Assembly: GCF_008195825.1 (NCBI RefSeq)
Contig: NZ_CP043329.1
Location: 1,550,001-1,614,000 of the forward strand
Reading direction: 5' to 3'
Length of the DNA stretch: 64,000 bases
Origin: Pedobacter aquae
Lineage (GTDB): Bacteria > Bacteroidota > Bacteroidia > Sphingobacteriales > Sphingobacteriaceae
In this document: positions 1 through 64,000 of the stretch, in pieces
How the letters are laid out: each line of letters starts with the position of its first letter
Numbering within the stretch: the stretch's first letter is position 1
Position numbers and translations under genes: made by a program
Notes under the pieces: model-generated
What the model saw: the letters and a program-made list of their open reading frames with translations, nothing else
Told to the model about the DNA's origin: nothing
Databases searched by the model: none

Positions 1-799
1 AAAGATAAGCTGGTAATTCGGCATAACTTTTTTGCCCTAAATAATGGATGTTTTTGTTTTTTGGTAAAGTTGCAGGGTCTATTTTAACTACTGGGCCTAT
101 CAAAACAATTTGCCAATCTGGTTTTTCTGTTGCAATGGCTTCAATAAGCTCAATATCAAAACGTTCATCTATTACGCCATAAAAACCAATTTTAGGACCT
201 ACAATTTGTTGTTGGTCTACCGGGTGTGTTTTTATAGTTCTGGCTTTTTGAAAATGCTCTTTTTCTATGCTGCTTGGGAAAGGATGAATGTTAGCATGTA
301 AATGCTTTTTAGCCTCGTACAAAGAATGGCCTCCGGTGAAAATAATATCGGCTCTTTCTATCAGTTTTTTCTCTAAAATTTTTAGCTCTTTTGGCGCAAA
401 TTTAAAAGCTGATAATTCATCCATACAATCGTATATGGTAAGTTTTGGTCTAAATTTATCCGTAAAAGCTAATGCCATTGGGGTATAGTACCAAAAAGCA
501 AAATCTTCTAAATCTTTTTGCGATAAGAAATTACTTAAAAAGCTTGTTAATAAATTATTGATTTCCTCTTCTTCTAAACCTGCTGGCAAATGTGGTGTGC
601 AAACCCATAAGCCGGGCAGTTTATTTTCAACAGAGAAATAAGGTTCATCGGCATCAAAAAATGGTTCCTCTATAAAATAGGTTTTCATTTGTTTGGCAAA
701 CCTGCTTAATAAATGTTGTGGCCTTTGAAATACGAAATCCCATCTTAAATGAGAGAAGCATAGCAAATTTTTCGGTAGTGATTTAGTGATGTTTTTCAT
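1..799 (-). CDS. Glycosyltransferase, partial (3' end outside window)
   Basis: Reading down from an ATG at 799 the frame stays open to base 1, giving about 266 residues without a stop, so the gene runs off the left edge. The protein begins MKNITKSLPKNLLCFSHLRW and continues with F-Q-R-P-Q-H-L-L, the N-terminus of a group of Bacteroidota GT-B glycosyltransferases related to family GT4. Further in are a D-C-M-D-E-L segment, then G-P-K-I-G-F-Y-G-V-I-D-E-R and L-I-G-P, the usual start of the C-terminal Rossmann-like domain that binds the nucleotide sugar. No signal peptide is seen, so it should act in the cytoplasm or at the inner membrane on a polysaccharide or glycolipid. Donor and acceptor cannot be read from the sequence. 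The family is recognised by motif pattern only. Confidence 0.75.
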   Translation of the reverse strand, partial: MKNITKSLPKNLLCFSHLRWDFVFQRPQHLLSRFAKQMKTYFIEEPFFDADEPYFSVENKLPGLWVCTPHLPAGLEEEEINNLLTSFLSNFLSQKDLEDFAFWYYTPMALAFTDKFRPKLTIYDCMDELSAFKFAPKELKILEKKLIERADIIFTGGHSLYEAKKHLHANIHPFPSSIEKEHFQKARTIKTHPVDQQQIVGPKIGFYGVIDERFDIELIEAIATEKPDWQIVLIGPVVKIDPATLPKNKNIHYLGQKSYAELPAYL

Positions 800-1205
800 A
801 ATAAATAGCTGTCATAAGAGGTAGATAATGGTATGGTAAGCATAAATACTATAGTATTTTATCTTAGCATACAGCCGCCAATTTTTAAACGACTGTATTA
901 TAAAATTCAAAGTTTGTGCCGTTAGTGAGATATCAAAAACAATATTACATGCGTTATTAGCTTTCAAGAAGAATATTTAACCTATACAAAACCACTCATT
1001 TACAAGACTTTAATTAGACTATTAATTAGCATCTTTTAGACTATAGTTAAGCATATTAACCGTCTAACTACTTAAAAAAATGGCATTTAAACTATAAACC
1101 AAGTATTTAAGCTTTGGTAAAGCATTTTAAAATAGTACAATTTTAACTACAAGGAATAGAACAAATAGAAGCTGTAGCTATACAATTTCCTTTTTAGATG
1201 ATGAT
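800..1205. other. Intergenic region without a gene
   Basis: About 400 AT-rich bases separate the start of the glycosyltransferase from the end of the GH2 gene. No open frame with coding character is visible on either strand. It should hold the glycosyltransferase promoter. At 830-843 lies GGTATGGTAAGCAT, which nearly matches a site upstream of the secreted GH2 gene (6988-7001, opposite strand). Confidence 0.5.
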
Positions 1206-3047
1206 TTATAAGTTGTTAGAATTTAACAAACCAGCAGCCACATCTAAAGCACCGGTTTTAAAATCAATAATACCATTCTTCTCGTCTTCAATATTGGTAG
1301 CTTGCGTATAAACATCGCCAGCAATTCCTCTTTTTCTTAATTCGGTTTTAAACTGTTTGATAAAAGTTTCTCGCTGTGCGGCATCTTGAGGTCCACCATA
1401 ATCAGCAAAGCCAAAACCACCCCACTCGCTCACCAATAAAGGCACTTGTTTACGGTAAAAAAACGGATCGCCAACTACCAACGGTAAAACTGCTACGTGG
1501 TCTATCTGACCTGAAATTAAACTATCTAGCATTTCTTTCCACTTCTCTAAATCAGCTGTATATAAATGAGCTGTTAATAAATCGCTTTTTAAGCGGCCTT
1601 GATAAGAAATATGTTGCCAACCATCATTATCAACAACTAAAAACTGAGGGTGTTCTATCTGCATAAAATGATACCTATCCATGATGTAATTACGAGTTTC
1701 TATGTTACTGGCAATATCTTGTGCGCCCCAATCCTCATTATACAAACTCCATATCACAACAGATGGATGCGTTTCTATTAAAGCCAGCATCCGATGCAGT
1801 TCTTCTTGATGATTTATACGACTTTTATGGCTAGAACTATGCGGACTAGGTACTTCTACCCAAAGTAAAAGACCAATTTTATCGGCAATTTTATAGATAC
1901 GAGGGTCTACGCCAGCAATATGAATTCTCACCAAGTTACAACCCAGTTCTTTCATGGCATACATATGCCTTTTTATTTCCTCATAAGTAGCAGTACCGGG
2001 CTGATAAAGGATGCCATCTAAATAAATTCTCTGGTTATTGAGGTAAACACAAGAGCCCCGAGCTTCTATTTTCCTCAACCCGAAATGCGTTTCTATTTCT
2101 GCGGCATAACCATGAGTATCTACCAATTGTGCCACCAAGCGGTATAAGTGTGGTGTTACTGGCGACCAATACTTAGCTTCAGGAATTTCCATGACTAACC
2201 TTTGTTGTTTTTCTCCTGCACTTAAGCGTAAAGGAAACTCATCTATAGCAATTGGCTCTTCGCTTTCTTGCTTTTTATGGTAAACTTTAAGTTTGATGGT
2301 GTACAAACCCGGGTCGTGTATGCGAGTAGTGAAATTAAACCTCACCAAATTATCCTCAACAACACTTACCACACCTACTCTAGAGCGTAACCTGTTTCTT
2401 TCTACTGTTTCTAGCCATATACTTCTAACCGCCCCAGTATAAGTTTGATACCAAATGCCGCCTCTTTTGTAAACATGAGATTCTTGTTTCCCTCGGGGGA
2501 TATCTGCATCCATACTAACCGCAATTCTTACCGTAATGCGGTTATTGGCTTGCAAAAGCATCTCATCCAATTCATAAGAAAAAGAGGTGTATTCGCCATA
2601 ATGTATATCCTCACCATCAATAGTTTTTAAATGATGACCGTTTAACCAAACTTGAGTTTCATAACCACAAGCGCCAAAGGTCAATTGCAGTTGCGATGAT
2701 GGATGTATATCTTCTTTAGGCAAAACAGGCTTAGGAAAGCTTCTTTCGTACCATACCACATACTTATCGTACCAACTTACATCAGATTGTAAACCATTTT
2801 TGATATGCTCTTCTACGCTTCCAGGCCATTGGGCGGTATATTTAAAATCATGATTTACATACCAGCTTTCTTGTAAACCTACATTCTCTGGGTCGACAGA
2901 AAATTTCCACTCGCCATCTAATAAAATAAAATGATTTGGACGTATAACTGCTCTTGGCAAAGGACTTATAAAGTTTTCATCTAAGGAGTTTTCATCTTTA
3001 CTTTTTGATAATCCGTAATTAGGGTGTGTAGGGGTTATTTTAATCAT
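1206..3047 (-). CDS. Cytoplasmic glycoside hydrolase family 2 protein (beta-glucuronidase-like)
   Basis: A 613-residue protein with the GH2 order: N-terminal jelly-roll sugar-binding domain (about 35-215), immunoglobulin-like domain (about 220-325) and TIM barrel (about 330-610). The likely acid/base is E438 in Y-N-E-D-W and the nucleophile E541 in S-E-W-G-G. There is no signal peptide, so it should act in the cytoplasm on imported oligosaccharides. The frame can be extended six codons to a TTG at 3065, but the ATG at 3047 is preferred. It is divergent from mannonate dehydratase, 155 bases away, which fits release of glucuronate inside the cell. Beta-glucuronidase is inferred from this context; beta-galactosidase or another GH2 specificity is not excluded. 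Confidence 0.8.
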   Translation of the reverse strand: MIKITPTHPNYGLSKSKDENSLDENFISPLPRAVIRPNHFILLDGEWKFSVDPENVGLQESWYVNHDFKYTAQWPGSVEEHIKNGLQSDVSWYDKYVVWYERSFPKPVLPKEDIHPSSQLQLTFGACGYETQVWLNGHHLKTIDGEDIHYGEYTSFSYELDEMLLQANNRITVRIAVSMDADIPRGKQESHVYKRGGIWYQTYTGAVRSIWLETVERNRLRSRVGVVSVVEDNLVRFNFTTRIHDPGLYTIKLKVYHKKQESEEPIAIDEFPLRLSAGEKQQRLVMEIPEAKYWSPVTPHLYRLVAQLVDTHGYAAEIETHFGLRKIEARGSCVYLNNQRIYLDGILYQPGTATYEEIKRHMYAMKELGCNLVRIHIAGVDPRIYKIADKIGLLLWVEVPSPHSSSHKSRINHQEELHRMLALIETHPSVVIWSLYNEDWGAQDIASNIETRNYIMDRYHFMQIEHPQFLVVDNDGWQHISYQGRLKSDLLTAHLYTADLEKWKEMLDSLISGQIDHVAVLPLVVGDPFFYRKQVPLLVSEWGGFGFADYGGPQDAAQRETFIKQFKTELRKRGIAGDVYTQATNIEDEKNGIIDFKTGALDVAAGLLNSNNL

Positions 3048-3202
3048 GATTTTTATGTTTTCCAATGAAGATTATGTCTAAAATGCTCAATACGTATGCC
3101 ATACCTTAAAGTAGCTCTAAAACAATAATGCCACCGATTGCAATTATTATCTAACATTTTCTATTTTTGAGACTCGAGAATATTTTTTTTTAACAATCAA
3201 TT

Positions 3203-4414
3203 ATGGCATTAGAAAAAACCTGGCGCTGGTTTGGAGCTAAAGATTCTATACAATTATCAGATTTAAAGCAATTTGGCGTAGAAGGTATTGTTACTGCCCT
3301 ACATCATATTAAAGGTGGTGCTGTTTGGCCTATAGATGAAATTTTAAAAGTTAAGCAGGAAATAGAAAGCCATGGTATGCGTTGGAGCGTGGTAGAAAGC
3401 CTTCCTGTTTCTGAAGAAATTAAAATTTGTAGCCCCAAAAGAGCCGAATTGATAGAGAATTATAAAACTTCTTTGCGAAACTTAGCAGCATGCGGTTTGG
3501 ATACGGTTTGCTATAATTTTATGCCGGTGCTAGATTGGGCTCGTACGAGCTTGCATTATACGCATGAAAGCGGAGCAGAATCTATGCTGTACAACCACGA
3601 AACTTTTGCTGCTTTTGATATTTTTATTCTTGCCAGACCTCATGCCGCACAAGACTATCCTATAGAAGTTGTTGAAAAAGCAAAAGCCATTTTTGATGGG
3701 ATGAGTGAGGATGAACAAAACACCCTTGCTTTTAACATCATTGTGGTAACCCAAGGCTTTATTAATGGTACTGTTGATAATGCCGCAACCTTCAAACAGG
3801 ATTTCCTATACTACTTAAGCAGGTATTCGCATATTGATAAAGCTATTTTAAGAGACCATCTATCATTATTTTTGGAAGATGTTTTACCTGTTGCAGAGGA
3901 ATGTGGTATTCAATTATGTATCCACCCAGATGATCCTCCTTTCCCTTTATTAGGTTTACCTAGAATTGCCAGCACCGAAGAAGATTTTGAATGGTTGTTT
4001 AACCAGCATACTTCTTTAAACAATGGCTTAACTTTTTGCAGTGGTTCTTTATCTGTAAGAGAAGATAATGATTTGGTAGCTATTGCTAAACGTTTTGCTG
4101 AGCGTATCCATTTTGTACACCTCAGAAATATTAAAAAACTTGGTGAAAGAAGTTTTTACGAATCGGCACATTTAGATGGTGTGGTTGATATGTATAGCGT
4201 TTTAAAAGTTTTATTAGAAGAACAAAGAAGAAGAATTGCAGAAGGTAGAAAAGATACCCGTATGCCTTTTAGACCAGACCACGGCTTAAAAATATTAGAC
4301 GATTTTAATAAAAAAAGTAATCCCGGTTATCCATTAATTGGGCGTATGAAAGGACTTTGTGAAATTGCAGGCTTAGAAATGGGAATTGAAAAGGGCTTAG
4401 AAGTATGGAGTTGA
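3203..4414 (+). CDS. uxuA: Mannonate dehydratase
   Basis: A 403-residue protein starting MALEKTWRWFGAKDSI, the diagnostic start of UxuA (W-R-W-F-G), with H-H-I-K-G-G and W-P-I-D-E-I following. UxuA removes water from D-mannonate to give 2-keto-3-deoxygluconate, the late step by which glucuronate enters the Entner-Doudoroff route via fructuronate. The TIM-barrel metal ligands fall in C-I-H-P-D-D-P-P (about residue 237), F-C-S-G-S-L, V-H-L-R-N and M-P-F-R-P-D-H-G. Length is normal for the family. It is the only gene of the left half on the plus strand and diverges from the cytoplasmic GH2 gene, so both probably share a regulatory region. UxuB and UxaC are not in the window. Confidence 0.95.
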   Translation: MALEKTWRWFGAKDSIQLSDLKQFGVEGIVTALHHIKGGAVWPIDEILKVKQEIESHGMRWSVVESLPVSEEIKICSPKRAELIENYKTSLRNLAACGLDTVCYNFMPVLDWARTSLHYTHESGAESMLYNHETFAAFDIFILARPHAAQDYPIEVVEKAKAIFDGMSEDEQNTLAFNIIVVTQGFINGTVDNAATFKQDFLYYLSRYSHIDKAILRDHLSLFLEDVLPVAEECGIQLCIHPDDPPFPLLGLPRIASTEEDFEWLFNQHTSLNNGLTFCSGSLSVREDNDLVAIAKRFAERIHFVHLRNIKKLGERSFYESAHLDGVVDMYSVLKVLLEEQRRRIAEGRKDTRMPFRPDHGLKILDDFNKKSNPGYPLIGRMKGLCEIAGLEMGIEKGLEVWS

Positions 4415-6919
<2,505 letters not shown>

Positions 6920-6987
6920 GTTATAAGGCTTTATAATGGTGTGTTTTATAAATGGATTTCAAAAATAGAACTATTAAACTAAAAACC

Positions 6988-7014
6988 ATGCTGTACCATA
7001 CTGCTCTAAAACAT
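6988..7014. promoter_or_regulatory. Possible regulatory site upstream of secreted GH2
   Basis: ATGCTGTACCATAC followed by TGCTCTAAAACA. The 11-mer GCTCTAAAACA and the CCATAC core recur together at 3098-3125, upstream of the cytoplasmic GH2 gene. GTATGGTA-AGCAT also recurs at 830-843. Sharing between two same-strand GH2 promoters suggests a common regulator; the sites are short and this is tentative. Confidence 0.3.
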
Positions 7015-7035
7015 CAGCTAGCTAATATTCTTGAA

Positions 7036-7066
7036 TAAAAAAAGCCTCAGGTTTAAATCCGAGGCT
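7036..7066 (-). terminator. Rho-independent terminator of the susC operon
   Basis: AGCCTCAGGTTTAAATCCGAGGCT (7043-7066) forms a near-perfect stem, and on the minus strand it is followed by a run of seven T residues (7036-7042). It lies 26 bases after the stop of the CBM9-like gene. The identical 24-base palindrome occurs again at 45779-45802. Confidence 0.8.
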
Positions 7067-7091
7067 AACATAAACAACATATCTCCAAATA

Positions 7092-7739
7092 TCATGATGC
7101 AAAAACAAGCTCACCAAAATAGGCTGGTAAATGAAAATTAGGTTCTCTATTTTCTACTTTGTTCCAACAGAAAAAATGAGGATAAGCTAAATCATCACCA
7201 CATTTATAAAAATTAGCTTTACAGTGTTTACCTTTTAAAGTTTGTAATTGGTGATGACTAAAAACTTGTAATGGTAATAAAATCGTAAGCTCCCAGCTGT
7301 AGGGAAGTTTACCATTCTGATCTTGCTTAAAGCTTTTCTGCATTTTTATTTTACGAATATCAGCAGCTAAAATAAACTCTCTGTTATGCTTACTTGTACC
7401 AAACTGGGCTAAACAAGCTCCGTTAGCGTTAAACTCGAAATTATAATAACCACTATCATCAAAAGCTATAAAAAACTCTACGCAGCTGTCACTGTAAACC
7501 GGTTCGTTTGGGTTGGTATACCTTGCTAGATAATCATTCTCCTGTACTTCGTATTTTAAGGCCAACATATTGGCAGTATAAAGTGTAGCCACAGTACATA
7601 AACCTTTATAGTTTGAGTTGGGCCAAACGGTATCGGCTATTTGATGCTTTGTTTGCTGATCTAATGCCGCAGATACAAGCTGTATATCACTTAAAAAATT
7701 AAGTTCTTGTGCTTCTGGTATGACAATCTTTTTAGTCAT
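7092..7739 (-). CDS. Carbohydrate-binding family 9-like protein
   Basis: A 215-residue protein resembling the CBM9-like (DOMON-type beta-sandwich) proteins found alone in many Bacteroidota. Visible landmarks are W-P-N-S-N-Y, L-K-Y-E-V-Q-E, the acidic patch Y-S-D-S-C-V-E-F-F-I and F-E-F-N-A-N-G. No catalytic residues are known for the family and none are claimed. There is no signal peptide, although the genes before it encode exported enzymes, so it may bind a sugar in the cytoplasm or may use a route I cannot see. Its ATG overlaps the stop of the GH20 gene (TAATG), so translation is probably coupled. It is the last gene of the susC operon. Confidence 0.7.
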   Translation of the reverse strand: MTKKIVIPEAQELNFLSDIQLVSAALDQQTKHQIADTVWPNSNYKGLCTVATLYTANMLALKYEVQENDYLARYTNPNEPVYSDSCVEFFIAFDDSGYYNFEFNANGACLAQFGTSKHNREFILAADIRKIKMQKSFKQDQNGKLPYSWELTILLPLQVFSHHQLQTLKGKHCKANFYKCGDDLAYPHFFCWNKVENREPNFHLPAYFGELVFAS

Positions 7740-9394
7740 TACAAACCTTTCTCTTGTTTGGTTAAATCATCTGTACTGGTGCTTTGCTTTTTACGCTGTA
7801 CTGGCCCTTGAAATTCTTGAAATTTCTCTGGCGAAAAAGGATAGAAATAGTACAATCCACTCTCTCCAAAGTATTTCAAATGAACATTTAAACGCTGTTT
7901 AAATAGCGTATAATCTTTAGTATCGGGTTTAACCCATGCCGCTTCTGCCAAAGCTGTAATTCTTGGAAAAAGCATATAATCTAAATGATTTTCTGTAGAG
8001 ATAGACTCTGTCCAGATATTAGCCTGTATACCCTGTACTAGTTTTGCAGCGCCTTCTAAACTTAAAATATCTTGATTAGGGAATTGATAAACCTGCTCTA
8101 TGGTAACAAATTTACCATCCCACTTACGCCCTATTTGATGTTTTTCATCTTGCACAAAATCAAAATACAAAGGCAAACGCGGACATAATACCGTTTTAAA
8201 TCCTTTTGCTAAGGCTTGCTTTAAAACATCAGGCTTGTCATGTCGCCACCAAAAAACAGTAGTTTGTGCAACTGGCAATTTAGAATCTACCACCTCATCC
8301 CAAGCTAAAATTTCATTATCCATTTTTAGGATGCTATCTCCCATCCTGTACAAGAAATGATGTTCTACTTCTTTTAAAGAGGTGAAATTCTTCTCTTTCA
8401 TGAGTTTTTGAACATCGGCATCAACATTCCAATGTTGGTTTCCAAAATGCACTTCATCTGCACCGATATGTATTTTCTGAGAAGGGAAAAGCACATTAAC
8501 TTCTTTCAAAATATCAGTTAAATATTGGTAAGTGCCTTCTTTAGCCGGATTAAAAGTAAATTCTGGATATTTTGGCGAACCACCACCGCTAAATTGTGGG
8601 TAAGCTAAATTAGCCGCTGTAGCATGGCCCGGCATATCTATTTCGGGGATAACTTCTATAAACCTATTGGCTGCATAGGCTATAATTTCTTTAATATCTT
8701 CCTGACTGTAATATTGTGCTTTAGCACTTGCATTACTGTAACTGCCCACACCACCTACTGTTGTTAAACGCGGATATTTCTTAATCTCTATACGCCAGCC
8801 CGGTTGGTCTGTTAAATGCCAGTGAAACTTATTAAGCTTGTAAAAAGCCATCCAATCTAAAATTTGTTTCACCTTTTCTTTACCGAAGAAATGTCTTGAT
8901 TCATCCAGCATCAAACCTCGCCACTCGAAAAAAGCTTTATCTGTAATGTTCCAACAAGAAAGTGCATAAGCGCCGTTGACGTTTTTAGATTGCTTTAATA
9001 CTTGTAATAAACTAGCAGCAGCTCTAAATAAACCTTCTTCTGTAGCAGCGCTAACTTCTACCTTTTGGGCTGTCATTTTTATTTGATAGAGATGGCTCTC
9101 TTTACCTTTTAAAGGAACTAGCTTAAAGCTGATGACATTGTTAAGTGCTGACTTTTTTATCCCTAAACTTAATCCTGTAGCTTTTAAAACCTCATTTTGG
9201 AAGTAATAAGCTGCTTGCGCATTACTTTTCTCATCAGTTTGTATGGCTGTAGCCTGATGAACCAAAAAAGATGCAGCCACCTTTTCATAAGAAAAAGGTT
9301 TTGGGATGATGGCCAAATCATGATCTTGAGCTTCACTGTTTAAGCTAAAGCTGATGAACAAAATGGCAAATAAAAATTTAGCAAGTTGATGCAT
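7739..9394 (-). CDS. Beta-N-acetylhexosaminidase, family GH20
   Basis: A 551-residue protein with a signal peptide (MHQLAKFLFAILFISFSLNS). It has the small alpha/beta GH20b domain (about 28-150) and the GH20 TIM barrel (about 155-500). The catalytic Asp-Glu pair is D313-E314 in H-I-G-A-D-E-V-H-F-G. Other family marks are H-W-H-L-T-D-Q-P-G-W (about 191-200) and D-M-P-G-H. GH20 enzymes remove terminal beta-linked GlcNAc or GalNAc using the substrate's own N-acetyl group as nucleophile. In this operon it would free GalNAc (or GlcNAc from hyaluronan) from oligosaccharides after uronate removal in the periplasm. The short lysine-rich C-terminal tail beyond 515 is unassigned. Confidence 0.92.
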   Translation of the reverse strand: MHQLAKFLFAILFISFSLNSEAQDHDLAIIPKPFSYEKVAASFLVHQATAIQTDEKSNAQAAYYFQNEVLKATGLSLGIKKSALNNVISFKLVPLKGKESHLYQIKMTAQKVEVSAATEEGLFRAAASLLQVLKQSKNVNGAYALSCWNITDKAFFEWRGLMLDESRHFFGKEKVKQILDWMAFYKLNKFHWHLTDQPGWRIEIKKYPRLTTVGGVGSYSNASAKAQYYSQEDIKEIIAYAANRFIEVIPEIDMPGHATAANLAYPQFSGGGSPKYPEFTFNPAKEGTYQYLTDILKEVNVLFPSQKIHIGADEVHFGNQHWNVDADVQKLMKEKNFTSLKEVEHHFLYRMGDSILKMDNEILAWDEVVDSKLPVAQTTVFWWRHDKPDVLKQALAKGFKTVLCPRLPLYFDFVQDEKHQIGRKWDGKFVTIEQVYQFPNQDILSLEGAAKLVQGIQANIWTESISTENHLDYMLFPRITALAEAAWVKPDTKDYTLFKQRLNVHLKYFGESGLYYFYPFSPEKFQEFQGPVQRKKQSTSTDDLTKQEKGL

Positions 9395-9406
9395 GATGTC
9401 TGTATT

Positions 9407-11785
9407 TTATTTAACTGTAAAAACAGCACTTTGTCTAATATCTTCTGAAGAAGAACCCAACATGACTTTAAAATCTCCGGGCTCCACAACACGTTTCATA
9501 TCTCTATTCCAAAGCATCAAATCATCAGAAACGAGTTTAAAAACCAGTTTTTTGGTTTCACCGGGATTAAGATTTACACGTTGAAAGCCTCTTAAATTTT
9601 TCTCGTATGTGGTAACCGTACTTAGTAAATCTCGGGTGTATAATTGTACAACTTCATCTCCTGCTAACGCACCTGTATTGGTAACATCAACACTTACTAT
9701 AACTTCATCTTTAGCAGCTAATTGATTATCTATTTTAATATTGCTGTATTTAAAAGTAGTATAGCTTAAGCCAAAACCAAAAGGATATAACAAGCCTTTT
9801 ACTCTGGCAGATTCACCTTCATCTGTTTGTGCATTGGGTTTGGTTGGGAAATTAAGCGGCAATTGCCCTACAGATTTTGGAAAAGTTAAAGTTAATTTCC
9901 CTCCTGGATTATAGTCGCCAAATAAAACATCGGCAACAGCCAAACCACCTTTTACTCCTGGGTAACCAGCATAAACAATAGCGGGGGCATAACGGTCTAA
10001 CCAATTGATGGTCATGGGTTGCGAACCTGTTAAAACCACCACATAAGGTTTCCCGGTGGCATGAATAGCTTTTGCTAAAGCCATTTGATGACCGGGTAAA
10101 TCTAAAGATGTACGACTTTTATTTTCACCAGCAGTTTTGGTATTTCCGCCCAATACTAAAATGGTTAATTCGGCTTTTTGAGCTTGCTTAACGGCAAAAT
10201 CTATAGCCGCTTGTTCTTCGGTAGTAGGCGCTTCTGGGAAAATTTCGCTCTCTGGCCAATTTTTATCAATTAAAGCACTACCCTCGGCATATAAAACTTT
10301 GGATTTACCTATTTTATTTTGGATACCTTCTAAAATGGTAACACTTGCCGATTTTAGCGGACCATAATGCGTATGCGCATAATCATTATCTTTTGCGTTT
10401 GGACCAATAACTGCTACAGAGGTTAATTTCTTTGAAAGTGGCAAAGCATTATTGCTGTTTTTTAAAAGTACCAAACTTTCTTTTGAAGCCTGTAAAGCAA
10501 TATTTTGATGGCTAAGGTTGTTTACCAATTTTGCACTTTCATCGGCATTTTTAACGTAAGGCTCATCAAACAAACCTAATTTAAATTTAACTCTTAAAAC
10601 ATCTTTCACACGGCTATTGATGGTATCCATCGGGATTTTACCCTCTTTCACCAATTCTCTTAATGAATAAATGATGCTATCTGGCGTTCTAAAAGTTGTT
10701 CTTACATTCATACCAGCCATAAAAGCCTGATAAACGGCCTCTTTCAAATTGGCTGCTACATGGTGTTTATTGTAAAGGTATTCTAGGGCATCGCTATCAC
10801 TCACTACATAACCGGTAAAACCCATATCAGTTCTTAACCTGTCTATTAACCAATATTTACTTCCTGAAACTGGGATGCCGTTATAATCGTTATAAGAACT
10901 CATAACGCCCATGATATTAGCTTCTTTGATTACTTTTCTGAAAGGATATAGTAAAACATCTTCTACTTCACGAGGAGAAACCTGTGGGTCTGTACGGGCC
11001 AAACCTTCCCTAGCACCTTTATTTGCACTATAAACTGCAAAATGCTTTGGTGTTGATGCCGCACCGGCAGCTTGTATACCTTTTGCCATCTCTACACCTA
11101 ACCGAGCGGTTAAATATGGGTCTTCGCCATAAACCTCTTCTAAACGTCCCCAGCGTTGGTCGCGGGCAACATCTAAAATAGGTGCATAAACATTGGTATA
11201 ACCTAAGGCTCTGGCTTCTTTACCAGTAATAACGCCCATTTGGTGTACTAAAGAAGGGTTCCAAGTCATACCCATATTGAGCTGTGTAGGAAAACCTGTA
11301 GCTTCATAAGCTTCTATACCACGGATGCCTTCATTGGTAAAATCTACCGGAATACCTAAACGAGTTTGCTCTATAAAAAAGCGTTGTGTCTCGTTCATAG
11401 CCCATACATGGCGTTTAATATCGGTAACTAAATCTAGTTTGGTTTCTACTTTAGTCCAATTTAAAAAGCCGTTTAAATGTTCGTCAATATTGGCAATGCC
11501 ATCTTTCCAAATCTCGTTTTTCCAATTGGCGGTAGGTAAAGAATCTTTTAATATTCTTTTCCAGCCGTATAAAGTAGCCATCTGATTGGTTTTTTCATTC
11601 AGGTTCATCTGCGAAAGCAAATCGTTAACACGTTCATCAATAGAGCGTTTTTGATCTTCGTAGATGTCTTTTTTACCGTTTTTATTAAGGTCTATCCAAT
11701 CTTTTTTATAAATTTTGAAAGGATTGGTAAAAGAAACCGAAACTGTTAATACGACTAATAATACTGGAAAAAGCTTTTTATTCAT
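9407..11785 (-). CDS. Glycoside hydrolase family 3 protein
   Basis: A 792-residue protein with an N-terminal signal segment (MNKKLFPVLLVVLTVSVSFT), the GH3 TIM-barrel domain (about 50-395), the alpha/beta sandwich domain (about 430-660) and a C-terminal fibronectin-III-like domain (about 700-785). The nucleophile should be D330 in G-Y-V-V-S-D-S-D-A; K-H-F and G-V-M-S-S-Y-N are the expected substrate-binding motifs. Residues 31-44 (D-L-N-K-N-G-K-K-D) resemble a calcium-binding dockerin-like loop. The family includes beta-glucosidases, xylosidases and N-acetylglucosaminidases, and the specificity cannot be read. It is the third enzyme in the operon after GH88, with only 12 bases to GH20. Confidence 0.88.
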   Translation of the reverse strand: MNKKLFPVLLVVLTVSVSFTNPFKIYKKDWIDLNKNGKKDIYEDQKRSIDERVNDLLSQMNLNEKTNQMATLYGWKRILKDSLPTANWKNEIWKDGIANIDEHLNGFLNWTKVETKLDLVTDIKRHVWAMNETQRFFIEQTRLGIPVDFTNEGIRGIEAYEATGFPTQLNMGMTWNPSLVHQMGVITGKEARALGYTNVYAPILDVARDQRWGRLEEVYGEDPYLTARLGVEMAKGIQAAGAASTPKHFAVYSANKGAREGLARTDPQVSPREVEDVLLYPFRKVIKEANIMGVMSSYNDYNGIPVSGSKYWLIDRLRTDMGFTGYVVSDSDALEYLYNKHHVAANLKEAVYQAFMAGMNVRTTFRTPDSIIYSLRELVKEGKIPMDTINSRVKDVLRVKFKLGLFDEPYVKNADESAKLVNNLSHQNIALQASKESLVLLKNSNNALPLSKKLTSVAVIGPNAKDNDYAHTHYGPLKSASVTILEGIQNKIGKSKVLYAEGSALIDKNWPESEIFPEAPTTEEQAAIDFAVKQAQKAELTILVLGGNTKTAGENKSRTSLDLPGHQMALAKAIHATGKPYVVVLTGSQPMTINWLDRYAPAIVYAGYPGVKGGLAVADVLFGDYNPGGKLTLTFPKSVGQLPLNFPTKPNAQTDEGESARVKGLLYPFGFGLSYTTFKYSNIKIDNQLAAKDEVIVSVDVTNTGALAGDEVVQLYTRDLLSTVTTYEKNLRGFQRVNLNPGETKKLVFKLVSDDLMLWNRDMKRVVEPGDFKVMLGSSSEDIRQSAVFTVK

Positions 11786-11843
11786 GATTGAAATCTGTAT
11801 GAAAATAATTCAAACTTATTAAATATTTTAAAAAGAATGAGTT

Positions 11844-13103
11844 TTATTTTTTTAATTGTTGATAACGCAAAAGCGCCTCTAAGAAATAATAATCGGCATA
11901 AATTAAAGGAACATCTATTTCTGATTTATGAGGGATACTACCTACAGAGTGTTTAAGAATAAAACCTAAGTTTGTACCTTCTTCTGCCAAATAAGGTTTG
12001 TTAGATAAAGATTGTAGCATTTCTTCTGCTGCTTTAAAATAAGTTTCTCCTTTTGATTTACTAAAAGTACTTAACTCAAGCAAAGCAGAGCTTACCAAAG
12101 CACCTGCAGAAGCGTCTCTTGGAATATAGTCTAGCTTTTTGTACTCTGGATATATCCATTCTGGTGTGTAGCCTTCTTGGTTAGCGTTAAAATCCCAATA
12201 CGGAATTTTATCTTTTGGTAAGTTTGGATGATTGATAAAGAAATCAGCAGCTTTTTCTGCAGCAGCTAAAAATTCTGGGTTTTGTGTTTCACGATACATT
12301 AATGTAAAGCCGTAAATTGCCCACCCCTGTCCTCTAGACCATGTAGAATTATCGGCATAACCTTGGTTGGTTTGTTGATGTAAAACTTTACCAGTTTTCT
12401 CATCATAATCTACCACGTGGTAAGTACTATAATCAGCTCTAAAATGATTTTGCATGGTTTTGGTTGCATGACTGATAGCTACATTTTTATATTTTGGATT
12501 ACCTGTTAATTTGGAAACATAGAATAACAATTCTAAATTCATCATATTATCGATAATCACAGGATACTGCCATAAAGTTTTCTTATCCCAAGACATCTTT
12601 GGATTCCACGATTTGATAAGCCCTACTTTCTCATCGTAACGGGTTAAAGCTGATTCTGCGGATTGTATTAATATATCCTGATATTCTTTAATTTTTTGGG
12701 GATCTTTTTCAAAACGTATAGCATTGCCGTAAGAACAATACATCACAAAGCCTACATCATGATGTTGCGTTAAAAATTTACCTGCCTCTAATGCTTCTGT
12801 CCACTGTTTTGCTGCCGCTTTCCATTCTGGCTTTTGGGTATACTCGTAGATATACCATAACCCTCCTGGGAAAAAGCCGCCTGTCCAATCCCAAACATCA
12901 GTTGTTTTCATAGTGCCATCAGGATAGATAGACCGTGGAAAAGCAGTTAAATCCTTAGAATTGTTTAACAAAACAGTGTATTGCTTTTGAGCTACTTCAA
13001 AGTCTTTTTCGATAACTTTTTGAGTGCTGCAAGATGCCATTGTAAATGTTAAACTTGCTAATAAAAAAATGCGCTTTGCGCCAGAGGCTGATATCTTTAT
13101 CAT
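11844..13103 (-). CDS. Unsaturated glucuronyl hydrolase, family GH88
   Basis: A 419-residue lipoprotein: the signal sequence ends in the lipobox T-M-A-S-C with C25 as lipidation site, so it should sit in the periplasm anchored to a membrane. The (alpha/alpha)6 barrel carries D116 in H-H-D-V-G-F and D185 in I-D-N-M-M-N-L, equivalent to D88 and D149 of Bacillus unsaturated glucuronyl hydrolase. The W-S-R-G-Q-G-W motif is also present. The family hydrates the C4-C5 double bond of lyase products and releases the unsaturated uronate, which is the step needed after the PL8 lyases of this locus. It follows the surface lipoprotein gene by 121 bases, a gap that contains a small hairpin. Confidence 0.93.
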   Translation of the reverse strand: MIKISASGAKRIFLLASLTFTMASCSTQKVIEKDFEVAQKQYTVLLNNSKDLTAFPRSIYPDGTMKTTDVWDWTGGFFPGGLWYIYEYTQKPEWKAAAKQWTEALEAGKFLTQHHDVGFVMYCSYGNAIRFEKDPQKIKEYQDILIQSAESALTRYDEKVGLIKSWNPKMSWDKKTLWQYPVIIDNMMNLELLFYVSKLTGNPKYKNVAISHATKTMQNHFRADYSTYHVVDYDEKTGKVLHQQTNQGYADNSTWSRGQGWAIYGFTLMYRETQNPEFLAAAEKAADFFINHPNLPKDKIPYWDFNANQEGYTPEWIYPEYKKLDYIPRDASAGALVSSALLELSTFSKSKGETYFKAAEEMLQSLSNKPYLAEEGTNLGFILKHSVGSIPHKSEIDVPLIYADYYFLEALLRYQQLKK

Positions 13104-13146
13104 GATTATATATTGATGTTATTTTTTGCGTGTTGTATAGCAGGGC

Positions 13147-13166
13147 TAGCCATTTTTACATGGCTA
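13147..13166. promoter_or_regulatory. Hairpin between surface lipoprotein gene and GH88
   Basis: TAGCCAT, a six-base loop and ATGGCTA form a 7-bp stem in the only sizeable gap of the susC operon. No long T-run follows on the minus strand, so it may act as a weak attenuator or RNA-processing site setting the ratio of transport proteins to enzymes. This role is inferred. Confidence 0.4.
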
Positions 13167-13224
13167 ACCTATGCTCATTATCAAACCAAACTAATCTTTA
13201 ATTTTTTGTGCTTATGATTGTTTT

Positions 13225-14154
13225 TTAAGGGTTGATGGTAAGTTCTAGCTCTTTAACAGTCTTAGTTTCTCCGTAAATATTAACGTTAGAACCTACAAAT
13301 GTAACGGTGTAGGTACCTGCTCGGTTGTAAATAAATGTATATTCATCTAAACGGGTACTCATATTTTTAAGTGCCACGCCGCTATCAGGCTTAACTTTAG
13401 TAAGATTTAAAGCGTTAGATACTGCCCAAACTTGGTTGCTTAAGGTTGTAATACCACCACCTTGAAATTTTAATATTCTATCAGTTCCAAAAGTCCAAGC
13501 TACGGGTGATACTCCAAATTTTACTGATGTCCAGCCTGAAGTACCAATATCTGCAACGGTTAACAATTGTCCGTCTGTCGTAGTCATCTTAATATCAAAC
13601 TTGTTAACCCACCAACGTGGCTGTGTAAAACCTGTTACTGCGTTATATTTAAAAGCAAAGTATATAGGTTTACTTTTATCTAATGTTAAACCCAAACTAC
13701 TAAGACTTAATAAATTAACCACACCAGAGGATACATAAGTATTATCGTTTGATTGCAATCCGGATAAGGTAAATGCTGTTGTGATATCTGTCCAATCTGC
13801 AGATTCATTGATATTAGCTTCTGTATATTGTCCATTAAATTTTTGCGAAGCAAAAACCCTGAAAGATCGAGGTTGCTGAACATCAGAACCGTATCTTCTA
13901 TTGGTGGCAAATTCTACTGTAATATTATCGCTTTCTGCTACTGTTCTGTCTTTATAAATGTATCTGCTGCCTTCTAATCCAGAATAAAATATAAGTTGTT
14001 CTGGATTACCAGAAAGCAAGAACTTTACGGTATCGCCTACTTTATAGCTAGCTTTTTCTGCTTTAACAGAGAAATTAAGCTCGGCAACTTCTTTTTTATT
14101 ACATGCCGCAAATAGCATTAATAAAAGAGGTATGATATATATTTTTCTCATCAT
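13225..14154 (-). CDS. Surface glycan-binding lipoprotein candidate (DUF5017-like)
   Basis: A 309-residue protein with a lipoprotein signal (M-L-F-A-A-C, Cys at about 18). The segment after it, V-G-D-T-V-K-F-L-L-S-G followed by F-Y-S-G, matches the start of DUF5017 proteins, which lie right behind susD in many Bacteroidota polysaccharide loci. The rest is predicted beta-sandwich, and the end (Y-T-V-T-F-V-G-S-N) is Ig-like. No enzyme motif is present. By position (SusE/F-like) it should sit on the outer membrane and help capture the polysaccharide before SusCD import. The family call is from memory of the motif; the binding role is inferred. Confidence 0.7.
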   Translation of the reverse strand: MMRKIYIIPLLLMLFAACNKKEVAELNFSVKAEKASYKVGDTVKFLLSGNPEQLIFYSGLEGSRYIYKDRTVAESDNITVEFATNRRYGSDVQQPRSFRVFASQKFNGQYTEANINESADWTDITTAFTLSGLQSNDNTYVSSGVVNLLSLSSLGLTLDKSKPIYFAFKYNAVTGFTQPRWWVNKFDIKMTTTDGQLLTVADIGTSGWTSVKFGVSPVAWTFGTDRILKFQGGGITTLSNQVWAVSNALNLTKVKPDSGVALKNMSTRLDEYTFIYNRAGTYTVTFVGSNVNIYGETKTVKELELTINP

Positions 14155-14174
14155 GACGTTTTAAAATTTAAATT

Positions 14175-15788
14175 TTACCATCCTTGATTTTGGGTCATTC
14201 CGTTATTTAGAGAAAGTTCTAAAACAGGAATTGGCAATAAGTTATGTCTTAGTGTTACGTTAGTACCAGCTAAAGCTGCAAACCTAAAAGTGGTAGGCGC
14301 TGTGTTTTGGATATCTCTAGCAAGTTGGTTCATCTCTGAAGTGAAAACATCCCATCTGATTAAATCAAATTTTCTTATTCCTTCAAAAGCTAACTCTAAA
14401 AACCTTTCTTCTCTAATTAGCCTACGTAACTCTTCTTTACTTGTTGCTAAAGAAGTTACATCAGTAGCACTAGCTCTGTCTCTTACTTCTTTTAGTGCTG
14501 CTGTAGCCACGCTAGTAGGTCCATTAACTTCGTTTTCTGCCTCAGCTAACATCAATAAAACATCAGCATAGCGCAGCAAAGGAAAATTCATTGGGGTGTA
14601 GTTCTTGTTTTTTGGTTTTACAACTTCATAAACCCTTCTGTATTTACCACAGTTTCTGTTATAAAGTTGTGCGCTTGTCCAAAAAGTAGAATCTCTTACC
14701 ACTTGTAAATTGTTTACGTTATTGTAAACGTATTGGTATGGAGCAATTGTCCAATCTCTTCTGGTATCTGTGGCGCCATAACGAGCATAAAGTTTTGGAG
14801 TTGCATTTATAAAGCCATAGCCGTAACCAAAAGCTTCATCATTACATTGTAAACCCATGGTATTACCTACACGGCCAGCTTCAAAATCGCCACCTCTATT
14901 ACCAAAAAACTCTACTTCCCAAATAGACTCGCCAATATCATATTTATCAGCAGCGTAATTGATGAATATTTGTTTAAAATCTGGATTTAAACGGTGTTCT
15001 TTAGGTCCATTATCTGGATAAACAATTTTTCTAGCCCATTTTAAAGCCTCTGCATATTTGCTTACATCATTTAAAGGAGCACCAGCCATTTTAAGGTAAA
15101 CTCTGGCTAAAACACCTCTTACTGCAGATTTTGAAACTCTGCCCCCAGCACCCAGCTGCGTGGCTGTTTTCACTAATCCTTCTGCTTCTTCCATCTCTTT
15201 CACAATAAAATCATAAACCTCTCTTTGCGGAGTTCTTTTGATGTTAATATCATTTACAGATGATGTTGGTACAGTTTTCAAAGGAATATCGCCCCAATTA
15301 CTTACCAATAAGAAATGATAATAAGCTCTTAAAAATTTAGCTTCTCCTTTTGCTGCGGCTTTATTAGCCTCTGGCATTTGAACTTGGTCTACCCTGCTTA
15401 AGAACACATTAGCTCTTTCTATACCTTCGTAAAGAAATCTCCATAAATTACTTACTGTGCTTGTAGAGGCATCAAAATTATAAACGGCTGTACCAATGGT
15501 AAAGGCGCTTCTAGAATAAAAACCATCATCGGCAACGTTTAAGTCGAGCAGTAAAGCACCACCATAAACTTCTTCTTTACCCATAATATCATAAATACCT
15601 GCAAGGCCAATATTTACATCGGTTTCATTGTTGTAATAGTTTTCTTTAACAATAAAGGTTGGGTCTTTCTCTAAGAATTTTTCACATCCTGTTTGCCCCA
15701 ATAGTATTACAGAAGCTAAACTTAATAAGGCTGTCTTTTTGATGACTGATGCCGAGCTTAGCGCTTTGAAAAAAGACTGAGCTTTCAT
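14175..15788 (-). CDS. susD: SusD/RagB family nutrient-binding outer membrane lipoprotein
   Basis: The signal sequence ends L-L-G-Q-T-G-C-E-K-F-L, a lipobox followed by the typical CEKFLE start of mature SusD proteins. The TPR-rich SusD fold is shown by R-A-Y-Y-H-F-L-L-V-S-N-W-G-D-I-P-L, L-R-Y-A-D-V-L-L-M-L-A-E-A-E-N-E and I-R-E-E-R-F-L-E-L-A-F-E-G-I-R. SusD forms the lid over SusC and binds the oligosaccharide. The frame stays open upstream into the end of susC (15848). The ATG at 15788 is chosen because it gives the shorter signal peptide and leaves 37 bases after the susC stop; the ATG at 15815 is the alternative and also avoids overlap. Confidence 0.95.
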   Translation of the reverse strand: MKAQSFFKALSSASVIKKTALLSLASVILLGQTGCEKFLEKDPTFIVKENYYNNETDVNIGLAGIYDIMGKEEVYGGALLLDLNVADDGFYSRSAFTIGTAVYNFDASTSTVSNLWRFLYEGIERANVFLSRVDQVQMPEANKAAAKGEAKFLRAYYHFLLVSNWGDIPLKTVPTSSVNDINIKRTPQREVYDFIVKEMEEAEGLVKTATQLGAGGRVSKSAVRGVLARVYLKMAGAPLNDVSKYAEALKWARKIVYPDNGPKEHRLNPDFKQIFINYAADKYDIGESIWEVEFFGNRGGDFEAGRVGNTMGLQCNDEAFGYGYGFINATPKLYARYGATDTRRDWTIAPYQYVYNNVNNLQVVRDSTFWTSAQLYNRNCGKYRRVYEVVKPKNKNYTPMNFPLLRYADVLLMLAEAENEVNGPTSVATAALKEVRDRASATDVTSLATSKEELRRLIREERFLELAFEGIRKFDLIRWDVFTSEMNQLARDIQNTAPTTFRFAALAGTNVTLRHNLLPIPVLELSLNNGMTQNQGW

Positions 15789-15825
15789 TTTAGTGTTTTT
15801 ATTTTGAGTTATCATAAAAATCAGA

Positions 15826-18800
15826 TTATAAGGAAACATTAAAACCAAATACTATTGTCTTAGGACGAGGGTATGATGAATAATCAAAACCTGGTGTTAA
15901 GGGCGAATAGTAAACTGCAACCTCTGGATCAAAACCTGTGTAGTTAGTGAAAGTAAGTAAGTTTTGTGCTGAAGCATAAACTTTTGCCGATTTCACTTTC
16001 AAACGCTTTAACATAGTTGGTGGAATATTATAACCTAAGGCAATGGTTTTTAACCTTATATAAGAACCATCCTCAACAATACGACTAGAGTATGCATTTG
16101 GCCCTTGTCCGTTTACCCTAAACATGGTTGTATTGGTGTTATCTGGTGTCCAACGGTTAGAAAAACTAGCATATTGGTTTAAACCAGCTCTGGTACCGCC
16201 CTCAAACAATAACCTATTTGCGTTTAAGATATCATTACCATAAGACCATTGGAAGAAAAGGTTTAAATCAAAATTCTTATATCTTAAATTGTTATTGATA
16301 CCACCTTGATGTATTGGATAACCTCTACCTATTACGGTTCTATCTAAATCATTCACAGTACCATCGGCATTTAAATCTCTGTATTTGATATCGCCAGGCT
16401 TAATAGAAGCTCTGGTATTACCATTGGTGGTTACATTATCTTTTAGCTGATATGCTCCGCTTGGTAATAAATCAAAATCTTCATAATTATAAACACCTTC
16501 CCAGATATAACCATACATTTGACCCAATGGCTGCCCTATTTTAGTAATGTATGCCGGAATCTCTCTAAAATTTTGATCCCAAGGCACTGTACGTATTAAG
16601 CTTTCTTGATTTTGTGTAAGCTCTAATACTTTATTTCTATTGAAAGCAATGTTGATAGAAGTACTCCACCCAAAATTTTTGTTATCTATATTTTGGCTTA
16701 ATACGCTTAGCTCTAAACCTTGATTAGATGTTTTACCTATGTTTTTAAATGCAGAGCTGTAACCGCTAGAATAAGGTAATAAAGCGTTTAGTAATAAATC
16801 TGAAGTTACTTTCTTATAATAATCTGCTGTAAAAGTGATACGTTGTTTTAAAAATCCTACATCAAAGCCAATATTGGTTTGGGCAGTTGATTCCCATTTT
16901 AGCTGAGGATTAGCTATAGAACTTAAGTAAATACCTTGTACCAAATTATTATTGAATGGATAATAACCATTGCTATTAGGTCCTGTATTATCGAAATTTA
17001 TCTCGGCATAAGTAGCATATTCACTTACGCGATTATTACCAGTTACACCATAACCTAGCCTAAATTTAGCATCAGAAAATATGGTTTGGTTTTTCATGAA
17101 ATCTTCGTTAATCACTCGCCATGCAAATGCTGCCGAAGGGAAATAACCCCACTGACTACCTTTTCTAAATTTAGAAGAACCATCAGCTCTAAAAGATGCT
17201 GTTAATAAATATTTGCTCTTGTAATTGTAATTGATTCTTGATAAATAAGACATTAAAGACCACTCGGTATTTAAAGCTGTTACCGGCTGTTGTATACCTT
17301 GACTTAAACCTGCTAAGCCTAAAATCTCGTTTGGTAATTGCGTAGCCCTTAAACCATATCTTTTAAAAGTGTTCTCTTGAAAAGTAAGACCACCAACAAC
17401 ATTAATGGTATGGTTCTTATTTATTTTTTTATTGTAGGTGATGATATTCTCATTTAACCAAGTATTGTTATCGGTATAAGTAACAGAACCGTTTACCTTA
17501 TCTGTACTACCAAAATAGCCATATCTGGTTAAAGAGTTATTGAAAACATCTTGTCTGGTGGAAGTATTATTAACCCCTCCAGATATTTTAATTTTTAAAT
17601 CTTTTGCAAGCGCATATTCTAAAAACCCGTTAGCTACTAAACGGTTGGTAAATGTTTCTCTAAGCTCATTTCTTGCAGATAAAATAGGATTTATACGATA
17701 ATCGTTTAACGGATTATCAATTTCAGGATCTAACAATAAATCGTCTAGCTCTACCCCTGTGGCCGTAACCGGACGATATCCCCAAACGCTATACATCAGA
17801 TAATTCATAGCCGAGAAATTTTGGTCTGGTGTGGCTGGATTAGATCCGAATGTTTTGGTACCAGAGTACAATACATTGGTACCTACTTTAAGTTTATCAT
17901 TAAAAGTCTGGTCTAAAGTAAACCTACCCTGTTTACGGTTAAAACCAGAGTTTATGATGATTCCTTTTTGATCAAATATATTTCCAGATAATGAATATTT
18001 GGTGTTTTTTGTACCTCCTCTTATAGATAGAGAATGGTCTTGCATAGGCGAGCTTTGGAATAATCTATCTTGCCAATCTGTGCCTTCTGCATTTCTATAA
18101 TCTTCTAATGTTTTACCATCTCTAAAATAATTAAGCTGTATGCCAACCGGATCACGCTCTGCTTGTAATTTCACAAACTCATAGGGTCCCATAACATCAA
18201 TAGTATTGATGATTTGTTGAACACCTACGTAACCCTGATAATTAATTACCGGCGGACCTTCTTTACCTTTTTTTGTGGTAATTAGGATTACACCATTTGC
18301 TCCTCTGGCGCCATAAATAGCTGTTGCAGAAGCATCTTTTAATACTTCTATAGACTCTATTTCTGCCGGATTTAATACTCCAGCATTTGCATCCTCAGTA
18401 GGAAAACCATCAATAACATATAATGGTGAGTTATCTTGTGTTAAAGAGTTTGCCCCTCTAACCACAATGTTAACACCAGAACCTGGTTTACCACTTTCTG
18501 AGCTTACTTGTACACCGGCTATTCTACCTGCCAATGCTTCTATAGCAGAACCAACTGGGGCTTTTTGTAACTCTTCCATGTTTACAGAGCCTACAGAACC
18601 TGTTAAATCTCTACGTTGCACTTCACCGTAACCAATAACAACGACTTCACTTAAAGCCTTATTATCAGATCTTAGTGCTACATCTATGGTGGTTTTATTA
18701 CCAATTACAACCTCTTGTGTGGTAAAACCTAGATAACGAAACTGTAAAACAGTGGTGGCGGCTGTAGGCACTTTGATGGTATACTTACCATTGATATCTG

Positions 18801-18963
18801 TAACAGCGCCTAATGTACTTCTTTTAACAGCTACACTTACACCAATTAAGGGGTCTCCTAGAGCAGCATCGGTAACCTTACCCGTTATTTGCCTTGTTTG
18901 CTGTGCTTGTAAACTTACTAGCGGAAGCATGAATAAGATTAATATTGAAATCTTCCTAATCAT
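15826..18963 (-). CDS. susC: SusC/RagA family TonB-dependent outer membrane transporter
   Basis: A 1045-residue protein with a signal peptide (MIRKISILILFMLPLVSLQA), then the carboxypeptidase-regulatory-like domain (I-T-G-K-V-T-D-A, about 26-105). The SusC TonB-box/plug region follows: E-V-V-V-I-G-Y-G, then the plug with Y-V-I-D-G-F-P and I-E-V-L-K-D-A-S-A-T-A-I-Y-G-A-R-G-A-N-G-V. The remainder is the 22-strand barrel, ending in an aromatic-rich C-terminus (V-F-G-F-N-V-S-L). It imports oligosaccharides across the outer membrane together with SusD, powered by TonB. It is the first gene of its operon; a conserved promoter module lies 65-120 bases upstream. Confidence 0.97.
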   Translation of the reverse strand: MIRKISILILFMLPLVSLQAQQTRQITGKVTDAALGDPLIGVSVAVKRSTLGAVTDINGKYTIKVPTAATTVLQFRYLGFTTQEVVIGNKTTIDVALRSDNKALSEVVVIGYGEVQRRDLTGSVGSVNMEELQKAPVGSAIEALAGRIAGVQVSSESGKPGSGVNIVVRGANSLTQDNSPLYVIDGFPTEDANAGVLNPAEIESIEVLKDASATAIYGARGANGVILITTKKGKEGPPVINYQGYVGVQQIINTIDVMGPYEFVKLQAERDPVGIQLNYFRDGKTLEDYRNAEGTDWQDRLFQSSPMQDHSLSIRGGTKNTKYSLSGNIFDQKGIIINSGFNRKQGRFTLDQTFNDKLKVGTNVLYSGTKTFGSNPATPDQNFSAMNYLMYSVWGYRPVTATGVELDDLLLDPEIDNPLNDYRINPILSARNELRETFTNRLVANGFLEYALAKDLKIKISGGVNNTSTRQDVFNNSLTRYGYFGSTDKVNGSVTYTDNNTWLNENIITYNKKINKNHTINVVGGLTFQENTFKRYGLRATQLPNEILGLAGLSQGIQQPVTALNTEWSLMSYLSRINYNYKSKYLLTASFRADGSSKFRKGSQWGYFPSAAFAWRVINEDFMKNQTIFSDAKFRLGYGVTGNNRVSEYATYAEINFDNTGPNSNGYYPFNNNLVQGIYLSSIANPQLKWESTAQTNIGFDVGFLKQRITFTADYYKKVTSDLLLNALLPYSSGYSSAFKNIGKTSNQGLELSVLSQNIDNKNFGWSTSINIAFNRNKVLELTQNQESLIRTVPWDQNFREIPAYITKIGQPLGQMYGYIWEGVYNYEDFDLLPSGAYQLKDNVTTNGNTRASIKPGDIKYRDLNADGTVNDLDRTVIGRGYPIHQGGINNNLRYKNFDLNLFFQWSYGNDILNANRLLFEGGTRAGLNQYASFSNRWTPDNTNTTMFRVNGQGPNAYSSRIVEDGSYIRLKTIALGYNIPPTMLKRLKVKSAKVYASAQNLLTFTNYTGFDPEVAVYYSPLTPGFDYSSYPRPKTIVFGFNVSL

Positions 18964-19024
18964 ATATTTTTAGTTTATAGTGGTTTTAATTTTTTACACC
19001 ATGTATATGGTTGATGTAAAAGCT

Positions 19025-19093
19025 TATCCAAATTTGGGTATTGATTACATTAAAAAAGGGGTAAAATTTAGTGTGAATAGGGGTGCAAATTCT
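19025..19093 (-). promoter_or_regulatory. Promoter/operator module A upstream of susC
   Basis: On the plus strand: CCAAATTTG (19028-19036), GGGGTAAAATTT (19058-19069) and GGGGTGCAAATTC (19080-19092), the G-boxes 22 bases apart. The same layout occurs upstream of the two other operons of the locus (near 24111 and 33247). On the coding strand the element nearest the gene resembles the Bacteroidota -7 box (TAnnTTTG), which places the repeated boxes at an activator position. Likely bound by the hybrid regulator encoded at 33402-37511. Confidence 0.65.
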
Positions 19094-19097
19094 TTAA

Positions 19098-19136
19098 ATA
19101 TTAGAAATAGCTTATGATTAAAGCTATTTCTAATAT
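19098..19136 (-). terminator. Long hairpin after the 478-aa T9SS protein gene
   Basis: ATATTAGAAATAGCTT (19098-19113) and its exact complement (19121-19136) form a 16-bp perfect stem with a 7-base loop. It lies 48 bases beyond the stop at 19184 and before the susC promoter, so it most likely ends that transcript, although the following T-run is short. Confidence 0.65.
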
Positions 19137-19183
19137 AAAAATTTTCATCAATTGGTTCATCATGATGAATGATGATTATCATT

Positions 19184-20620
19184 TTATTTTTTAACAAATT
19201 TTGTTTGTGCGTTTAAGCCATTAGCTAAAACTCTGGCAACGTAAACTCCAGTTTGAATAGCAGGAATAGCTTTACTAACGATGTTATTACCTTCTTGTAA
19301 ACTTACTTGCTCTTCAAAAAGCTTTCTACCACTCATATCATAAACAGCAATTTTTGCTGATGTAGGAGACGAAGCGTAAATATGTGCATTTAAAACACTT
19401 TCTTCACTTACAGAAACTTTAAAACTTTGGTTATTTAAAGATGATTTAACAGCCACCAATTGATTAAAAATTGTTTCTGTACCATCAAAATCAACTTGTT
19501 TTAATTGGTAATAGTTGTTACCGTTGAGCGGGCTTTCATCATTAAAACTATAGTTTTGTACAACGTCTGAATTTCCTTTACCGCTAATACGTGAAATAAA
19601 TTTAAAATTCTTGTCTTCTCCGGCTCTTAAAAGCTCAAAATGAGAATTGTTTTGCTCTGATGCTGTTTTCCAATTTAAACGAATACCACTGGCTGTGTTT
19701 TCTCCTGTGAAAGAGGTTAGAGAAACTGGAAGAGTTGCTGATGGATAGGTTACAGAAATATTAGATAAATTAATTGTTTGTTGAGTGGTACCCCCTGAAT
19801 AAGCAAAAGAAATTGCATTAATAGTAGATTGTGTATAAGTAGATGAGGCTTTAGGAAAATCCTCTGCATATTTAACACCATCTACATAAACATGATAGGT
19901 ATTTGCAGGAATATTAACTGTATTTACACCGTAAGTATAAGATGAAGCAGCAGCAGTACTATTAGCAAAAACCTCAACAACCTGAGATAAACCGGCTTTA
20001 ATTAAGTAGGGAGTTGCTGTATTAACTTGAGCTGTTGCAACTCCTCCAACTAATCCATCTAGTGGTCTGTATTGTGTTACCATATTAGACCCACTTATAA
20101 CAACCCTAAACGCACCAAATATATCAGCTGCACTCGTAAAAGGGGAGCTAATGCTAGTTAAAGTTGATGGTGCAGCAGTATTTCCAAAAGCAATAGCAAA
20201 TGCGTTTGCTCCTGTGTAAGTAGTTAAGTCTATAGTGAATTTAAATTTTACAATTGGGTCCGCATTAGCGATACTAAAAGCAGCTACTTTCGCAATACTA
20301 GTCGTGGGATTCTTAATAGATAAAATATCTCCATTTAACTTAAACTCTGCACTTGGCTGATATGAAATTGCTCTTAATTTTAATGAACCATCGGTAATAT
20401 TTGGAAAAAATCTACCCTGAATAGATGTTAGAGAGCTAGGAAGTGGAGATTCATAATACTTACTAGGTGGAGATACTATACCAAGGGCAGTCGTATCATT
20501 TGCTGGCGATACCCCTCTGTTTAAATTAACATTAATTGTTCTGTTAAAAGGAGAAAATTGCCCTTTCACAAAACTTGCGCTTAATAATAAGCCTAAAGCT
20601 AAAAGTAGTTTTCTTTTCAT
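19184..20620 (-). CDS. Secreted T9SS-sorted protein of unknown function
   Basis: A 478-residue protein with a signal peptide (MKRKLLLALGLLLSASFVKG). Residues about 22-290 form an unrecognised, probably all-beta region rich in T, S, A and N, with no catalytic motif I can name. Residues about 295-390 (V-S-L-T-S-F-T-G-E then L-N-W-K-T-A-S-E-Q-N-N-S-H-F) are the fibronectin-like linker typical of T9SS cargo. The last about 80 residues are a type A T9SS sorting domain (V-Y-D-M-S-G-R-K-L, G-V-Y-V-A-R-V, ending V-K-K). It should therefore be exported to the cell surface. It is 19 bases behind a T9SS-exported PL8 lyase, so it may bind glycosaminoglycan or assist that lyase; this is inference. Confidence 0.8.
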   Translation of the reverse strand: MKRKLLLALGLLLSASFVKGQFSPFNRTINVNLNRGVSPANDTTALGIVSPPSKYYESPLPSSLTSIQGRFFPNITDGSLKLRAISYQPSAEFKLNGDILSIKNPTTSIAKVAAFSIANADPIVKFKFTIDLTTYTGANAFAIAFGNTAAPSTLTSISSPFTSAADIFGAFRVVISGSNMVTQYRPLDGLVGGVATAQVNTATPYLIKAGLSQVVEVFANSTAAASSYTYGVNTVNIPANTYHVYVDGVKYAEDFPKASSTYTQSTINAISFAYSGGTTQQTINLSNISVTYPSATLPVSLTSFTGENTASGIRLNWKTASEQNNSHFELLRAGEDKNFKFISRISGKGNSDVVQNYSFNDESPLNGNNYYQLKQVDFDGTETIFNQLVAVKSSLNNQSFKVSVSEESVLNAHIYASSPTSAKIAVYDMSGRKLFEEQVSLQEGNNIVSKAIPAIQTGVYVARVLANGLNAQTKFVKK

Positions 20621-20639
20621 AATTTTAATTTGTTTGGTT

Positions 20640-23600
20640 TTATATTTTTATAATTTTTTGTGTGATTTTCTTTTGATTTCCAGAAACTTGAAGCACATAC
20701 ACTCCCGCAGGTAAATACGATATATCTAACATCAATTCCTGAGTGGCATTTACCAAATGGCTTTTTTTGTACAATTCTTTTCCTAGCAAATCCAGAATTT
20801 GAACCTCTATTTGTTTGGAAAAATAAGCTGGATAACGAATATTGATTTCTCTCTGGCTAGGGTTTGGATAAATGGTAAGCGTTTCAATTTCTTGAGCAGA
20901 TAATTTAACAGTTACAACACCCTCATAACTGATTGTACCATCCAAATCTGTTAGCAGCAGTTTATAATATAATTGCGGATAGTTGCCTGGGTAGCTTTTA
21001 TCTACATAACTATAATTACTTATTGTAGCAGCATTATTAACAGCTTTTACCGTACTAATTTTCTGGAAATCAACACCATTTGTACTTCTATAAAGGGTAT
21101 AAACATTGGTGTTGCGTTCTGATAAGCTTTGCCATGTTAAGGCTATACCTTCCTGCTTTAAAGTTCCCTCAAAACCATTCATTTCTACAGGTAGGGTAAC
21201 ATCTTTAACCAATTTTAAAGTGGCAGAAAAGCCATCCTTTAAGGTAAAACCTGCATTTAATCCATTAGTTACTTGCGTAATGTTAGCATTATTGGCATTG
21301 GTTACTACTCGCCATTTTCCTGAAAGAGATACCGTAATTAAACTGGCAGATGAAACCCATTCACTATTTACATTGGCTACTGCATTTAAATCCGGATTAG
21401 CAATTTTAACAATTAAAGTATCTCCTGCTTCCCTAAGCGTTAATAAAGCCCTTCCTGATATCCCTTTTAAATAGCCTACATTAATATTTTGTTGAGCTAA
21501 AAAACAAGCATAAGATTTTATTTGGGCAGGGATATAACTAACTGCATGTACAGAATCTGTTTGTTTTAATACCTGATAAACTTCTCCATCTCTAATTTTT
21601 TGAGCTAAAGCACTCATATTTTGTGGCGTAATACTTGGTACAACAGTATAATGATATTTTGCCGCCGATGGTCTTGTACCATGCAATAACCAAGCTTTAC
21701 TAGCATTAGCTGTTGCTGTAGTGCTGGTATTTCCTGTGCTGTGTAATGGCGTAGACTGCTGACCTCTAAAGACTTGTATATTCCCATTTCCTACCGGGAT
21801 GTAATAACCTGTTGTTTGTCCGTTTACCAACCACACCTGATTGGTAGCCGTAGAAAGCTCTCCACTATAAGTAGCACTTGTTGGTATTAAAGAGTTTAAA
21901 TAAATAGATGGATTTGAACTGGCATTCACACCTTGAAAAAGTGTAGTTATTACTTGATTAGTGGTATTGGTAGCACTGATATTTGAGCCCAAACAAACCA
22001 TTAAAGAATCAAAAGTAAAGACCGATTTCTTGAACTTGAGGTTGTTAGCAGTATATTTAGAACCTCCATTTTCAATAAAATTCATCCCAAATACACCGTA
22101 ATTGCCATCTGCCAAAGCACCTGCAAAATCATCTGCTTGATATTCTGATGCTGTGCCACTTATAAGCGGGTTTAAATTATCATAAGCTAAACGCAAACTG
22201 GTTGTCCCGGGCATCATGTTCCAATCCCAACCAGCGCCATTAGCAATATAACCTGATGAGGCTAAACTACCATCATATAAAACTTCTAAAGAACCATAGC
22301 TTTGATAACGGCCGTATCTGTTAGCTTCGGTATAAATTTCTGCTCCAAACATAAGGTATGTAAAACCTCGCATGGCCGCTACCCAATTTCCTTTCCTCAT
22401 CACACCAGTTTGACCATAATTGAATTGGTAATAGCCATCTAAATTGATGTTAGTAGTACTATATCTATTGGTTTTAAAAATGTAATTGTAAAACTTCGCC
22501 ATCTCCGGTTCGAAACTGCTTCCTACCAAATCTCCGCCCACGGTAATCAACCTCTCAAAAGCGGTTACATTTACCGGAACTGTAGAAGGAAAAGGCCCTC
22601 TACCTGATGCTGCATGCGGATATATAGTTCCTTTTGAAGTTTCTAAGAAAAGACTTTTCATGAAGAAACACATATTTTGATAAGCCACCTGACTAATCTT
22701 AAAAGGTGTTCCTCTAAGTTCAAAAGCTCTGGCGATCCAAGTAGCATAGGCATAAGCATAGCTGATGTGTTGCGAATTATGATGAAAGAAAGTACCATCT
22801 GGTTTTATACCATCTAAAGCACCCTGACTTATCTCTACGGCATAAGCCAAGAAATCAGAAAAGCCTCTTAAATCTCTGGCAATTTCATCATTAGTTGCTC
22901 CTAACAAAGCTAATTCCATTAAGAAATTAGACTTTACATGTATAAAATCTGTATTTTGTCCGGGTGTTTGATTAGTAGCGTATATCTTGTTAAACTCATG
23001 AGACCATTTCAACATTTTAAGCACTTCTGCTTTAAGCGTAGCATCTTGTATGTAAGGATAAGCCTCTAGAAAACCTACCGGAAAATTACGTGATGCTGTA
23101 TAATCATTATAAGGCATTACATTTCTGGCACCTTCTGCCAAACCTTGCTCTAAAACCAAATAAGCTAATAAGCTTTGTAGCAGCGTATAAGCTGTGGCAT
23201 CATTGCTTACTGCATGCGCTCTGGCTAAAGCACCGCAATGGATAGAAATAGCTAACAAAGTAGCCTCATCAAATACATTTACCCCTATGCCTTTTAAAGA
23301 ACCATCGGTATTGGTGCTGATAGATAAACTGTTTACATAATCTTTTGCCGCCTGTAATACAGTAGCTGTTGGCGCTGTAAGTGTTCTATTATAAGTAGTT
23401 CTGATACTTTGAATGGCCGAAATTTCTGCTTGAGTAGCAGTAGGAATATTTTGTTGTGGTTGATTTAACCAATTTGCTAAAGCCGAAGTATAGGGTGAGG
23501 TTACTACAAAATGCTGACGGTCTAATACTAAATGCGGACCAGGAATTCTTTGCTCTGCATTGCCTACAAAAAGCATCTCATCTAAATAAAGTGTATTTAA

Positions 23601-24071
23601 AGTACTTGAGGAAGGACGATAAACCAACTCCATCCTATTTAAAGTAAAAGATGATGATTCATTACCGTTATTATAATCAAACCTATAACTTCTGTGGTAC
23701 TCTCGCCAGCCAGCATAGTTTAATAACATACGGCCTTGCCTTCTTAAAACGCCGCCTGTATCATAAAATCTAAAAAGTAAAGTATCGGTGCTTTTTCTAG
23801 AACTGTAAATTAAAAACTGAGCTGCACTTGCAAAATAATCTCCTATTTCTGCTGAAGGTATACTTAAGTTATTAGCTGTAAGCACAGAGCCACTTTGAGG
23901 TGTCCATTTCAGAGATTTCGCACCTCCTTTTACATGCTCAGCACTTGAAATAATTTGCCCATTACTTGCCGACCAACTGCTTGGTATACTGGTATTAAAA
24001 TCTACAAAGCGTTGTTGCGCAAAGGCAGTTATTTGTAAACCCAGAAAAAGAACTAGTAAAAGTATCTTCAT
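20640..24071 (-). CDS. T9SS-exported polysaccharide lyase family 8 (chondroitin ABC lyase-like)
   Basis: An 1143-residue protein with a signal peptide (MKILLLVLFLGLQITAFAQQ), an N-terminal jelly-roll as in chondroitin ABC lyase (about 21-175), the alpha-toroid PL8 catalytic domain (about 180-510) and PL8 beta-sandwich domains (about 530-950). A fibronectin-like linker (about 960-1055, V-E-M-N-G-F-E-G) and a T9SS sorting domain (about 1065-1143, ending I-T-Q-K-I-I-K-I) follow. H431 and Y438 have the His-x6-Tyr spacing of the ABC lyase catalytic pair, R491 lies in S-G-R-G, and E582 lies in T-E-A-N-R-Y-G-R-Y. The enzyme should cut chondroitin or a related glycosaminoglycan at the cell surface by beta-elimination. 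It heads its own operon with promoter module B. Exact substrate is not determined. Confidence 0.9.
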   Translation of the reverse strand: MKILLLVLFLGLQITAFAQQRFVDFNTSIPSSWSASNGQIISSAEHVKGGAKSLKWTPQSGSVLTANNLSIPSAEIGDYFASAAQFLIYSSRKSTDTLLFRFYDTGGVLRRQGRMLLNYAGWREYHRSYRFDYNNGNESSSFTLNRMELVYRPSSSTLNTLYLDEMLFVGNAEQRIPGPHLVLDRQHFVVTSPYTSALANWLNQPQQNIPTATQAEISAIQSIRTTYNRTLTAPTATVLQAAKDYVNSLSISTNTDGSLKGIGVNVFDEATLLAISIHCGALARAHAVSNDATAYTLLQSLLAYLVLEQGLAEGARNVMPYNDYTASRNFPVGFLEAYPYIQDATLKAEVLKMLKWSHEFNKIYATNQTPGQNTDFIHVKSNFLMELALLGATNDEIARDLRGFSDFLAYAVEISQGALDGIKPDGTFFHHNSQHISYAYAYATWIARAFELRGTPFKISQVAYQNMCFFMKSLFLETSKGTIYPHAASGRGPFPSTVPVNVTAFERLITVGGDLVGSSFEPEMAKFYNYIFKTNRYSTTNINLDGYYQFNYGQTGVMRKGNWVAAMRGFTYLMFGAEIYTEANRYGRYQSYGSLEVLYDGSLASSGYIANGAGWDWNMMPGTTSLRLAYDNLNPLISGTASEYQADDFAGALADGNYGVFGMNFIENGGSKYTANNLKFKKSVFTFDSLMVCLGSNISATNTTNQVITTLFQGVNASSNPSIYLNSLIPTSATYSGELSTATNQVWLVNGQTTGYYIPVGNGNIQVFRGQQSTPLHSTGNTSTTATANASKAWLLHGTRPSAAKYHYTVVPSITPQNMSALAQKIRDGEVYQVLKQTDSVHAVSYIPAQIKSYACFLAQQNINVGYLKGISGRALLTLREAGDTLIVKIANPDLNAVANVNSEWVSSASLITVSLSGKWRVVTNANNANITQVTNGLNAGFTLKDGFSATLKLVKDVTLPVEMNGFEGTLKQEGIALTWQSLSERNTNVYTLYRSTNGVDFQKISTVKAVNNAATISNYSYVDKSYPGNYPQLYYKLLLTDLDGTISYEGVVTVKLSAQEIETLTIYPNPSQREINIRYPAYFSKQIEVQILDLLGKELYKKSHLVNATQELMLDISYLPAGVYVLQVSGNQKKITQKIIKI

Positions 24072-24110
24072 AAAAATATCTTCATTAATTGGTTTTAGCT
24101 TGGTTAGCCA

Positions 24111-24180
24111 ATAACCGAATTTGAAGAACTTTTACACTTTAGTAGGGATAAAATTTGGTTTGTTGAGGGGCAAATATTCG
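24111..24180 (-). promoter_or_regulatory. Promoter/operator module B upstream of T9SS PL8 lyase
   Basis: On the plus strand: CCGAATTTG (24115-24123), GGGATAAAATTT (24145-24156) and GGGGCAAATATTC (24167-24179). The spacing is identical to module A (30 bases from CC to the first G-box, 22 between G-boxes). The upstream G-box lies 96 bases from the start codon. It should respond to the same regulator as susC. Confidence 0.65.
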
Positions 24181-24259
24181 TTTATGATGCTTTAAGGCAT
24201 ATTTTAGAGGTTTTATTACTTTAAAGTTGGGATTTGATTTTTTTTTAAAAAAGTAAAAC

Positions 24260-24676
24260 TCATATTAAAGTTTCTATAAATTGCTTAGCTGTGAGAATAG
24301 GTAAATTTGAACTCTTAAAGTCTTTAAGATTTCTAGTAATAATCAGATCTTGTTGATTTTCATTTGCGGTAAAGTATTGAATAGCGTCTTCAAAGTCTGT
24401 AAAAGTATCATCATTCAAAGCCAAATCAATAATTTTATCATCAAGCGGCAAAACATGAAGAATTAACCTTAATTTCCTTAAAACCGATTTTGCTTTTTGA
24501 GCATCTAACTGTTTTAATATTATATAGCTCGTATTCGCAAAAGTTAAAGATGAAACAGAAAGCTCAACTTGCTTTTTATCGGCCAAAGAGAACAATATTT
24601 CTGCTTCTTTGAAAAAAGGCTCCCTCCGTGATAATAAATCTATCACAATATTGGTATCAACAAAAAGCTTTTTCAT
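24260..24676 (-). CDS. PIN-domain toxin (VapC-like)
   Basis: A 138-residue protein beginning MKKLFVDTNIVIDLLSRREP. D7 in V-D-T-N is the first acidic metal ligand of PIN ribonucleases; later acidic residues are E41-type positions, D-F-E-D-A-I-Q (about 94) and the final T-R-N-L-K-D-F motif. Such proteins cut RNA and act as toxins held by a partner antitoxin. The start ATG overlaps the stop of the antitoxin gene by 4 bases. The pair has no link to polysaccharide use and interrupts the locus between two operons, suggesting later insertion. Confidence 0.9.
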   Translation of the reverse strand: MKKLFVDTNIVIDLLSRREPFFKEAEILFSLADKKQVELSVSSLTFANTSYIILKQLDAQKAKSVLRKLRLILHVLPLDDKIIDLALNDDTFTDFEDAIQYFTANENQQDLIITRNLKDFKSSNLPILTAKQFIETLI

Positions 24677-24927
24677 TTATACTTTTTGTCTAAATAATCA
24701 CGATATTCATTCCTATAATCAAATTCCTCAGGCAGTTCAATAACACCACTCAAGCTTTCTATAAGCGGAGTAATGCTGGTATTTTCCCCTTCTTGAACCT
24801 TCTCTTTTGTAACGCTATCTAGATAAGATTCTATCATCTTTGAAAGACTGATATTATGACTCCGAGCATAGATTTTAGCTCTTTCTATAACATTTTCATT
24901 AAGTCTTAATGTTAATTTAGTTTCCAT
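24673..24927 (-). CDS. Antitoxin, ribbon-helix-helix type (DUF6364-like)
   Basis: An 84-residue protein beginning METKLTLRLNENVIERAKIY, then S-L-S-K-M-I-E-S-Y-L: a ribbon-helix-helix DNA-binding fold followed by an acidic C-terminal tail (P-E-E-F-D-Y-R-N-E-Y) that would cap the toxin. The ATG at 24927 is chosen rather than a codon 15 residues upstream because the domain starts there. It overlaps the PIN gene by 4 bases, the classical toxin-antitoxin arrangement, and should repress its own promoter. Confidence 0.85.
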   Translation of the reverse strand: METKLTLRLNENVIERAKIYARSHNISLSKMIESYLDSVTKEKVQEGENTSITPLIESLSGVIELPEEFDYRNEYRDYLDKKYK

Positions 24928-25003
24928 AGCAAAGCTTATTATACGTACAAATATAAAAAAATCATACGTCAAAACAATATTTCCTATTTTTCTATATATT
25001 TCA

Positions 25004-25031
25004 ATAGGCCACGGTTTACACCGTGGGCTAT
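25004..25031. repeat. REP-like palindrome
   Basis: ATAG, a G:G mismatch, CCACGGT, loop TTAC, ACCGTGG, G and CTAT form a long near-perfect hairpin between the antitoxin promoter and the AC-type lyase stop. It may be a dispersed intergenic palindrome (REP-like) or a terminator for the lyase operon; on the minus strand no strong T-run follows. Its copy number in the genome would tell which. Confidence 0.5.
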
Positions 25032-25109
25032 GAATGATAATATTTTGTTAGAATGCTTTTTAATCATTTAAAATAATCAGCAAAGCACTCTATAGATTAG
25101 CCAATATCC

Positions 25110-27208
25110 TTAAAAAGACAGAAGAACTTCCTTACTAGAACCTGCATAAGGTTTCTGAGGCATGTCTACTGATAAGTCTATACTTTTACCAGATTTAATA
25201 TCGCTTATACTAAATTTGATTTGCTTTTCCTGCTGTAAGGGATCTGCAACGTATAAAGTCTTTTTACCTTTCACATTTTTAATCATGAAAACACAAGGTT
25301 TATCGGTTTTTATGCTGAGCTCATCTGTTTTAACTTCTGCTGCCTCGTGTAAAACGGCCTGTAATATTTTTAAACCTTTGTGATATACCACTTGCTGACT
25401 AGCCGTATTGCTAATGGTTTGTAACTGCTCTGGGTTAAAACCTTTCACATCTTTTACTGCTGGTAAAACCACGTAATGATAACTTGCCGCTTGTGTTTTG
25501 CTGCCATGGTTTATCCATAATTTAAATACATGACCGCTTACTTCGTTTTTTGGCTGCGAGCTATTGATTTTCTGCCATGTACCACTTTGTTTTTGCGAAC
25601 TAAGCTTCACATTTGCACCACTTGGAAAATAATAAGCAATACCATCATGCTGTATCCAACTATTATTATTTAAAGCGTATTCATTTAACTCATCTTTCTT
25701 TTGCGCTTTACCTACAGAAAGCTGAATATTACCATTTAACCAAGATTGGTTGAGTGTTGTGGTAACAGGCAAAGTACTTGTCGACTGTATATCTGCCCCC
25801 AAACAAACTATTTCTTGATCAAAGAAAAACCATGCTTTTTTAGCGGTAACACCATCGTACTTTAAATGATAAGCAGTTGCACCATAAACACCATCAGAAA
25901 CACCTCCTGCATAGGTATTTAAAGCAAACTCGCCCCATTGTTTCTCTAACAAAACATCTTCTGGGTTATCTACACTGGTTGTTCCAGGTATTTTATCCCA
26001 CTCCCATAAAGGCATAATATCGAAATACTCTGGCCCTCTTACTTGTATATTGGTTGCACCGTCAGAAAGGTAGCGGCCATATAAATTTTCCTTATTTCCG
26101 CTTTCTGATTTTTTGGTACGATTACTTGCAATACGTACATGAAAAGCGTATTGAGGGCGTACATGTTGGGTATAATCGCCTTTCCAATAATGCTGATGAA
26201 AAGGTTTTAGTTCATAATCTGGCGCTGCTAAGCTATCTACCCGCTGTCTGATATTTTCCCACTCTTCTTCTCTTGTAGCATCAATTAATTTTACTGTTTG
26301 GATACGGTATCTTTCTGAAGTTTTCTTGAGATTACCTTTTCTAGTTACCCCCCTACCTTCTACGTTGAAATCTATATATCTAGACCTAAAAGCATTAATA
26401 AAAGTTTGTCGGTAAAACTTAGAAAAAACCTCTAATTTCTCTGCACTTAGTGCATAAGGCGTTGCCCTTACCAAATTGGCAATTTTGGTTACTCCACCTA
26501 TAAAAACATTTCCATAGCCAGAAATATACAACTGCGGTCCGTGTTGTAGGTAAGAATAATCATGCTGTAAACCTTCTTCTGCTTCAGTTAAAACCACAGG
26601 TTCAAACAATTGGTCGAGAGATGATTTTAGTAAATCTTTATTTTCTGTAAGTAATGCTCTGTAAAAATAGTGCATTGCAATATCCGTTTTGTTAGCTCCG
26701 GTTTTATCCTCGGCTACCCCTCTTTTCATTCGTTCTAAAAGCTGTTTTTCTAGTTCTTCTGGCAAATAGCTATCACCAAATTTGAGTAAAATCAAAGATT
26801 CTCCTAGTCTTTGCGGCACACTAATTTCATTATGCCACCAATTATCACTTTTAGGGTCTTTGGCATACCAATATTCATAAGCTTTGATAATGCCATCTAA
26901 AAAAGCTTTGTTATTATAGTAAGAGCCGCCTTTATTTACATAAGCTTGTATGAGTAAATGTGTTTTTTCTAGATGACTTACAGGCGCCCAATTAGAAATA
27001 TCTTTAGCTTGGTAATTGATATCGCTCCAGCTACCATCGGGCTGTAAAGCGTCTAAAGCTGCTTTTGCCGGAACATCTGCTTTAGCAAAAGATTTACTGG
27101 CATCGTCAAAAATCCTTTTCATTATGGTGCCAAAAGGATAAGTTGCTTGCGCTTTTACCATAAAAGGTAAAAAGCCGATACAAAATAGGGTAATGAATAT
27201 TTTTTCAT
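25110..27208 (-). CDS. Chondroitin AC lyase-type PL8 enzyme, signal peptide out of frame
   Basis: The open frame from the ATG at 27161 encodes 683 residues of PL8 lyase. N157, H207, Y216, R270, R274, E353 and N356 sit at a constant offset of 18 from the active-site residues I recall for Pedobacter heparinus chondroitinase AC (N175, H225, Y234, R288, R292, E371, N374), and W109 matches W127. The enzyme cuts chondroitin 4- and 6-sulfate and possibly hyaluronan by beta-elimination. Nine bases after the preceding sulfatase stop there is an ATG (27206-27208) followed by six A. One more A would join it to the lyase as MKKIFITLFCIGFLPFMVKA, a perfect signal peptide. As written, that start ends after 17 codons and only an unsecreted form could be made. 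Confidence 0.88.
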
Positions 27209-27217
27209 CTTTATTGA

Positions 27218-28615
27218 TTAAGGATATTTTATTTCCATTTCTCTTCCAATAACCTCCATACGGTGTTTTTTTATTTGATTATCATCGCCATAATCACTTA
27301 TCCAATGTGGTTGTTGCATTTTTTGTTCCCAGTTTTGGAGTTTCTTTTCTAACTGTTTCACTTTTTGCGAATAGGTACTCGCTAGGTTATTTTGCTCGCT
27401 TACATCATCCTGTAAATTGAATAAGAGTAAAGGATTATTAGCTGTTCTAATCAATTTCCAATCCCCACTTCTAACGGCAGCAGCTACGCCTCTTCGCCAA
27501 AATAAATCTTGATGAGGTACAGCTTTTTTAGGGTCTAATAGATAAGGTAAAAGATTTACACCATCTAAAACTTGTCCTTTTAGGGCTTTTCCCTCACTAG
27601 CTGCAATAGCCGTTGGCGTAATATCCATTGCAGAAATCATAGGATTATAAACTTGATTGGCCGGTAATTTTGCAGGCCATTGCATGATATAGGCTACACG
27701 AATGCCACCCTCCCATTTAGAACCTTTTAAACCTCTTAACACACCATTATCGGCAGCGTTATTGGTTGCAGCGCCATTATCATTTAAGAAAACAATCAAA
27801 GTATTTTCGTAAAGCTTTTGCTCTTTTAAAGTAGCTACCAATTTACCTATGTTACGGTCTAAAGAAGTCATCATAGCTGCATAAGCTCTTCTTTCTGCGT
27901 TTTGGATATGAGCAAATTGTTGCATCAATTCTTGTTGCGCATTTATAGGGGTATGCACCGCATTATAAGCCAAATACATAAAAAATGGATTCTTTTGATT
28001 TTCTTTTACAAAAGATATGGCCTTATCGGTAAACATATCTGTAAGATAATACACCTCTCCTTCTGGTACAGCTTTTCTGTTGTGTAGCAATTGTAACTCT
28101 CGTTTAGGTTGCTTGTTATAAGCAAAAAAGTTACGATGCCCGCCAATAAAACCATAAAACTCATCAAAACCTCTATTTAAAGGGAAGTGCTTTTCTTCTT
28201 CGCCTAAATGCCATTTACCAATCGCAATGGTTTTATAACCATTAGCTTGCATTTGGTTTCCTATGGTTTTCACTGATGGATCTAAACCAACATCTGTTAA
28301 CTGAAAACCGTTAACGGGCTTGCTAGAAGTATTGTGCTCAAACCCGAAACGCTGCTGGTAACGCCCGCTAAGTAAACCCGCTCTTGATGGTGCACAAACT
28401 GCTGCTGTAACATAAGCATTGGTAAAGAGCACACCGTTTTTTGCTAGTGCATCAATGTTTGGAGTAGGTATTTCTTTACCTCCGTAACATCCAAAATCTG
28501 CATAACCGGCATCGTCACTTAAAATAACAATGACATTGGGTTTTGCCTTTGGCTGTGCTACCACTTGTAAAGTTATGACGCAAAATAAAGTTGTTATAAA
28601 TAGCTTGATGTTCAT
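27218..28615 (-). CDS. Family S1 sulfatase
   Basis: A 465-residue protein with a signal peptide (MNIKLFITTLFCVITLQVVA). C74 in C-A-P-S-R is the residue converted to formylglycine, and V-I-L-S-D-D-A-G holds the calcium-binding aspartates. G-K-W-H-L-G (about 155), H-T-P-I-N (about 222) and L-N-D-N-G-A (about 281) complete the active site. In this operon it should remove sulfate (4-O or 6-O on GalNAc, or from uronate) from chondroitin fragments in the periplasm; the position cannot be told from sequence. The maturation enzyme (anSME or FGE) is not in the window. The ATG immediately follows the TAA of the ABC-type lyase gene. Confidence 0.92.
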   Translation of the reverse strand: MNIKLFITTLFCVITLQVVAQPKAKPNVIVILSDDAGYADFGCYGGKEIPTPNIDALAKNGVLFTNAYVTAAVCAPSRAGLLSGRYQQRFGFEHNTSSKPVNGFQLTDVGLDPSVKTIGNQMQANGYKTIAIGKWHLGEEEKHFPLNRGFDEFYGFIGGHRNFFAYNKQPKRELQLLHNRKAVPEGEVYYLTDMFTDKAISFVKENQKNPFFMYLAYNAVHTPINAQQELMQQFAHIQNAERRAYAAMMTSLDRNIGKLVATLKEQKLYENTLIVFLNDNGAATNNAADNGVLRGLKGSKWEGGIRVAYIMQWPAKLPANQVYNPMISAMDITPTAIAASEGKALKGQVLDGVNLLPYLLDPKKAVPHQDLFWRRGVAAAVRSGDWKLIRTANNPLLLFNLQDDVSEQNNLASTYSQKVKQLEKKLQNWEQKMQQPHWISDYGDDNQIKKHRMEVIGREMEIKYP

Positions 28616-31600
28616 TTAATTTCCTTTTATTAATTTCAATGGAGTAGCCAAACCATAAGCACAATTTACTTTAATTAAAGTATTACCTTGGGTTGTTTTT
28701 GCAACTTCATATTTTTTACTATCATCGGCTTTAAGCCAATTACCTTTTAATTCTAACTGTATTACTGATGGTTGCGCATCGGTTTTAAACCAATAACGAG
28801 AGTAAATACTTACCTCTTTTCTAGTACCATCGCTGTTTAGAGGCGTTTCATCTGCACCTTGGTAAAAGCCCAAATCTGGGTCGGTAATAGCCAAATTTAA
28901 TTTTGCTGCTTCTTGCTGATATAAAATTAAACAAGCTTTACTGTTGTTGATGATAAGCGGGTCTGTTGATTGACTATTTTCTTTAAAAAGAGCCAAACCT
29001 GTAAGCTGTTGCGCTATATATTTTACGCTATGTGCCTCAGCGGTTTTTTGCAAAACCTGATAAACAGGCGTTTTACCAGACATTTGCGTTTTAAAAGTCT
29101 GCATTTTTTTAGCATCAGCACCTATCAACATAGCATATTCGTAAGCTTCACTTTTGGGCGCAAAACCATGCTGTAAAACTAAACTTGCAAAGTTACCCTG
29201 TGTGTTTTGTGTATCTTTTTGATCTCTAGATTGCTGCTGATTTTTGCTTAAAGCCATTTTACTATTGGCAGTTAAATAATAGCCTATCCCTCGGTTATCC
29301 AATACGAAAGCTGGCTTTGTTAAAGCTTTAGATACTTGTGTAGGAAAATCAATTGGCTGATGATCAAGCAATACAGCTTCGCTAGGGTTGTTTAAATAGT
29401 TTTGAAAAATGGTTGTTTCTGTCGGATATTCCTTGATGTTATTTTCAATATCAGAACCTAAACACACTACCAAGCTATCAAACATAAACCAAGATTTTAT
29501 CGCCTTAAAGCTTCCCAAATTGTATTTATCATGCCCTCTAAGCTTCATAGCAAAAAGCCCTTGTTGGTTTAAAGAAATACCTCCGGCAAAAACTTCATCT
29601 GTTAAAAGCATTTCTTCTACACCGCTAAAATCATCCACATTAAGAATTTGAGCCCTTAATTTATCAAGCGGAACATGTAAGGTAGTTGCTCCGGGTATGC
29701 GATTCCAATCCCAACCTTTATCGGTAAAATTACTTCCTGTATAGCCCGGCGTTTCTGGAAATAAAACTTCTAAATGTCCGTAATTTAGATACCTGCCAAA
29801 AACGTTGGCTTTAGGGTAAGCTTCATGACTTACCATATATCTATTATGACCTTTTACCGTTAACAACCAGTTATTTCTTCTGTGGATAGCCAGTAAGCCA
29901 TAGTTTAAATTCCAATGTCCGTTTGGGTATTTTGCAACTTGTACATCTGCTTGCTTAAACTTTTTCTCCCAAGCCAAGCTTTTCTTTTTAGACACCAACA
30001 AATAAACAGCAGCCATTTCTTTATCTATGGCTTCTTTACCATCCGGAGTACCGGCAAGCGCTAGGTAAGCATAAGGTTTGTCTGGAACGCTCCATGTTCC
30101 TGTTGGATGCCTTCCCGAAATACTGATGGGCCACTTATAAGGATTGGTATAGTAATGCATCATCAATAAATTTTCTTTAAATTTTTGATGCGCTTCCTGC
30201 TCTACTTGATAGCTTGTTTTACTCAACACATAAACAATTGGGGCTAAACCATTATAGCCTCCAACACCATAAGCCGGATACAAAGTTGCATGATGAAAAA
30301 CTGCTCCATCGGGTTTAAAAGCACCTGTTATGGCTACATTGGGTTTCATGTTAAAAGACAACCAACGTGAGTAATATTGTAGAAAGCGCATTTTTTCTGG
30401 AGTATCATCTAAAATTAAAATACTGCTCAACATTCCTTGTAAAAGCGTATTTAAAACATCAATATTAGATTCTGGCATTTTTTCTGGCACTTCCACAGCT
30501 CGGCCCAAGCCGCTAAACCAAAACATACTTTTAAAAGTTTGTTCTAACTTTCCGGATGCCTTAATAGCATCTTTCATGAGTAGACAAGCGGTGTAATAAT
30601 TCTCCAAATTATAGCCTAAATGATGCAAAGCGCCCATACCACTACCAAAAGACCAACCTTGATTTTCTGCATGGTCTAGCAGATTTATAAACATTCTTGC
30701 TAGCTTATCTTTATGGGTTTGGATGGTACTGAAATAATGAGCTTCTGCCATAGCTAGCATCAGATTACTATATTTACTGATGTTTGTTGTAGCGTTAATT
30801 TTCTTTGCCGAGTCTAAATCATTTTCATCAAACAGTTCAATATCATTAGTAGAAAAAATGGTTCTTCCTGTAATAAATTGGCTTTTTTTCTTGATTTCCC
30901 AGAAGGCATAGTCTTTTTCTAGTTTCCTGATGATGGTATCTGTAATAACTTTTTTTGAAGGAAGAACTACCTCTAAGAAACGTTTATAAATTTGACCGAC
31001 TTCTTTTTTATCTTGCGGAGTTATAGCCGCTTTTAGAGGCAAATTATCTGGCGTAGTGCTAAATTTATAAAGTGAATTCCAATGAGCATTTGCGGCATGG
31101 TCTGCATCTAAATTCACAAAAGGCACTTGAAAATCTCGCATGGGCGACCGTGGATTGATGTTTACCTGATACATCACTTGGTCTAGGTATAAAGTTCCTT
31201 TTTTTACTGTTGAGGGCGCTTTAATTTCTAAGCGATTCATATTGGGCTGCGGTGTACTTTGCATATCCCGGTGGTACATCACCCAAGCTGTTCGCCAACC
31301 TTTAAAATTGAGGTTAAAATCAAATTTACAGGCTTCTTTATCTGCATTGTAAAAGGTAAAACTTAGTTTATCTGCAACAGGGTTTTCATTATAAATCCAA
31401 AAAACAAAAGTGCTACGTTTATCTGATGCTACCTTTTTAAATTCATCTGAAACGATATTTAAAACACTTTCATTCCCTTTTGCCCAAGTCCATGCAATGG
31501 CACTTTCGCCTATTTTCTGATGTTGCGTACTGATAGCTAATTTACCACCTTTAGCTTGCCATTCTTGAGGCACCTCTTCCTCACAAATATCTTTCTGTAA

Positions 31601-31662
31601 TTGAGCTAAAGCCTGATGTTTTGCAGCAATAAACAAGCAAAGTATAAAAACTATTTTTTCAT
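28616..31662 (-). CDS. Chondroitin ABC lyase-type PL8 enzyme, signal peptide out of frame
   Basis: About 1000 residues, close to the length of bacterial chondroitin sulfate ABC lyases: N-terminal jelly-roll (about 15-165), alpha-toroid catalytic domain (about 185-545) and two beta domains. Counting from a TTG at 31636, H449 and Y456 give the His-x6-Tyr catalytic spacing, R509 lies in I-S-G-R-H, and E605 lies in S-H-E-A-Y followed by G-R-Y-L-N-Y-G. An ATG at 31660-31662 followed by six A and TAG blocks the natural start. A seventh A would give MKKIVFILCLFIAAKHQALA, a good signal peptide in frame with the enzyme. This is the same lesion as in the AC-type lyase. The enzyme should cut chondroitin or dermatan sulfate in the periplasm. 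Confidence 0.86.
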
Positions 31663-31677
31663 ATTTGGGATGCTCAT

Positions 31678-33197
31678 TTATTTGCTTAATCTGGTAGCCT
31701 GATTTTCTTTTATACGCTTAAGCTCTTTAGCCAACTTCTTAGCTTTTTTAGGGTTTTGGGTAAGTAAATCTTCCCGCTCTGATGGGTCTTGTTTCAGATT
31801 ATAAAGTAAACCATTTGCTGAGTTTCCGCTTTCTACATTAGTTACCGGATATACCTTTGGACCTTTACCAGGTTCTATATATTTCCAATTGTTTTTAATA
31901 AGTGATAAAGTACCATTTACCGCATGTTGAACAATATAAGACCTACTTTTAGCAGATTTCCCTAAAAGTGCATCCAACATATTAAAGCTGTCTGGAGCTT
32001 CTTTTACCGCTAAAGGTTGCTGGGTAAGCGCTGCTAGAGAAGCATATAAATCAACCTGACTTATAGCTGCAGAAGAAACAGCAGGCTTAATAGTTTTTGG
32101 CCAGTAAGCTATTAAAGGAACTTTTGTAGCAGCATCAAAAGCACTGTATTTACCACCACGTAAATGAGCTGCTGGAGTGTGACCATTAAGCATTTCATTA
32201 GCAAAATCGGCATAGCCATCATCTAACACAGGGCCATTATCACTACTAAAAATAATCAATGTATTTTCCGTCAGTTTTAAGCTATCCAAAGCTCTTACTA
32301 CTTCACCAACTGTCCAATCGAGTTGTAAAATAACATCCCCTCTAGGGCCTAAACCACTTTTTCCAACAAATTGCTGATTAGGCGCTCTAGGTACATGAAT
32401 ATCATTGGTAGCTAGATATAAGAAGAATGGATTATTTTTATTCTGAGTGATAAACTTTACAGATTGCCTTGCGATATGAGCGGCCAATTCTTCATCTTTC
32501 CAAAGTGCTTTTTACCACCGCTCATGTAACCAATTCTACTAATGCCGTTTACAATGGTTTGCGCATGACCTTCGCTGAGTTTCATTTTCAAAAGCTCTGG
32601 ATTTTCTTCTCCTGTAGGCTCATTTCCTACTTTTTTCTTGTAATTAACTTCTATAGGGTCTTTAGGATCTAGGTTGATGATATGGCGATTTTCCATAAAA
32701 ACGGTTGGTACACGGTCTGCCGTTGCCGGGATAAGAAAACAATAATCAAAACCTATTTCTAAAGGCCCAGGCTTAATAGTACCATTCCAATCCGGACCAC
32801 CATCTGGTCCTAAACCCAAATGCCACTTGCCTACCGCACCAGTTTTATAACCTGCTTTTTGCAACATGGCAGGTAAAGTTGGTGTTTCGGTTGGGATGAT
32901 TAATCCTGCATTTCCGGGAGCTATATTTGTCCCTGATTTCCGCCATGCGTATTTACCCGTTAACAAAGAAAACCTTGATGGCGTACAAGTAGCAGATGTA
33001 GCAAAACCATTGGTAAAACGTAAACCTTTTGCTGCTAATTTATCTATATGTGGTGTTTTTATTTTGGTTGCGCCGTAACAACTTAAATCGCCATAGCCTA
33101 AATCATCGGTATAAATAAGTACAATATTAGGCCGTTTTTGAGCAAAGGAAGTAGCACTAAAAATGATTAAGAAAAGTAAAAATTGGAATCTCAACAT
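31678..33197 (-). pseudogene. Family S1 sulfatase split by a frameshift
   Basis: Two abutting frames make one sulfatase of about 505 residues. The first (33197 to about 32457) has a signal peptide (MLRFQFLLFLIIFSATSFAQ), C71 in C-T-P-S-R for formylglycine, and G-K-W-H-L-G. It runs to R-I-G-Y-M-S-G-G-K-K-H-F. The second frame continues W-K-D-E-E-L-A-A-H-I, the expected next segment in family S1, and holds H-V-P-R-A-P and S-S-D-N-G-P. Adding one T to the T3 run (A3 on the plus strand, 32502-32504) rejoins them. It heads the sulfatase-lyase-sulfatase-lyase operon behind promoter module C. Real inactivation and sequencing error are equally possible from the sequence. Confidence 0.88.
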
Positions 33198-33246
33198 GGT
33201 TATTTGTAAAAATTGGTTTATCTGAATATTCCTGAGGTTTATTCAC

Positions 33247-33315
33247 TTATCCAAATATTCTACAAATTGCTTATTCTTTAGGATAAAAATCGGTTATAAT
33301 AGGGGTAAAAAATCG
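33247..33315 (-). promoter_or_regulatory. Promoter/operator module C upstream of sulfatase-lyase operon
   Basis: On the plus strand: CCAAATATT (33251-33259), GGATAAAAATC (33281-33291) and GGGGTAAAAAATC (33302-33314). Alignment to modules A and B needs at most one single-base gap. The upstream G-box lies 105 bases from the sulfatase ATG. Confidence 0.65.
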
Positions 33316-33332
33316 TTTTGATCAGAGGCATA

Positions 33333-33401
33333 AAGCTTAAAGCGTAATGCTAAAAGCTTGCAGAACTAGAAACTGATAACTGGCAACCGAAAACTGATAA
33401 T
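33333..33401. repeat. Low-complexity intergenic repeats
   Basis: Short imperfect repeats just after the hybrid regulator stop: AAGCTTAAAGC / AAAAGCTTGC, then AAACTGATAACTGG / AAAACTGATAA. The style is that of the AAGTTA repeats after uxuA. No gene is present. Confidence 0.5.
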
Positions 33402-36400
33402 TTACACCTCACCGCCTACAAAATCAGAAGGAGCTTTGCCGAATTGTTTTTTAAATTCTTTACTGAAGTATTTACGATCATTGAAACCTACAGAATAAGC
33501 AATTTCGGCGATGCTAAGTTGGTTGTCTTCTAAAAGCTGGGCTGCTCTTTTCAATCTCACAGATTTGATAAAATCTGTGATAGATAAATCTGTTAAAGCT
33601 TTAATTTTTTTGTATAAAACGGTTTGGCTCATCCCTATTTCTACCACCAAACTGGTTACGTTAAACTCTGGATCTTCTAGGTTATCTTCTACCAATTGCA
33701 TCAGCTTGTTCAAGAATTTTTCATCCGGAGATTCAAGCTCTAGCTTCCTTGGCATCAACATCACTTGCTTGCTGTATCTTTCTTTTAAAGCCTCTCTGCC
33801 TGCTAATAAATTTTTAACGCTTAACTCTAAAACTTGGATACTAAATGGTTTCGTTAGGTAAATATCGGCCCCAGCCTCTAAACCACCAATTTGATGCATA
33901 TTGGCAGCCATAGCGGTTAATAAAATCACTGGAATATGGCTAGTTCTTTCTTCCTGTTTAAGTTTCGAACAAAGTTCAAAACCATCCATCACAGGCATAT
34001 TTACATCGCTGATGATGATTTCTGGCAGTTGTTCTATAGCCAACTCCCATGCTTGTAAACCGTTTACACTTTCTAATATATGGTAATACTTATCTAATGA
34101 CTGCTTAATGAAAGTTCTCAATTCGTCGTTATCCTCTACAATTAAAATGGTGTATTTTTTCTCTTGTAATGGTAGCGCTTCTTCTTCAACAAAAGGTTGT
34201 GAGTATAAATCAATCTCGGGTAACCAAACGCGTTGGTTTTCTAAAACATCACCTTCTTGAGCAAATTCTTCTCTGGTAAAATGTGCCTGACCTTTTTTAA
34301 GGCTTACTTTAAAGGATGTTTTGCCGGTGGCTTGTTCTGTTTCTGGCTGACTCATCAAGCTAATACAACCATGATGCTGCTCAACAATATTTTTTGATAA
34401 AGCTAAGCCAATTCCCCAACCCTCTTTTTTATGAGTGCTTTGCTTAGCTTGATAAAAATTGGTAAATATCTTTTTTTGGTCTGCCAATGATATACCTATC
34501 CCGTTATCTTCAACGGTTATATGTATCTCGTTTTCATCATCAGCTAAAGCTAAAACAATGGTACCACCGTCTGGCGTGTATTTAAAAGCATTGGATAAAA
34601 TGTTATACAACACTTTCTCCATCTGGTTAACATCAAAAAACACAGGTAATTGCTCTTGATGGCTTTTGAAATTAAAATCTATTTGTCTGCTTTCTGCAAT
34701 ACTGGTAAAAGAGTTAAAAACTTTCTGACAAAAGGCTACTAAATTATGTTGCTGCACCAAGATTTTCATGTTACCAGTTTCTATCTTTCTAAAATCTAGT
34801 AACTCGGTAATAAGCCTTAATAAACGCTCCGCATTGTTTTTAATATGAACGATTTGCTTATTAACCCCTTCTTGTGCCGTAGTTTGTTTAATTAAATTCT
34901 CTAATGGCGCAAATATTAATGTTAAAGGTGTTCTAATTTCATGAGATATTCTGGTAAAAAAATCGAGCTTTAACTGATATAATTCTTCTATTTTCTGGGT
35001 ATTTAAGTGTTCGTAATATAATTGAGTTTCTAACCGGGCTTGTCTTCTAAAAAATCTGATGACTAAAAAAAGCAAGCCAGAAGCCATGATAAAATATAAT
35101 AAATAAGCCCACCAGGTTTTCCAAAATGGTGGTTTTATGATTATAACTAATTTGGTGGCTTCTGGATTCCACAAACCATCATTATTACTGGCTTTAACTA
35201 AAAAATCATACTTACCCGGAGGCAAATTGGTATAAGTTGCTGATGGTGTGCTAACATAGTTCCAATCTTTTTCAAAACCATCTAATTTATATGCGTATTT
35301 ATTACGCTCTGGGTTGATATAGTTTAAAGCTAAAAAGTCTATGGTAAAAATGTTCTGATTTGCCTTAAAAACAATCTCTTCTGTAAAGGAGATATCTTTT
35401 TCTAACAAACCATCAGAACTATTAATGCCTACTGGTTTATTAAATAACTTCAAACCAGAAAATACTACTTTAGGGATGCTTTTATTCTCTTCTATTTCTT
35501 TAGGCTGGAAACTTACTAAGCCATTATAACTACCAAAATACAGCTTTCCATTTTTATCTTTAAAAGCCGAGTTATAATTGAACTCATTAGCAGGTAAACC
35601 ATCTGCTACGGTATAATTTTTAAATATTTTTCTTTGGATATCAAATTTAGAAAGACCTCTATCTGTACTTACCCATAAATAGCCTTCTTTATCTTCTAAA
35701 ATACTGATGATGTTATTACTACCCACACCACTTTCTGTAGAATAAGTAATAAAGCTCTTATTTTCAGGCACATATAAACTTAAACCTCCATGATGCGAAC
35801 CTATCCAAATTTGTCCTTTACTATCTTCTACAATATCATTGATGTGGCTAGATTGCAAAGCGCTTTTAGAAGCTGCATTCTTTAAAAAAAAGATAGTTTT
35901 TGTACTTCTGTATGGAATTAAATTAAGACCTTTTGCTGTACCCACCCATAAGTTACCTTTAGAGTCGCAGAATATTTTTCTGATGTAACTACTGCTTAAC
36001 TTTATTTTGGAGTTCTTACTAGTATCGTAAACGCTAAATGTTTGGCTCTCGCGGTCAAAAAGATTAATTCCTTTAGATGATGTTGCTACCCATAAACGGC
36101 CATCTTTATCTTCGGTAATGCTACTTACATAGCCATAACTAATAGCTTTAGGATTATTTGGGTCTGGATTATAATGTTTGAAAACACCCGTTTGCGGATT
36201 GTAAAGGTCTAAACCTCCTTGAAAAAGACCAATCCAAATATTACCTCTACTATCGGTAAAAATATCTTTAACCGTATTATGCCCTAAACTACTTGTATTG
36301 AGCGGATTATTTACAAACTGGGTATAACGCTGACTTGCTTTATCATAATAGTTTAAACCTTGTCCTTCTGTTCCTATCCATAAATTACCGCTTTTGTCTG

Positions 36401-37511
36401 CCGTAATTACACTTATAATATCACTACTGATACTATTTCTATATTTACTATGCTTTTCTACTGTAAAAGGGATAGTGTTAGGATGCTTAACATTTACGCC
36501 GCCAAACATGGTTCCTAACCAGATTGAACCTTGGTCGTCTTCATAAATTTCTTTGATAGAATTATCACTTAAACTATTAGGATTTTCAGAATCATGACGA
36601 TAAAGGGTAAACTTCATATCCTTGGTATTCAGGATATTTAAACCCATCATGGTGGCTATCCATAAATTACCTTTTCTATCTTTAATAATCTTACGGATGT
36701 TATTACTACTTATACTATTTTTCTCTAAAGGTTTAACCTGATAACGTATAAAACTTTGGCTACTTTCTATAAACTTATTTAGGCCGCTGGTTTCTGTACC
36801 TATCCAAATATTCCCTTCGGCATCCTCTGCTATAGTTTTGATAGAATTACCGCTGATACTATTTATATTGCCTTTTTGATGAAAATATGATTTCAGATAA
36901 GGCTTGTTATTTTTAAAAGTTAAAACAGATAAACCAGTTGTTGTACCTATCCAAACCCTTTTCTTACTATCTTCAAAAAGACCGTAAACTATATTCCCGG
37001 CTAAGCCGTCTTTTTGATATAACTTTTTAAAATTTCTTGCTTTTGGCGATGATAAAATACTTAAGCCATAATTGGTTCCGAAAAATAGTTTGCCATCCTT
37101 TCCTTGGTGAATAGCCAATACAATTCTATCGCTGATGCTATTTCTGTCTTTAGGATTTGATTTAAAACGCTCAAAAGAATCACTTTCTGGGATGTAACGA
37201 TTTAAACCGTCTTGTGTGCCTATCCATAAATTTTTATTGCTGTCTTCATAAATGCTATAGATATAGTCATTGGTACTGATAGAAGATGAATCATTTGGAT
37301 TGTTTTTATAGATTTTGATGCTTCTCCCATCATAACGGTTTAAGCAATCTCTAGTTCCAAACCACATGTAGCCTCTGCTATCTTTATAAATAGAGAGCAC
37401 TGTACTTTGAGACAAGCCACTACTGATAGAAATATGATCAAAAGATAACTGACCATAAGCTAAAGCAGCATAGCAAAACAAAAAGACAATTAACAGGCTA
37501 CGTTTAGACAT
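33402..37511 (-). CDS. Hybrid two-component system sensor/regulator (HTCS)
   Basis: A single 1369-residue protein with a signal peptide, a periplasmic double beta-propeller built of repeated N-L-W-I-G-T units (about 25-690), a Y_Y_Y domain (about 715-775) and a membrane helix (W-W-A-Y-L-L-Y-F-I-M, about 785-805). A histidine kinase follows (F-F-T-R-I-S-H-E-I-R-T-P for phosphorylation; D-N-G-I-G-I and G-W-G-I-G-L-A-L for ATP), then a receiver domain (I-V-E-D-N-D-E, phospho-Asp in S-D-V-N-M-P) and a C-terminal AraC-type DNA-binding domain (A-Y-S-V-G-F-N-D-R-K-Y-F). HTCS proteins bind a specific degradation product in the periplasm and activate the nearby locus. Here the ligand should be an unsaturated chondroitin or hyaluronan disaccharide, and the targets the three operons with modules A-C. 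Confidence 0.96.
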   Translation of the reverse strand: MSKRSLLIVFLFCYAALAYGQLSFDHISISSGLSQSTVLSIYKDSRGYMWFGTRDCLNRYDGRSIKIYKNNPNDSSSISTNDYIYSIYEDSNKNLWIGTQDGLNRYIPESDSFERFKSNPKDRNSISDRIVLAIHQGKDGKLFFGTNYGLSILSSPKARNFKKLYQKDGLAGNIVYGLFEDSKKRVWIGTTTGLSVLTFKNNKPYLKSYFHQKGNINSISGNSIKTIAEDAEGNIWIGTETSGLNKFIESSQSFIRYQVKPLEKNSISSNNIRKIIKDRKGNLWIATMMGLNILNTKDMKFTLYRHDSENPNSLSDNSIKEIYEDDQGSIWLGTMFGGVNVKHPNTIPFTVEKHSKYRNSISSDIISVITADKSGNLWIGTEGQGLNYYDKASQRYTQFVNNPLNTSSLGHNTVKDIFTDSRGNIWIGLFQGGLDLYNPQTGVFKHYNPDPNNPKAISYGYVSSITEDKDGRLWVATSSKGINLFDRESQTFSVYDTSKNSKIKLSSSYIRKIFCDSKGNLWVGTAKGLNLIPYRSTKTIFFLKNAASKSALQSSHINDIVEDSKGQIWIGSHHGGLSLYVPENKSFITYSTESGVGSNNIISILEDKEGYLWVSTDRGLSKFDIQRKIFKNYTVADGLPANEFNYNSAFKDKNGKLYFGSYNGLVSFQPKEIEENKSIPKVVFSGLKLFNKPVGINSSDGLLEKDISFTEEIVFKANQNIFTIDFLALNYINPERNKYAYKLDGFEKDWNYVSTPSATYTNLPPGKYDFLVKASNNDGLWNPEATKLVIIIKPPFWKTWWAYLLYFIMASGLLFLVIRFFRRQARLETQLYYEHLNTQKIEELYQLKLDFFTRISHEIRTPLTLIFAPLENLIKQTTAQEGVNKQIVHIKNNAERLLRLITELLDFRKIETGNMKILVQQHNLVAFCQKVFNSFTSIAESRQIDFNFKSHQEQLPVFFDVNQMEKVLYNILSNAFKYTPDGGTIVLALADDENEIHITVEDNGIGISLADQKKIFTNFYQAKQSTHKKEGWGIGLALSKNIVEQHHGCISLMSQPETEQATGKTSFKVSLKKGQAHFTREEFAQEGDVLENQRVWLPEIDLYSQPFVEEEALPLQEKKYTILIVEDNDELRTFIKQSLDKYYHILESVNGLQAWELAIEQLPEIIISDVNMPVMDGFELCSKLKQEERTSHIPVILLTAMAANMHQIGGLEAGADIYLTKPFSIQVLELSVKNLLAGREALKERYSKQVMLMPRKLELESPDEKFLNKLMQLVEDNLEDPEFNVTSLVVEIGMSQTVLYKKIKALTDLSITDFIKSVRLKRAAQLLEDNQLSIAEIAYSVGFNDRKYFSKEFKKQFGKAPSDFVGGEV

Positions 37512-37679
37512 AAATTAAGCTCGGTATTTAAGATACCTTACTAGAAATACTAATTTAAGATAATTATAGAGCCTCGCTAAATTTTAACAAAAAATAAACT
37601 ATTAATATATTTAAATGCTAAAAAGTTTAGACACCTTAATAAGTTTAAACTATCATTTTAGAATCCTAAAAAACGTCTA

Positions 37680-38702
37680 CTACAAACTATTTTCCCAAGC
37701 CCAAGAAGACTGTATCATGTCTTTTAAATTTAGGGTAGCTTTCCATAAAAGTTCTTGCTCTGCCTTGCTACTATCTGCGTAAACAGCTTCAGCATCTCCT
37801 GGTCTTCTAGCTCCTGTTTGATAGGCTAATGGTTTACCTGTTGTAGCTTCAAATTGTTTGATGATTTCTAAAACGGTTGTTCCTTTACCTGTTCCAATAT
37901 TGTAAACTTCAGAAGAACCTTGGCAAGCTTTATTGATGAGCCTTTTACAAGCTGCTAAATGCGCTTTTGCTAAATCAACCACATGAATATAATCTCTTAC
38001 ACAAGTACCATCTGCTGTATGATAATCATCACCAAAAACAGTTAACATAGCCAATTTACCTTTTGCAGTTTGCGTAACATAAGGAAATAAATTATTAGGA
38101 ATACCTTTGGGTAACTCGCCAATTAAAGCGGTTTCATGTGCCCCAACAGGATTAAAATATCTTAAAGAAATAGCCTGAAATGCAGCAGCAGCACATACTT
38201 TTTCTAAAATCTCCTCGCCCATTTGTTTAGTACTTCCATAGGCAGATAAAGCTTTTTTAAATGGTGTTTCTTCTGTAGCAGGTAATTCATCTGGTTCGCC
38301 ATATACCGTTGCCGATGACGAAAAAACCAAACCTTCTACGCTATTTTCCTGAATCAATTGTAAGATATTGAGTAGAGATATTAGATTATTTTGATAGTAA
38401 AGCAGTGGTTTTTCTACCGATTCGCCAACAGATTTAAACGCTGCAAAATGAATAACTACATCTACCTGATGTTTCTTAAAAATTTTGCTCATGGCAGCTA
38501 AATCGCAAACATCATCCTGATAAAATATAGGCTCTTTTTGTGTAATTCTGATGATTCTATCTAAAATAAAATGTTCAGAATTACTTAAATTATCTACTAC
38601 AATTACTTGGTAACCAGCCATAAGCAACTCTACCACAGTATGTGAACCTATATAGCCTAATCCGCCTGTTACCAACACCGTTTTTTCTGTCATGTTTATC
38701 AT
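37680..38702 (-). CDS. galE: UDP-glucose/UDP-hexosamine 4-epimerase
   Basis: A 340-residue short-chain epimerase. V-T-G-G-L-G-Y-I-G-S-H-T is the NAD-binding loop, S-S-A-T-V-Y-G holds the catalytic serine, and Y-G-S-T-K (about 157-161) the tyrosine/lysine pair. GalE interconverts UDP-glucose and UDP-galactose; some also act on the N-acetyl sugars. At the end of the amino-sugar operon it would turn UDP-GalNAc into UDP-GlcNAc, linking chondroitin GalNAc to GlcNAc metabolism. This substrate is inferred from context. The ATG overlaps the stop of the mutase gene by 4 bases. Confidence 0.93.
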   Translation of the reverse strand: MINMTEKTVLVTGGLGYIGSHTVVELLMAGYQVIVVDNLSNSEHFILDRIIRITQKEPIFYQDDVCDLAAMSKIFKKHQVDVVIHFAAFKSVGESVEKPLLYYQNNLISLLNILQLIQENSVEGLVFSSSATVYGEPDELPATEETPFKKALSAYGSTKQMGEEILEKVCAAAAFQAISLRYFNPVGAHETALIGELPKGIPNNLFPYVTQTAKGKLAMLTVFGDDYHTADGTCVRDYIHVVDLAKAHLAACKRLINKACQGSSEVYNIGTGKGTTVLEIIKQFEATTGKPLAYQTGARRPGDAEAVYADSSKAEQELLWKATLNLKDMIQSSWAWENSL

Positions 38703-40075
38703 GATAATGCTTTTATGTCCTCCATAATTTGATTGGCAATTGCCACAGCCGCGGCTTCAGATTTTGCCTCCGCATAAACCCTGATGATAGGTTCTGTATT
38801 AGATTTCCTCAGGTGCACCCATTGGTCTTTAAAATCTATTTTTAAACCATCTATGGTATTACAATCCTCATGCTGATACTTATTTTTTAATTGCTCTAAA
38901 ATATCATCTATAGATTGTGATGCACTTAACGTGATTTTATTTTTAGACATGTAATAAGCCGGATAGCTTTTTCTTAACGCAGAAACAGAGTGCTTTTTCT
39001 TAGCTAGATAAGTTAAAAACAAAGCAATGCCCACCAAAGCATCTCTTCCATAATGTAATTCAGGATAAATGATACCACCATTACCTTCGCCACCTATAAC
39101 AGCATTATTAGCTTTCATGAGATTTACCACATTAACCTCGCCAACGGCAGAAGCAGCATAAGTTTCGCCTGCTTTCCTGGTGATATCTCTCAATGCCCTA
39201 GTTGATGATAAGTTAGAAACTGTAGCTCCTGGTTGGTGTTGTAAAATATAATCGGCGACAGCCACTAAAGTATATTCTTCTCCAAACATTTGCCCGTCTT
39301 CACAAACAAAGCATAAACGATCAACATCAGGGTCGACAGCTATTCCTAAATGTGCTTTTTCCTTTATCACTAAAGCCGAAAGTTCTGTTAAATGCTCTGC
39401 TAAAGGTTCTGGATTATGCGGAAAATGACCATCAGGCTCGCAAAACAGTTCATGAACTTGGTTTACACCTAAAGCTTTTAATAGCTGAGGGATAAATAAG
39501 CCACCGCTGGAGTTTACCGCATCTACAACAATACTAAAATTGGCCGCTTTTATAGCTTCCCTATCTACCAAAGGTAAATCTAAAATCATAGCTATATGCT
39601 GCTGTACAAAATGGGTTTTATGGTAAACTTTACCTAATTGGTCTACACTTGCATAATCAAACTCTTGTTCTGCCAATTGCAATACTTCTTTACCATCAGC
39701 ATCGCTAATAAACTCGCCTTTATGGTTTAACAATTTTAGGGCATTCCATTCTTTGGGATTATGACTAGCCGTAAGAATAATACCACCGCCAGCTTCTTCT
39801 AGTGGGACTGCAATTTCTACCGTTGGAGTGGTAGAAAGACCAATATCAATAACATCTATACCCAAACTTTGCAAAGTTCCGGTAACTAAATTGTTTACCA
39901 TAGCGCCAGAAATTCGGGCGTCTCTGCCTATCACAATTTTAGGATTATTTGTTTTGGATATTACCCATTTGCCAAAAGCGGCTGTAAATTTCAATATATC
40001 TGGTGGTGTTAAACCCTCACCTGTTTTACCGCCAATAGTCCCTCTTATTCCTGATATAGATTTGATTAAAGTCAT
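38699..40075 (-). CDS. glmM: Phosphoglucosamine mutase / phosphohexosamine mutase
   Basis: A 458-residue alpha-D-phosphohexomutase. The phosphoserine is in T-A-S-H-N-P (about 101-106), the metal-binding loop is D-P-D-V-D-R-L (about 240), the sugar-binding loop is G-G-E-G-N-G-G and the phosphate loop is R-K-S-N-T-E-P-I-I-R. Such enzymes move phosphate between C1 and C6 of glucosamine or N-acetylglucosamine. GlmM is the usual annotation for this Bacteroidota family. In this operon it could convert the 1-phosphate made by the N-acetylhexosamine kinase into the 6-phosphate for NagB. Confidence 0.9.
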   Translation of the reverse strand: MTLIKSISGIRGTIGGKTGEGLTPPDILKFTAAFGKWVISKTNNPKIVIGRDARISGAMVNNLVTGTLQSLGIDVIDIGLSTTPTVEIAVPLEEAGGGIILTASHNPKEWNALKLLNHKGEFISDADGKEVLQLAEQEFDYASVDQLGKVYHKTHFVQQHIAMILDLPLVDREAIKAANFSIVVDAVNSSGGLFIPQLLKALGVNQVHELFCEPDGHFPHNPEPLAEHLTELSALVIKEKAHLGIAVDPDVDRLCFVCEDGQMFGEEYTLVAVADYILQHQPGATVSNLSSTRALRDITRKAGETYAASAVGEVNVVNLMKANNAVIGGEGNGGIIYPELHYGRDALVGIALFLTYLAKKKHSVSALRKSYPAYYMSKNKITLSASQSIDDILEQLKNKYQHEDCNTIDGLKIDFKDQWVHLRKSNTEPIIRVYAEAKSEAAAVAIANQIMEDIKALS

Positions 40076-40084
40076 CTTAACTCA

Positions 40085-42010
40085 TTAAAATTTAAAACGT
40101 ACAAAAGCCTCAATAGCTTCATATTCTGCCAAGCCTAATTGATTGTAGCGATGTGCTGTTTCGCTGGTTCTTTCTTCTGCCCTCACCCAAAATTCACGAG
40201 CATCATCACCCGGGAAAACCGGAATATCTTTTTGAGATTGATGCTTAAATATAGCCATACGCTTACGAGCTACCTCTTGCGGAGAAAGTGGAACAGCCAT
40301 TTCTATATCATGAATCTCAAACTCATGCCAAGCACCACGATATAGCCATAACCAACAATCTTTAACCCAATCTTCGGTTGCTTTCAATCTTTTTAAAGCT
40401 TCATAAATGATATCAAAACAAACTTTATGTGTACCATGTGGGTCGGCAAAATCTCCGGCAGCAAAAACCTGATGAGGTTTTATTTTTCGCAACAGAGACA
40501 TGGTTTCTTGGATATCATCCTCATAATTAGCTTGCTTTGCGCTTTTATTTCTATCGTAAAAAGGAAGATTTTGGAAATGGATATTTTCATCGGGTAAACC
40601 AGCATACCTAGCGCCTGCAATAGCTTCTCCTTTTCTGATTAAGCCCTTAATAGTTCTTAAAGGAATGGTATCTGCCTGATTAGGTTTTTTCTTATTGATA
40701 AAATCCCTCATCTCTTGATATTGCTTAGCCAGCTGCTCGCTATTGCTATCAAAACCTTGAGATTTCAAGAAATCTATCGTAAACTCCACAAAACGTAGGG
40801 CATCATCATCCCAAACGGCTGTATTTCCAGATGTTTGATAAGCTACATGAACTTCATGCCCTTGGTCTGCCAAGCGGATAAAAGTACCGCCCATAGAAAT
40901 CACATCATCATCTGGATGCGGTGAAAATACCATAACCCTCTTTTTCGCCGGCAAAGCTCTTTCTGGGCGCTGCGAATCATCAGCCTTTGGTTTACCACCC
41001 GGCCAACCGGTAATGGTATGCTGTATTTGGTTAAAAACATCAATATTGATATTGTAAACCGGCCCCATCTCTGTTGCCAATTGTGCCATACCGTTATTAT
41101 TATAATCTTCTTCCGTGAGCTTTAAAATTGGTTTTTGAAGTGTAGAAGCCAACCAAACAACAGCTTTTCTGATTAGCGTTTTATCCCAGACACAATCTTT
41201 TACCAACCAAGGCAAATGGAAACGGGTTAATGCCGAAGCTGCATCTTTATCTAAAATAAAAGTAACCTGGTCTGACAGTTGTAGATAGGTTGCTGGTACT
41301 TCAGAAGAAATTTCGCCCTCAACAGCTTTCTTTACAATAGCGGCTTTCTTCTCGTTCCAAGCCATTAAGACAATCTCACGAGCTTTAAAAATGGTGCCAA
41401 TTCCCATTGTAATGGCTTTACGAGGTACATTATCTTTACCCCCAAAATCTCGGGAAGCATCTCTTCTGGTTAAATCATCTAAAGTAACTAAACGTGTGCC
41501 CGAGTTTGGTGCCGAACCTGGCTCGTTAAAACCAATATGCCCGGTTCTACCGATACCTAAAATTTGTAAATCTAAACCTCCAGCATCGTTAATTTTCTTC
41601 TCATAACTTAGGCAAAAATCTGCAATTTCGTCTTCGGGTAAAGTACCATTAGGGATATGCACATGGTTCATATCTATATCGATATGATTAAAAAGCTGTT
41701 GTTTCATGAAATGAACATAACTTTGTACAGCATCTGGCTGCATGGGGTAATATTCATCCAAGTTAAAAGTGATAACATTTTTAAAACTTAAACCCTCTTG
41801 CTGATGCAACCTGATCAATTCCTGATAAACTAAAACTGGTGTTGCCCCCGTAGCTAAACCTAAAACAACTTTTTCTCCATCGGCACTTTTCTTTTTAATC
41901 AGCTGAGCAATTTTATGGGCCACATGGATAGAGGCAGTTTCAGGATTATCAAAAACCTGTACAGGTAATTTTTCGAAACGGGTTTCTTCTAGTAAGTTAA
42001 GTCTAAGCAT
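40085..42010 (-). CDS. nagB: Glucosamine-6-phosphate deaminase fused to LmbE/PIG-L domain
   Basis: A 641-residue fusion. Residues about 1-270 are NagB: G-L-A-T-G-A-T-P, F-N-L-D-E-Y-Y (catalytic Asp) and G-H-I-G-F-N-E-P-G-S. Residues about 355-640 are an LmbE/PIG-L-type domain with F-S-P-H-P-D-D-D-V-I-S-M-G-G and D-P-H-G-T-H, the zinc-binding residues of this deacetylase family. NagB converts glucosamine-6-phosphate to fructose-6-phosphate and ammonia. The second domain could remove the N-acetyl group from a GlcNAc derivative, which would make a separate NagA unnecessary; none is seen here. That coupling is inferred. The gene overlaps the transporter by 8 bases. Confidence 0.93.
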   Translation of the reverse strand: MLRLNLLEETRFEKLPVQVFDNPETASIHVAHKIAQLIKKKSADGEKVVLGLATGATPVLVYQELIRLHQQEGLSFKNVITFNLDEYYPMQPDAVQSYVHFMKQQLFNHIDIDMNHVHIPNGTLPEDEIADFCLSYEKKINDAGGLDLQILGIGRTGHIGFNEPGSAPNSGTRLVTLDDLTRRDASRDFGGKDNVPRKAITMGIGTIFKAREIVLMAWNEKKAAIVKKAVEGEISSEVPATYLQLSDQVTFILDKDAASALTRFHLPWLVKDCVWDKTLIRKAVVWLASTLQKPILKLTEEDYNNNGMAQLATEMGPVYNINIDVFNQIQHTITGWPGGKPKADDSQRPERALPAKKRVMVFSPHPDDDVISMGGTFIRLADQGHEVHVAYQTSGNTAVWDDDALRFVEFTIDFLKSQGFDSNSEQLAKQYQEMRDFINKKKPNQADTIPLRTIKGLIRKGEAIAGARYAGLPDENIHFQNLPFYDRNKSAKQANYEDDIQETMSLLRKIKPHQVFAAGDFADPHGTHKVCFDIIYEALKRLKATEDWVKDCWLWLYRGAWHEFEIHDIEMAVPLSPQEVARKRMAIFKHQSQKDIPVFPGDDAREFWVRAEERTSETAHRYNQLGLAEYEAIEAFVRFKF

Positions 42011-43289
42011 GTGATGATGATTTTTTATGAGACGATTTTAATTGATAACCATACACCCCGAAATAGCCTATAAATAGGTAACAAGGTATCAGGATGATGT
42101 AAGCTTGTTGGGTATTTAAAACATCGGCTAAATAGCCATATAAAAGTGGTAAAATAGCACCACCAGCTATGCCCATAATGAGCAAAGAAGCGCCTTCTTT
42201 GGTAAACCGACCTAATCTGGCCATAGCTAAAGGCCATATAGCTGGCCATATTAAAGCGTTGGCTAAACCTAATAAGGAAATAAAAACAACCGACAAAAAG
42301 CCTGTGGTAAAGATTGCAGCAGCAGAAAAAACCAAACCCAATAGCGCACAAAGACTTAAAGCTTGTTGCTGATTGATATACTTAGGTATACAAATAATAC
42401 CTATTAAATAACCAACAATCATGCTCACCAAAGTAGCTGTTGTAAAGTATTTAGCTGTTGATAAAGCGATACCTTGTGAAGCGCCATAGCTGATTACCGT
42501 ATCGCCAGCTATAACCTCTGCCCCTACGTAAAGAAACAATGCGATTGCTCCAACGACCAAATGTGGAAATTGTAAAATTGATTTTTTTCCTTCATTAGCT
42601 GCCGAGGTTTGTGCATCTTCTTCATCAGTATTAATTTCTGGCAAGCTAGAACGATAAACCAAAAAAGCTAAAACCAATAAAACAGATACAATAAGCAAAT
42701 AAGGAATTATTACTCTAGCAGATAATTCATTTAACACTACTTCTTTTTGCGCTAGAGACATGCTTAACAATTGTTGTTCAATAGCATCGGTATTTTTTAA
42801 GGTAACAGCACCTAAGACAATTGGCGCCAAAGCCCCTGCAAGCTTATTGCATATACCCATAATACTTATTCTTTTTGCAGCACTTTCTGCCGGACCTAAC
42901 ACCGTAATGTATGGATTAGAAGCTGTTTGCAAAATAGCCAAACCTGTACCTTGTATAAACAAGCCTAACAAAAACACACCATAAGTTCTACTTAAAGCAG
43001 CTGGGATAAATATTAAAGCGCCTAAAGCGATCACCATCAAACCTATACTCATCCCCTTTTTATAGCCTGTATATTTTAACAACTTCCCGGATGGTACGGC
43101 CATCACTAAATAAGAAATGTAAAAAGAAAAGGCTACCAAATACGACTCAAAATTATCTAACTCGCAGGCAATTTTAAGATAAGGTATTAATACTGAGTTT
43201 AACCAAGTGATAAACCCGAAAACAAAAAATAAGGCTCCTATGATGATGATAGGATTCACACCTTTTTGAACATTTTCTTGATGCTGCAT
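42003..43289 (-). CDS. MFS sugar transporter, FHS family (NagP/FucP-like)
   Basis: A 428-residue protein with about 12 membrane helices and no signal peptide. The start I-I-I-I-G-A-L-F-F-V-F-G-F-I-T-W-L-N is the hallmark of the fucose/galactose/hexosamine symporter branch, and L-Q-T-A-S-N-P-Y-I-T-V-L-G the conserved helix 4-5 motif. It would bring free N-acetylhexosamine, released in the periplasm by GH20 and GH88, across the inner membrane. Its place between the kinase and NagB supports an amino-sugar substrate. Confidence 0.9.
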   Translation of the reverse strand: MQHQENVQKGVNPIIIIGALFFVFGFITWLNSVLIPYLKIACELDNFESYLVAFSFYISYLVMAVPSGKLLKYTGYKKGMSIGLMVIALGALIFIPAALSRTYGVFLLGLFIQGTGLAILQTASNPYITVLGPAESAAKRISIMGICNKLAGALAPIVLGAVTLKNTDAIEQQLLSMSLAQKEVVLNELSARVIIPYLLIVSVLLVLAFLVYRSSLPEINTDEEDAQTSAANEGKKSILQFPHLVVGAIALFLYVGAEVIAGDTVISYGASQGIALSTAKYFTTATLVSMIVGYLIGIICIPKYINQQQALSLCALLGLVFSAAAIFTTGFLSVVFISLLGLANALIWPAIWPLAMARLGRFTKEGASLLIMGIAGGAILPLLYGYLADVLNTQQAYIILIPCYLFIGYFGVYGYQLKSSHKKSSSHA

Positions 43290-43290
43290 A

Positions 43291-44411
43291 TTATTTTAGC
43301 TTATAAATACTGTAAGTAGATATGATTTCTTGTAGCTCTGCTTCATGCTCTTCTAGCTGTTTTAGCAAATGCAATTGTGCTTTGGTACGCACCAAATTAT
43401 GTTCTGGATAGGCAATTTTAAAGTAATGATCTCCTTCAAGATAATCTGTAAGAAATCTTACGGCCTGCATATAAGGAAGTAGAAAAACTCCTATAAGCAA
43501 AGATTTTACCTCATTAGCAGTTAAGAACTTTCCTGCTTCCGCTAAATAACCTTTGGTATAGGCCTCAAATAAAGGGATGTTTAATTTAATCTTGCTTAAA
43601 TCCGCTTCATCTTCTGCCGCAGTATTGATAATGGTACGGATAGCATCCCCAAAATCATAAGCTACATAACCCGGCATTACGGTATCTAAATCAATCACAC
43701 AAATGGCTTTATCTTGCTGATTGAAAAGGATATTATTGAACTTGGTATCGTTATGGGTAATTCTTTTAGGTAAAAGACCTTGTTGACCCATATCATATAT
43801 CCTTCGCATTTGGGTAACTCGAGCTAAAATAAAATCAATTTCTTCTTGTACGTTTGCAGCTCTACTGGCTTTATTTTCCTTTAAAGCTTTATTGAAATTA
43901 TCTAACCTGAATAAGATATTATGAAAATCTACAATGGTTTCAGACAAAAGCGAAGCATTCATATCAGACAGTAAAGCCTGAAATTGGCCAAAAGCTCTCC
44001 CCCTTCTTCCGCCTGCTGCTCTGTTTCCACAATATCAAAGCTTTTAGACCCTTTTATAAAAACATACATCCGCCAGTAATTGCCATCCTCATCTTTATGA
44101 TAAAGCATTTTGTTTTTTGCAGGAATAAGCTCTAAAACCTGCAAATCACTATGTTGCAAAAGCTGTATCTTATTCTTCAGATAGTTTAACACTAAATAAA
44201 TATTATCTGTTAAAGCCAATACATCCTTAAAAACATGATGATTGATGCGTTGTAATAAATAATCGGGTTCATGAGGCTGCTTATTGTACAAGCAATAAGT
44301 ATCATTAATATGACCCGAACCATAATTTAAACCTGAAGTTTCAACCTCACCAGAGATAAGGAAGTTCTCTACTATTTTTTGGATGTCTGCTGCCCTTGCT
44401 TTAGCTTTCAT
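43291..44411 (-). pseudogene. N-acetylhexosamine kinase (NahK-like), split by a frameshift
   Basis: Two frames form one APH-fold kinase of about 373 residues. The N-terminal part starts at the ATG 44411 (MKAKARAADIQKI) and holds G-S-G-H-I-N-D-T-Y, the substrate/ATP loop of NahK-type kinases. The C-terminal part has T-H-N-D-T-K-F-N-N (catalytic Asp), V-I-D-L-D-T-V-M-P-G and Y-D-F-G-D-A-I-R. The frame breaks at a run of five G (C on the plus strand, 43999-44003). A sixth G gives E-E-G-G-R-A-F-G-Q-F-Q-A-L-L-S-D-M, the expected family sequence. NahK phosphorylates GlcNAc or GalNAc at C1. As first gene of the amino-sugar operon its loss would block the route as drawn, unless the indel is a sequencing error. 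Confidence 0.87.
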
Positions 44412-44462
44412 ATTTAAGAACCATGTACTATTATACATGTAATATTTATAAAGTAAATGTAA

Positions 44463-44478
44463 TGTGTTCGTACACACA
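44463..44478. promoter_or_regulatory. Candidate LacI-family operator O1
   Basis: TGTGTTCGTACACACA, an imperfect palindrome 52 bases upstream of the kinase start. It matches the inverted copy of O2 (44567-44582) at 13 of 16 positions. Confidence 0.55.
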
Positions 44479-44566
44479 AAAACAAATTAATTTTAAAATT
44501 ATTATCAACACACAAAATAAACAACACAAATACAAGTATTTAAAGCTATTAAATAGCTTATTTGGA

Positions 44567-44582
44567 ATGTTTACGCACACAT
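44567..44582. promoter_or_regulatory. Candidate LacI-family operator O2
   Basis: ATGTTTACGCACACAT, just behind the stop of the lacI-type gene. The central CG and flanking palindrome are typical of LacI-family sites. Together with O1 it brackets the promoter region of the amino-sugar operon, which would allow looping. Confidence 0.55.
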
Positions 44583-44600
44583 ATATGGTGTTAAAAAAAT

Positions 44601-45671
44601 TTAATACTCGGGTTTATCTAAGAAATAGTTGAGATTTTCTTTGGTTACAATATCTAAAGGTAAATACTTGAATACGGCAACATCTTTTTTAAAAATCAAA
44701 TGATTAGCTAATTGATGTACCCCCCAATACCCTTGCCCTTTGGGGTTTTGGTTAATGAGGAAACTAATCATACCGTTATTTAAAAAGTATACATTTTTAG
44801 GGAGCAAATCATAACCAACTATTTTTATATGATGGATATGACGTTCTTTTAAATAAGCAGCAATCTCAAAAGCTTTAGATGTAGTAACATAAATCCCTTT
44901 TAAATCGGGATTATTTTCTATGACATCACTTAGTTGCTGATGAAAAACAGAAAACTGAGCACTGTTAAACTCTTCTTTTATAAATTGATAAGTATCATTC
45001 AATTGGTTTTGTATAAAATAGTTCCTAAAACCACTCTCCTTTTTTACCAAGTGAGCAGCATTAGTGATATCTTCATCAAAATGAGCAATTAAAATACTAC
45101 AAGGCTCTGGTAAACCGTAATGAAGCATTTTGGCAGCTAACATACCACTCAGATAAGAATCTTGGCCAATATAGCTCAGCGGTTGGTAATCGGTAATTTC
45201 GGTATTAAAAAGTACAAATGGAATATTTAGCGCCTTCCATTGCTCGAAAAAAGGCAAAGCTTCACGGTAAAAAATCGGCGAAAGTAAAACGCCATCAAGT
45301 TCTGTTTTTTGAAGCTGCTGTGCGGCTGAGATAAAAGAATCGGACTCGTAAGGATTAAATAAGTAGATTTTAACCTCAACACCAAATTGCTTCAATTCTT
45401 TAAAAGCTTGCTCAACCCCAGCTTTAGGACCGTACCAATAAACATCAAATTGAGCATCAGGAATTAAAGCTGCAAACCTATACACCTTTTGCGAACCTAA
45501 AGCCCTAGCCATTAAATTGGGTTCGTAATTTAACTCTTTAATGATGCTAAGTACTCTTTCCTCAACATCTTTGGCTACTCTGCCACGCTTATGCAAAACC
45601 CTATCCACAGTTCCGGTTGATACCTTTGCCTTAAGCGCTATATCTTTAATACGTACTGTTTTATCTTTCAT
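44601..45671 (-). CDS. LacI family transcriptional regulator
   Basis: About 356 residues, starting MKDKTVRIKDIALKAKVSTG at 45671; an in-frame codon seven residues upstream is less likely. The helix-turn-helix I-K-D-I-A-L-K-A-K-V-S-T-G-T-V-D-R-V-L is at residues about 8-27, with the hinge helix L-M-A-R-A-L-G following. The rest is a periplasmic-binding-protein-type sensor domain with the D-G-V-L-L-S-P and D-S-Y-L-S-G-M-L-A segments. The V-D-R in place of V-S-R is common in a Bacteroidota subgroup. It is directly upstream of the amino-sugar operon in the same direction, and three similar palindromes lie at its own start and before the operon. It probably represses itself and the operon until an amino-sugar metabolite binds. 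Confidence 0.93.
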   Translation of the reverse strand: MKDKTVRIKDIALKAKVSTGTVDRVLHKRGRVAKDVEERVLSIIKELNYEPNLMARALGSQKVYRFAALIPDAQFDVYWYGPKAGVEQAFKELKQFGVEVKIYLFNPYESDSFISAAQQLQKTELDGVLLSPIFYREALPFFEQWKALNIPFVLFNTEITDYQPLSYIGQDSYLSGMLAAKMLHYGLPEPCSILIAHFDEDITNAAHLVKKESGFRNYFIQNQLNDTYQFIKEEFNSAQFSVFHQQLSDVIENNPDLKGIYVTTSKAFEIAAYLKERHIHHIKIVGYDLLPKNVYFLNNGMISFLINQNPKGQGYWGVHQLANHLIFKKDVAVFKYLPLDIVTKENLNYFLDKPEY

Positions 45672-45682
45672 AATTGCTTTGC

Positions 45683-45696
45683 GTTTGCGCACAAAA
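45683..45696. promoter_or_regulatory. Candidate LacI-family operator O3 (autoregulation)
   Basis: GTTTGCGCACAAAA region; its complement TTTGTGCGCAAAC shares GTGCG-Y-AAAC with O2. It lies 12-25 bases upstream of the regulator's ATG. Confidence 0.45.
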
Positions 45697-45749
45697 ATAA
45701 CAGAAAAACAAAATACATTATCTTTTATTTTTGAAGTAAGATTTAGGTG

Positions 45750-45850
45750 GTATCATTAGATGATACTGAAAACAACACAGCCTCAGGTTTAAATCCGAGG
45801 CTTTATTAAAAATTCTCATAAAAAAAACCAGACTTAAAAAAGTCTGGTTT
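45750..45850. terminator. Cluster of hairpins upstream of lacI gene
   Basis: Three inverted repeats in 100 bases: GTATCAT-TAG-ATGATAC (45750-45766), the 24-base palindrome AGCCTCAGGTTTAAATCCGAGGCT (45779-45802, identical to the terminator at 7043), and AAACCAGACTT-AAA-AAGTCTGGTTT (45825-45850). The last has a T-run on the minus strand and would stop transcripts arriving from the accessory islet. The first could be an operator. Confidence 0.6.
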
Positions 45851-46292
45851 AGTACCAATCACAGGGAATACATCGAACACTTAATTCGCTTTTTAGAGTT
45901 AATTGAGCCAATTATTTTTGATTTGAAGTCTAAAGGTTTCATTAAATAGACATAATTGGTAATATTAAATTAAACCTATTTAAAGCCTTAAGAAGGTATG
46001 TTTTGAACCAAAAATTTTGAATTGCATTTAATTTGTTTAAAAGAATTCCAATAAAGCTCATAGTTAAAAAACTTAAAGACAAAATGACATTTTCATAAGA
46101 AAGCATATTAAGACAATAAATCTATTTAATTTATCTATAGTTAAATGATTATGAAATGTAAATTCCCTTTTTATTAGTCTTTTAAAGTGAAATGATTTTG
46201 TATAGTTTCTAAATTAATTTATATTGATCAAAGCTTGGTTTTATTTACAAATGGGTTCAGGATTATAGTTGAAAATATTGCATAAAGAGGCT
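45851..46292. other. Intergenic region without a gene
   Basis: About 440 AT-rich bases between the hairpin cluster and the accessory islet. No coding frame, tRNA or clear hairpin is seen. Confidence 0.5.
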
Positions 46293-46901
46293 TTAATAAT
46301 TTCGATAACGTTCAAACATTTCTTTAGGAGTCAATATTTCCCAAAAATAGGTTTCCGGATTAGCCAATAGATATACTTCTTCGGGATGTATATTTCTCAT
46401 AATATATTCTTCTGAAGCTATTTCCTGACATTGATCATGTATCATTTGCAACACTTCAAATACTCTTTCCATCATATTGTCAGCATCCTGACCTTTCACT
46501 TTTTCACTAATCATTATATTAATTACTAATTTAGAATGTAGCCTTGCCTTCATCGAAATTGATAAAGATTGATCATATTTTTTAGAAAGTTTGTCTGTTA
46601 AATTTGATGACTCTATCAAAGAAGTTTTTATTTCACGCCTTTTAAGAATATACTCTTTTAATCGAGACTTAAGCATTTGATAGGTATCTTTACCAGCTTC
46701 TTCCATGAATGATTTGAAGAAAAGCCCAGATATCATAATGATAAAAGTAGTAGGAATCGTCCATTCTAAAGCTGCAAAAAGTCTAGTACTTTTATGTTGA
46801 ACTCCTTTGATTTTTAACTGAGGTTTGCTCAAATCAATTATTTCTTGAGCATCAGTATCATCCAAATTATCTGGCCAACCTATAATTATAATTTCTTCCA
46901 T
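46293..46901 (-). CDS. Membrane-anchored protein of unknown function
   Basis: A 202-residue protein not assigned to a known family. An acidic N-terminal part (about 1-40) is followed by one membrane helix (about 45-63, I-P-T-T-F-I-I-M-I-S-G-L-F-F). The cytoplasmic part starts E-E-A-G-K-D-T-Y-Q-M-L-K and is helical and charged. I have an impression of similar E-W-x-x-P and G-K-D-x-Y proteins in other genomes but cannot name them. It lies 32 bases behind the SIR2-like gene on the same strand and may belong to that module, possibly as a membrane component. No frameshift is seen in it. Confidence 0.65.
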   Translation of the reverse strand: MEEIIIIGWPDNLDDTDAQEIIDLSKPQLKIKGVQHKSTRLFAALEWTIPTTFIIMISGLFFKSFMEEAGKDTYQMLKSRLKEYILKRREIKTSLIESSNLTDKLSKKYDQSLSISMKARLHSKLVINIMISEKVKGQDADNMMERVFEVLQMIHDQCQEIASEEYIMRNIHPEEVYLLANPETYFWEILTPKEMFERYRNY

Positions 46902-46933
46902 TTAAGGATTATCTAAACTACATTAAGAAAACA

Positions 46934-47977
46934 TTATTCTTCTTTGCTTTTCTTAATCTCTGCATCAATTAAAGGTTGATGCCATTCCCAAAGTTCGTCT
47001 AAAGTTTGAAAATTCTGTGGGATAGGATTGTTTGATCGAAATGCCTCATCAATCGAAAGTGCTTCATAATGACAAAAGTAACTTTCGCAAGTACGTCGCG
47101 GATTATTGGCGAGAGAAGATTTAAAATAAGAGTCACAAATATCATAATGATGGCTATGTATAAATCCTTTCCGTCGCTTTCGCAATTCTTTCTTGGGGAA
47201 GAACATCAATAATTTCAAACTGCTCCATAGACCTATCATCAGGTGTTCCCCATGCATGATTCAAAAGATTTACTGCTTCAATATCTGATATTGGTGCACC
47301 ATAACCGAAAATTGTAGTTCGAACCGAACCACTACCTTTTTCAAGCATTGCTTTAATTGATTGCCATGCTTCATCTATAAATTCATTCTCGCTGTAATTT
47401 TCTGATTAATAGGATATAAAAGAGGAGTGGGCTCAAACACTCCTCCATCAGCCCTGCACTGATAACTTAAAGGTCCAGAACGTTTATCCTCTTTACTATA
47501 TCCCAATCCTATTGTACCATGAAGAAAAGACATATAAGGAAGATTTTTAGTGAATTTAATATTTCTTACCCACGCCTGATACAAAAAAGGGTCCCAATTA
47601 AATGTTGCGATATGATCCTTTGAGCGAAGCGATAAAATTATATAATCATAAATGGTAGGCTCGTCTGGTAACTGCATGCTACTGAAGTATTCCTGAATAC
47701 GTTTTTTAATATTAGCTATTAAGGACGAATTAGGATTGTTTGCATAAAGATTTCCGTATAAAGTTCAAAGTTACTGCTTTTAAGATCTGCTGGCACGTCA
47801 GCTACAATATCTTTTAATCCTTAAAACTTCGAAAAAGTTAAGCATATATGGCAATACCTTATTTTGACGTTCTGCATTTCTTGATGTTGACGCAATACTT
47901 GCACCTGCTCCAAGTATAACAATGTGTTTACCTCCCATTACTTGGTTGATTCCTTGTTCTATTGATAATCCTACCAT
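46934..47977 (-). pseudogene. SIR2-like NAD-hydrolase-type protein with four frameshifts
   Basis: Overlapping frames spell one SIR2-like protein of about 347 residues. It starts MVGLSIEQGINQVMGGKHIV, followed by I-L-G-A-G-A-S (NAD site), then A-T-F-N-W-D-P-F-L, L-H-G-T-I-G, F-G-Y-G-A-P-I-S-D and G-F-I-H-S-H-H-Y-D. Rejoining needs single-base changes near 47819-47822 (one base too many), 47754-47756 (one too few), 47398-47401 (A4, one too few) and 47195-47198 (C4, one too many). Such proteins act in several phage defence systems (Thoeris ThsA, DSR, pAgo-associated) by destroying NAD. The start codon lies 10 bases after the HEPN gene stop, so the two form an operon. As written no full protein can be made. 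Confidence 0.8.
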
Positions 47978-47987
47978 CTTCTTAAGT

Positions 47988-48486
47988 TTAAATTTCTCCT
48001 GCACCCATTTTAATAGGTTTTGAAGGTGAATGTTGAACACTATAATCAATATAATATCTGTCAAAATCAAGAATTTTAGTATAACACGATTAAAAAGAAC
48101 ATGATAAACTCGAGACAAAATAACATCATCATTGAATGTTTTATCATTTCTATAGTCTCGATTACCATGAGTCATTTTGTTACGAAGAGTAATTGCTGCC
48201 TTTTCTTGTTTTTCTATTTTAAGCCGAGCACAGATAGAAAAAAGTTTATTTTTTCATCGGAACCTTTTCTGAAAGCTCCCTTTAGTTTATTAATGATTAT
48301 CTCACCGCCCTCAAATCCAGATAGCTTCTTCGTTAATAAAGCAACTTCATTTGTAATTAAAGTATCATACTCCTTTTCTGGTAAATACTCTAATTTATTT
48401 AACTGAAATTCTGAATTTTCAACTTTAATACTTTTCAAAATTAGAGGAAAGTCAACCCCTTCCCACTCTAGGTTGGGGTTGAACAT
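47988..48486 (-). pseudogene. HEPN-domain protein (ApeA C-terminal-like), frameshifted and perhaps 5' truncated
   Basis: The frame from MFNPNLEWEGVDFPLI (48486) passes through L-E-Y-L-P-E-K-E-Y-D. It shifts at an A6 run (48238-48243), continues into I-T-L-R-N-K-M-T-H-G-N, and shifts again at 48063-48066 to end D-R-Y-Y-I-D-Y-S and K-M-G-A-G-E-I with TAA at 47988. R-x4-H in L-R-N-K-M-T-H is the catalytic motif of HEPN ribonucleases. The layout resembles the C-terminal half of ApeA-type anti-phage proteins; the N-terminal domain is missing and a divergent DUF2971 gene starts there. Both repairs add one base to a homopolymer. It precedes the SIR2-like gene by 10 bases. The HEPN call is good; the ApeA relation is tentative. 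Confidence 0.68.
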
Positions 48487-48563
48487 GGATTTAACAGATT
48501 TCACGTAGCATAAAGATGATTTTTTAAGTGTATTTTGAAGTATTATAATCAACTTAGATATAC

Positions 48564-49313
48564 ATGTCAGTAACACTTTATCATTATACTTCCTACGCGG
48601 CTTTTTGTAGTATCATCAGCGGTGAAAACCTCAGATTTACAAATATTGGGTTCCTAAACGATGCTATGGAATATCAATATGGCATTGGGCTTTTCGTTAA
48701 AGCGATAAAAAATTTCGAATCGAAAAATAATATTGGTGATGTATTTGACATTTCTTTATTAAACAGATTTACATTTTTAAATCAAGTTTACACTATCTCA
48801 TTTTGTGAAAATGGAGATGATCTAAATCTTTGGCGGGGATATTGTCCAAAAGAAGGAGGAATTGCCATTGGTTTTAATAAGGACACAGTTTTTTCTAATA
48901 GAAATATTATATTGAATAAATGTCATTATAACAACCCATATGACGGTATAATAGTTGCATCGAACTATGAAAGAATAAGGGATAAGTTTTCAAAAATAGA
49001 AACTCTTCATAAAGATCTTGAACATATAAAATTCACATTTGATTTGGCTCATGTTAAAAGCCCAAGTTTTAAAGGAGAGAATGAATGGCGTGGAGTGACG
49101 AAAGCCGAAAACCATAAGATTCAATACTTTGTAAAAAACTCCATGATTGTTCCTTTCATTGAGTATAAATTCATTAAACGAAGCATCAAAGAAATTTTTA
49201 TTGGGCCATCAGCCCATCAAAATAAGATAAAAGAAGCACTAGAACTTATGACTCAACAATTTAACATCTCCTGTGATATTATTAAGTTTAAGATTCCTTT
49301 TGTGCAATATTAA
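48564..49313 (+). CDS. DUF2971 family protein
   Basis: A 249-residue protein with the DUF2971 pattern: L-Y-H-Y-T-S at the start, L-R-F-T-N-I-G-F-L-N-D-A-M-E-Y, a central S-F-C-E-N-G-D-D-L-N-L-W-R-G-Y and G-G-I-A-I-G-F-N. The function of the family is not established; members often occur in accessory and defence-rich islands. There is no signal peptide. It diverges from the HEPN remnant with 77 bases between them and is intact, unlike its neighbours. Confidence 0.82.
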   Translation: MSVTLYHYTSYAAFCSIISGENLRFTNIGFLNDAMEYQYGIGLFVKAIKNFESKNNIGDVFDISLLNRFTFLNQVYTISFCENGDDLNLWRGYCPKEGGIAIGFNKDTVFSNRNIILNKCHYNNPYDGIIVASNYERIRDKFSKIETLHKDLEHIKFTFDLAHVKSPSFKGENEWRGVTKAENHKIQYFVKNSMIVPFIEYKFIKRSIKEIFIGPSAHQNKIKEALELMTQQFNISCDIIKFKIPFVQY

Positions 49314-49681
49314 CAATCATTAGGATTGATCATGATAAAATACATCCAATTGGATTCCAGGCTGATGAGAATGCCATAAAATTCATAGTCGGTACATTTT
49401 AAGTGGTAGTGATGAGATAATTAAGCTTGAAAGAAGAAGTCTACTCGATTCATTTGATTTCATATTAAAAGTCTATCGATTTAGAAGAGAAAAGGAGAAA
49501 ATTTTAGAAGAGTTCATTTAAATATGCTAATACCTTAAGTAAGTATCTTAATCATCTCAATTTACATATAAAATACTATCTTGGTTTATTGGTTTATCAA
49601 ATTAAAATGAGGATTGTACAAGCTATAAATTATACCATAAATTGAAAAGTACAACCTAAAAGTCTTTGTTATGAAAAAGCA
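49314..49681 (+). other. Intergenic region with a probable coding remnant
   Basis: Two short plus-strand frames, D-H-D-K-I-H-P-I-G-F-Q-A-D-E-N-A-I-K-F-I-V-G-T-F (to 49401) and S-G-S-D-E-I-I-K-L-E-R-R-S-L-L-D-S-F-D (49402-49521), would join into one if the T4 run at 49397-49400 had five T. No start codon in a good place is seen, so this looks like the 3' end of a lost gene. The rest holds nothing recognisable. Confidence 0.35.
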
Positions 49682-51946
49682 TTATTTTTCTAAAATAATT
49701 TTCTTGGCAATTTCTAATTGTTCATCTATACCATTTTTCATTCCCTCAATAGATTGCTTGACTATATAGTCGATTTTTATTCCAACTTGTTGAGTTTGCG
49801 AACCATCTGGATAATAAATTCCAACATCAGATATTCCTGTTGATACATTACCTGGAAATATTATCTTTGAAACGCCTCCATCAGCACCTGCTGATGGAGT
49901 ACCGATAACAGTTACATTGGGCATACTTTGAAAAGCAATTGTAGCAAATTCAGCACTACTTTGAGTTAAACTATTAACTATGACTATTATCTTTCCGTTG
50001 TATGATGCCTTAGAGTTATTATCACCTATTTCTAGGGGCTTAGTGAATGTAAATAAGCCAGGATAACTTATAGAAACATTTGAATACTTTAAAAAAGGGG
50101 ATTTAAAATTCTTCAACCGATTAATGAGGTTAAATACTGCAATTTGATCATTTGGATAACAGCGCATATCTATGATTATCCCTTTTGTATTTTCAAAGTC
50201 TGACATAGCAGGTTCTATATCTGCATTTTTAAAGATCCCAGGAAATATATATCCAATCTCATTATCAATCTTGTAAAAGCTTTTGTCAAATGGTGAAGTG
50301 AACCAATCTAATTTATAAAAATCTATTTCTGAAAGTTCAACTCCATTTATTTCGGATTTTATTTGTATCCCATTCCTCAGTATTGTGAACATAAAATGTC
50401 TAGAACTATTTCTTAAGAGATATGACCATGTCATTTCTCGAAGTTGTGCCGGAAGGTTAGAGCCAAATGTAATAGGTAAATACTTATCCACTAAATTCTT
50501 TACTTTTTCACCATTTATACTTAAGATGACGTCACCTTTTAAAAACTTTCTTTCTACCTCAAGTGTGTCGCTATAGTAACCGGTTACAACAAGGCTATCA
50601 TTTATAAATGTACTTTTGAAAGGAACTCGAAAGTCACCTTTCTGGGATTCGGACAAAGCACCGCTCGAAATATAAGCATGTGAATCATGAATACTTGAAA
50701 TTAGGTTTTTCAATGCCAAAACATATGATTTGCTATTATCTATTTTAACAAATTTAGGGATAAATTCACTTAAGGATTTATCCCAGCTTGGGTTTATCAA
50801 ATATCTGTTAGGACTGAAATATTGTATTATACTCCAATAACGGTAAAGAGCTAACAACATATATCCACTATCGGGAAACTTAAGTTCTGGATAGGCTCTT
50901 TCATGTGTAAATATTGGATTTTCAGGATATGTATTAACATCATTTTCGACATAGTAATTATCTATGATATTGCAATTTTTTAATATGTATTGCAATTTTT
51001 CAGTGAGTGAGTTTCCGAAAGTAGAGTTGTTAAACAGATTTCCATAACTGGGAAATACTGCAATATTTGTTTTGTTATTTAATGTTAACTGATTCAGATT
51101 AGGTTTCGGTTTTCCTAATCTGTCTATCCAATCTTCAAGTATTTTTGAAAACTGATCATTAGATTTACATTCTAAAACAAGAGGTAAAACTCTAAATAAT
51201 TCTGAGTCCCAATTTAAATTACCTTTAGCAATTTCTGGATGATGATATTTTAAAAAGCCCCAAAATTCTCCCAATAACGATAAGTACTCAATCTTCTTTT
51301 TGCTCAACTTTATCTTTTCTATACCAGAACCTTGTAAAAAAGAAGAATCACTTTCAGCTGGATAAGAATTTAAGAATCCTAGCTTAGCTTCGTTTATAGG
51401 CTTACTATCAATGTAAATTCTAACACTGTCTATCCATATTCTACCTTTACCTTTTAAATAGGCTCCAATATTTATTTTTGCAGCTTCCTTTTCTTTATAT
51501 GGTACCTGTATTATATATTCCTTCCAATCATTTGTTCCCTTTAATCCTTGATCAGACATGTCATTATATTGAATCACTTGATTGTCCCTTCCATCAATTC
51601 GTATCCATAGCCCTGCAATACCTTCAGAAACATCTTTGGTTTTTATTGAAGCGATTAAGGAAATTGTTTTCCCTTCGAAAGCTTTTTTTATTGTGTGACT
51701 GAAGCCAACCTGATTTCCTTTTGTATCATTCGAAGAAATTGACACTGAATATTTCCCCTGAACTCTGAAATTACTATCCAATCCAACCTCTCCATCTTGA
51801 TTTGGATAAAGAGATAGAAACCATCCTACAGGCTTCTTTTCAAAATTCAAATCTTCGAAATTTCCATTGAAGTATTCTTGAGCATTAGCAGTTGCACAAG
51901 CTAACATTAACCCAATAATTAAAGTTATTCGATTTAAAATTCTCAT
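49682..51946 (-). CDS. S41 family peptidase (C-terminal-processing protease type)
   Basis: A 754-residue protein with a signal peptide (MRILNRITLIIGLMLACATA). Residues about 22-185 look like a carbohydrate-binding-module-type jelly roll (Y-F-N-G-N-F-E-D ending I-W-I-D-S-V-R-I-Y-I). The middle part contains a PDZ-like segment (K-G-D-V-I-L-S-I-N-G-E-K-V, about 470-483). The S41 catalytic domain follows, with I-I-D-M-R-C-Y-P, the nucleophile serine in N-S-L-T-Q-S-S-A-E-F and G-T-P-S-A-G-A-D-G-G. It should be periplasmic or surface-exposed. No functional link to the neighbours is visible and the substrate is unknown. Confidence 0.85.
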   Translation of the reverse strand: MRILNRITLIIGLMLACATANAQEYFNGNFEDLNFEKKPVGWFLSLYPNQDGEVGLDSNFRVQGKYSVSISSNDTKGNQVGFSHTIKKAFEGKTISLIASIKTKDVSEGIAGLWIRIDGRDNQVIQYNDMSDQGLKGTNDWKEYIIQVPYKEKEAAKINIGAYLKGKGRIWIDSVRIYIDSKPINEAKLGFLNSYPAESDSSFLQGSGIEKIKLSKKKIEYLSLLGEFWGFLKYHHPEIAKGNLNWDSELFRVLPLVLECKSNDQFSKILEDWIDRLGKPKPNLNQLTLNNKTNIAVFPSYGNLFNNSTFGNSLTEKLQYILKNCNIIDNYYVENDVNTYPENPIFTHERAYPELKFPDSGYMLLALYRYWSIIQYFSPNRYLINPSWDKSLSEFIPKFVKIDNSKSYVLALKNLISSIHDSHAYISSGALSESQKGDFRVPFKSTFINDSLVVTGYYSDTLEVERKFLKGDVILSINGEKVKNLVDKYLPITFGSNLPAQLREMTWSYLLRNSSRHFMFTILRNGIQIKSEINGVELSEIDFYKLDWFTSPFDKSFYKIDNEIGYIFPGIFKNADIEPAMSDFENTKGIIIDMRCYPNDQIAVFNLINRLKNFKSPFLKYSNVSISYPGLFTFTKPLEIGDNNSKASYNGKIIVIVNSLTQSSAEFATIAFQSMPNVTVIGTPSAGADGGVSKIIFPGNVSTGISDVGIYYPDGSQTQQVGIKIDYIVKQSIEGMKNGIDEQLEIAKKIILEK

Positions 51947-52140
51947 TAAATAACAATTTTTTGATATCTCTTAGCTTTTGAAAACAATATCTTCATATAA
52001 TTTTGAAACTAAAATGATTCATAGATAATAGGTCAATAATCTAATTTTTATTACTTTTATTACAATGTAAAGTTAGTTTAAAGAGACCACTTATTAAAGA
52101 CTTTAAACTTAATGAAAGTCCTATGTTAAACTTATAATAA

Positions 52141-52849
52141 ATGTCGATTAAAAAATTAAATATTGGCCTATTCGATTTAGGATTGGTTTCAGACCCTATG
52201 GATTCTATTAACACTATCTACGAAACAACTAAAACTGCTGTAAAAGCCTGAACAAATTAGAATTACATTATTAGATATTCATCTTACAAATGTTTATGCA
52301 GTACAAAAACTTTATGATAAACTCCAACTAAATCCATTTATTGAACAATTAATTCATGGTGATGCAACCCTACCAGAAATACAATTAAACGGTTCTCATG
52401 ATATCATCATTTCTACGGCTATACAAGTAGGGCTTAACAATACCTGTCAAGTACCTATTACTCGTAACTTATTAAGATTTTTGAATAAAAATGGCGCTTT
52501 CATTCCGCAGCAAATTAAACTTGATATTTATTTAGGTGACCAACCAATCCCTTTTAATGATTATGAAAAGGAAATTTCTATTGGTACAGCTTTTGATTTT
52601 GACACCAAAAAGCTTCCTGAAGTAGGTAAAGAAATTATTCTTCAGGTTCCTGAGGGATATGAACAGTACTTAAAATTATATACTCATATCAGAATACATG
52701 AAAATATTTGGCTCAAAAACCCTAAAAGCACCATTACCTTTCCATTATTTATCAGTGCATTAAGAAAAAAAGAGCCTTGTAAAATTGCCTTTAGTTATCA
52801 GGAACATGCTATTCCTAGACTTGATTTTCAATATTTACAGGAGATTTGA
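52141..52849 (+). pseudogene. SAM-dependent methyltransferase-like gene remnant
   Basis: A first frame from MSIKKLNIGLFDLG (52141) stops at 52250. A second, overlapping frame carries P-E-Q-I-R-I-T-L-L-D-I-H-L-T-N-V-Y-A, then I-H-G-D-A-T-L-P-E-I and H-D-I-I-I-S-T-A-I-Q-V-G-L, and N-G-A-F-I-P-Q-Q-I-K-L-D-I-Y-L to the stop at 52849. Removing one A from the A4 run at 52242-52245 joins them. The order LDIH / GDAT / DIII / FIPQ resembles the SAM-binding part of Rossmann-fold methyltransferases of the arginine-methyltransferase type, but the N-terminal half is missing. I rate the family as a guess. It is the only plus-strand gene piece between the S41 gene and tRNA-Leu. Confidence 0.4.
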
Positions 52850-52992
52850 GACTAAATTTAGGATAGTAATCTTTACATGATGAGGCTTTCTCAAATAATA
52901 TATACCAATCTTGGCATCTACTTTTGAAAGTTCACCAAACTTGCCATTAGTTTCTAGTCGAATTTTCTCAATATAAAACAATTTGAAAGCAA

Positions 52993-53026
52993 AAAACCGC
53001 ACTAGAGTATACTCTAGTACGGTTTT
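52993..53026 (-). terminator. Terminator behind tRNA-Leu
   Basis: AAAACCGCACTAGAGTAT and ACTCTAGTACGGTTTT form a long stem with one mismatch. On the minus strand six T follow. It sits 13 bases after the tRNA 3' end. Confidence 0.85.
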
Positions 53027-53038
53027 ACATTTTAAATG

Positions 53039-53120
53039 TACCCAGAGCCGGGGTCGAACCGGCACATCCGAAGATATTGGTGTTTGAGACCAACGCGTCT
53101 ACCAATTCCGCCATCTGGGC
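53039..53120 (-). tRNA. tRNA-Leu (anticodon CAA)
   Basis: The minus strand folds as a class II tRNA: acceptor GCCCAGA paired with TCTGGGT plus discriminator A, D-loop containing GGTAGAC, anticodon stem TTGGT/ACCAA with loop CTCAAAC (anticodon CAA), a variable arm, and T-arm GCCGGTTCGACCCCGGC. CCA is not encoded. It starts 14 bases after the hscB stop. Confidence 0.97.
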
Positions 53121-53134
53121 TTATTTGGCAATCC

Positions 53135-53686
53135 CTATCTTAATGACGGGGTTGCAAATCTATTAATTGATTCCCGTATTCGCAACAAATATTTTTTACG
53201 GTAATAGATGTCTTTGATTTGCAGCAACAAAGCTTTTCTTTCTTCTTCCTTTTGCTCATCAAACTGATGAGTAAGTGAAGCTAATTCTGTGTCTAAACTC
53301 TCTTCTATTTCCGCTACTTGTTTTTTTAATTGTTCTACTTTAGCAAAGTCTTCATCAAATTCTAGCTCCATCAAAACTTCGTTTACCTCCATCATTTCCA
53401 TTAGAAAATCTTGTGGTAAAGCGTACTTCTCTCCTTCTTCTAAAGCTCCAAATAATTCTAATACGTAGTTTAAACGCTTTTGCTCATGAGATAATACCTG
53501 ATAAGCTTTATTGTTCAAAGTGGATAAATCAAGAATTTCTTGCTGTTTATCCTCCGACTCATTTACATAAAAATCAGGATGATATTGTTTACTTAAAGCA
53601 TAAAATTTCCGCTTCACCACCTCTGCATTAGGGTGAAAAGAAACTGGTATTTCATAAAACTCGAAGTAATTCATTTTATAAGGCAA
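53135..53686 (-). CDS. hscB: Co-chaperone HscB (J-domain protein)
   Basis: A 183-residue protein with an N-terminal J domain (F-E-F-Y-E-I-P, H-P-D at 36-38 in K-Q-Y-H-P-D-F) and a C-terminal three-helix HscB domain rich in glutamate. HscB delivers the IscU scaffold to the HscA Hsp70 in iron-sulfur cluster assembly. The ATG at 53674 (MNYFEFYEIP) is an equally good start. No isc or hscA gene is adjacent, as is common in Bacteroidota. Confidence 0.88.
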   Translation of the reverse strand: MPYKMNYFEFYEIPVSFHPNAEVVKRKFYALSKQYHPDFYVNESEDKQQEILDLSTLNNKAYQVLSHEQKRLNYVLELFGALEEGEKYALPQDFLMEMMEVNEVLMELEFDEDFAKVEQLKKQVAEIEESLDTELASLTHQFDEQKEEERKALLLQIKDIYYRKKYLLRIRESINRFATPSLR

Positions 53687-53771
53687 AAGTTAAAATTAAA
53701 AAAGTAAAAAAATAAAACAACATTCTTACTACTAAATCAGGCATTCCGCTTTAAGCCTTATACTTTAAGCT

Positions 53772-55097
53772 TTATTTAGTGAATGCTTTAAAAATATCAT
53801 TACCTAAAACAAAAACCATTAAAGTAGCCAATAAAACAAAGCCTACAATTTGTGCTCGCTCCATAAACTTATCACTCAATGGTTTGCCTTTAATCATTTC
53901 TATCAACAAGAAAACGGCATGTCCGCCATCTAAAGCTGGTATAGGCAATAAATTCATCAAAGCCAATGCCATAGAAAGTAAACCTGTAATGCTCCAGAAT
54001 TTTACCCAATCCCAAGTACCGCCATATAATTTACGGGCAATTTCTACCGGACCAGAAAAAGCTTTATTTGCTTTTACTTCGCCTTTAACTACTTTGCCTA
54101 AACCTTTTGCATTATCTGTTAAACTCCCCCAAGCTTTAGCCGCTCCCACCGGAAGTGCTTCAAAGAAACCGTATTTCTGTGTTTCTAACTTCAAATCTTC
54201 AATTTTAGGTGCAAAACCTATCGTACCCTCAGCTGTAACTAAAACTGGTAAAGAAAGTTTATCACTTCCTCTTCTTATTGCGGCGGTTACTGTTTTACCT
54301 TTGTTTTCTTTTAAAGCTGTTTGTAATTCATCAAAAAACAAAGTTTGCTTGCCATTAACAGCATAAATTAAATCGCCTTTTTTAATTCCGGCTTTAGCAG
54401 CATTACTACCATCAACAACAGAATCTACAGCAAATTTCAGTCTTGGTGAAACAAATTCATCCACACCATAATCTGCAACAGTATTTAAAATATTAGCAGG
54501 CACTAAAACGTCTGTTTCCTTACCATTTCTGATAACAGTGATGGTAGAATTACCCATCAAAACCTCAGAACTACTTAATTCGCTAAATCTTACAATTTCT
54601 TTTCCGTTTATAGCTACAACTTTATCACCAGTTTGTAAACCTATTTCTTTACCAATAATGCCTGGTGCTATCCCATTTCTAATTTCCTTATTAGGGATAT
54701 AAGTTTCGCCATAAGTAAAGGTTAACATCCAAAAAATAAGAATACCTAAAATAACGTTTACTGTAACTCCGCCAAGCATCACAATTAAGCGCTGCCAAGC
54801 TGGTTTTGCTCTAAACTCCCAAGGTTGTACAGGTGCTGCCATAGCTTCGGTATCCATAGATTCATCTATCATACCGGCTATTTTCACATATCCGCCTAAA
54901 GGCAACCAACCTATACCATATTCTACATCTTTATATTTAACGCTAAATAATTTTACTCCCCAAGCATCAAAAAACAAATAAAATTTCTCTACTTTAATTC
55001 CAAATGCTCTTGCAGCCCAAAAATGCCCTAACTCGTGTAAAACTATTAAAATTGATAATCCCAGCAGCAGCTGGCCAATCATAACTAAAACATCCAT
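53772..55097 (-). CDS. rseP: Site-2 intramembrane metalloprotease RseP
   Basis: A 441-residue inner-membrane protease. H-E-L-G-H at 21-25 binds zinc, L-D-G-G-H in the third core helix (about 390) supplies the third ligand, and two PDZ domains lie between (about 125-200 and 215-290). About four membrane helices. RseP cuts membrane-anchored regulators in their membrane segment. It is 23 bases behind dxr, a pairing conserved in Bacteroidota and Proteobacteria. Confidence 0.95.
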   Translation of the reverse strand: MDVLVMIGQLLLGLSILIVLHELGHFWAARAFGIKVEKFYLFFDAWGVKLFSVKYKDVEYGIGWLPLGGYVKIAGMIDESMDTEAMAAPVQPWEFRAKPAWQRLIVMLGGVTVNVILGILIFWMLTFTYGETYIPNKEIRNGIAPGIIGKEIGLQTGDKVVAINGKEIVRFSELSSSEVLMGNSTITVIRNGKETDVLVPANILNTVADYGVDEFVSPRLKFAVDSVVDGSNAAKAGIKKGDLIYAVNGKQTLFFDELQTALKENKGKTVTAAIRRGSDKLSLPVLVTAEGTIGFAPKIEDLKLETQKYGFFEALPVGAAKAWGSLTDNAKGLGKVVKGEVKANKAFSGPVEIARKLYGGTWDWVKFWSITGLLSMALALMNLLPIPALDGGHAVFLLIEMIKGKPLSDKFMERAQIVGFVLLATLMVFVLGNDIFKAFTK

Positions 55098-55120
55098 CTA
55101 ATTTTCTTTTCTATTTTTAT

Positions 55121-56287
55121 TTATATCAACTCTTCTGCAAATATTCTTGTTTGTTTATCTGTCTCAAAGTAATCTTCTAATATAGGGTTTTCTACAAAGC
55201 TTACCCTATCCATACAGCGTTCTATGATATCACTCATTTGTAAAAATCCGATGCGTTCTTTCAAAAATGCAGCTACTACTACTTCATTAGCGGCATTAAT
55301 GATGCAAGACATGTTGCCACCTTTCTTTAAAGCATCATAAGCTAGAGCCAAATTTCTAAAAGTTTGGATATCTGCTTGCTCAAAACTTAAAGAGGGATAA
55401 TCCATAAAATTAAAACGCGGAAAATCACTCACAATCCTATCAGGATAGGTAAAAGCGTACTGAATAGGCAATTTCATATCGGGTAAACCCATTTGCGCTT
55501 TCATAGAGCCATCCTGAAACTGAACGATTGAATGGATGATAGATTGCGGATGTACTATAACATCTATTTGCTCTACAGCTAAATTAAACAACCATTTTGC
55601 TTCTATCACCTCTAAACCTTTGTTCATTAAAGAAGCAGAATCTATCGTGATTTTTGCTCCCATTACCCAATTGGGATGTTTTAAGGCTTCTTTAAAACTT
55701 ACCTGAGCTAAATCTGCCTTAGTTTTACCTCTAAAAGGACCACCAGATGCGGTAAGATATATCTTTTCTATAGGTGCTTGCTCGCCCACTAAACACTGGA
55801 AAATAGCCGAGTGTTCTGAATCTACAGGTAAAATTTTAACGTCATTTTCTTTAGCCAAAGCGGTTACCAAATCGCCAGCCACGACCATAGTTTCTTTGTT
55901 AGCTAAGGCAATATCTTTTTTAGCTTTGATAGCAGCAATAGTAGGCCTTAAACCTGCAAAACCAACTAAAGCTGTTAAAACAACATCTAAATGAGGTAAA
56001 ACTACCGCTTCGCATAAAGCTTCGCGGCCAGCCTTTACTTCAATATTTGTATGTGCTAAAGCTTGTTTTACTTCCTGATATTTGCTTTCATCAGCAATAA
56101 CCACCAGCTGGGGCTGAAACAACAAAGCCTGCGACACCAATAAGGCAACATTAGATTGTGCCGTTAACACGGCTGCTTTAAACAAAGTTGGGTTAGCCTT
56201 GATAACGTCTAAAGCCTGCGTACCAATGCTTCCTGTAGAGCCTAATATGGCAATATGCTTAATATTTTTTGAATATGTATTTGTCAA
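55121..56287 (-). CDS. dxr: 1-deoxy-D-xylulose 5-phosphate reductoisomerase
   Basis: A 388-residue cytoplasmic enzyme. G-S-T-G-S-I-G-T-Q-A-L (about 16-26) binds NADPH; L-A-N-K-E-T-M-V is the family motif; D-S-E-H-S-A-I-F-Q binds the metal and A-S-G-G-P-F-R-G the substrate. It makes 2-C-methylerythritol 4-phosphate, the first committed step of the MEP isoprenoid pathway. It follows the GH3-type gene by 6 bases. Confidence 0.97.
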   Translation of the reverse strand: MTNTYSKNIKHIAILGSTGSIGTQALDVIKANPTLFKAAVLTAQSNVALLVSQALLFQPQLVVIADESKYQEVKQALAHTNIEVKAGREALCEAVVLPHLDVVLTALVGFAGLRPTIAAIKAKKDIALANKETMVVAGDLVTALAKENDVKILPVDSEHSAIFQCLVGEQAPIEKIYLTASGGPFRGKTKADLAQVSFKEALKHPNWVMGAKITIDSASLMNKGLEVIEAKWLFNLAVEQIDVIVHPQSIIHSIVQFQDGSMKAQMGLPDMKLPIQYAFTYPDRIVSDFPRFNFMDYPSLSFEQADIQTFRNLALAYDALKKGGNMSCIINAANEVVVAAFLKERIGFLQMSDIIERCMDRVSFVENPILEDYFETDKQTRIFAEELI

Positions 56288-56293
56288 TTTTTG

Positions 56294-57796
56294 TTATGAT
56301 AATTGATAAGAAACAAGTTTATCTGCTAAGGCTCTGTCGTTTGCTAAACGAGGGACTTTATTTTGTCCGCCCAGTTTACCTTCTGCCCGCATAAAATTAA
56401 CAAAAGCATTTGCTTGCAGCGGCCTGATGATTAAAGGTTGCAAGACCTTACCTTGAATCAAATCTTTATAATAAATATTTTTAAGCTGTAATTGTTCGTC
56501 TACTTTGGCACTAAAAACAGCTAAATCTGCCGGTTGTTTTGCAAATTCTACAAACCACTCGTGAAATGGCAATTCGCCCACCGGCGGATTAACCTGAGGT
56601 GCAACCGTAAACTCGGTAATTTCTAAATCTTCTTCTTTAGCTACATGAAGCAAAGCGTGTTCTACCTCCTCACCTATCACATGCTCGCCAAAAGCAGAAA
56701 TATAATGCTTTATTCTTCCTGTTACCAGTATTTTATATGGATTTTTAGAAATAAACTTCACCGTATCGCCAATGGCATATCCCCACAAACCAGCATTGGT
56801 ACTCATGATGAGGGCATAATTTTTATTGAGCTCGACCTCGGCTAAACTCAAGCGAGAAGGGTTTTCATTAAAATATTCATCCGTAGGGATAAATTCGTAA
56901 AATACACCAGCATCAGCTAAAAGCAATAAACCTTTATCTTGCTGAGAGTCCTGAAAAGCAATAAAACCTTCTGAAGCTGGGTAAGTTTCTATGGTAGAAA
57001 TTTTCTTTCCAATACTTTCTTCAATTCTTGCTCGATAAGGCTCAAAATTAACCCCTCCGTAAACAAATAAATTGAAGTTTTTAAAGATATCTTTTATCTT
57101 TTTACCATTGGCTTTCGCCGATAAACGATCGAAATACATTTGGCACCAAGGTGGTATACCCGATATCAATCGCATATCTTCATGGAAAGTTTCTTCTACT
57201 ATAGCATCTACTTTTTCTTCCCAATCTGCAATACAATTTACCTGATAACTTGGCAACCTATTTTTTTGCAAATACTGCGGAACATGATGTGCTACAATGC
57301 CAGAAAGCCTTCCGAAAGAAATTCCGGCTTTTTTAACCATCTCTGGGCTACCTTGTAAGAATATCATTTTACCATCTACAAAACTAGCATCACCAGTTTC
57401 ATGGATATAACATAATAAAGCATTTCTGGCTGCTTTAATATGCTCTGGCATAGATTCTTTAGAAAGCGGAATGTATTTAACACCCGAAGTAGTTCCAGAT
57501 GTTTTAGCGAAATAAAGAGGTTTGCCTTTCCATAAAACATCAGCCTCTCCTTTAACCACACGTTCTACATAAGGTTTCAAATCTTCATAATCCCTAACAG
57601 GAACATGCTTTTTAAAATCCTGATAGTTTTGGATATCCTGAAACTGATGATCATTACCAAAAACGGTGTGTTTTGCGGTATTGATTAGGTTTGCTAATAC
57701 TTTCTCTTGAGCCGCTACTGCATTAAACTTCCATTTATTTATGCCCCGCACTGCCCAAGCCGCAAATGGTTTACTTAACGCTGCTTTTAATCCCAT
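56294..57796 (-). CDS. GH3 auxin-responsive promoter family protein (acyl-adenylase fold)
   Basis: A 500-residue protein of the plant-GH3-like family, not to be confused with glycoside hydrolase family 3. Marks are Y-F-A-K-T-S-G-T-T-S-G-V-K-Y-I-P (ATP loop, about 103-118), Y-P-A-S-E-G-F-I-A-F and V-T-G-R-I-K-H-Y. The plant enzymes link amino acids to acyl groups through an acyl-adenylate. Bacteroidota carry a conserved version next to dxr and rseP whose substrate is unknown. Confidence 0.9.
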   Translation of the reverse strand: MGLKAALSKPFAAWAVRGINKWKFNAVAAQEKVLANLINTAKHTVFGNDHQFQDIQNYQDFKKHVPVRDYEDLKPYVERVVKGEADVLWKGKPLYFAKTSGTTSGVKYIPLSKESMPEHIKAARNALLCYIHETGDASFVDGKMIFLQGSPEMVKKAGISFGRLSGIVAHHVPQYLQKNRLPSYQVNCIADWEEKVDAIVEETFHEDMRLISGIPPWCQMYFDRLSAKANGKKIKDIFKNFNLFVYGGVNFEPYRARIEESIGKKISTIETYPASEGFIAFQDSQQDKGLLLLADAGVFYEFIPTDEYFNENPSRLSLAEVELNKNYALIMSTNAGLWGYAIGDTVKFISKNPYKILVTGRIKHYISAFGEHVIGEEVEHALLHVAKEEDLEITEFTVAPQVNPPVGELPFHEWFVEFAKQPADLAVFSAKVDEQLQLKNIYYKDLIQGKVLQPLIIRPLQANAFVNFMRAEGKLGGQNKVPRLANDRALADKLVSYQLS

Positions 57797-57804
57797 AGTG
57801 TTGT

Positions 57805-58554
57805 TTATTCGGCAGATGGTAATTGGCCATCATGCTCTTGTACATAAGAGTTTACCAATTTACGATATGTTACAACTAATATCACATTTGTAAACGGATA
57901 AGTTACAATAATACCTACTCCTAAAGCCAAAAAGCCTAGTACTATAAAACCAACTACTATGAGTAAAACGGTTATTATCCTCAATAAATTATCCTGTGTA
58001 AGCGCTCTACTTTGTCTTAAAGACTCTATAGAACTAGAATCATCATCAACAATAAAACAAGGAAAAAACATAAATCTCATGGTTATCAACATCAATAAAA
58101 CAAAGGCAACAACGGCTAAAAGCTCTACTGCTATAGGGGTTTCTTTTAATTGGTCTACAAATTTGCTAAAGGTAGCTACCGTAAGAAGCTTTTGATAAAT
58201 GAGATTAAAAGTGGCTACTATGAACCCTAAAAACAAGGTTAAAGTAATAAAACTAGAAATATTTTTCCAAGTTGGGATAACCGATTTTACTTCAATATCT
58301 TCGTTTTCTTTATCAATAAGATGGAAAGTAAGTTTGTAAAAACCTAAAGTTGCCATACTATTTAATATCAATACCAAGAAAAGAATAATGAAACTAAGAA
58401 AACCTCCATCGCCAATTAAAAACATGGAGGTAAATTGCATTAAGGCCAGAACGATAAAAGCAGTTACAGAATAACCAATAATCACTAGAAAGTTCTTCTT
58501 GGTGATTTCCCATGAGGTTTCTAAAACTTCTATTACTGAAAAAGATTTCTCCAT
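57805..58554 (-). CDS. Integral membrane protein of unknown function
   Basis: A 249-residue protein with about five or six membrane helices and a soluble N-terminus (S-V-I-E-V-L-E-T-S-W-E-I-T-K-K-N-F). The layout recalls the multi-pass membrane domain found in glycerophosphodiester phosphodiesterase-like and DUF975-type proteins, but no motif settles this. It lies 8 bases upstream of the GH3-type gene and 19 bases behind a glycosyltransferase, so it belongs to the same operon. Confidence 0.7.
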   Translation of the reverse strand: MEKSFSVIEVLETSWEITKKNFLVIIGYSVTAFIVLALMQFTSMFLIGDGGFLSFIILFLVLILNSMATLGFYKLTFHLIDKENEDIEVKSVIPTWKNISSFITLTLFLGFIVATFNLIYQKLLTVATFSKFVDQLKETPIAVELLAVVAFVLLMLITMRFMFFPCFIVDDDSSSIESLRQSRALTQDNLLRIITVLLIVVGFIVLGFLALGVGIIVTYPFTNVILVVTYRKLVNSYVQEHDGQLPSAE

Positions 58555-58573
58555 TTAAGATTTAAGGTATAAA

Positions 58574-59560
58574 CTAATATTGATTGTTAATGTCTTGCTT
58601 TAATATTACACGTTTGCAATAATCTTGCACAAAACCAAAGCCATAAGCTGTTAGCTGTATGAAAGACGCAATAATGCTCAAAAATGCAACATTTAATGAC
58701 TTATTTCTAAACAATGAATCAAAAAATATCAACATTATATAAACAAGCAATAATAAATTTGCCAAAACAGCTAAGGTTGAAGAAAAAAGATTTAGTATGA
58801 ATACTAAAACCAAAAAAGCTGTAAAGGCTATAGGTAGTAAATGAACTGCTTTTAGGGTATCCGGATAACGGAGAAATAAATCTACCCGGGTGCGTCCAAA
58901 AGAGTGAATTTGTTTCCAAAATTGTTTAAAACTAGTTCTTCTTTTATGGTAAACTTTTGCCTCTGGCACTAAAGCTATTTTAAAGCCCATTTGATGTATG
59001 CGGATAGATAAATCCATATCTTCTCCCATACGGGTTAACTTAAAACCTTCAGTTTTTTCCCAAACTTCTCTAGAAATACCCATATTAAAGCTTCTAGGGT
59101 GAAACTTACCTCCTGCATTTTTTTGCTTGCTTCTAATGCCTCCGGTAGTTAAAAAGGAAGTCATACCATAACTGATGGCTTTTTGTACAGATGTAAAAGA
59201 AGAATGTGCTTCATCCGGACCACCGTAAGCGTCTAAATATTCCTGATAAAAATGGTCTTTTAAAAGTTCTAAATAGTTATGGGGGATGATACAATCTGAA
59301 TCAAAAAAGATAAAATAATCTCCTTTAGCTCGCTCAAAACCATAATTACGAGCAAAGCCTTGTCCAGCATTTTCTTTATAAAAATAATATATATCTAACT
59401 GATTCTTAAAGCCCTCTATAATAGCCTTAGCATCATGCTTAGAACCGTCTTCTACCACCAAAACCTCAAAAGAAGTATAAGTTTGCTGCGTTAAACTTTC
59501 TAGCAGTTCTTTTATCTCTTGCGGCCTGTTGTATAAAGGAATAATGATGGAAAAAAACAT
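58574..59560 (-). CDS. Family 2 glycosyltransferase with C-terminal membrane helices
   Basis: A 328-residue protein. The GT-A domain (about 1-230) shows S-I-I-I-P-L-Y-N-R-P, V-V-E-D-G-S, F-F-D-S-D-C (metal-binding D-x-D) and F-N-M-G-I-S. The region E-D-M-D-L-S-I-R-I carries the catalytic base. Two or three membrane helices lie at about 235-315. It transfers a sugar at the inner face of the membrane; donor and acceptor are not readable. Confidence 0.9.
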   Translation of the reverse strand: MFFSIIIPLYNRPQEIKELLESLTQQTYTSFEVLVVEDGSKHDAKAIIEGFKNQLDIYYFYKENAGQGFARNYGFERAKGDYFIFFDSDCIIPHNYLELLKDHFYQEYLDAYGGPDEAHSSFTSVQKAISYGMTSFLTTGGIRSKQKNAGGKFHPRSFNMGISREVWEKTEGFKLTRMGEDMDLSIRIHQMGFKIALVPEAKVYHKRRTSFKQFWKQIHSFGRTRVDLFLRYPDTLKAVHLLPIAFTAFLVLVFILNLFSSTLAVLANLLLLVYIMLIFFDSLFRNKSLNVAFLSIIASFIQLTAYGFGFVQDYCKRVILKQDINNQY

Positions 59561-59625
59561 TTAAGATAAAGAGGTTAATGAGTTAATCCAGAACTTTTGA
59601 TAACATCATGAAAATGAACGACAAA

Positions 59626-60579
59626 CTATATTTCTTTTTCTATTTGATATTGATTTCTGTTAACAGAACTTCTTGAAACCAGCTCGGCAACAAAACCTGT
59701 TAAAAACAACTGTGCCCCCACCACCACCGCAACCAATGCGATGTAAAACATGGGTTGCTCTGTTACTTCTCTTTGATAAGGAGTGTGCATAGCAATATGG
59801 TAAAGTTTTTCTCCTATAATCCATAAAGCCATAATACTACCGAAAAAGAAGCTTAAAACCCCCATAGTACCAAAAAAATGCATCGGTCTTTTACCAAATT
59901 TACCTACAAAAAAGATAGAAAGTAAATCTAGAAAACCATTGATAAATCTGCTAAAACCAAATTTAGTTGTACCGTATTTTCTGGCCCTGTGCTCTACAAC
60001 TTGTTCTTCTATTTTGTTAAAACCAGCCCATTTAGCAATTACCGGTATGTAACGGTGCATTTCGCCATACACCTCAATATTTTTCACCACCTCTTTGCGG
60101 TAAGCTTTTAATCCGCAATTAAAATCATGAAGGTTATAAATACCAGACATGCTTCTGGTTGCAGCGTTAAATAATTTAGTTGGGATGGTTTTACTTAGCG
60201 GATCGTAACGTTTTTTCTTCCAGCCAGAAATTAAATCTAGCTTCTCTTCTTTTATACGACGGTAAAGCACTGGAATTTCATCCGGAGAGTCTTGCAAATC
60301 AGCATCCATAGTGATGACTACATCTCCGTTTACGGCATTAAAACCTACATTTAAAGCAGCAGATTTACCGTAATTTCTTCTAAATTTAATGGCTTTTATT
60401 TGCTCATGCTCTTGTTGTAACTCCTCTATCTTCTCCCAAGAACCATCGTTACTACCATCATCAATTAAGATAATTTCATAACTGTAAGCGTTTTTTTGCA
60501 TTACTTGTCTTATCCATTGGGTAAGTTCTGGTAATGATTCTACTTCATTATATAAGGGTATTACAACTGAAATATCCAT
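59626..60579 (-). CDS. Polyprenyl-phosphate glycosyltransferase-like GT2 protein
   Basis: A 317-residue protein of the dolichyl-phosphate-mannose-synthase/ArnC/GtrB type. V-V-I-P-L-Y-N-E, I-D-D-G-S-N-D-G-S, M-D-A-D-L-Q-D and H-R-A-R-K-Y-G-T-T-K-F-G precede two C-terminal membrane helices (about 235-255 and 275-300). Such enzymes load a sugar onto undecaprenyl phosphate for cell-surface glycans. It is separated by 65 bases from the next glycosyltransferase. Confidence 0.92.
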   Translation of the reverse strand: MDISVVIPLYNEVESLPELTQWIRQVMQKNAYSYEIILIDDGSNDGSWEKIEELQQEHEQIKAIKFRRNYGKSAALNVGFNAVNGDVVITMDADLQDSPDEIPVLYRRIKEEKLDLISGWKKKRYDPLSKTIPTKLFNAATRSMSGIYNLHDFNCGLKAYRKEVVKNIEVYGEMHRYIPVIAKWAGFNKIEEQVVEHRARKYGTTKFGFSRFINGFLDLLSIFFVGKFGKRPMHFFGTMGVLSFFFGSIMALWIIGEKLYHIAMHTPYQREVTEQPMFYIALVAVVVGAQLFLTGFVAELVSRSSVNRNQYQIEKEI

Positions 60580-60645
60580 TTCTTAACATGGGCTTTTTAG
60601 GGCAGCCAACCTATTTTATTGATGATTTATATTGATAACGAATAA

Positions 60646-61182
60646 CTATGCTTCGCTTTCGCTTTCTTCAAACATAGGTGCTTCCTTTTTAAAGATAGCT
60701 GCAAATACCAAACTTAAAGCTGCGCCTGTTAAAGTGTACATAATAGCTGTGGTTACAGCAGCTAAATAAGGCCCCCAACTTCTAGCTATACTCATGGCGG
60801 CATCTATTTGTTTAGATGATTGTCCTTGGTCTAACATCTGGTTTTCTGCTTCAACCAAACCCAATTCTAATACATCAGGGTTTAACCATTTTAAATAAAC
60901 CAGCATAAATAAACCCATCATTAAAGAAAGTAATGAGCTAAATCTAAAACCTGTGTTAAATGCTCTACCAAAAGAGATATAGCCATCTAGTTCCTTTTCT
61001 TTATGATTTTTAATAGCCAAAGCCAAGCAAGCTATAAAAGGAATGTAAGTTATATAGTTTAACGCGGATTTTTGATCAACCTCTGCAAAGTAAAACACAT
61101 AGGTTAAAATAACAATCATCACAAAAGCTAATAGAGCCCAGTAACTTGCTGTTTTTGTTGGTCTAACTTCTAATTCTTTCAT
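60646..61182 (-). CDS. DUF4199 family membrane protein
   Basis: A 178-residue protein with four membrane helices in the DUF4199 pattern: W-A-L-L-A-F-V-M-I, G-Y-I-S-F-G-R-A-F-N-T-G-F and a C-terminal helix pair. The loop after helix 3 has L-N-P-D-V-L-E. The function is unknown; in Bacteroidota it commonly precedes the polyprenyl-phosphate glycosyltransferase, as here. Two bases separate it from the upstream acidic-protein gene. Confidence 0.87.
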   Translation of the reverse strand: MKELEVRPTKTASYWALLAFVMIVILTYVFYFAEVDQKSALNYITYIPFIACLALAIKNHKEKELDGYISFGRAFNTGFRFSSLLSLMMGLFMLVYLKWLNPDVLELGLVEAENQMLDQGQSSKQIDAAMSIARSWGPYLAAVTTAIMYTLTGAALSLVFAAIFKKEAPMFEESESEA

Positions 61183-61184
61183 GG

Positions 61185-61856
61185 TTATGCTTGGTTATAG
61201 TTTACAATTAAATCTAAAACAGCGGCATCAAAAGCCGGGTCTTCACTTAAAGCTTTAAACTCTTTCAAATACTGAGCATCTGGATTGATATTATAGAAAA
61301 ATGCCATCAACGGAAAAAATAATTCTCTAATTTCTGAATCTGGAGAAAGCTTTTTAGATATCCTGGCTATTTCTATTAAAGAGCTTTCCATTAATACCTG
61401 GTTGGCAATAACATCTTCATAAATGCGATGCTCGTCTTGAAACTCATCCTCATCAACCAATAAAAACTCTTTTAAATAGTCGTCTAAAGATGGGTCAATA
61501 TCTTCATCATCACACTCTTTAAGGTACAATAAAAGGTTTAAAAGTTCTGTACCTCTATCAATGGTTTCTTCTTCTATTTTCTCCCATTCTGGAGATTCTA
61601 AATAATCTTCATCTAACTTCTTAGCATCTTCGGCAAAAAAGTTAATCAATAACAAATCAAAAGATAGTTCTCTTACCGGATCTAAAGCTGCTGAAGTATC
61701 AAAAACTTCATCCATAGCAGACAGTTTATCCATAAAATGTTGATCTGAACCAAAAATGGCTATTAACTGATTAAGTTCTTGTTGAGCAGATACACCTTCT
61801 AATGCAGAAAATGTATTAAAAAGGCTCTCTAATGCTGCTTTTACTTTTTTGTCCAT
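61185..61856 (-). CDS. Acidic cytoplasmic protein of unknown function
   Basis: A 223-residue strongly acidic protein (many D-E-D and E-E runs, for example E-C-D-D-E-D-I-D-P) predicted mainly helical. There is no signal peptide or membrane helix. I do not recognise the family. It sits between the dihydroorotase-like gene (12 bases away) and DUF4199 in a tight operon, an order probably shared among related genomes. Confidence 0.7.
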   Translation of the reverse strand: MDKKVKAALESLFNTFSALEGVSAQQELNQLIAIFGSDQHFMDKLSAMDEVFDTSAALDPVRELSFDLLLINFFAEDAKKLDEDYLESPEWEKIEEETIDRGTELLNLLLYLKECDDEDIDPSLDDYLKEFLLVDEDEFQDEHRIYEDVIANQVLMESSLIEIARISKKLSPDSEIRELFFPLMAFFYNINPDAQYLKEFKALSEDPAFDAAVLDLIVNYNQA

Positions 61857-61868
61857 AAGCTTTTGATT

Positions 61869-63131
61869 TTATTTAGCTTCGTAAAGCTGATGATTATTAA
61901 TGGTTAACCAAACTTTTCCTTTTAATTTTTCTCCAATAAAAGGCGAGTTTTTAGATTTTGAATAATTATTTTCTGTGGTGTAGTGCCACTCACTTTCATC
62001 AAACAAAGTTAAATTGGCCAGTACCCCTTCTTTAATTTCTGGCTGCTGTAAACCTAAAATATTTCTTGGACCAATGGCTAATTTTTCTACAATTTCTTGC
62101 GCATTTAAACCCGCTTTAAACAACAATGGCAAAGCTGTTTGCAAACCTGTAATGCCATAAGCAGCTGTTTCAAACTCTACTTCTTTAAACTCTATCTCGT
62201 GTGGCGTATGCTGAGAAACAACAGCATCAATAGTGCCGTCTTTTACACCTGTTAGTAAAGCCTCAACATCAGTATTTGTTCTTAAAGGAGGTTTAACTTT
62301 ATAATGGGTATCAAAATCATGTAAAGCTTGCTCTGTTAAAACTAAATGATGAGCCGTAACATCGCAAGTAACCTGTAAACCTTTGGCTTTAGCAGCCTTA
62401 ATAAGTGCTACGCTATGTGCTGTAGAAATACTGGTGAAATGTATTTTAGATTGGGTATATTCTGCTAAATATAAATCCCTTACGATCATTAATTCTTCAG
62501 CGATATTAGGAATACCTTTCATCCCTAAATAAGTACTCATTTCGCCTTCGTTCATTTTAGCTTTTCCGGCTATAGAGCTATCTTCAGGATAAGAAATCAC
62601 CAAAGCATCAAAACCTTTTGCATATAATAAAGCTCTTTCCATTAAACCAGCGTCTTGTACAGGTGCTGTACCATCTGTAAAAGCTACAGCACCAGACTGG
62701 GTCATATCGTACATTTCTGCAAGGTCTTTACCTTCTTTCTTTTGCGAAATGGTACCGTAAGGAAAAATATCAACTAATAATCCTTTAGCTCTGTTTTTTA
62801 AATATTCTACCTGCGCTTTAGCATCAACAGGTGGTTGTGTATTGGGCATAACGCCAACTCCAGTAAAACCACCGGCAGCTGCTGCTGCACTACCGCTTAT
62901 AAAATCTTCTTTATTTTCTAAGCCTAACTCGCCTAAATTGGTATTCAAATCAAAAAAACCTACCGATAAGTATTTGCCTTTTGCATCAATAGTTTTTGTT
63001 TCTGATGGCTCAATATCAGCAGCTATTTTACTGATGATACCATTTTCTAAAAGCACATCAACTACTTTTAAATGATGCGGGGAGGCAGGACTTACAAGCG
63101 TACAGGATTTTATAAGGATATTCATGATCAA
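61869..63131 (-). CDS. Dihydroorotase-like amidohydrolase lacking the metal ligands
   Basis: A 420-residue protein with the full dihydroorotase fold. The H-x-H motif is replaced by D-L-N-T-N (61-65). The usual H-x-E-D is Y-P-E-D, the histidine before S-T-A is missing (F-T-S-I-S-T-A), and the catalytic D-H-A-P-H reads Q-H-T-P-H. G-G-F-T-G-V-G-V-M-P-N-T and V-T-C-D-V-T-A-H-H-L are kept. All binuclear-metal ligands I can check are gone, so it should not hydrolyse dihydroorotate itself. Inactive homologues (PyrX-type) form complexes with aspartate carbamoyltransferase in other bacteria, which may be the role here. The ATG overlaps the stop of the upstream BatA-like gene by 4 bases. Confidence 0.88.
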   Translation of the reverse strand: MIMNILIKSCTLVSPASPHHLKVVDVLLENGIISKIAADIEPSETKTIDAKGKYLSVGFFDLNTNLGELGLENKEDFISGSAAAAAGGFTGVGVMPNTQPPVDAKAQVEYLKNRAKGLLVDIFPYGTISQKKEGKDLAEMYDMTQSGAVAFTDGTAPVQDAGLMERALLYAKGFDALVISYPEDSSIAGKAKMNEGEMSTYLGMKGIPNIAEELMIVRDLYLAEYTQSKIHFTSISTAHSVALIKAAKAKGLQVTCDVTAHHLVLTEQALHDFDTHYKVKPPLRTNTDVEALLTGVKDGTIDAVVSQHTPHEIEFKEVEFETAAYGITGLQTALPLLFKAGLNAQEIVEKLAIGPRNILGLQQPEIKEGVLANLTLFDESEWHYTTENNYSKSKNSPFIGEKLKGKVWLTINNHQLYEAK

Positions 63132-64000
63132 TTTATTGCAGTTTTATTTGCCTGGATTTTGAAATACTTTATAAGAAGCATCTCAAGAGCCAAAAATATC
63201 AAAACCAAAATTATACAAAGTTTCCATAAAGAAGCACCTAATTTCACTTCTTTTATCTGATTGGCTATGGATGATGTACCAGCTTCAATAATTTCGGTGT
63301 TTTTCCCAAAACTATTATTCAAATCAGCGTCGCTGGCATAACTTAAATCAGACTCTTTTCTGCTTTGGTTAAAGGCCAGTACAGCAATTAGTTTATCTTT
63401 TTTATAAAGGTCATAAAAACCTTGCGCTTTAACTTGGTCGGCAAAGAAAATAACCGTTCCTGCTTGATTATTACGAAGCTCTGGTATAATTTCTTGCTTA
63501 GCAGATTTTAGTGTTAAAACCTCACTAGTTGCTAAATCAACATCGTTTATCAACGCTGTTTCTTGCATACCTAAAATGTAAAACAGCGTTTGTTCTTGCC
63601 TTTTTAGCAATGCCATTTTAAATAAAAGCGGCAAAAACAAACCATGGTTAGTGAAATTAGAAACTTTCGGGTCTAGCGTTATAGCGCTTAAATAAAGATT
63701 ACCCTTTCCTAATTGATAGGCTTGCAAAAGAGGTAAACCAGCATCAACCTCCATTAAATTTTGCTTATTGGTTTTGGTAACATTACTTAACTGGTAATAG
63801 CCAGATGTTTTAGGTAAATCTATTTGCTGAGGGATGTTTTCAAAAACATTTTCAAAAACCGGATGCTTTAAATTTAAACTCGCAGCCATTACGCTATCTT
63901 TTTGGTAACGGACGGGATAGTTTGCACCAGCTGCTTTCAAGAAATTGGTGTAAGAAGTTAAATCAGCCTCTAGAGGCAAGAAGACACTTAAATTACCACC
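63128..64000 (-). CDS. BatA-like membrane protein, partial (5' end outside window)
   Basis: The C-terminal 290 residues of a longer protein; the frame is open to base 64000 and reads G-G-N-L-S-V-F-L-P at the edge. It has glutamine-amidotransferase-like beta/alpha elements (Y-Q-L-G-K-G-N-L-Y-L-S-A-I-T-L-D) and one C-terminal membrane helix (about 255-275, L-C-I-I-L-V-L-I-F-L-A-L-E-M-L-L-I). This resembles Bacteroidota proteins with an N-terminal BatA domain, which precede the dihydroorotase-like gene. The N-terminus must be seen to confirm this. Confidence 0.72.
   Translation of the reverse strand, partial: GGNLSVFLPLEADLTSYTNFLKAAGANYPVRYQKDSVMAASLNLKHPVFENVFENIPQQIDLPKTSGYYQLSNVTKTNKQNLMEVDAGLPLLQAYQLGKGNLYLSAITLDPKVSNFTNHGLFLPLLFKMALLKRQEQTLFYILGMQETALINDVDLATSEVLTLKSAKQEIIPELRNNQAGTVIFFADQVKAQGFYDLYKKDKLIAVLAFNQSRKESDLSYASDADLNNSFGKNTEIIEAGTSSIANQIKEVKLGASLWKLCIILVLIFLALEMLLIKYFKIQANKTAIN

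Follow-up and report, generated by a model that had tools for sequence, protein, structure and literature searches.

Surface glycan capture in Bacteroidota is usually credited to lipoproteins encoded beside SusCD, and SusE, SusF and SGBP-B are surface glycan-binding lipoproteins of this kind. Export of a PL8 chondroitinase by the T9SS is already known, the precedent coming from fish pathogens (PMC5561996, PMC8714846). In the accessible text of these sources, CslA of Tenacibaculum maritimum is a PL8 chondroitin AC lyase with predicted T9SS export, and a gldN mutant of Flavobacterium columnare has, according to a review, lost chondroitin degradation; the same text holds that no sulfatase was found in T. 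maritimum and that chondroitin is thought not to be assimilated (PMC5561996, PMC8714846). The chitin utilisation locus of Flavobacterium johnsoniae offers a second comparison, since ChiA, a soluble multimodular chitinase, is exported there by the T9SS (PMC5127042). The locus described here resembles the fish-pathogen systems in encoding a PL8 chondroitin lyase predicted to leave the cell via the T9SS. However, CslA belongs to PL8_3 (AC type), whereas the present lyase has an ABC-type layout and, as opposed to what the available portions report for T. maritimum, belongs to a utilisation locus that also encodes SusCD, GH88, sulfatases and, next to the lyase, a lectin-like partner. With the chitin locus it would share a T9SS endo-enzyme accompanied by surface glycan-binding proteins and porins, but the polymer is another one and the accessible text of that paper describes no stand-alone T9SS lectin (PMC5127042).

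The locus was found in a 64-kb window of Pedobacter aquae NZ_CP043329.1, the window being the whole stretch of DNA that was analysed. Its genes are as follows.

11844..13103, minus strand: GH88 unsaturated glucuronyl hydrolase (PF07470)
13225..14154, minus strand: DUF5017 protein in the SusE position, a probable lipoprotein (PF16409; near-start Cys seen by eye)
14175..15848, minus strand: SusD (PF07980, PF14322)
15826..18963, minus strand: SusC-like importer, the next gene downstream of the partner and adjoining the SusD gene (by eye from the sequence)
19184..20620, minus strand: partner protein, 478 aa (open reading frame; three folded parts in a whole-protein model, pTM 0.54)
20640..24071, minus strand: T9SS-tailed PL8 lyase of chondroitinase ABC layout, 1143 aa (Pfam, TIGR04183, PDB match)
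25110..27161, minus strand: chondroitinase AC-type PL8 lyase (PF02278, PF08124, PF02884)
27218..28615, minus strand: sulfatase (PF00884)
28616..31636, minus strand: second chondroitinase ABC-type PL8 lyase (domain scan)
33402..37511, minus strand: hybrid two-component regulator of the locus (domain scan)

The AC-type lyase scored 987 bits with NF043001, slightly below the cut-off of 1000, and its 5′ end is out of frame when compared with relatives. No T9SS tail was matched in this enzyme by the Pfam/NCBIfam scan, nor in the second ABC-type lyase by the domain scan. The original prediction of an ABC-type lyase and a 478-aa partner, both with a type A T9SS tail, was borne out by the open reading frames, Pfam and TIGR04183, the two frames being separated by 19 bases in the ORF list. 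The parts of the tailed lyase are the following.

23547..24014, minus strand: Lyase_N, residues 20-175 (PF09092, E 7e-13)
22467..23153, minus strand: Lyase_catalyt, residues 307-535, with H431, Y438 and R491 (PF09093, E 3e-22; the match spans only profile positions 129-356 of 359)
21630..22424, minus strand: super-sandwich domain Lyase_8, residues 550-814, with E578 (PF02278, E 6e-37)
20892..21200, minus strand: linker, a type often found ahead of type A tails, about residues 958-1060 (boundaries approximate)
20649..20873, minus strand: type A T9SS sorting domain, residues 1067-1141 (Por_Secre_tail, E 5e-14; TIGR04183, 54.5 bits, cut-off 23)

Lyase_N, Lyase_catalyt and Lyase_8 occur in the order expected of a chondroitinase ABC-type enzyme, and the top PDB sequence match was chondroitin ABC lyase I of Proteus vulgaris (1hn0, E 5e-63). 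The match covers residues 281-947 and leaves the N-terminal 280 residues outside. Within it, H431, Y438, R491 and E578 align with H501, Y508, R560 and E653 of 1hn0, which we take to be its four catalytic positions. Judged by its sequence, the protein is thus a PL8 lyase of chondroitinase ABC layout that keeps all four of them, and its activity is predicted. The Proteus enzyme is not known to carry a T9SS tail.

The partner can be divided into four parts.

20561..20620, minus strand: signal peptide, residues 1-20 (by eye, as for the signal peptide of the lyase)
19745..20542, minus strand: N-domain, residues 27-292, concanavalin A-like jelly roll (predicted model, fold search)
19442..19723, minus strand: Ig/FnIII-like linker, residues 300-393 (strands in the model; the label is a judgement)
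19190..19423, minus strand: type A T9SS sorting domain, residues 400-477 (TIGR04183, model)

TIGR04183, passed with 34.9 bits against the cut-off of 23 over residues 413-478, was the sole family that the partner passed in the Pfam and NCBIfam scan; the Pfam tail model gave 20.1, below its cut-off of 27. Since both proteins carry the TIGR04183 domain of type A cargo, lyase and partner are predicted T9SS cargo whose export we infer, and the genome encodes the T9SS sortase PorU (1338 bits, cut-off 420). It had also been proposed that the two share the same linker and sorting domain. This is true of both proteins and is not specific to the pair: the linker and tail of the partner resemble 12 genome sites beyond itself and the lyase (27-44% identity), those of the lyase rank only 11th of the 14 genome matches, with 28% identity, and 26 type A tails lie above the cut-off genome-wide. 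Linker and tail are therefore general, and they were rejected as evidence of pairing. In its presumed role and in the position of its gene beside SusCD, the partner resembles SusE, SusF and SGBP-B. In contrast to these, it is T9SS-tailed and no lipobox Cys was seen by eye within its first 45 residues, so that it does not qualify as a SusE/F-type lipoprotein, and the usual position is already held by the DUF5017 protein.

The N-domain passed no curated family of Pfam or NCBIfam, and no family of either collection was common to two or more of 23 N-domain members; weak matches, each in one of the 23, were taken as chance. By sequence, solved structures gave no match for the whole partner or for the 23-sequence N-domain profile, and one match (E 2.7) for the N-domain alone. 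A literature search in which subscription journals were thinly covered returned no paper recognised as dealing with this domain. A new fold had been suspected, and this idea was rejected by structure prediction: the model (pLDDT 78, pTM 0.84, built from 12 sequences) is a two-sheet concanavalin A-like lectin/glucanase jelly roll that matches solved members. The best 50 matches listed reached Z 11.8 to 16.4 over 160-214 residues. Because the Foldseek TM-scores of the matches listed are low (0.29-0.49, normalised by model length), the call rests on Z-scores, coverage and Foldseek E-values. Carbohydrate-recognition domains rank among the best matches, as do portions of glycosidases. Examples are a GH181 sialidase of Akkermansia (Z 15.2), Emp46p and ERGIC-53 (Z about 13) and, at the top of the list, BT_1020, whose aligned chain range of 56-620 may join domains. 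These share the predicted fold at Z 13 to 16 but only 5-17% sequence identity, and no Pfam family in common was found. The concanavalin A-like fold is also used by enzymes and for protein contacts, which counts against a lectin reading.

Taken together, we moderately favour a locus for the utilisation of chondroitin, dermatan or hyaluronan in which the tailed lyase cuts outside the cell and the partner feeds SusCD as a stand-alone surface lectin. The tailed lyase would be the first endo-acting enzyme. The partner, built of the concanavalin A-like N-domain, the Ig-like spacer and the T9SS tail, would keep the polymer or large fragments close to the surface for uptake by SusD, the DUF5017 protein and SusC, and the AC-type lyase, the second ABC-type lyase, the sulfatases and GH88 would complete the degradation inside. 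We infer the carbohydrate binding of the partner, its ligand and its cooperation with the lyase from these features and from the relatives. If a T9SS lectin does operate in a SusCD locus, it would represent another route to surface glycan capture.

In the order, at least 94 matches to the N-domain were found, spread over 26 of 400 genomes including that of the window, with no more than 6 candidates scored per genome. Close lyases were defined as those with at least 42% identity, which gave 16 loci and left out two G149 lyases at 32-33%. The N-domain adjoins or is fused to the lyase in 12 of these loci; three lack it, and one lies at a contig end and could not be judged. The full order lyase-partner-SusC-SusD-DUF5017-GH88 is present in four of 20 loci (L036, L037, L040, L042), and in L045 it is interrupted by an extra N-domain gene. 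In relatives the domain occurs in fused form: PL8 lyases and DUF4955 beta-helix proteins are represented by four fusions each, GH18 proteins by two, and a chondroitinase B-type lyase and a GH5 protein by one each. It is thus a separate module appended to carbohydrate-active enzymes, as is expected of a carbohydrate-binding module. Fusions with Hepar_II_III_C (L096), Alginate_lyase (L097) and DUF4957 (L052) were discounted as below the curated cut-off. A Pfam tail above cut-off was found solely in the four PL8 fusions. The remaining fused proteins that were scanned gave a tail match below the cut-off or none, with the limit that this model also misses the partner itself. The fusions into PL8 lyases and other enzymes are what the capture-and-cut unit feeding SusCD of the original prediction would lead one to expect. 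The predicted T9SS export and the gene order with SusCD, common to relatives, also agree with it, whereas the idea of a dedicated lyase partner was weakened: in three genomes lacking a close T9SS lyase, relatives of the partner adjoin SusCD. Because of this, the partner is probably a surface glycan-binding component of the locus instead of a lyase subunit. Binding of glycosaminoglycans, which had been suggested for the N-domain, was rejected as a specificity of the entire family in view of the GH18 and GH5 fusions and one occurrence in a GH20 locus; as a family trait it is also weakened by a fusion to an endonuclease/phosphatase-type protein (L104). This fusion, and that to fn3 proteins in which no enzyme was matched (L099), count against the surface-lectin reading.

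SusC/SusD-like genes accompany the domain in 30 of 40 N-domain loci, against about 5.6 expected, the loci having been chosen by us and not being independent; the other ten have no such gene within reach. In a sample of the phylum, the N-domain occurred in six of 394 other genomes, all from other families, and no match to SusC or SusD was found in the six stretches inspected (6-18 kb). Such occurrences, together with the endonuclease/phosphatase-type fusion, the general kind of linker and tail and the number of type A tails in the genome, would suit a general surface protein, an adhesin or protective coat that uses the T9SS and has come to lie in the locus by an accident of gene order. This explanation is unlikely, however, given that the domain is repeatedly fused to lyases and glycosidases and repeatedly lies next to the lyase and SusCD.

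Comparison with Pedobacter puniceum revealed an event that is new in this work. The N-domains of the two species share 52% identity and are flanked by parts at 95% and 93%, and a tree test for exchange gave p=0.0002; on these alignments, one N-domain has taken the place of another, as a cassette, between the two species. In the tree of the C-terminal part of the partner, both cluster with P. glucosidilyticus in a four-member group (99/99), but the fork inside this group, supported at less than 80, was drawn open, so that this tree speaks neither for nor against the pair. The replacement would also be expected if the partner binds glycans in the service of surface diversification, through ligand specificity or the avoidance of phages and predators, so that cassettes are exchanged within an otherwise conserved locus. 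We regard this as quite unlikely, since it concerns a single clear exchange in one species pair, sequence cannot separate surface pressure from a change of ligand, and towards P. glucosidilyticus the N-domain (72% identity) stays near the lyase (81%) with the tail lower still (67%). A general speed-up of partner evolution was accordingly dropped, the recent exchange disturbing the downstream comparison with P. glucosidilyticus. For the surface lectin feeding SusCD, the exchange makes the question of the ligand testable, with two natural versions on one background. A bolder proposal, which we hold only tentatively and find somewhat doubtful, is that the N-domain founds a new carbohydrate-binding module family for amino-sugar-containing glycans, present in fused form and as a stand-alone T9SS lectin feeding SusCD, and that its cassettes are exchanged between Pedobacter-type species to retune capture by the same locus. 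Naming the family would provide an explanation for a set of proteins without an assigned function and a test set for glycan arrays.

Alignment of 76 N-domain copies showed that G146 and N220 are invariant and that K111 (71 copies), R185 (69) and Y228 (73) are conserved, together with H243 in 48 copies. An enzymatic role of the N-domain, for instance as a jelly-roll lyase or glycosidase acting with the PL8 lyase, is highly improbable. Its fold matches do include alginate lyases (Aly36B, one PL7 and one PL14 enzyme) and GH16-type glucanases, and the polar K111, R185, E216, N220, Y228 and H243 are conserved. GH16-type catalysis, however, requires a pair of acids, and in the window's N-domain no acidic residue other than E216 exceeds 60% conservation; H243 is replaced in 28 of the 76 copies, and the catalytic domains to which the N-domain is attached are complete and come from several families. 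The position of E216 is occupied by Glu in 62 of the 76 copies and by Asp in eight.

A T9SS-tailed PL8 lyase is encoded in the window beside a second T9SS-tailed protein, here called the partner, in which an N-terminal domain (N-domain, residues 27-292) precedes an Ig/FnIII-like linker and a type A tail:

20640-24071, minus strand, lyase of 1143 aa with three chondroitinase ABC domains and a T9SS type A tail
19184-20620, minus strand, partner of 478 aa, 19 bases from the lyase gene

The best solved relative of the lyase by sequence is chondroitin ABC lyase I (E 5e-63, residues 281-947), and H431, Y438, R491 and E578 align with the His, Tyr, Arg and Glu that we take to be catalytic in that enzyme. 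A family-model scan of the partner returned the tail (TIGR04183, 34.9 bits against a cut-off of 23) and no other family above cut-off. The partner gene is followed by genes for a SusC-like protein (judged by eye), SusD, DUF5017 and GH88, and upstream lie genes for a chondroitinase AC-type lyase, a sulfatase, a second ABC-type lyase, a split sulfatase and a hybrid two-component regulator. This gene set suggests a utilisation locus for chondroitin, dermatan or hyaluronan.

The N-domain had been proposed as a possible new fold, an idea that structure prediction did not support. In an AlphaFold2 model built from 12 sequences (pLDDT 78, pTM 0.84), the domain is a concanavalin A-like jelly roll. Foldseek matches re-scored in a second comparison included BT_1020 (Z 16.4), part of GH181 sialidases (Z 15.2), Emp46p and ERGIC-53 (Z about 13), and legume lectins and the alginate lyase Aly36B (Z about 12). 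No Pfam or NCBIfam model matched the window's N-domain and none was common to two of 23 members; the sole match in a search for solved relatives by sequence was at chance level (E 2.7). The full-length partner model (eight sequences, pLDDT 71.5, pTM 0.54) has three folded parts, namely N-domain, Ig-like spacer and tail; confidence is low over most of its first 80 residues.

Counting the window's genome each time, the N-domain was found in 16 of 301 genomes of the family (single-sequence search), in 26 of 400 genomes of the order, with at least 94 matches (profile search, up to six candidates scored per genome), and in 7 of 395 genomes of a phylum sample. Forty loci, hand-picked from the family and order matches and not independent, were used for context. 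A SusC/SusD-like gene was present in 30 of them, where SusD density would give about 5.6 (Poisson), an expectation that is somewhat low because three SusD counts are lower bounds (at least 62). In these stretches from relatives (L-numbers), the N-domain is fused to PL8 lyases (L042, L048, L094, L095), a chondroitinase B-type lyase (L050), DUF4955 beta-helix proteins (L038, L041, L049, L098), GH18 (L101, L105) and GH5 (L103) enzymes, and an fn3 protein without an enzyme match (L099). Six stretches (L102, L106, L107, L108, L110, L113) have a recurrent layout of SusC, SusD, two genes, N-domain proteins of about 305 and then about 480 aa, and downstream genes. A Pfam scan of one of these, L108, found fasciclin/CBM96, beta-helix, two GH20, MFS transporter, amidohydrolase and CBM9 proteins, and the substrate of such loci is likely an amino-sugar glycan. 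Because of the fusions to varied enzymes and the GH20 context in L108, the N-domain appears to behave like a mobile carbohydrate-binding module, and binding is predicted. The fusions to PL8 lyases and other enzymes fit the originally proposed pairing of capture and cutting; the GH18, GH5 and GH20 contexts argue against glycosaminoglycans as the only ligands, and amino-sugar-containing glycans may be the thread common to many contexts.

The two proteins share a C-terminal linker and tail, and had been proposed as a possible surface unit of capture and cutting. The window's genome encodes the PorU sortase and 26 type A tails above cut-off; a search with the linker and tail of the partner matched 12 places in addition to the partner itself and the lyase, which ranks 11th of the 14. 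Since such tails and linkers are widespread, the likeness marks both proteins as T9SS cargo rather than showing that they form a pair. Lyases at least 42% identical occur at 16 places in 301 genomes; the N-domain is fused or in the adjoining gene at 12, absent at three (G246, G191 and G054:C31), and one place at a contig end (G018:C6) was counted neither way. Both lyase copies of genome G054 are interrupted by stops. Genomes G105, G289 and G342 have partner relatives (46, 36 and 33% identical) flanked by chondroitinase AC and SusC but lack a close T9SS lyase; the lyase matches that score best there are partial and 25-28% identical. Because of these three genomes, the partner is more readily viewed as a surface component of the locus than as a lyase subunit. 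A 2135-aa protein (L139, 6176-12583) has a lyase relative (45%) in mid-protein with long additions on both sides, a T9SS-like end by eye and no N-domain.

In the most likely mechanism, put forward with moderate confidence, the T9SS lyase would cut long chains outside the cell and the partner would retain both polymer and fragments on the cell surface, from where SusCD would take them in for periplasmic enzymes. Excerpts of one report describe ChiA of F. johnsoniae as exported in soluble form (PMC5127042), so the lyase and partner tails may lead to anchoring or to release. The partner could instead be a general surface protein that stands in the locus by accident of gene order, as fusion of the N-domain to an endonuclease/phosphatase-type protein (L104) and the lack of T9SS tails in many fused proteins would allow; we consider this unlikely. 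Among the fused proteins, the Pfam tail model, which misses the partner too, was above cut-off only in the four PL8 ones and was weak or absent elsewhere.

Conservation was assessed in 76 N-domain copies from 544 ORFs in 46 stretches. G146 and N220 are invariant (76/76), and Y228 (73/76), F168 (72/76), K111 (71/76), R185 (69/76), N221 (67/76, Ser in the window), E216 (62/76) and H243 (48/76) are conserved; these residues may line one site. It is very improbable that the N-domain is itself catalytic, E216 being the sole acidic residue of the window's N-domain among the positions listed.

Comparison with Pedobacter puniceum (L040) indicated that the N-domain is replaced inside an otherwise orthologous partner gene, because the drop in identity is confined to it and its tree conflicts with that of the lyase. 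In 90-base steps, DNA identity is 72-96% from the lyase end to the partner gene start, 41-66% at +120 to +840 of the partner gene and 97% at +930. The partner proteins are 95% identical in the signal peptide, 52% in the N-domain, 93% in the linker and 83% in the tail, with lyase at 91%, SusC 93%, SusD 94%, DUF5017 85% and GH88 90%. The lyase tree joins the window and P. puniceum (99/97), whereas a fork in the N-domain tree (93/95) groups the window with P. glucosidilyticus and leaves P. puniceum outside. Constraining the first pair together, a pair picked after the identities were seen, was rejected for the N-domain (p-AU 0.0002); the tree of the C-terminal part did not resolve their relation. 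The P. puniceum N-domain is nearest to that of genome G108 (61%). Against P. glucosidilyticus, DNA identity runs at 46-87% as far as about +1380 of the partner gene and then at 93-100% over the rest of the comparison, which extends about 1500 bases beyond the gene. The 3′ end of the partner gene is the likely site of a second breakpoint, and the SusC side of the locus is, as judged from alignment, recently exchanged with P. glucosidilyticus-type DNA. This exchange may be patchy, because at the protein level GH88 is 99% and SusD 87% identical further downstream. The stretch of 93-100% identity occupies about 17680-19240 of the window (partner 3′ end into SusC).

More tentatively, the N-domain might be a new CBM family for amino-sugar-containing glycans, fused or as a stand-alone T9SS lectin feeding SusCD, and cassette-swapped to retune capture. 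Variation of SusC/SusD tied to specificity differences between B. thetaiotaomicron strains, as excerpted from PMC5967196, is a precedent in spirit. T9SS export of a chondroitinase is not new, since excerpts on T. maritimum and F. columnare describe it (PMC5561996, PMC8714846); multi-module T9SS enzymes for alginate and cellulose, one module being of unknown function, are described in PMC13235733. What we regard as new is the lectin-like N-domain family, its occurrence in such loci as a stand-alone T9SS protein, and the cassette exchange.

Elsewhere in the cluster, the split sulfatase (31678-33197) comprises two overlapping ORFs, which are a single ORF of 523 and 507 aa in relatives L143 and L145, and seems to carry a frameshift that arose through mutation or an error of assembly. 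The chondroitinase AC 5′ end (27161-27210, DNA inspected) is out of frame relative to the start in relatives, and the second ABC-type lyase (about 31636, compared at protein level) starts 9 residues later than theirs. With the sulfatase included, as many as three genes of this cluster have a broken start or frame, and sequencing error may be involved. The interval that separates chondroitinase AC from the T9SS lyase contains genes for a PIN-domain and a DUF6364 protein (24260-24972), likely a toxin-antitoxin pair; a PIN gene (88%) is at the equivalent place in P. puniceum, with no match at that place in L036 or L037.
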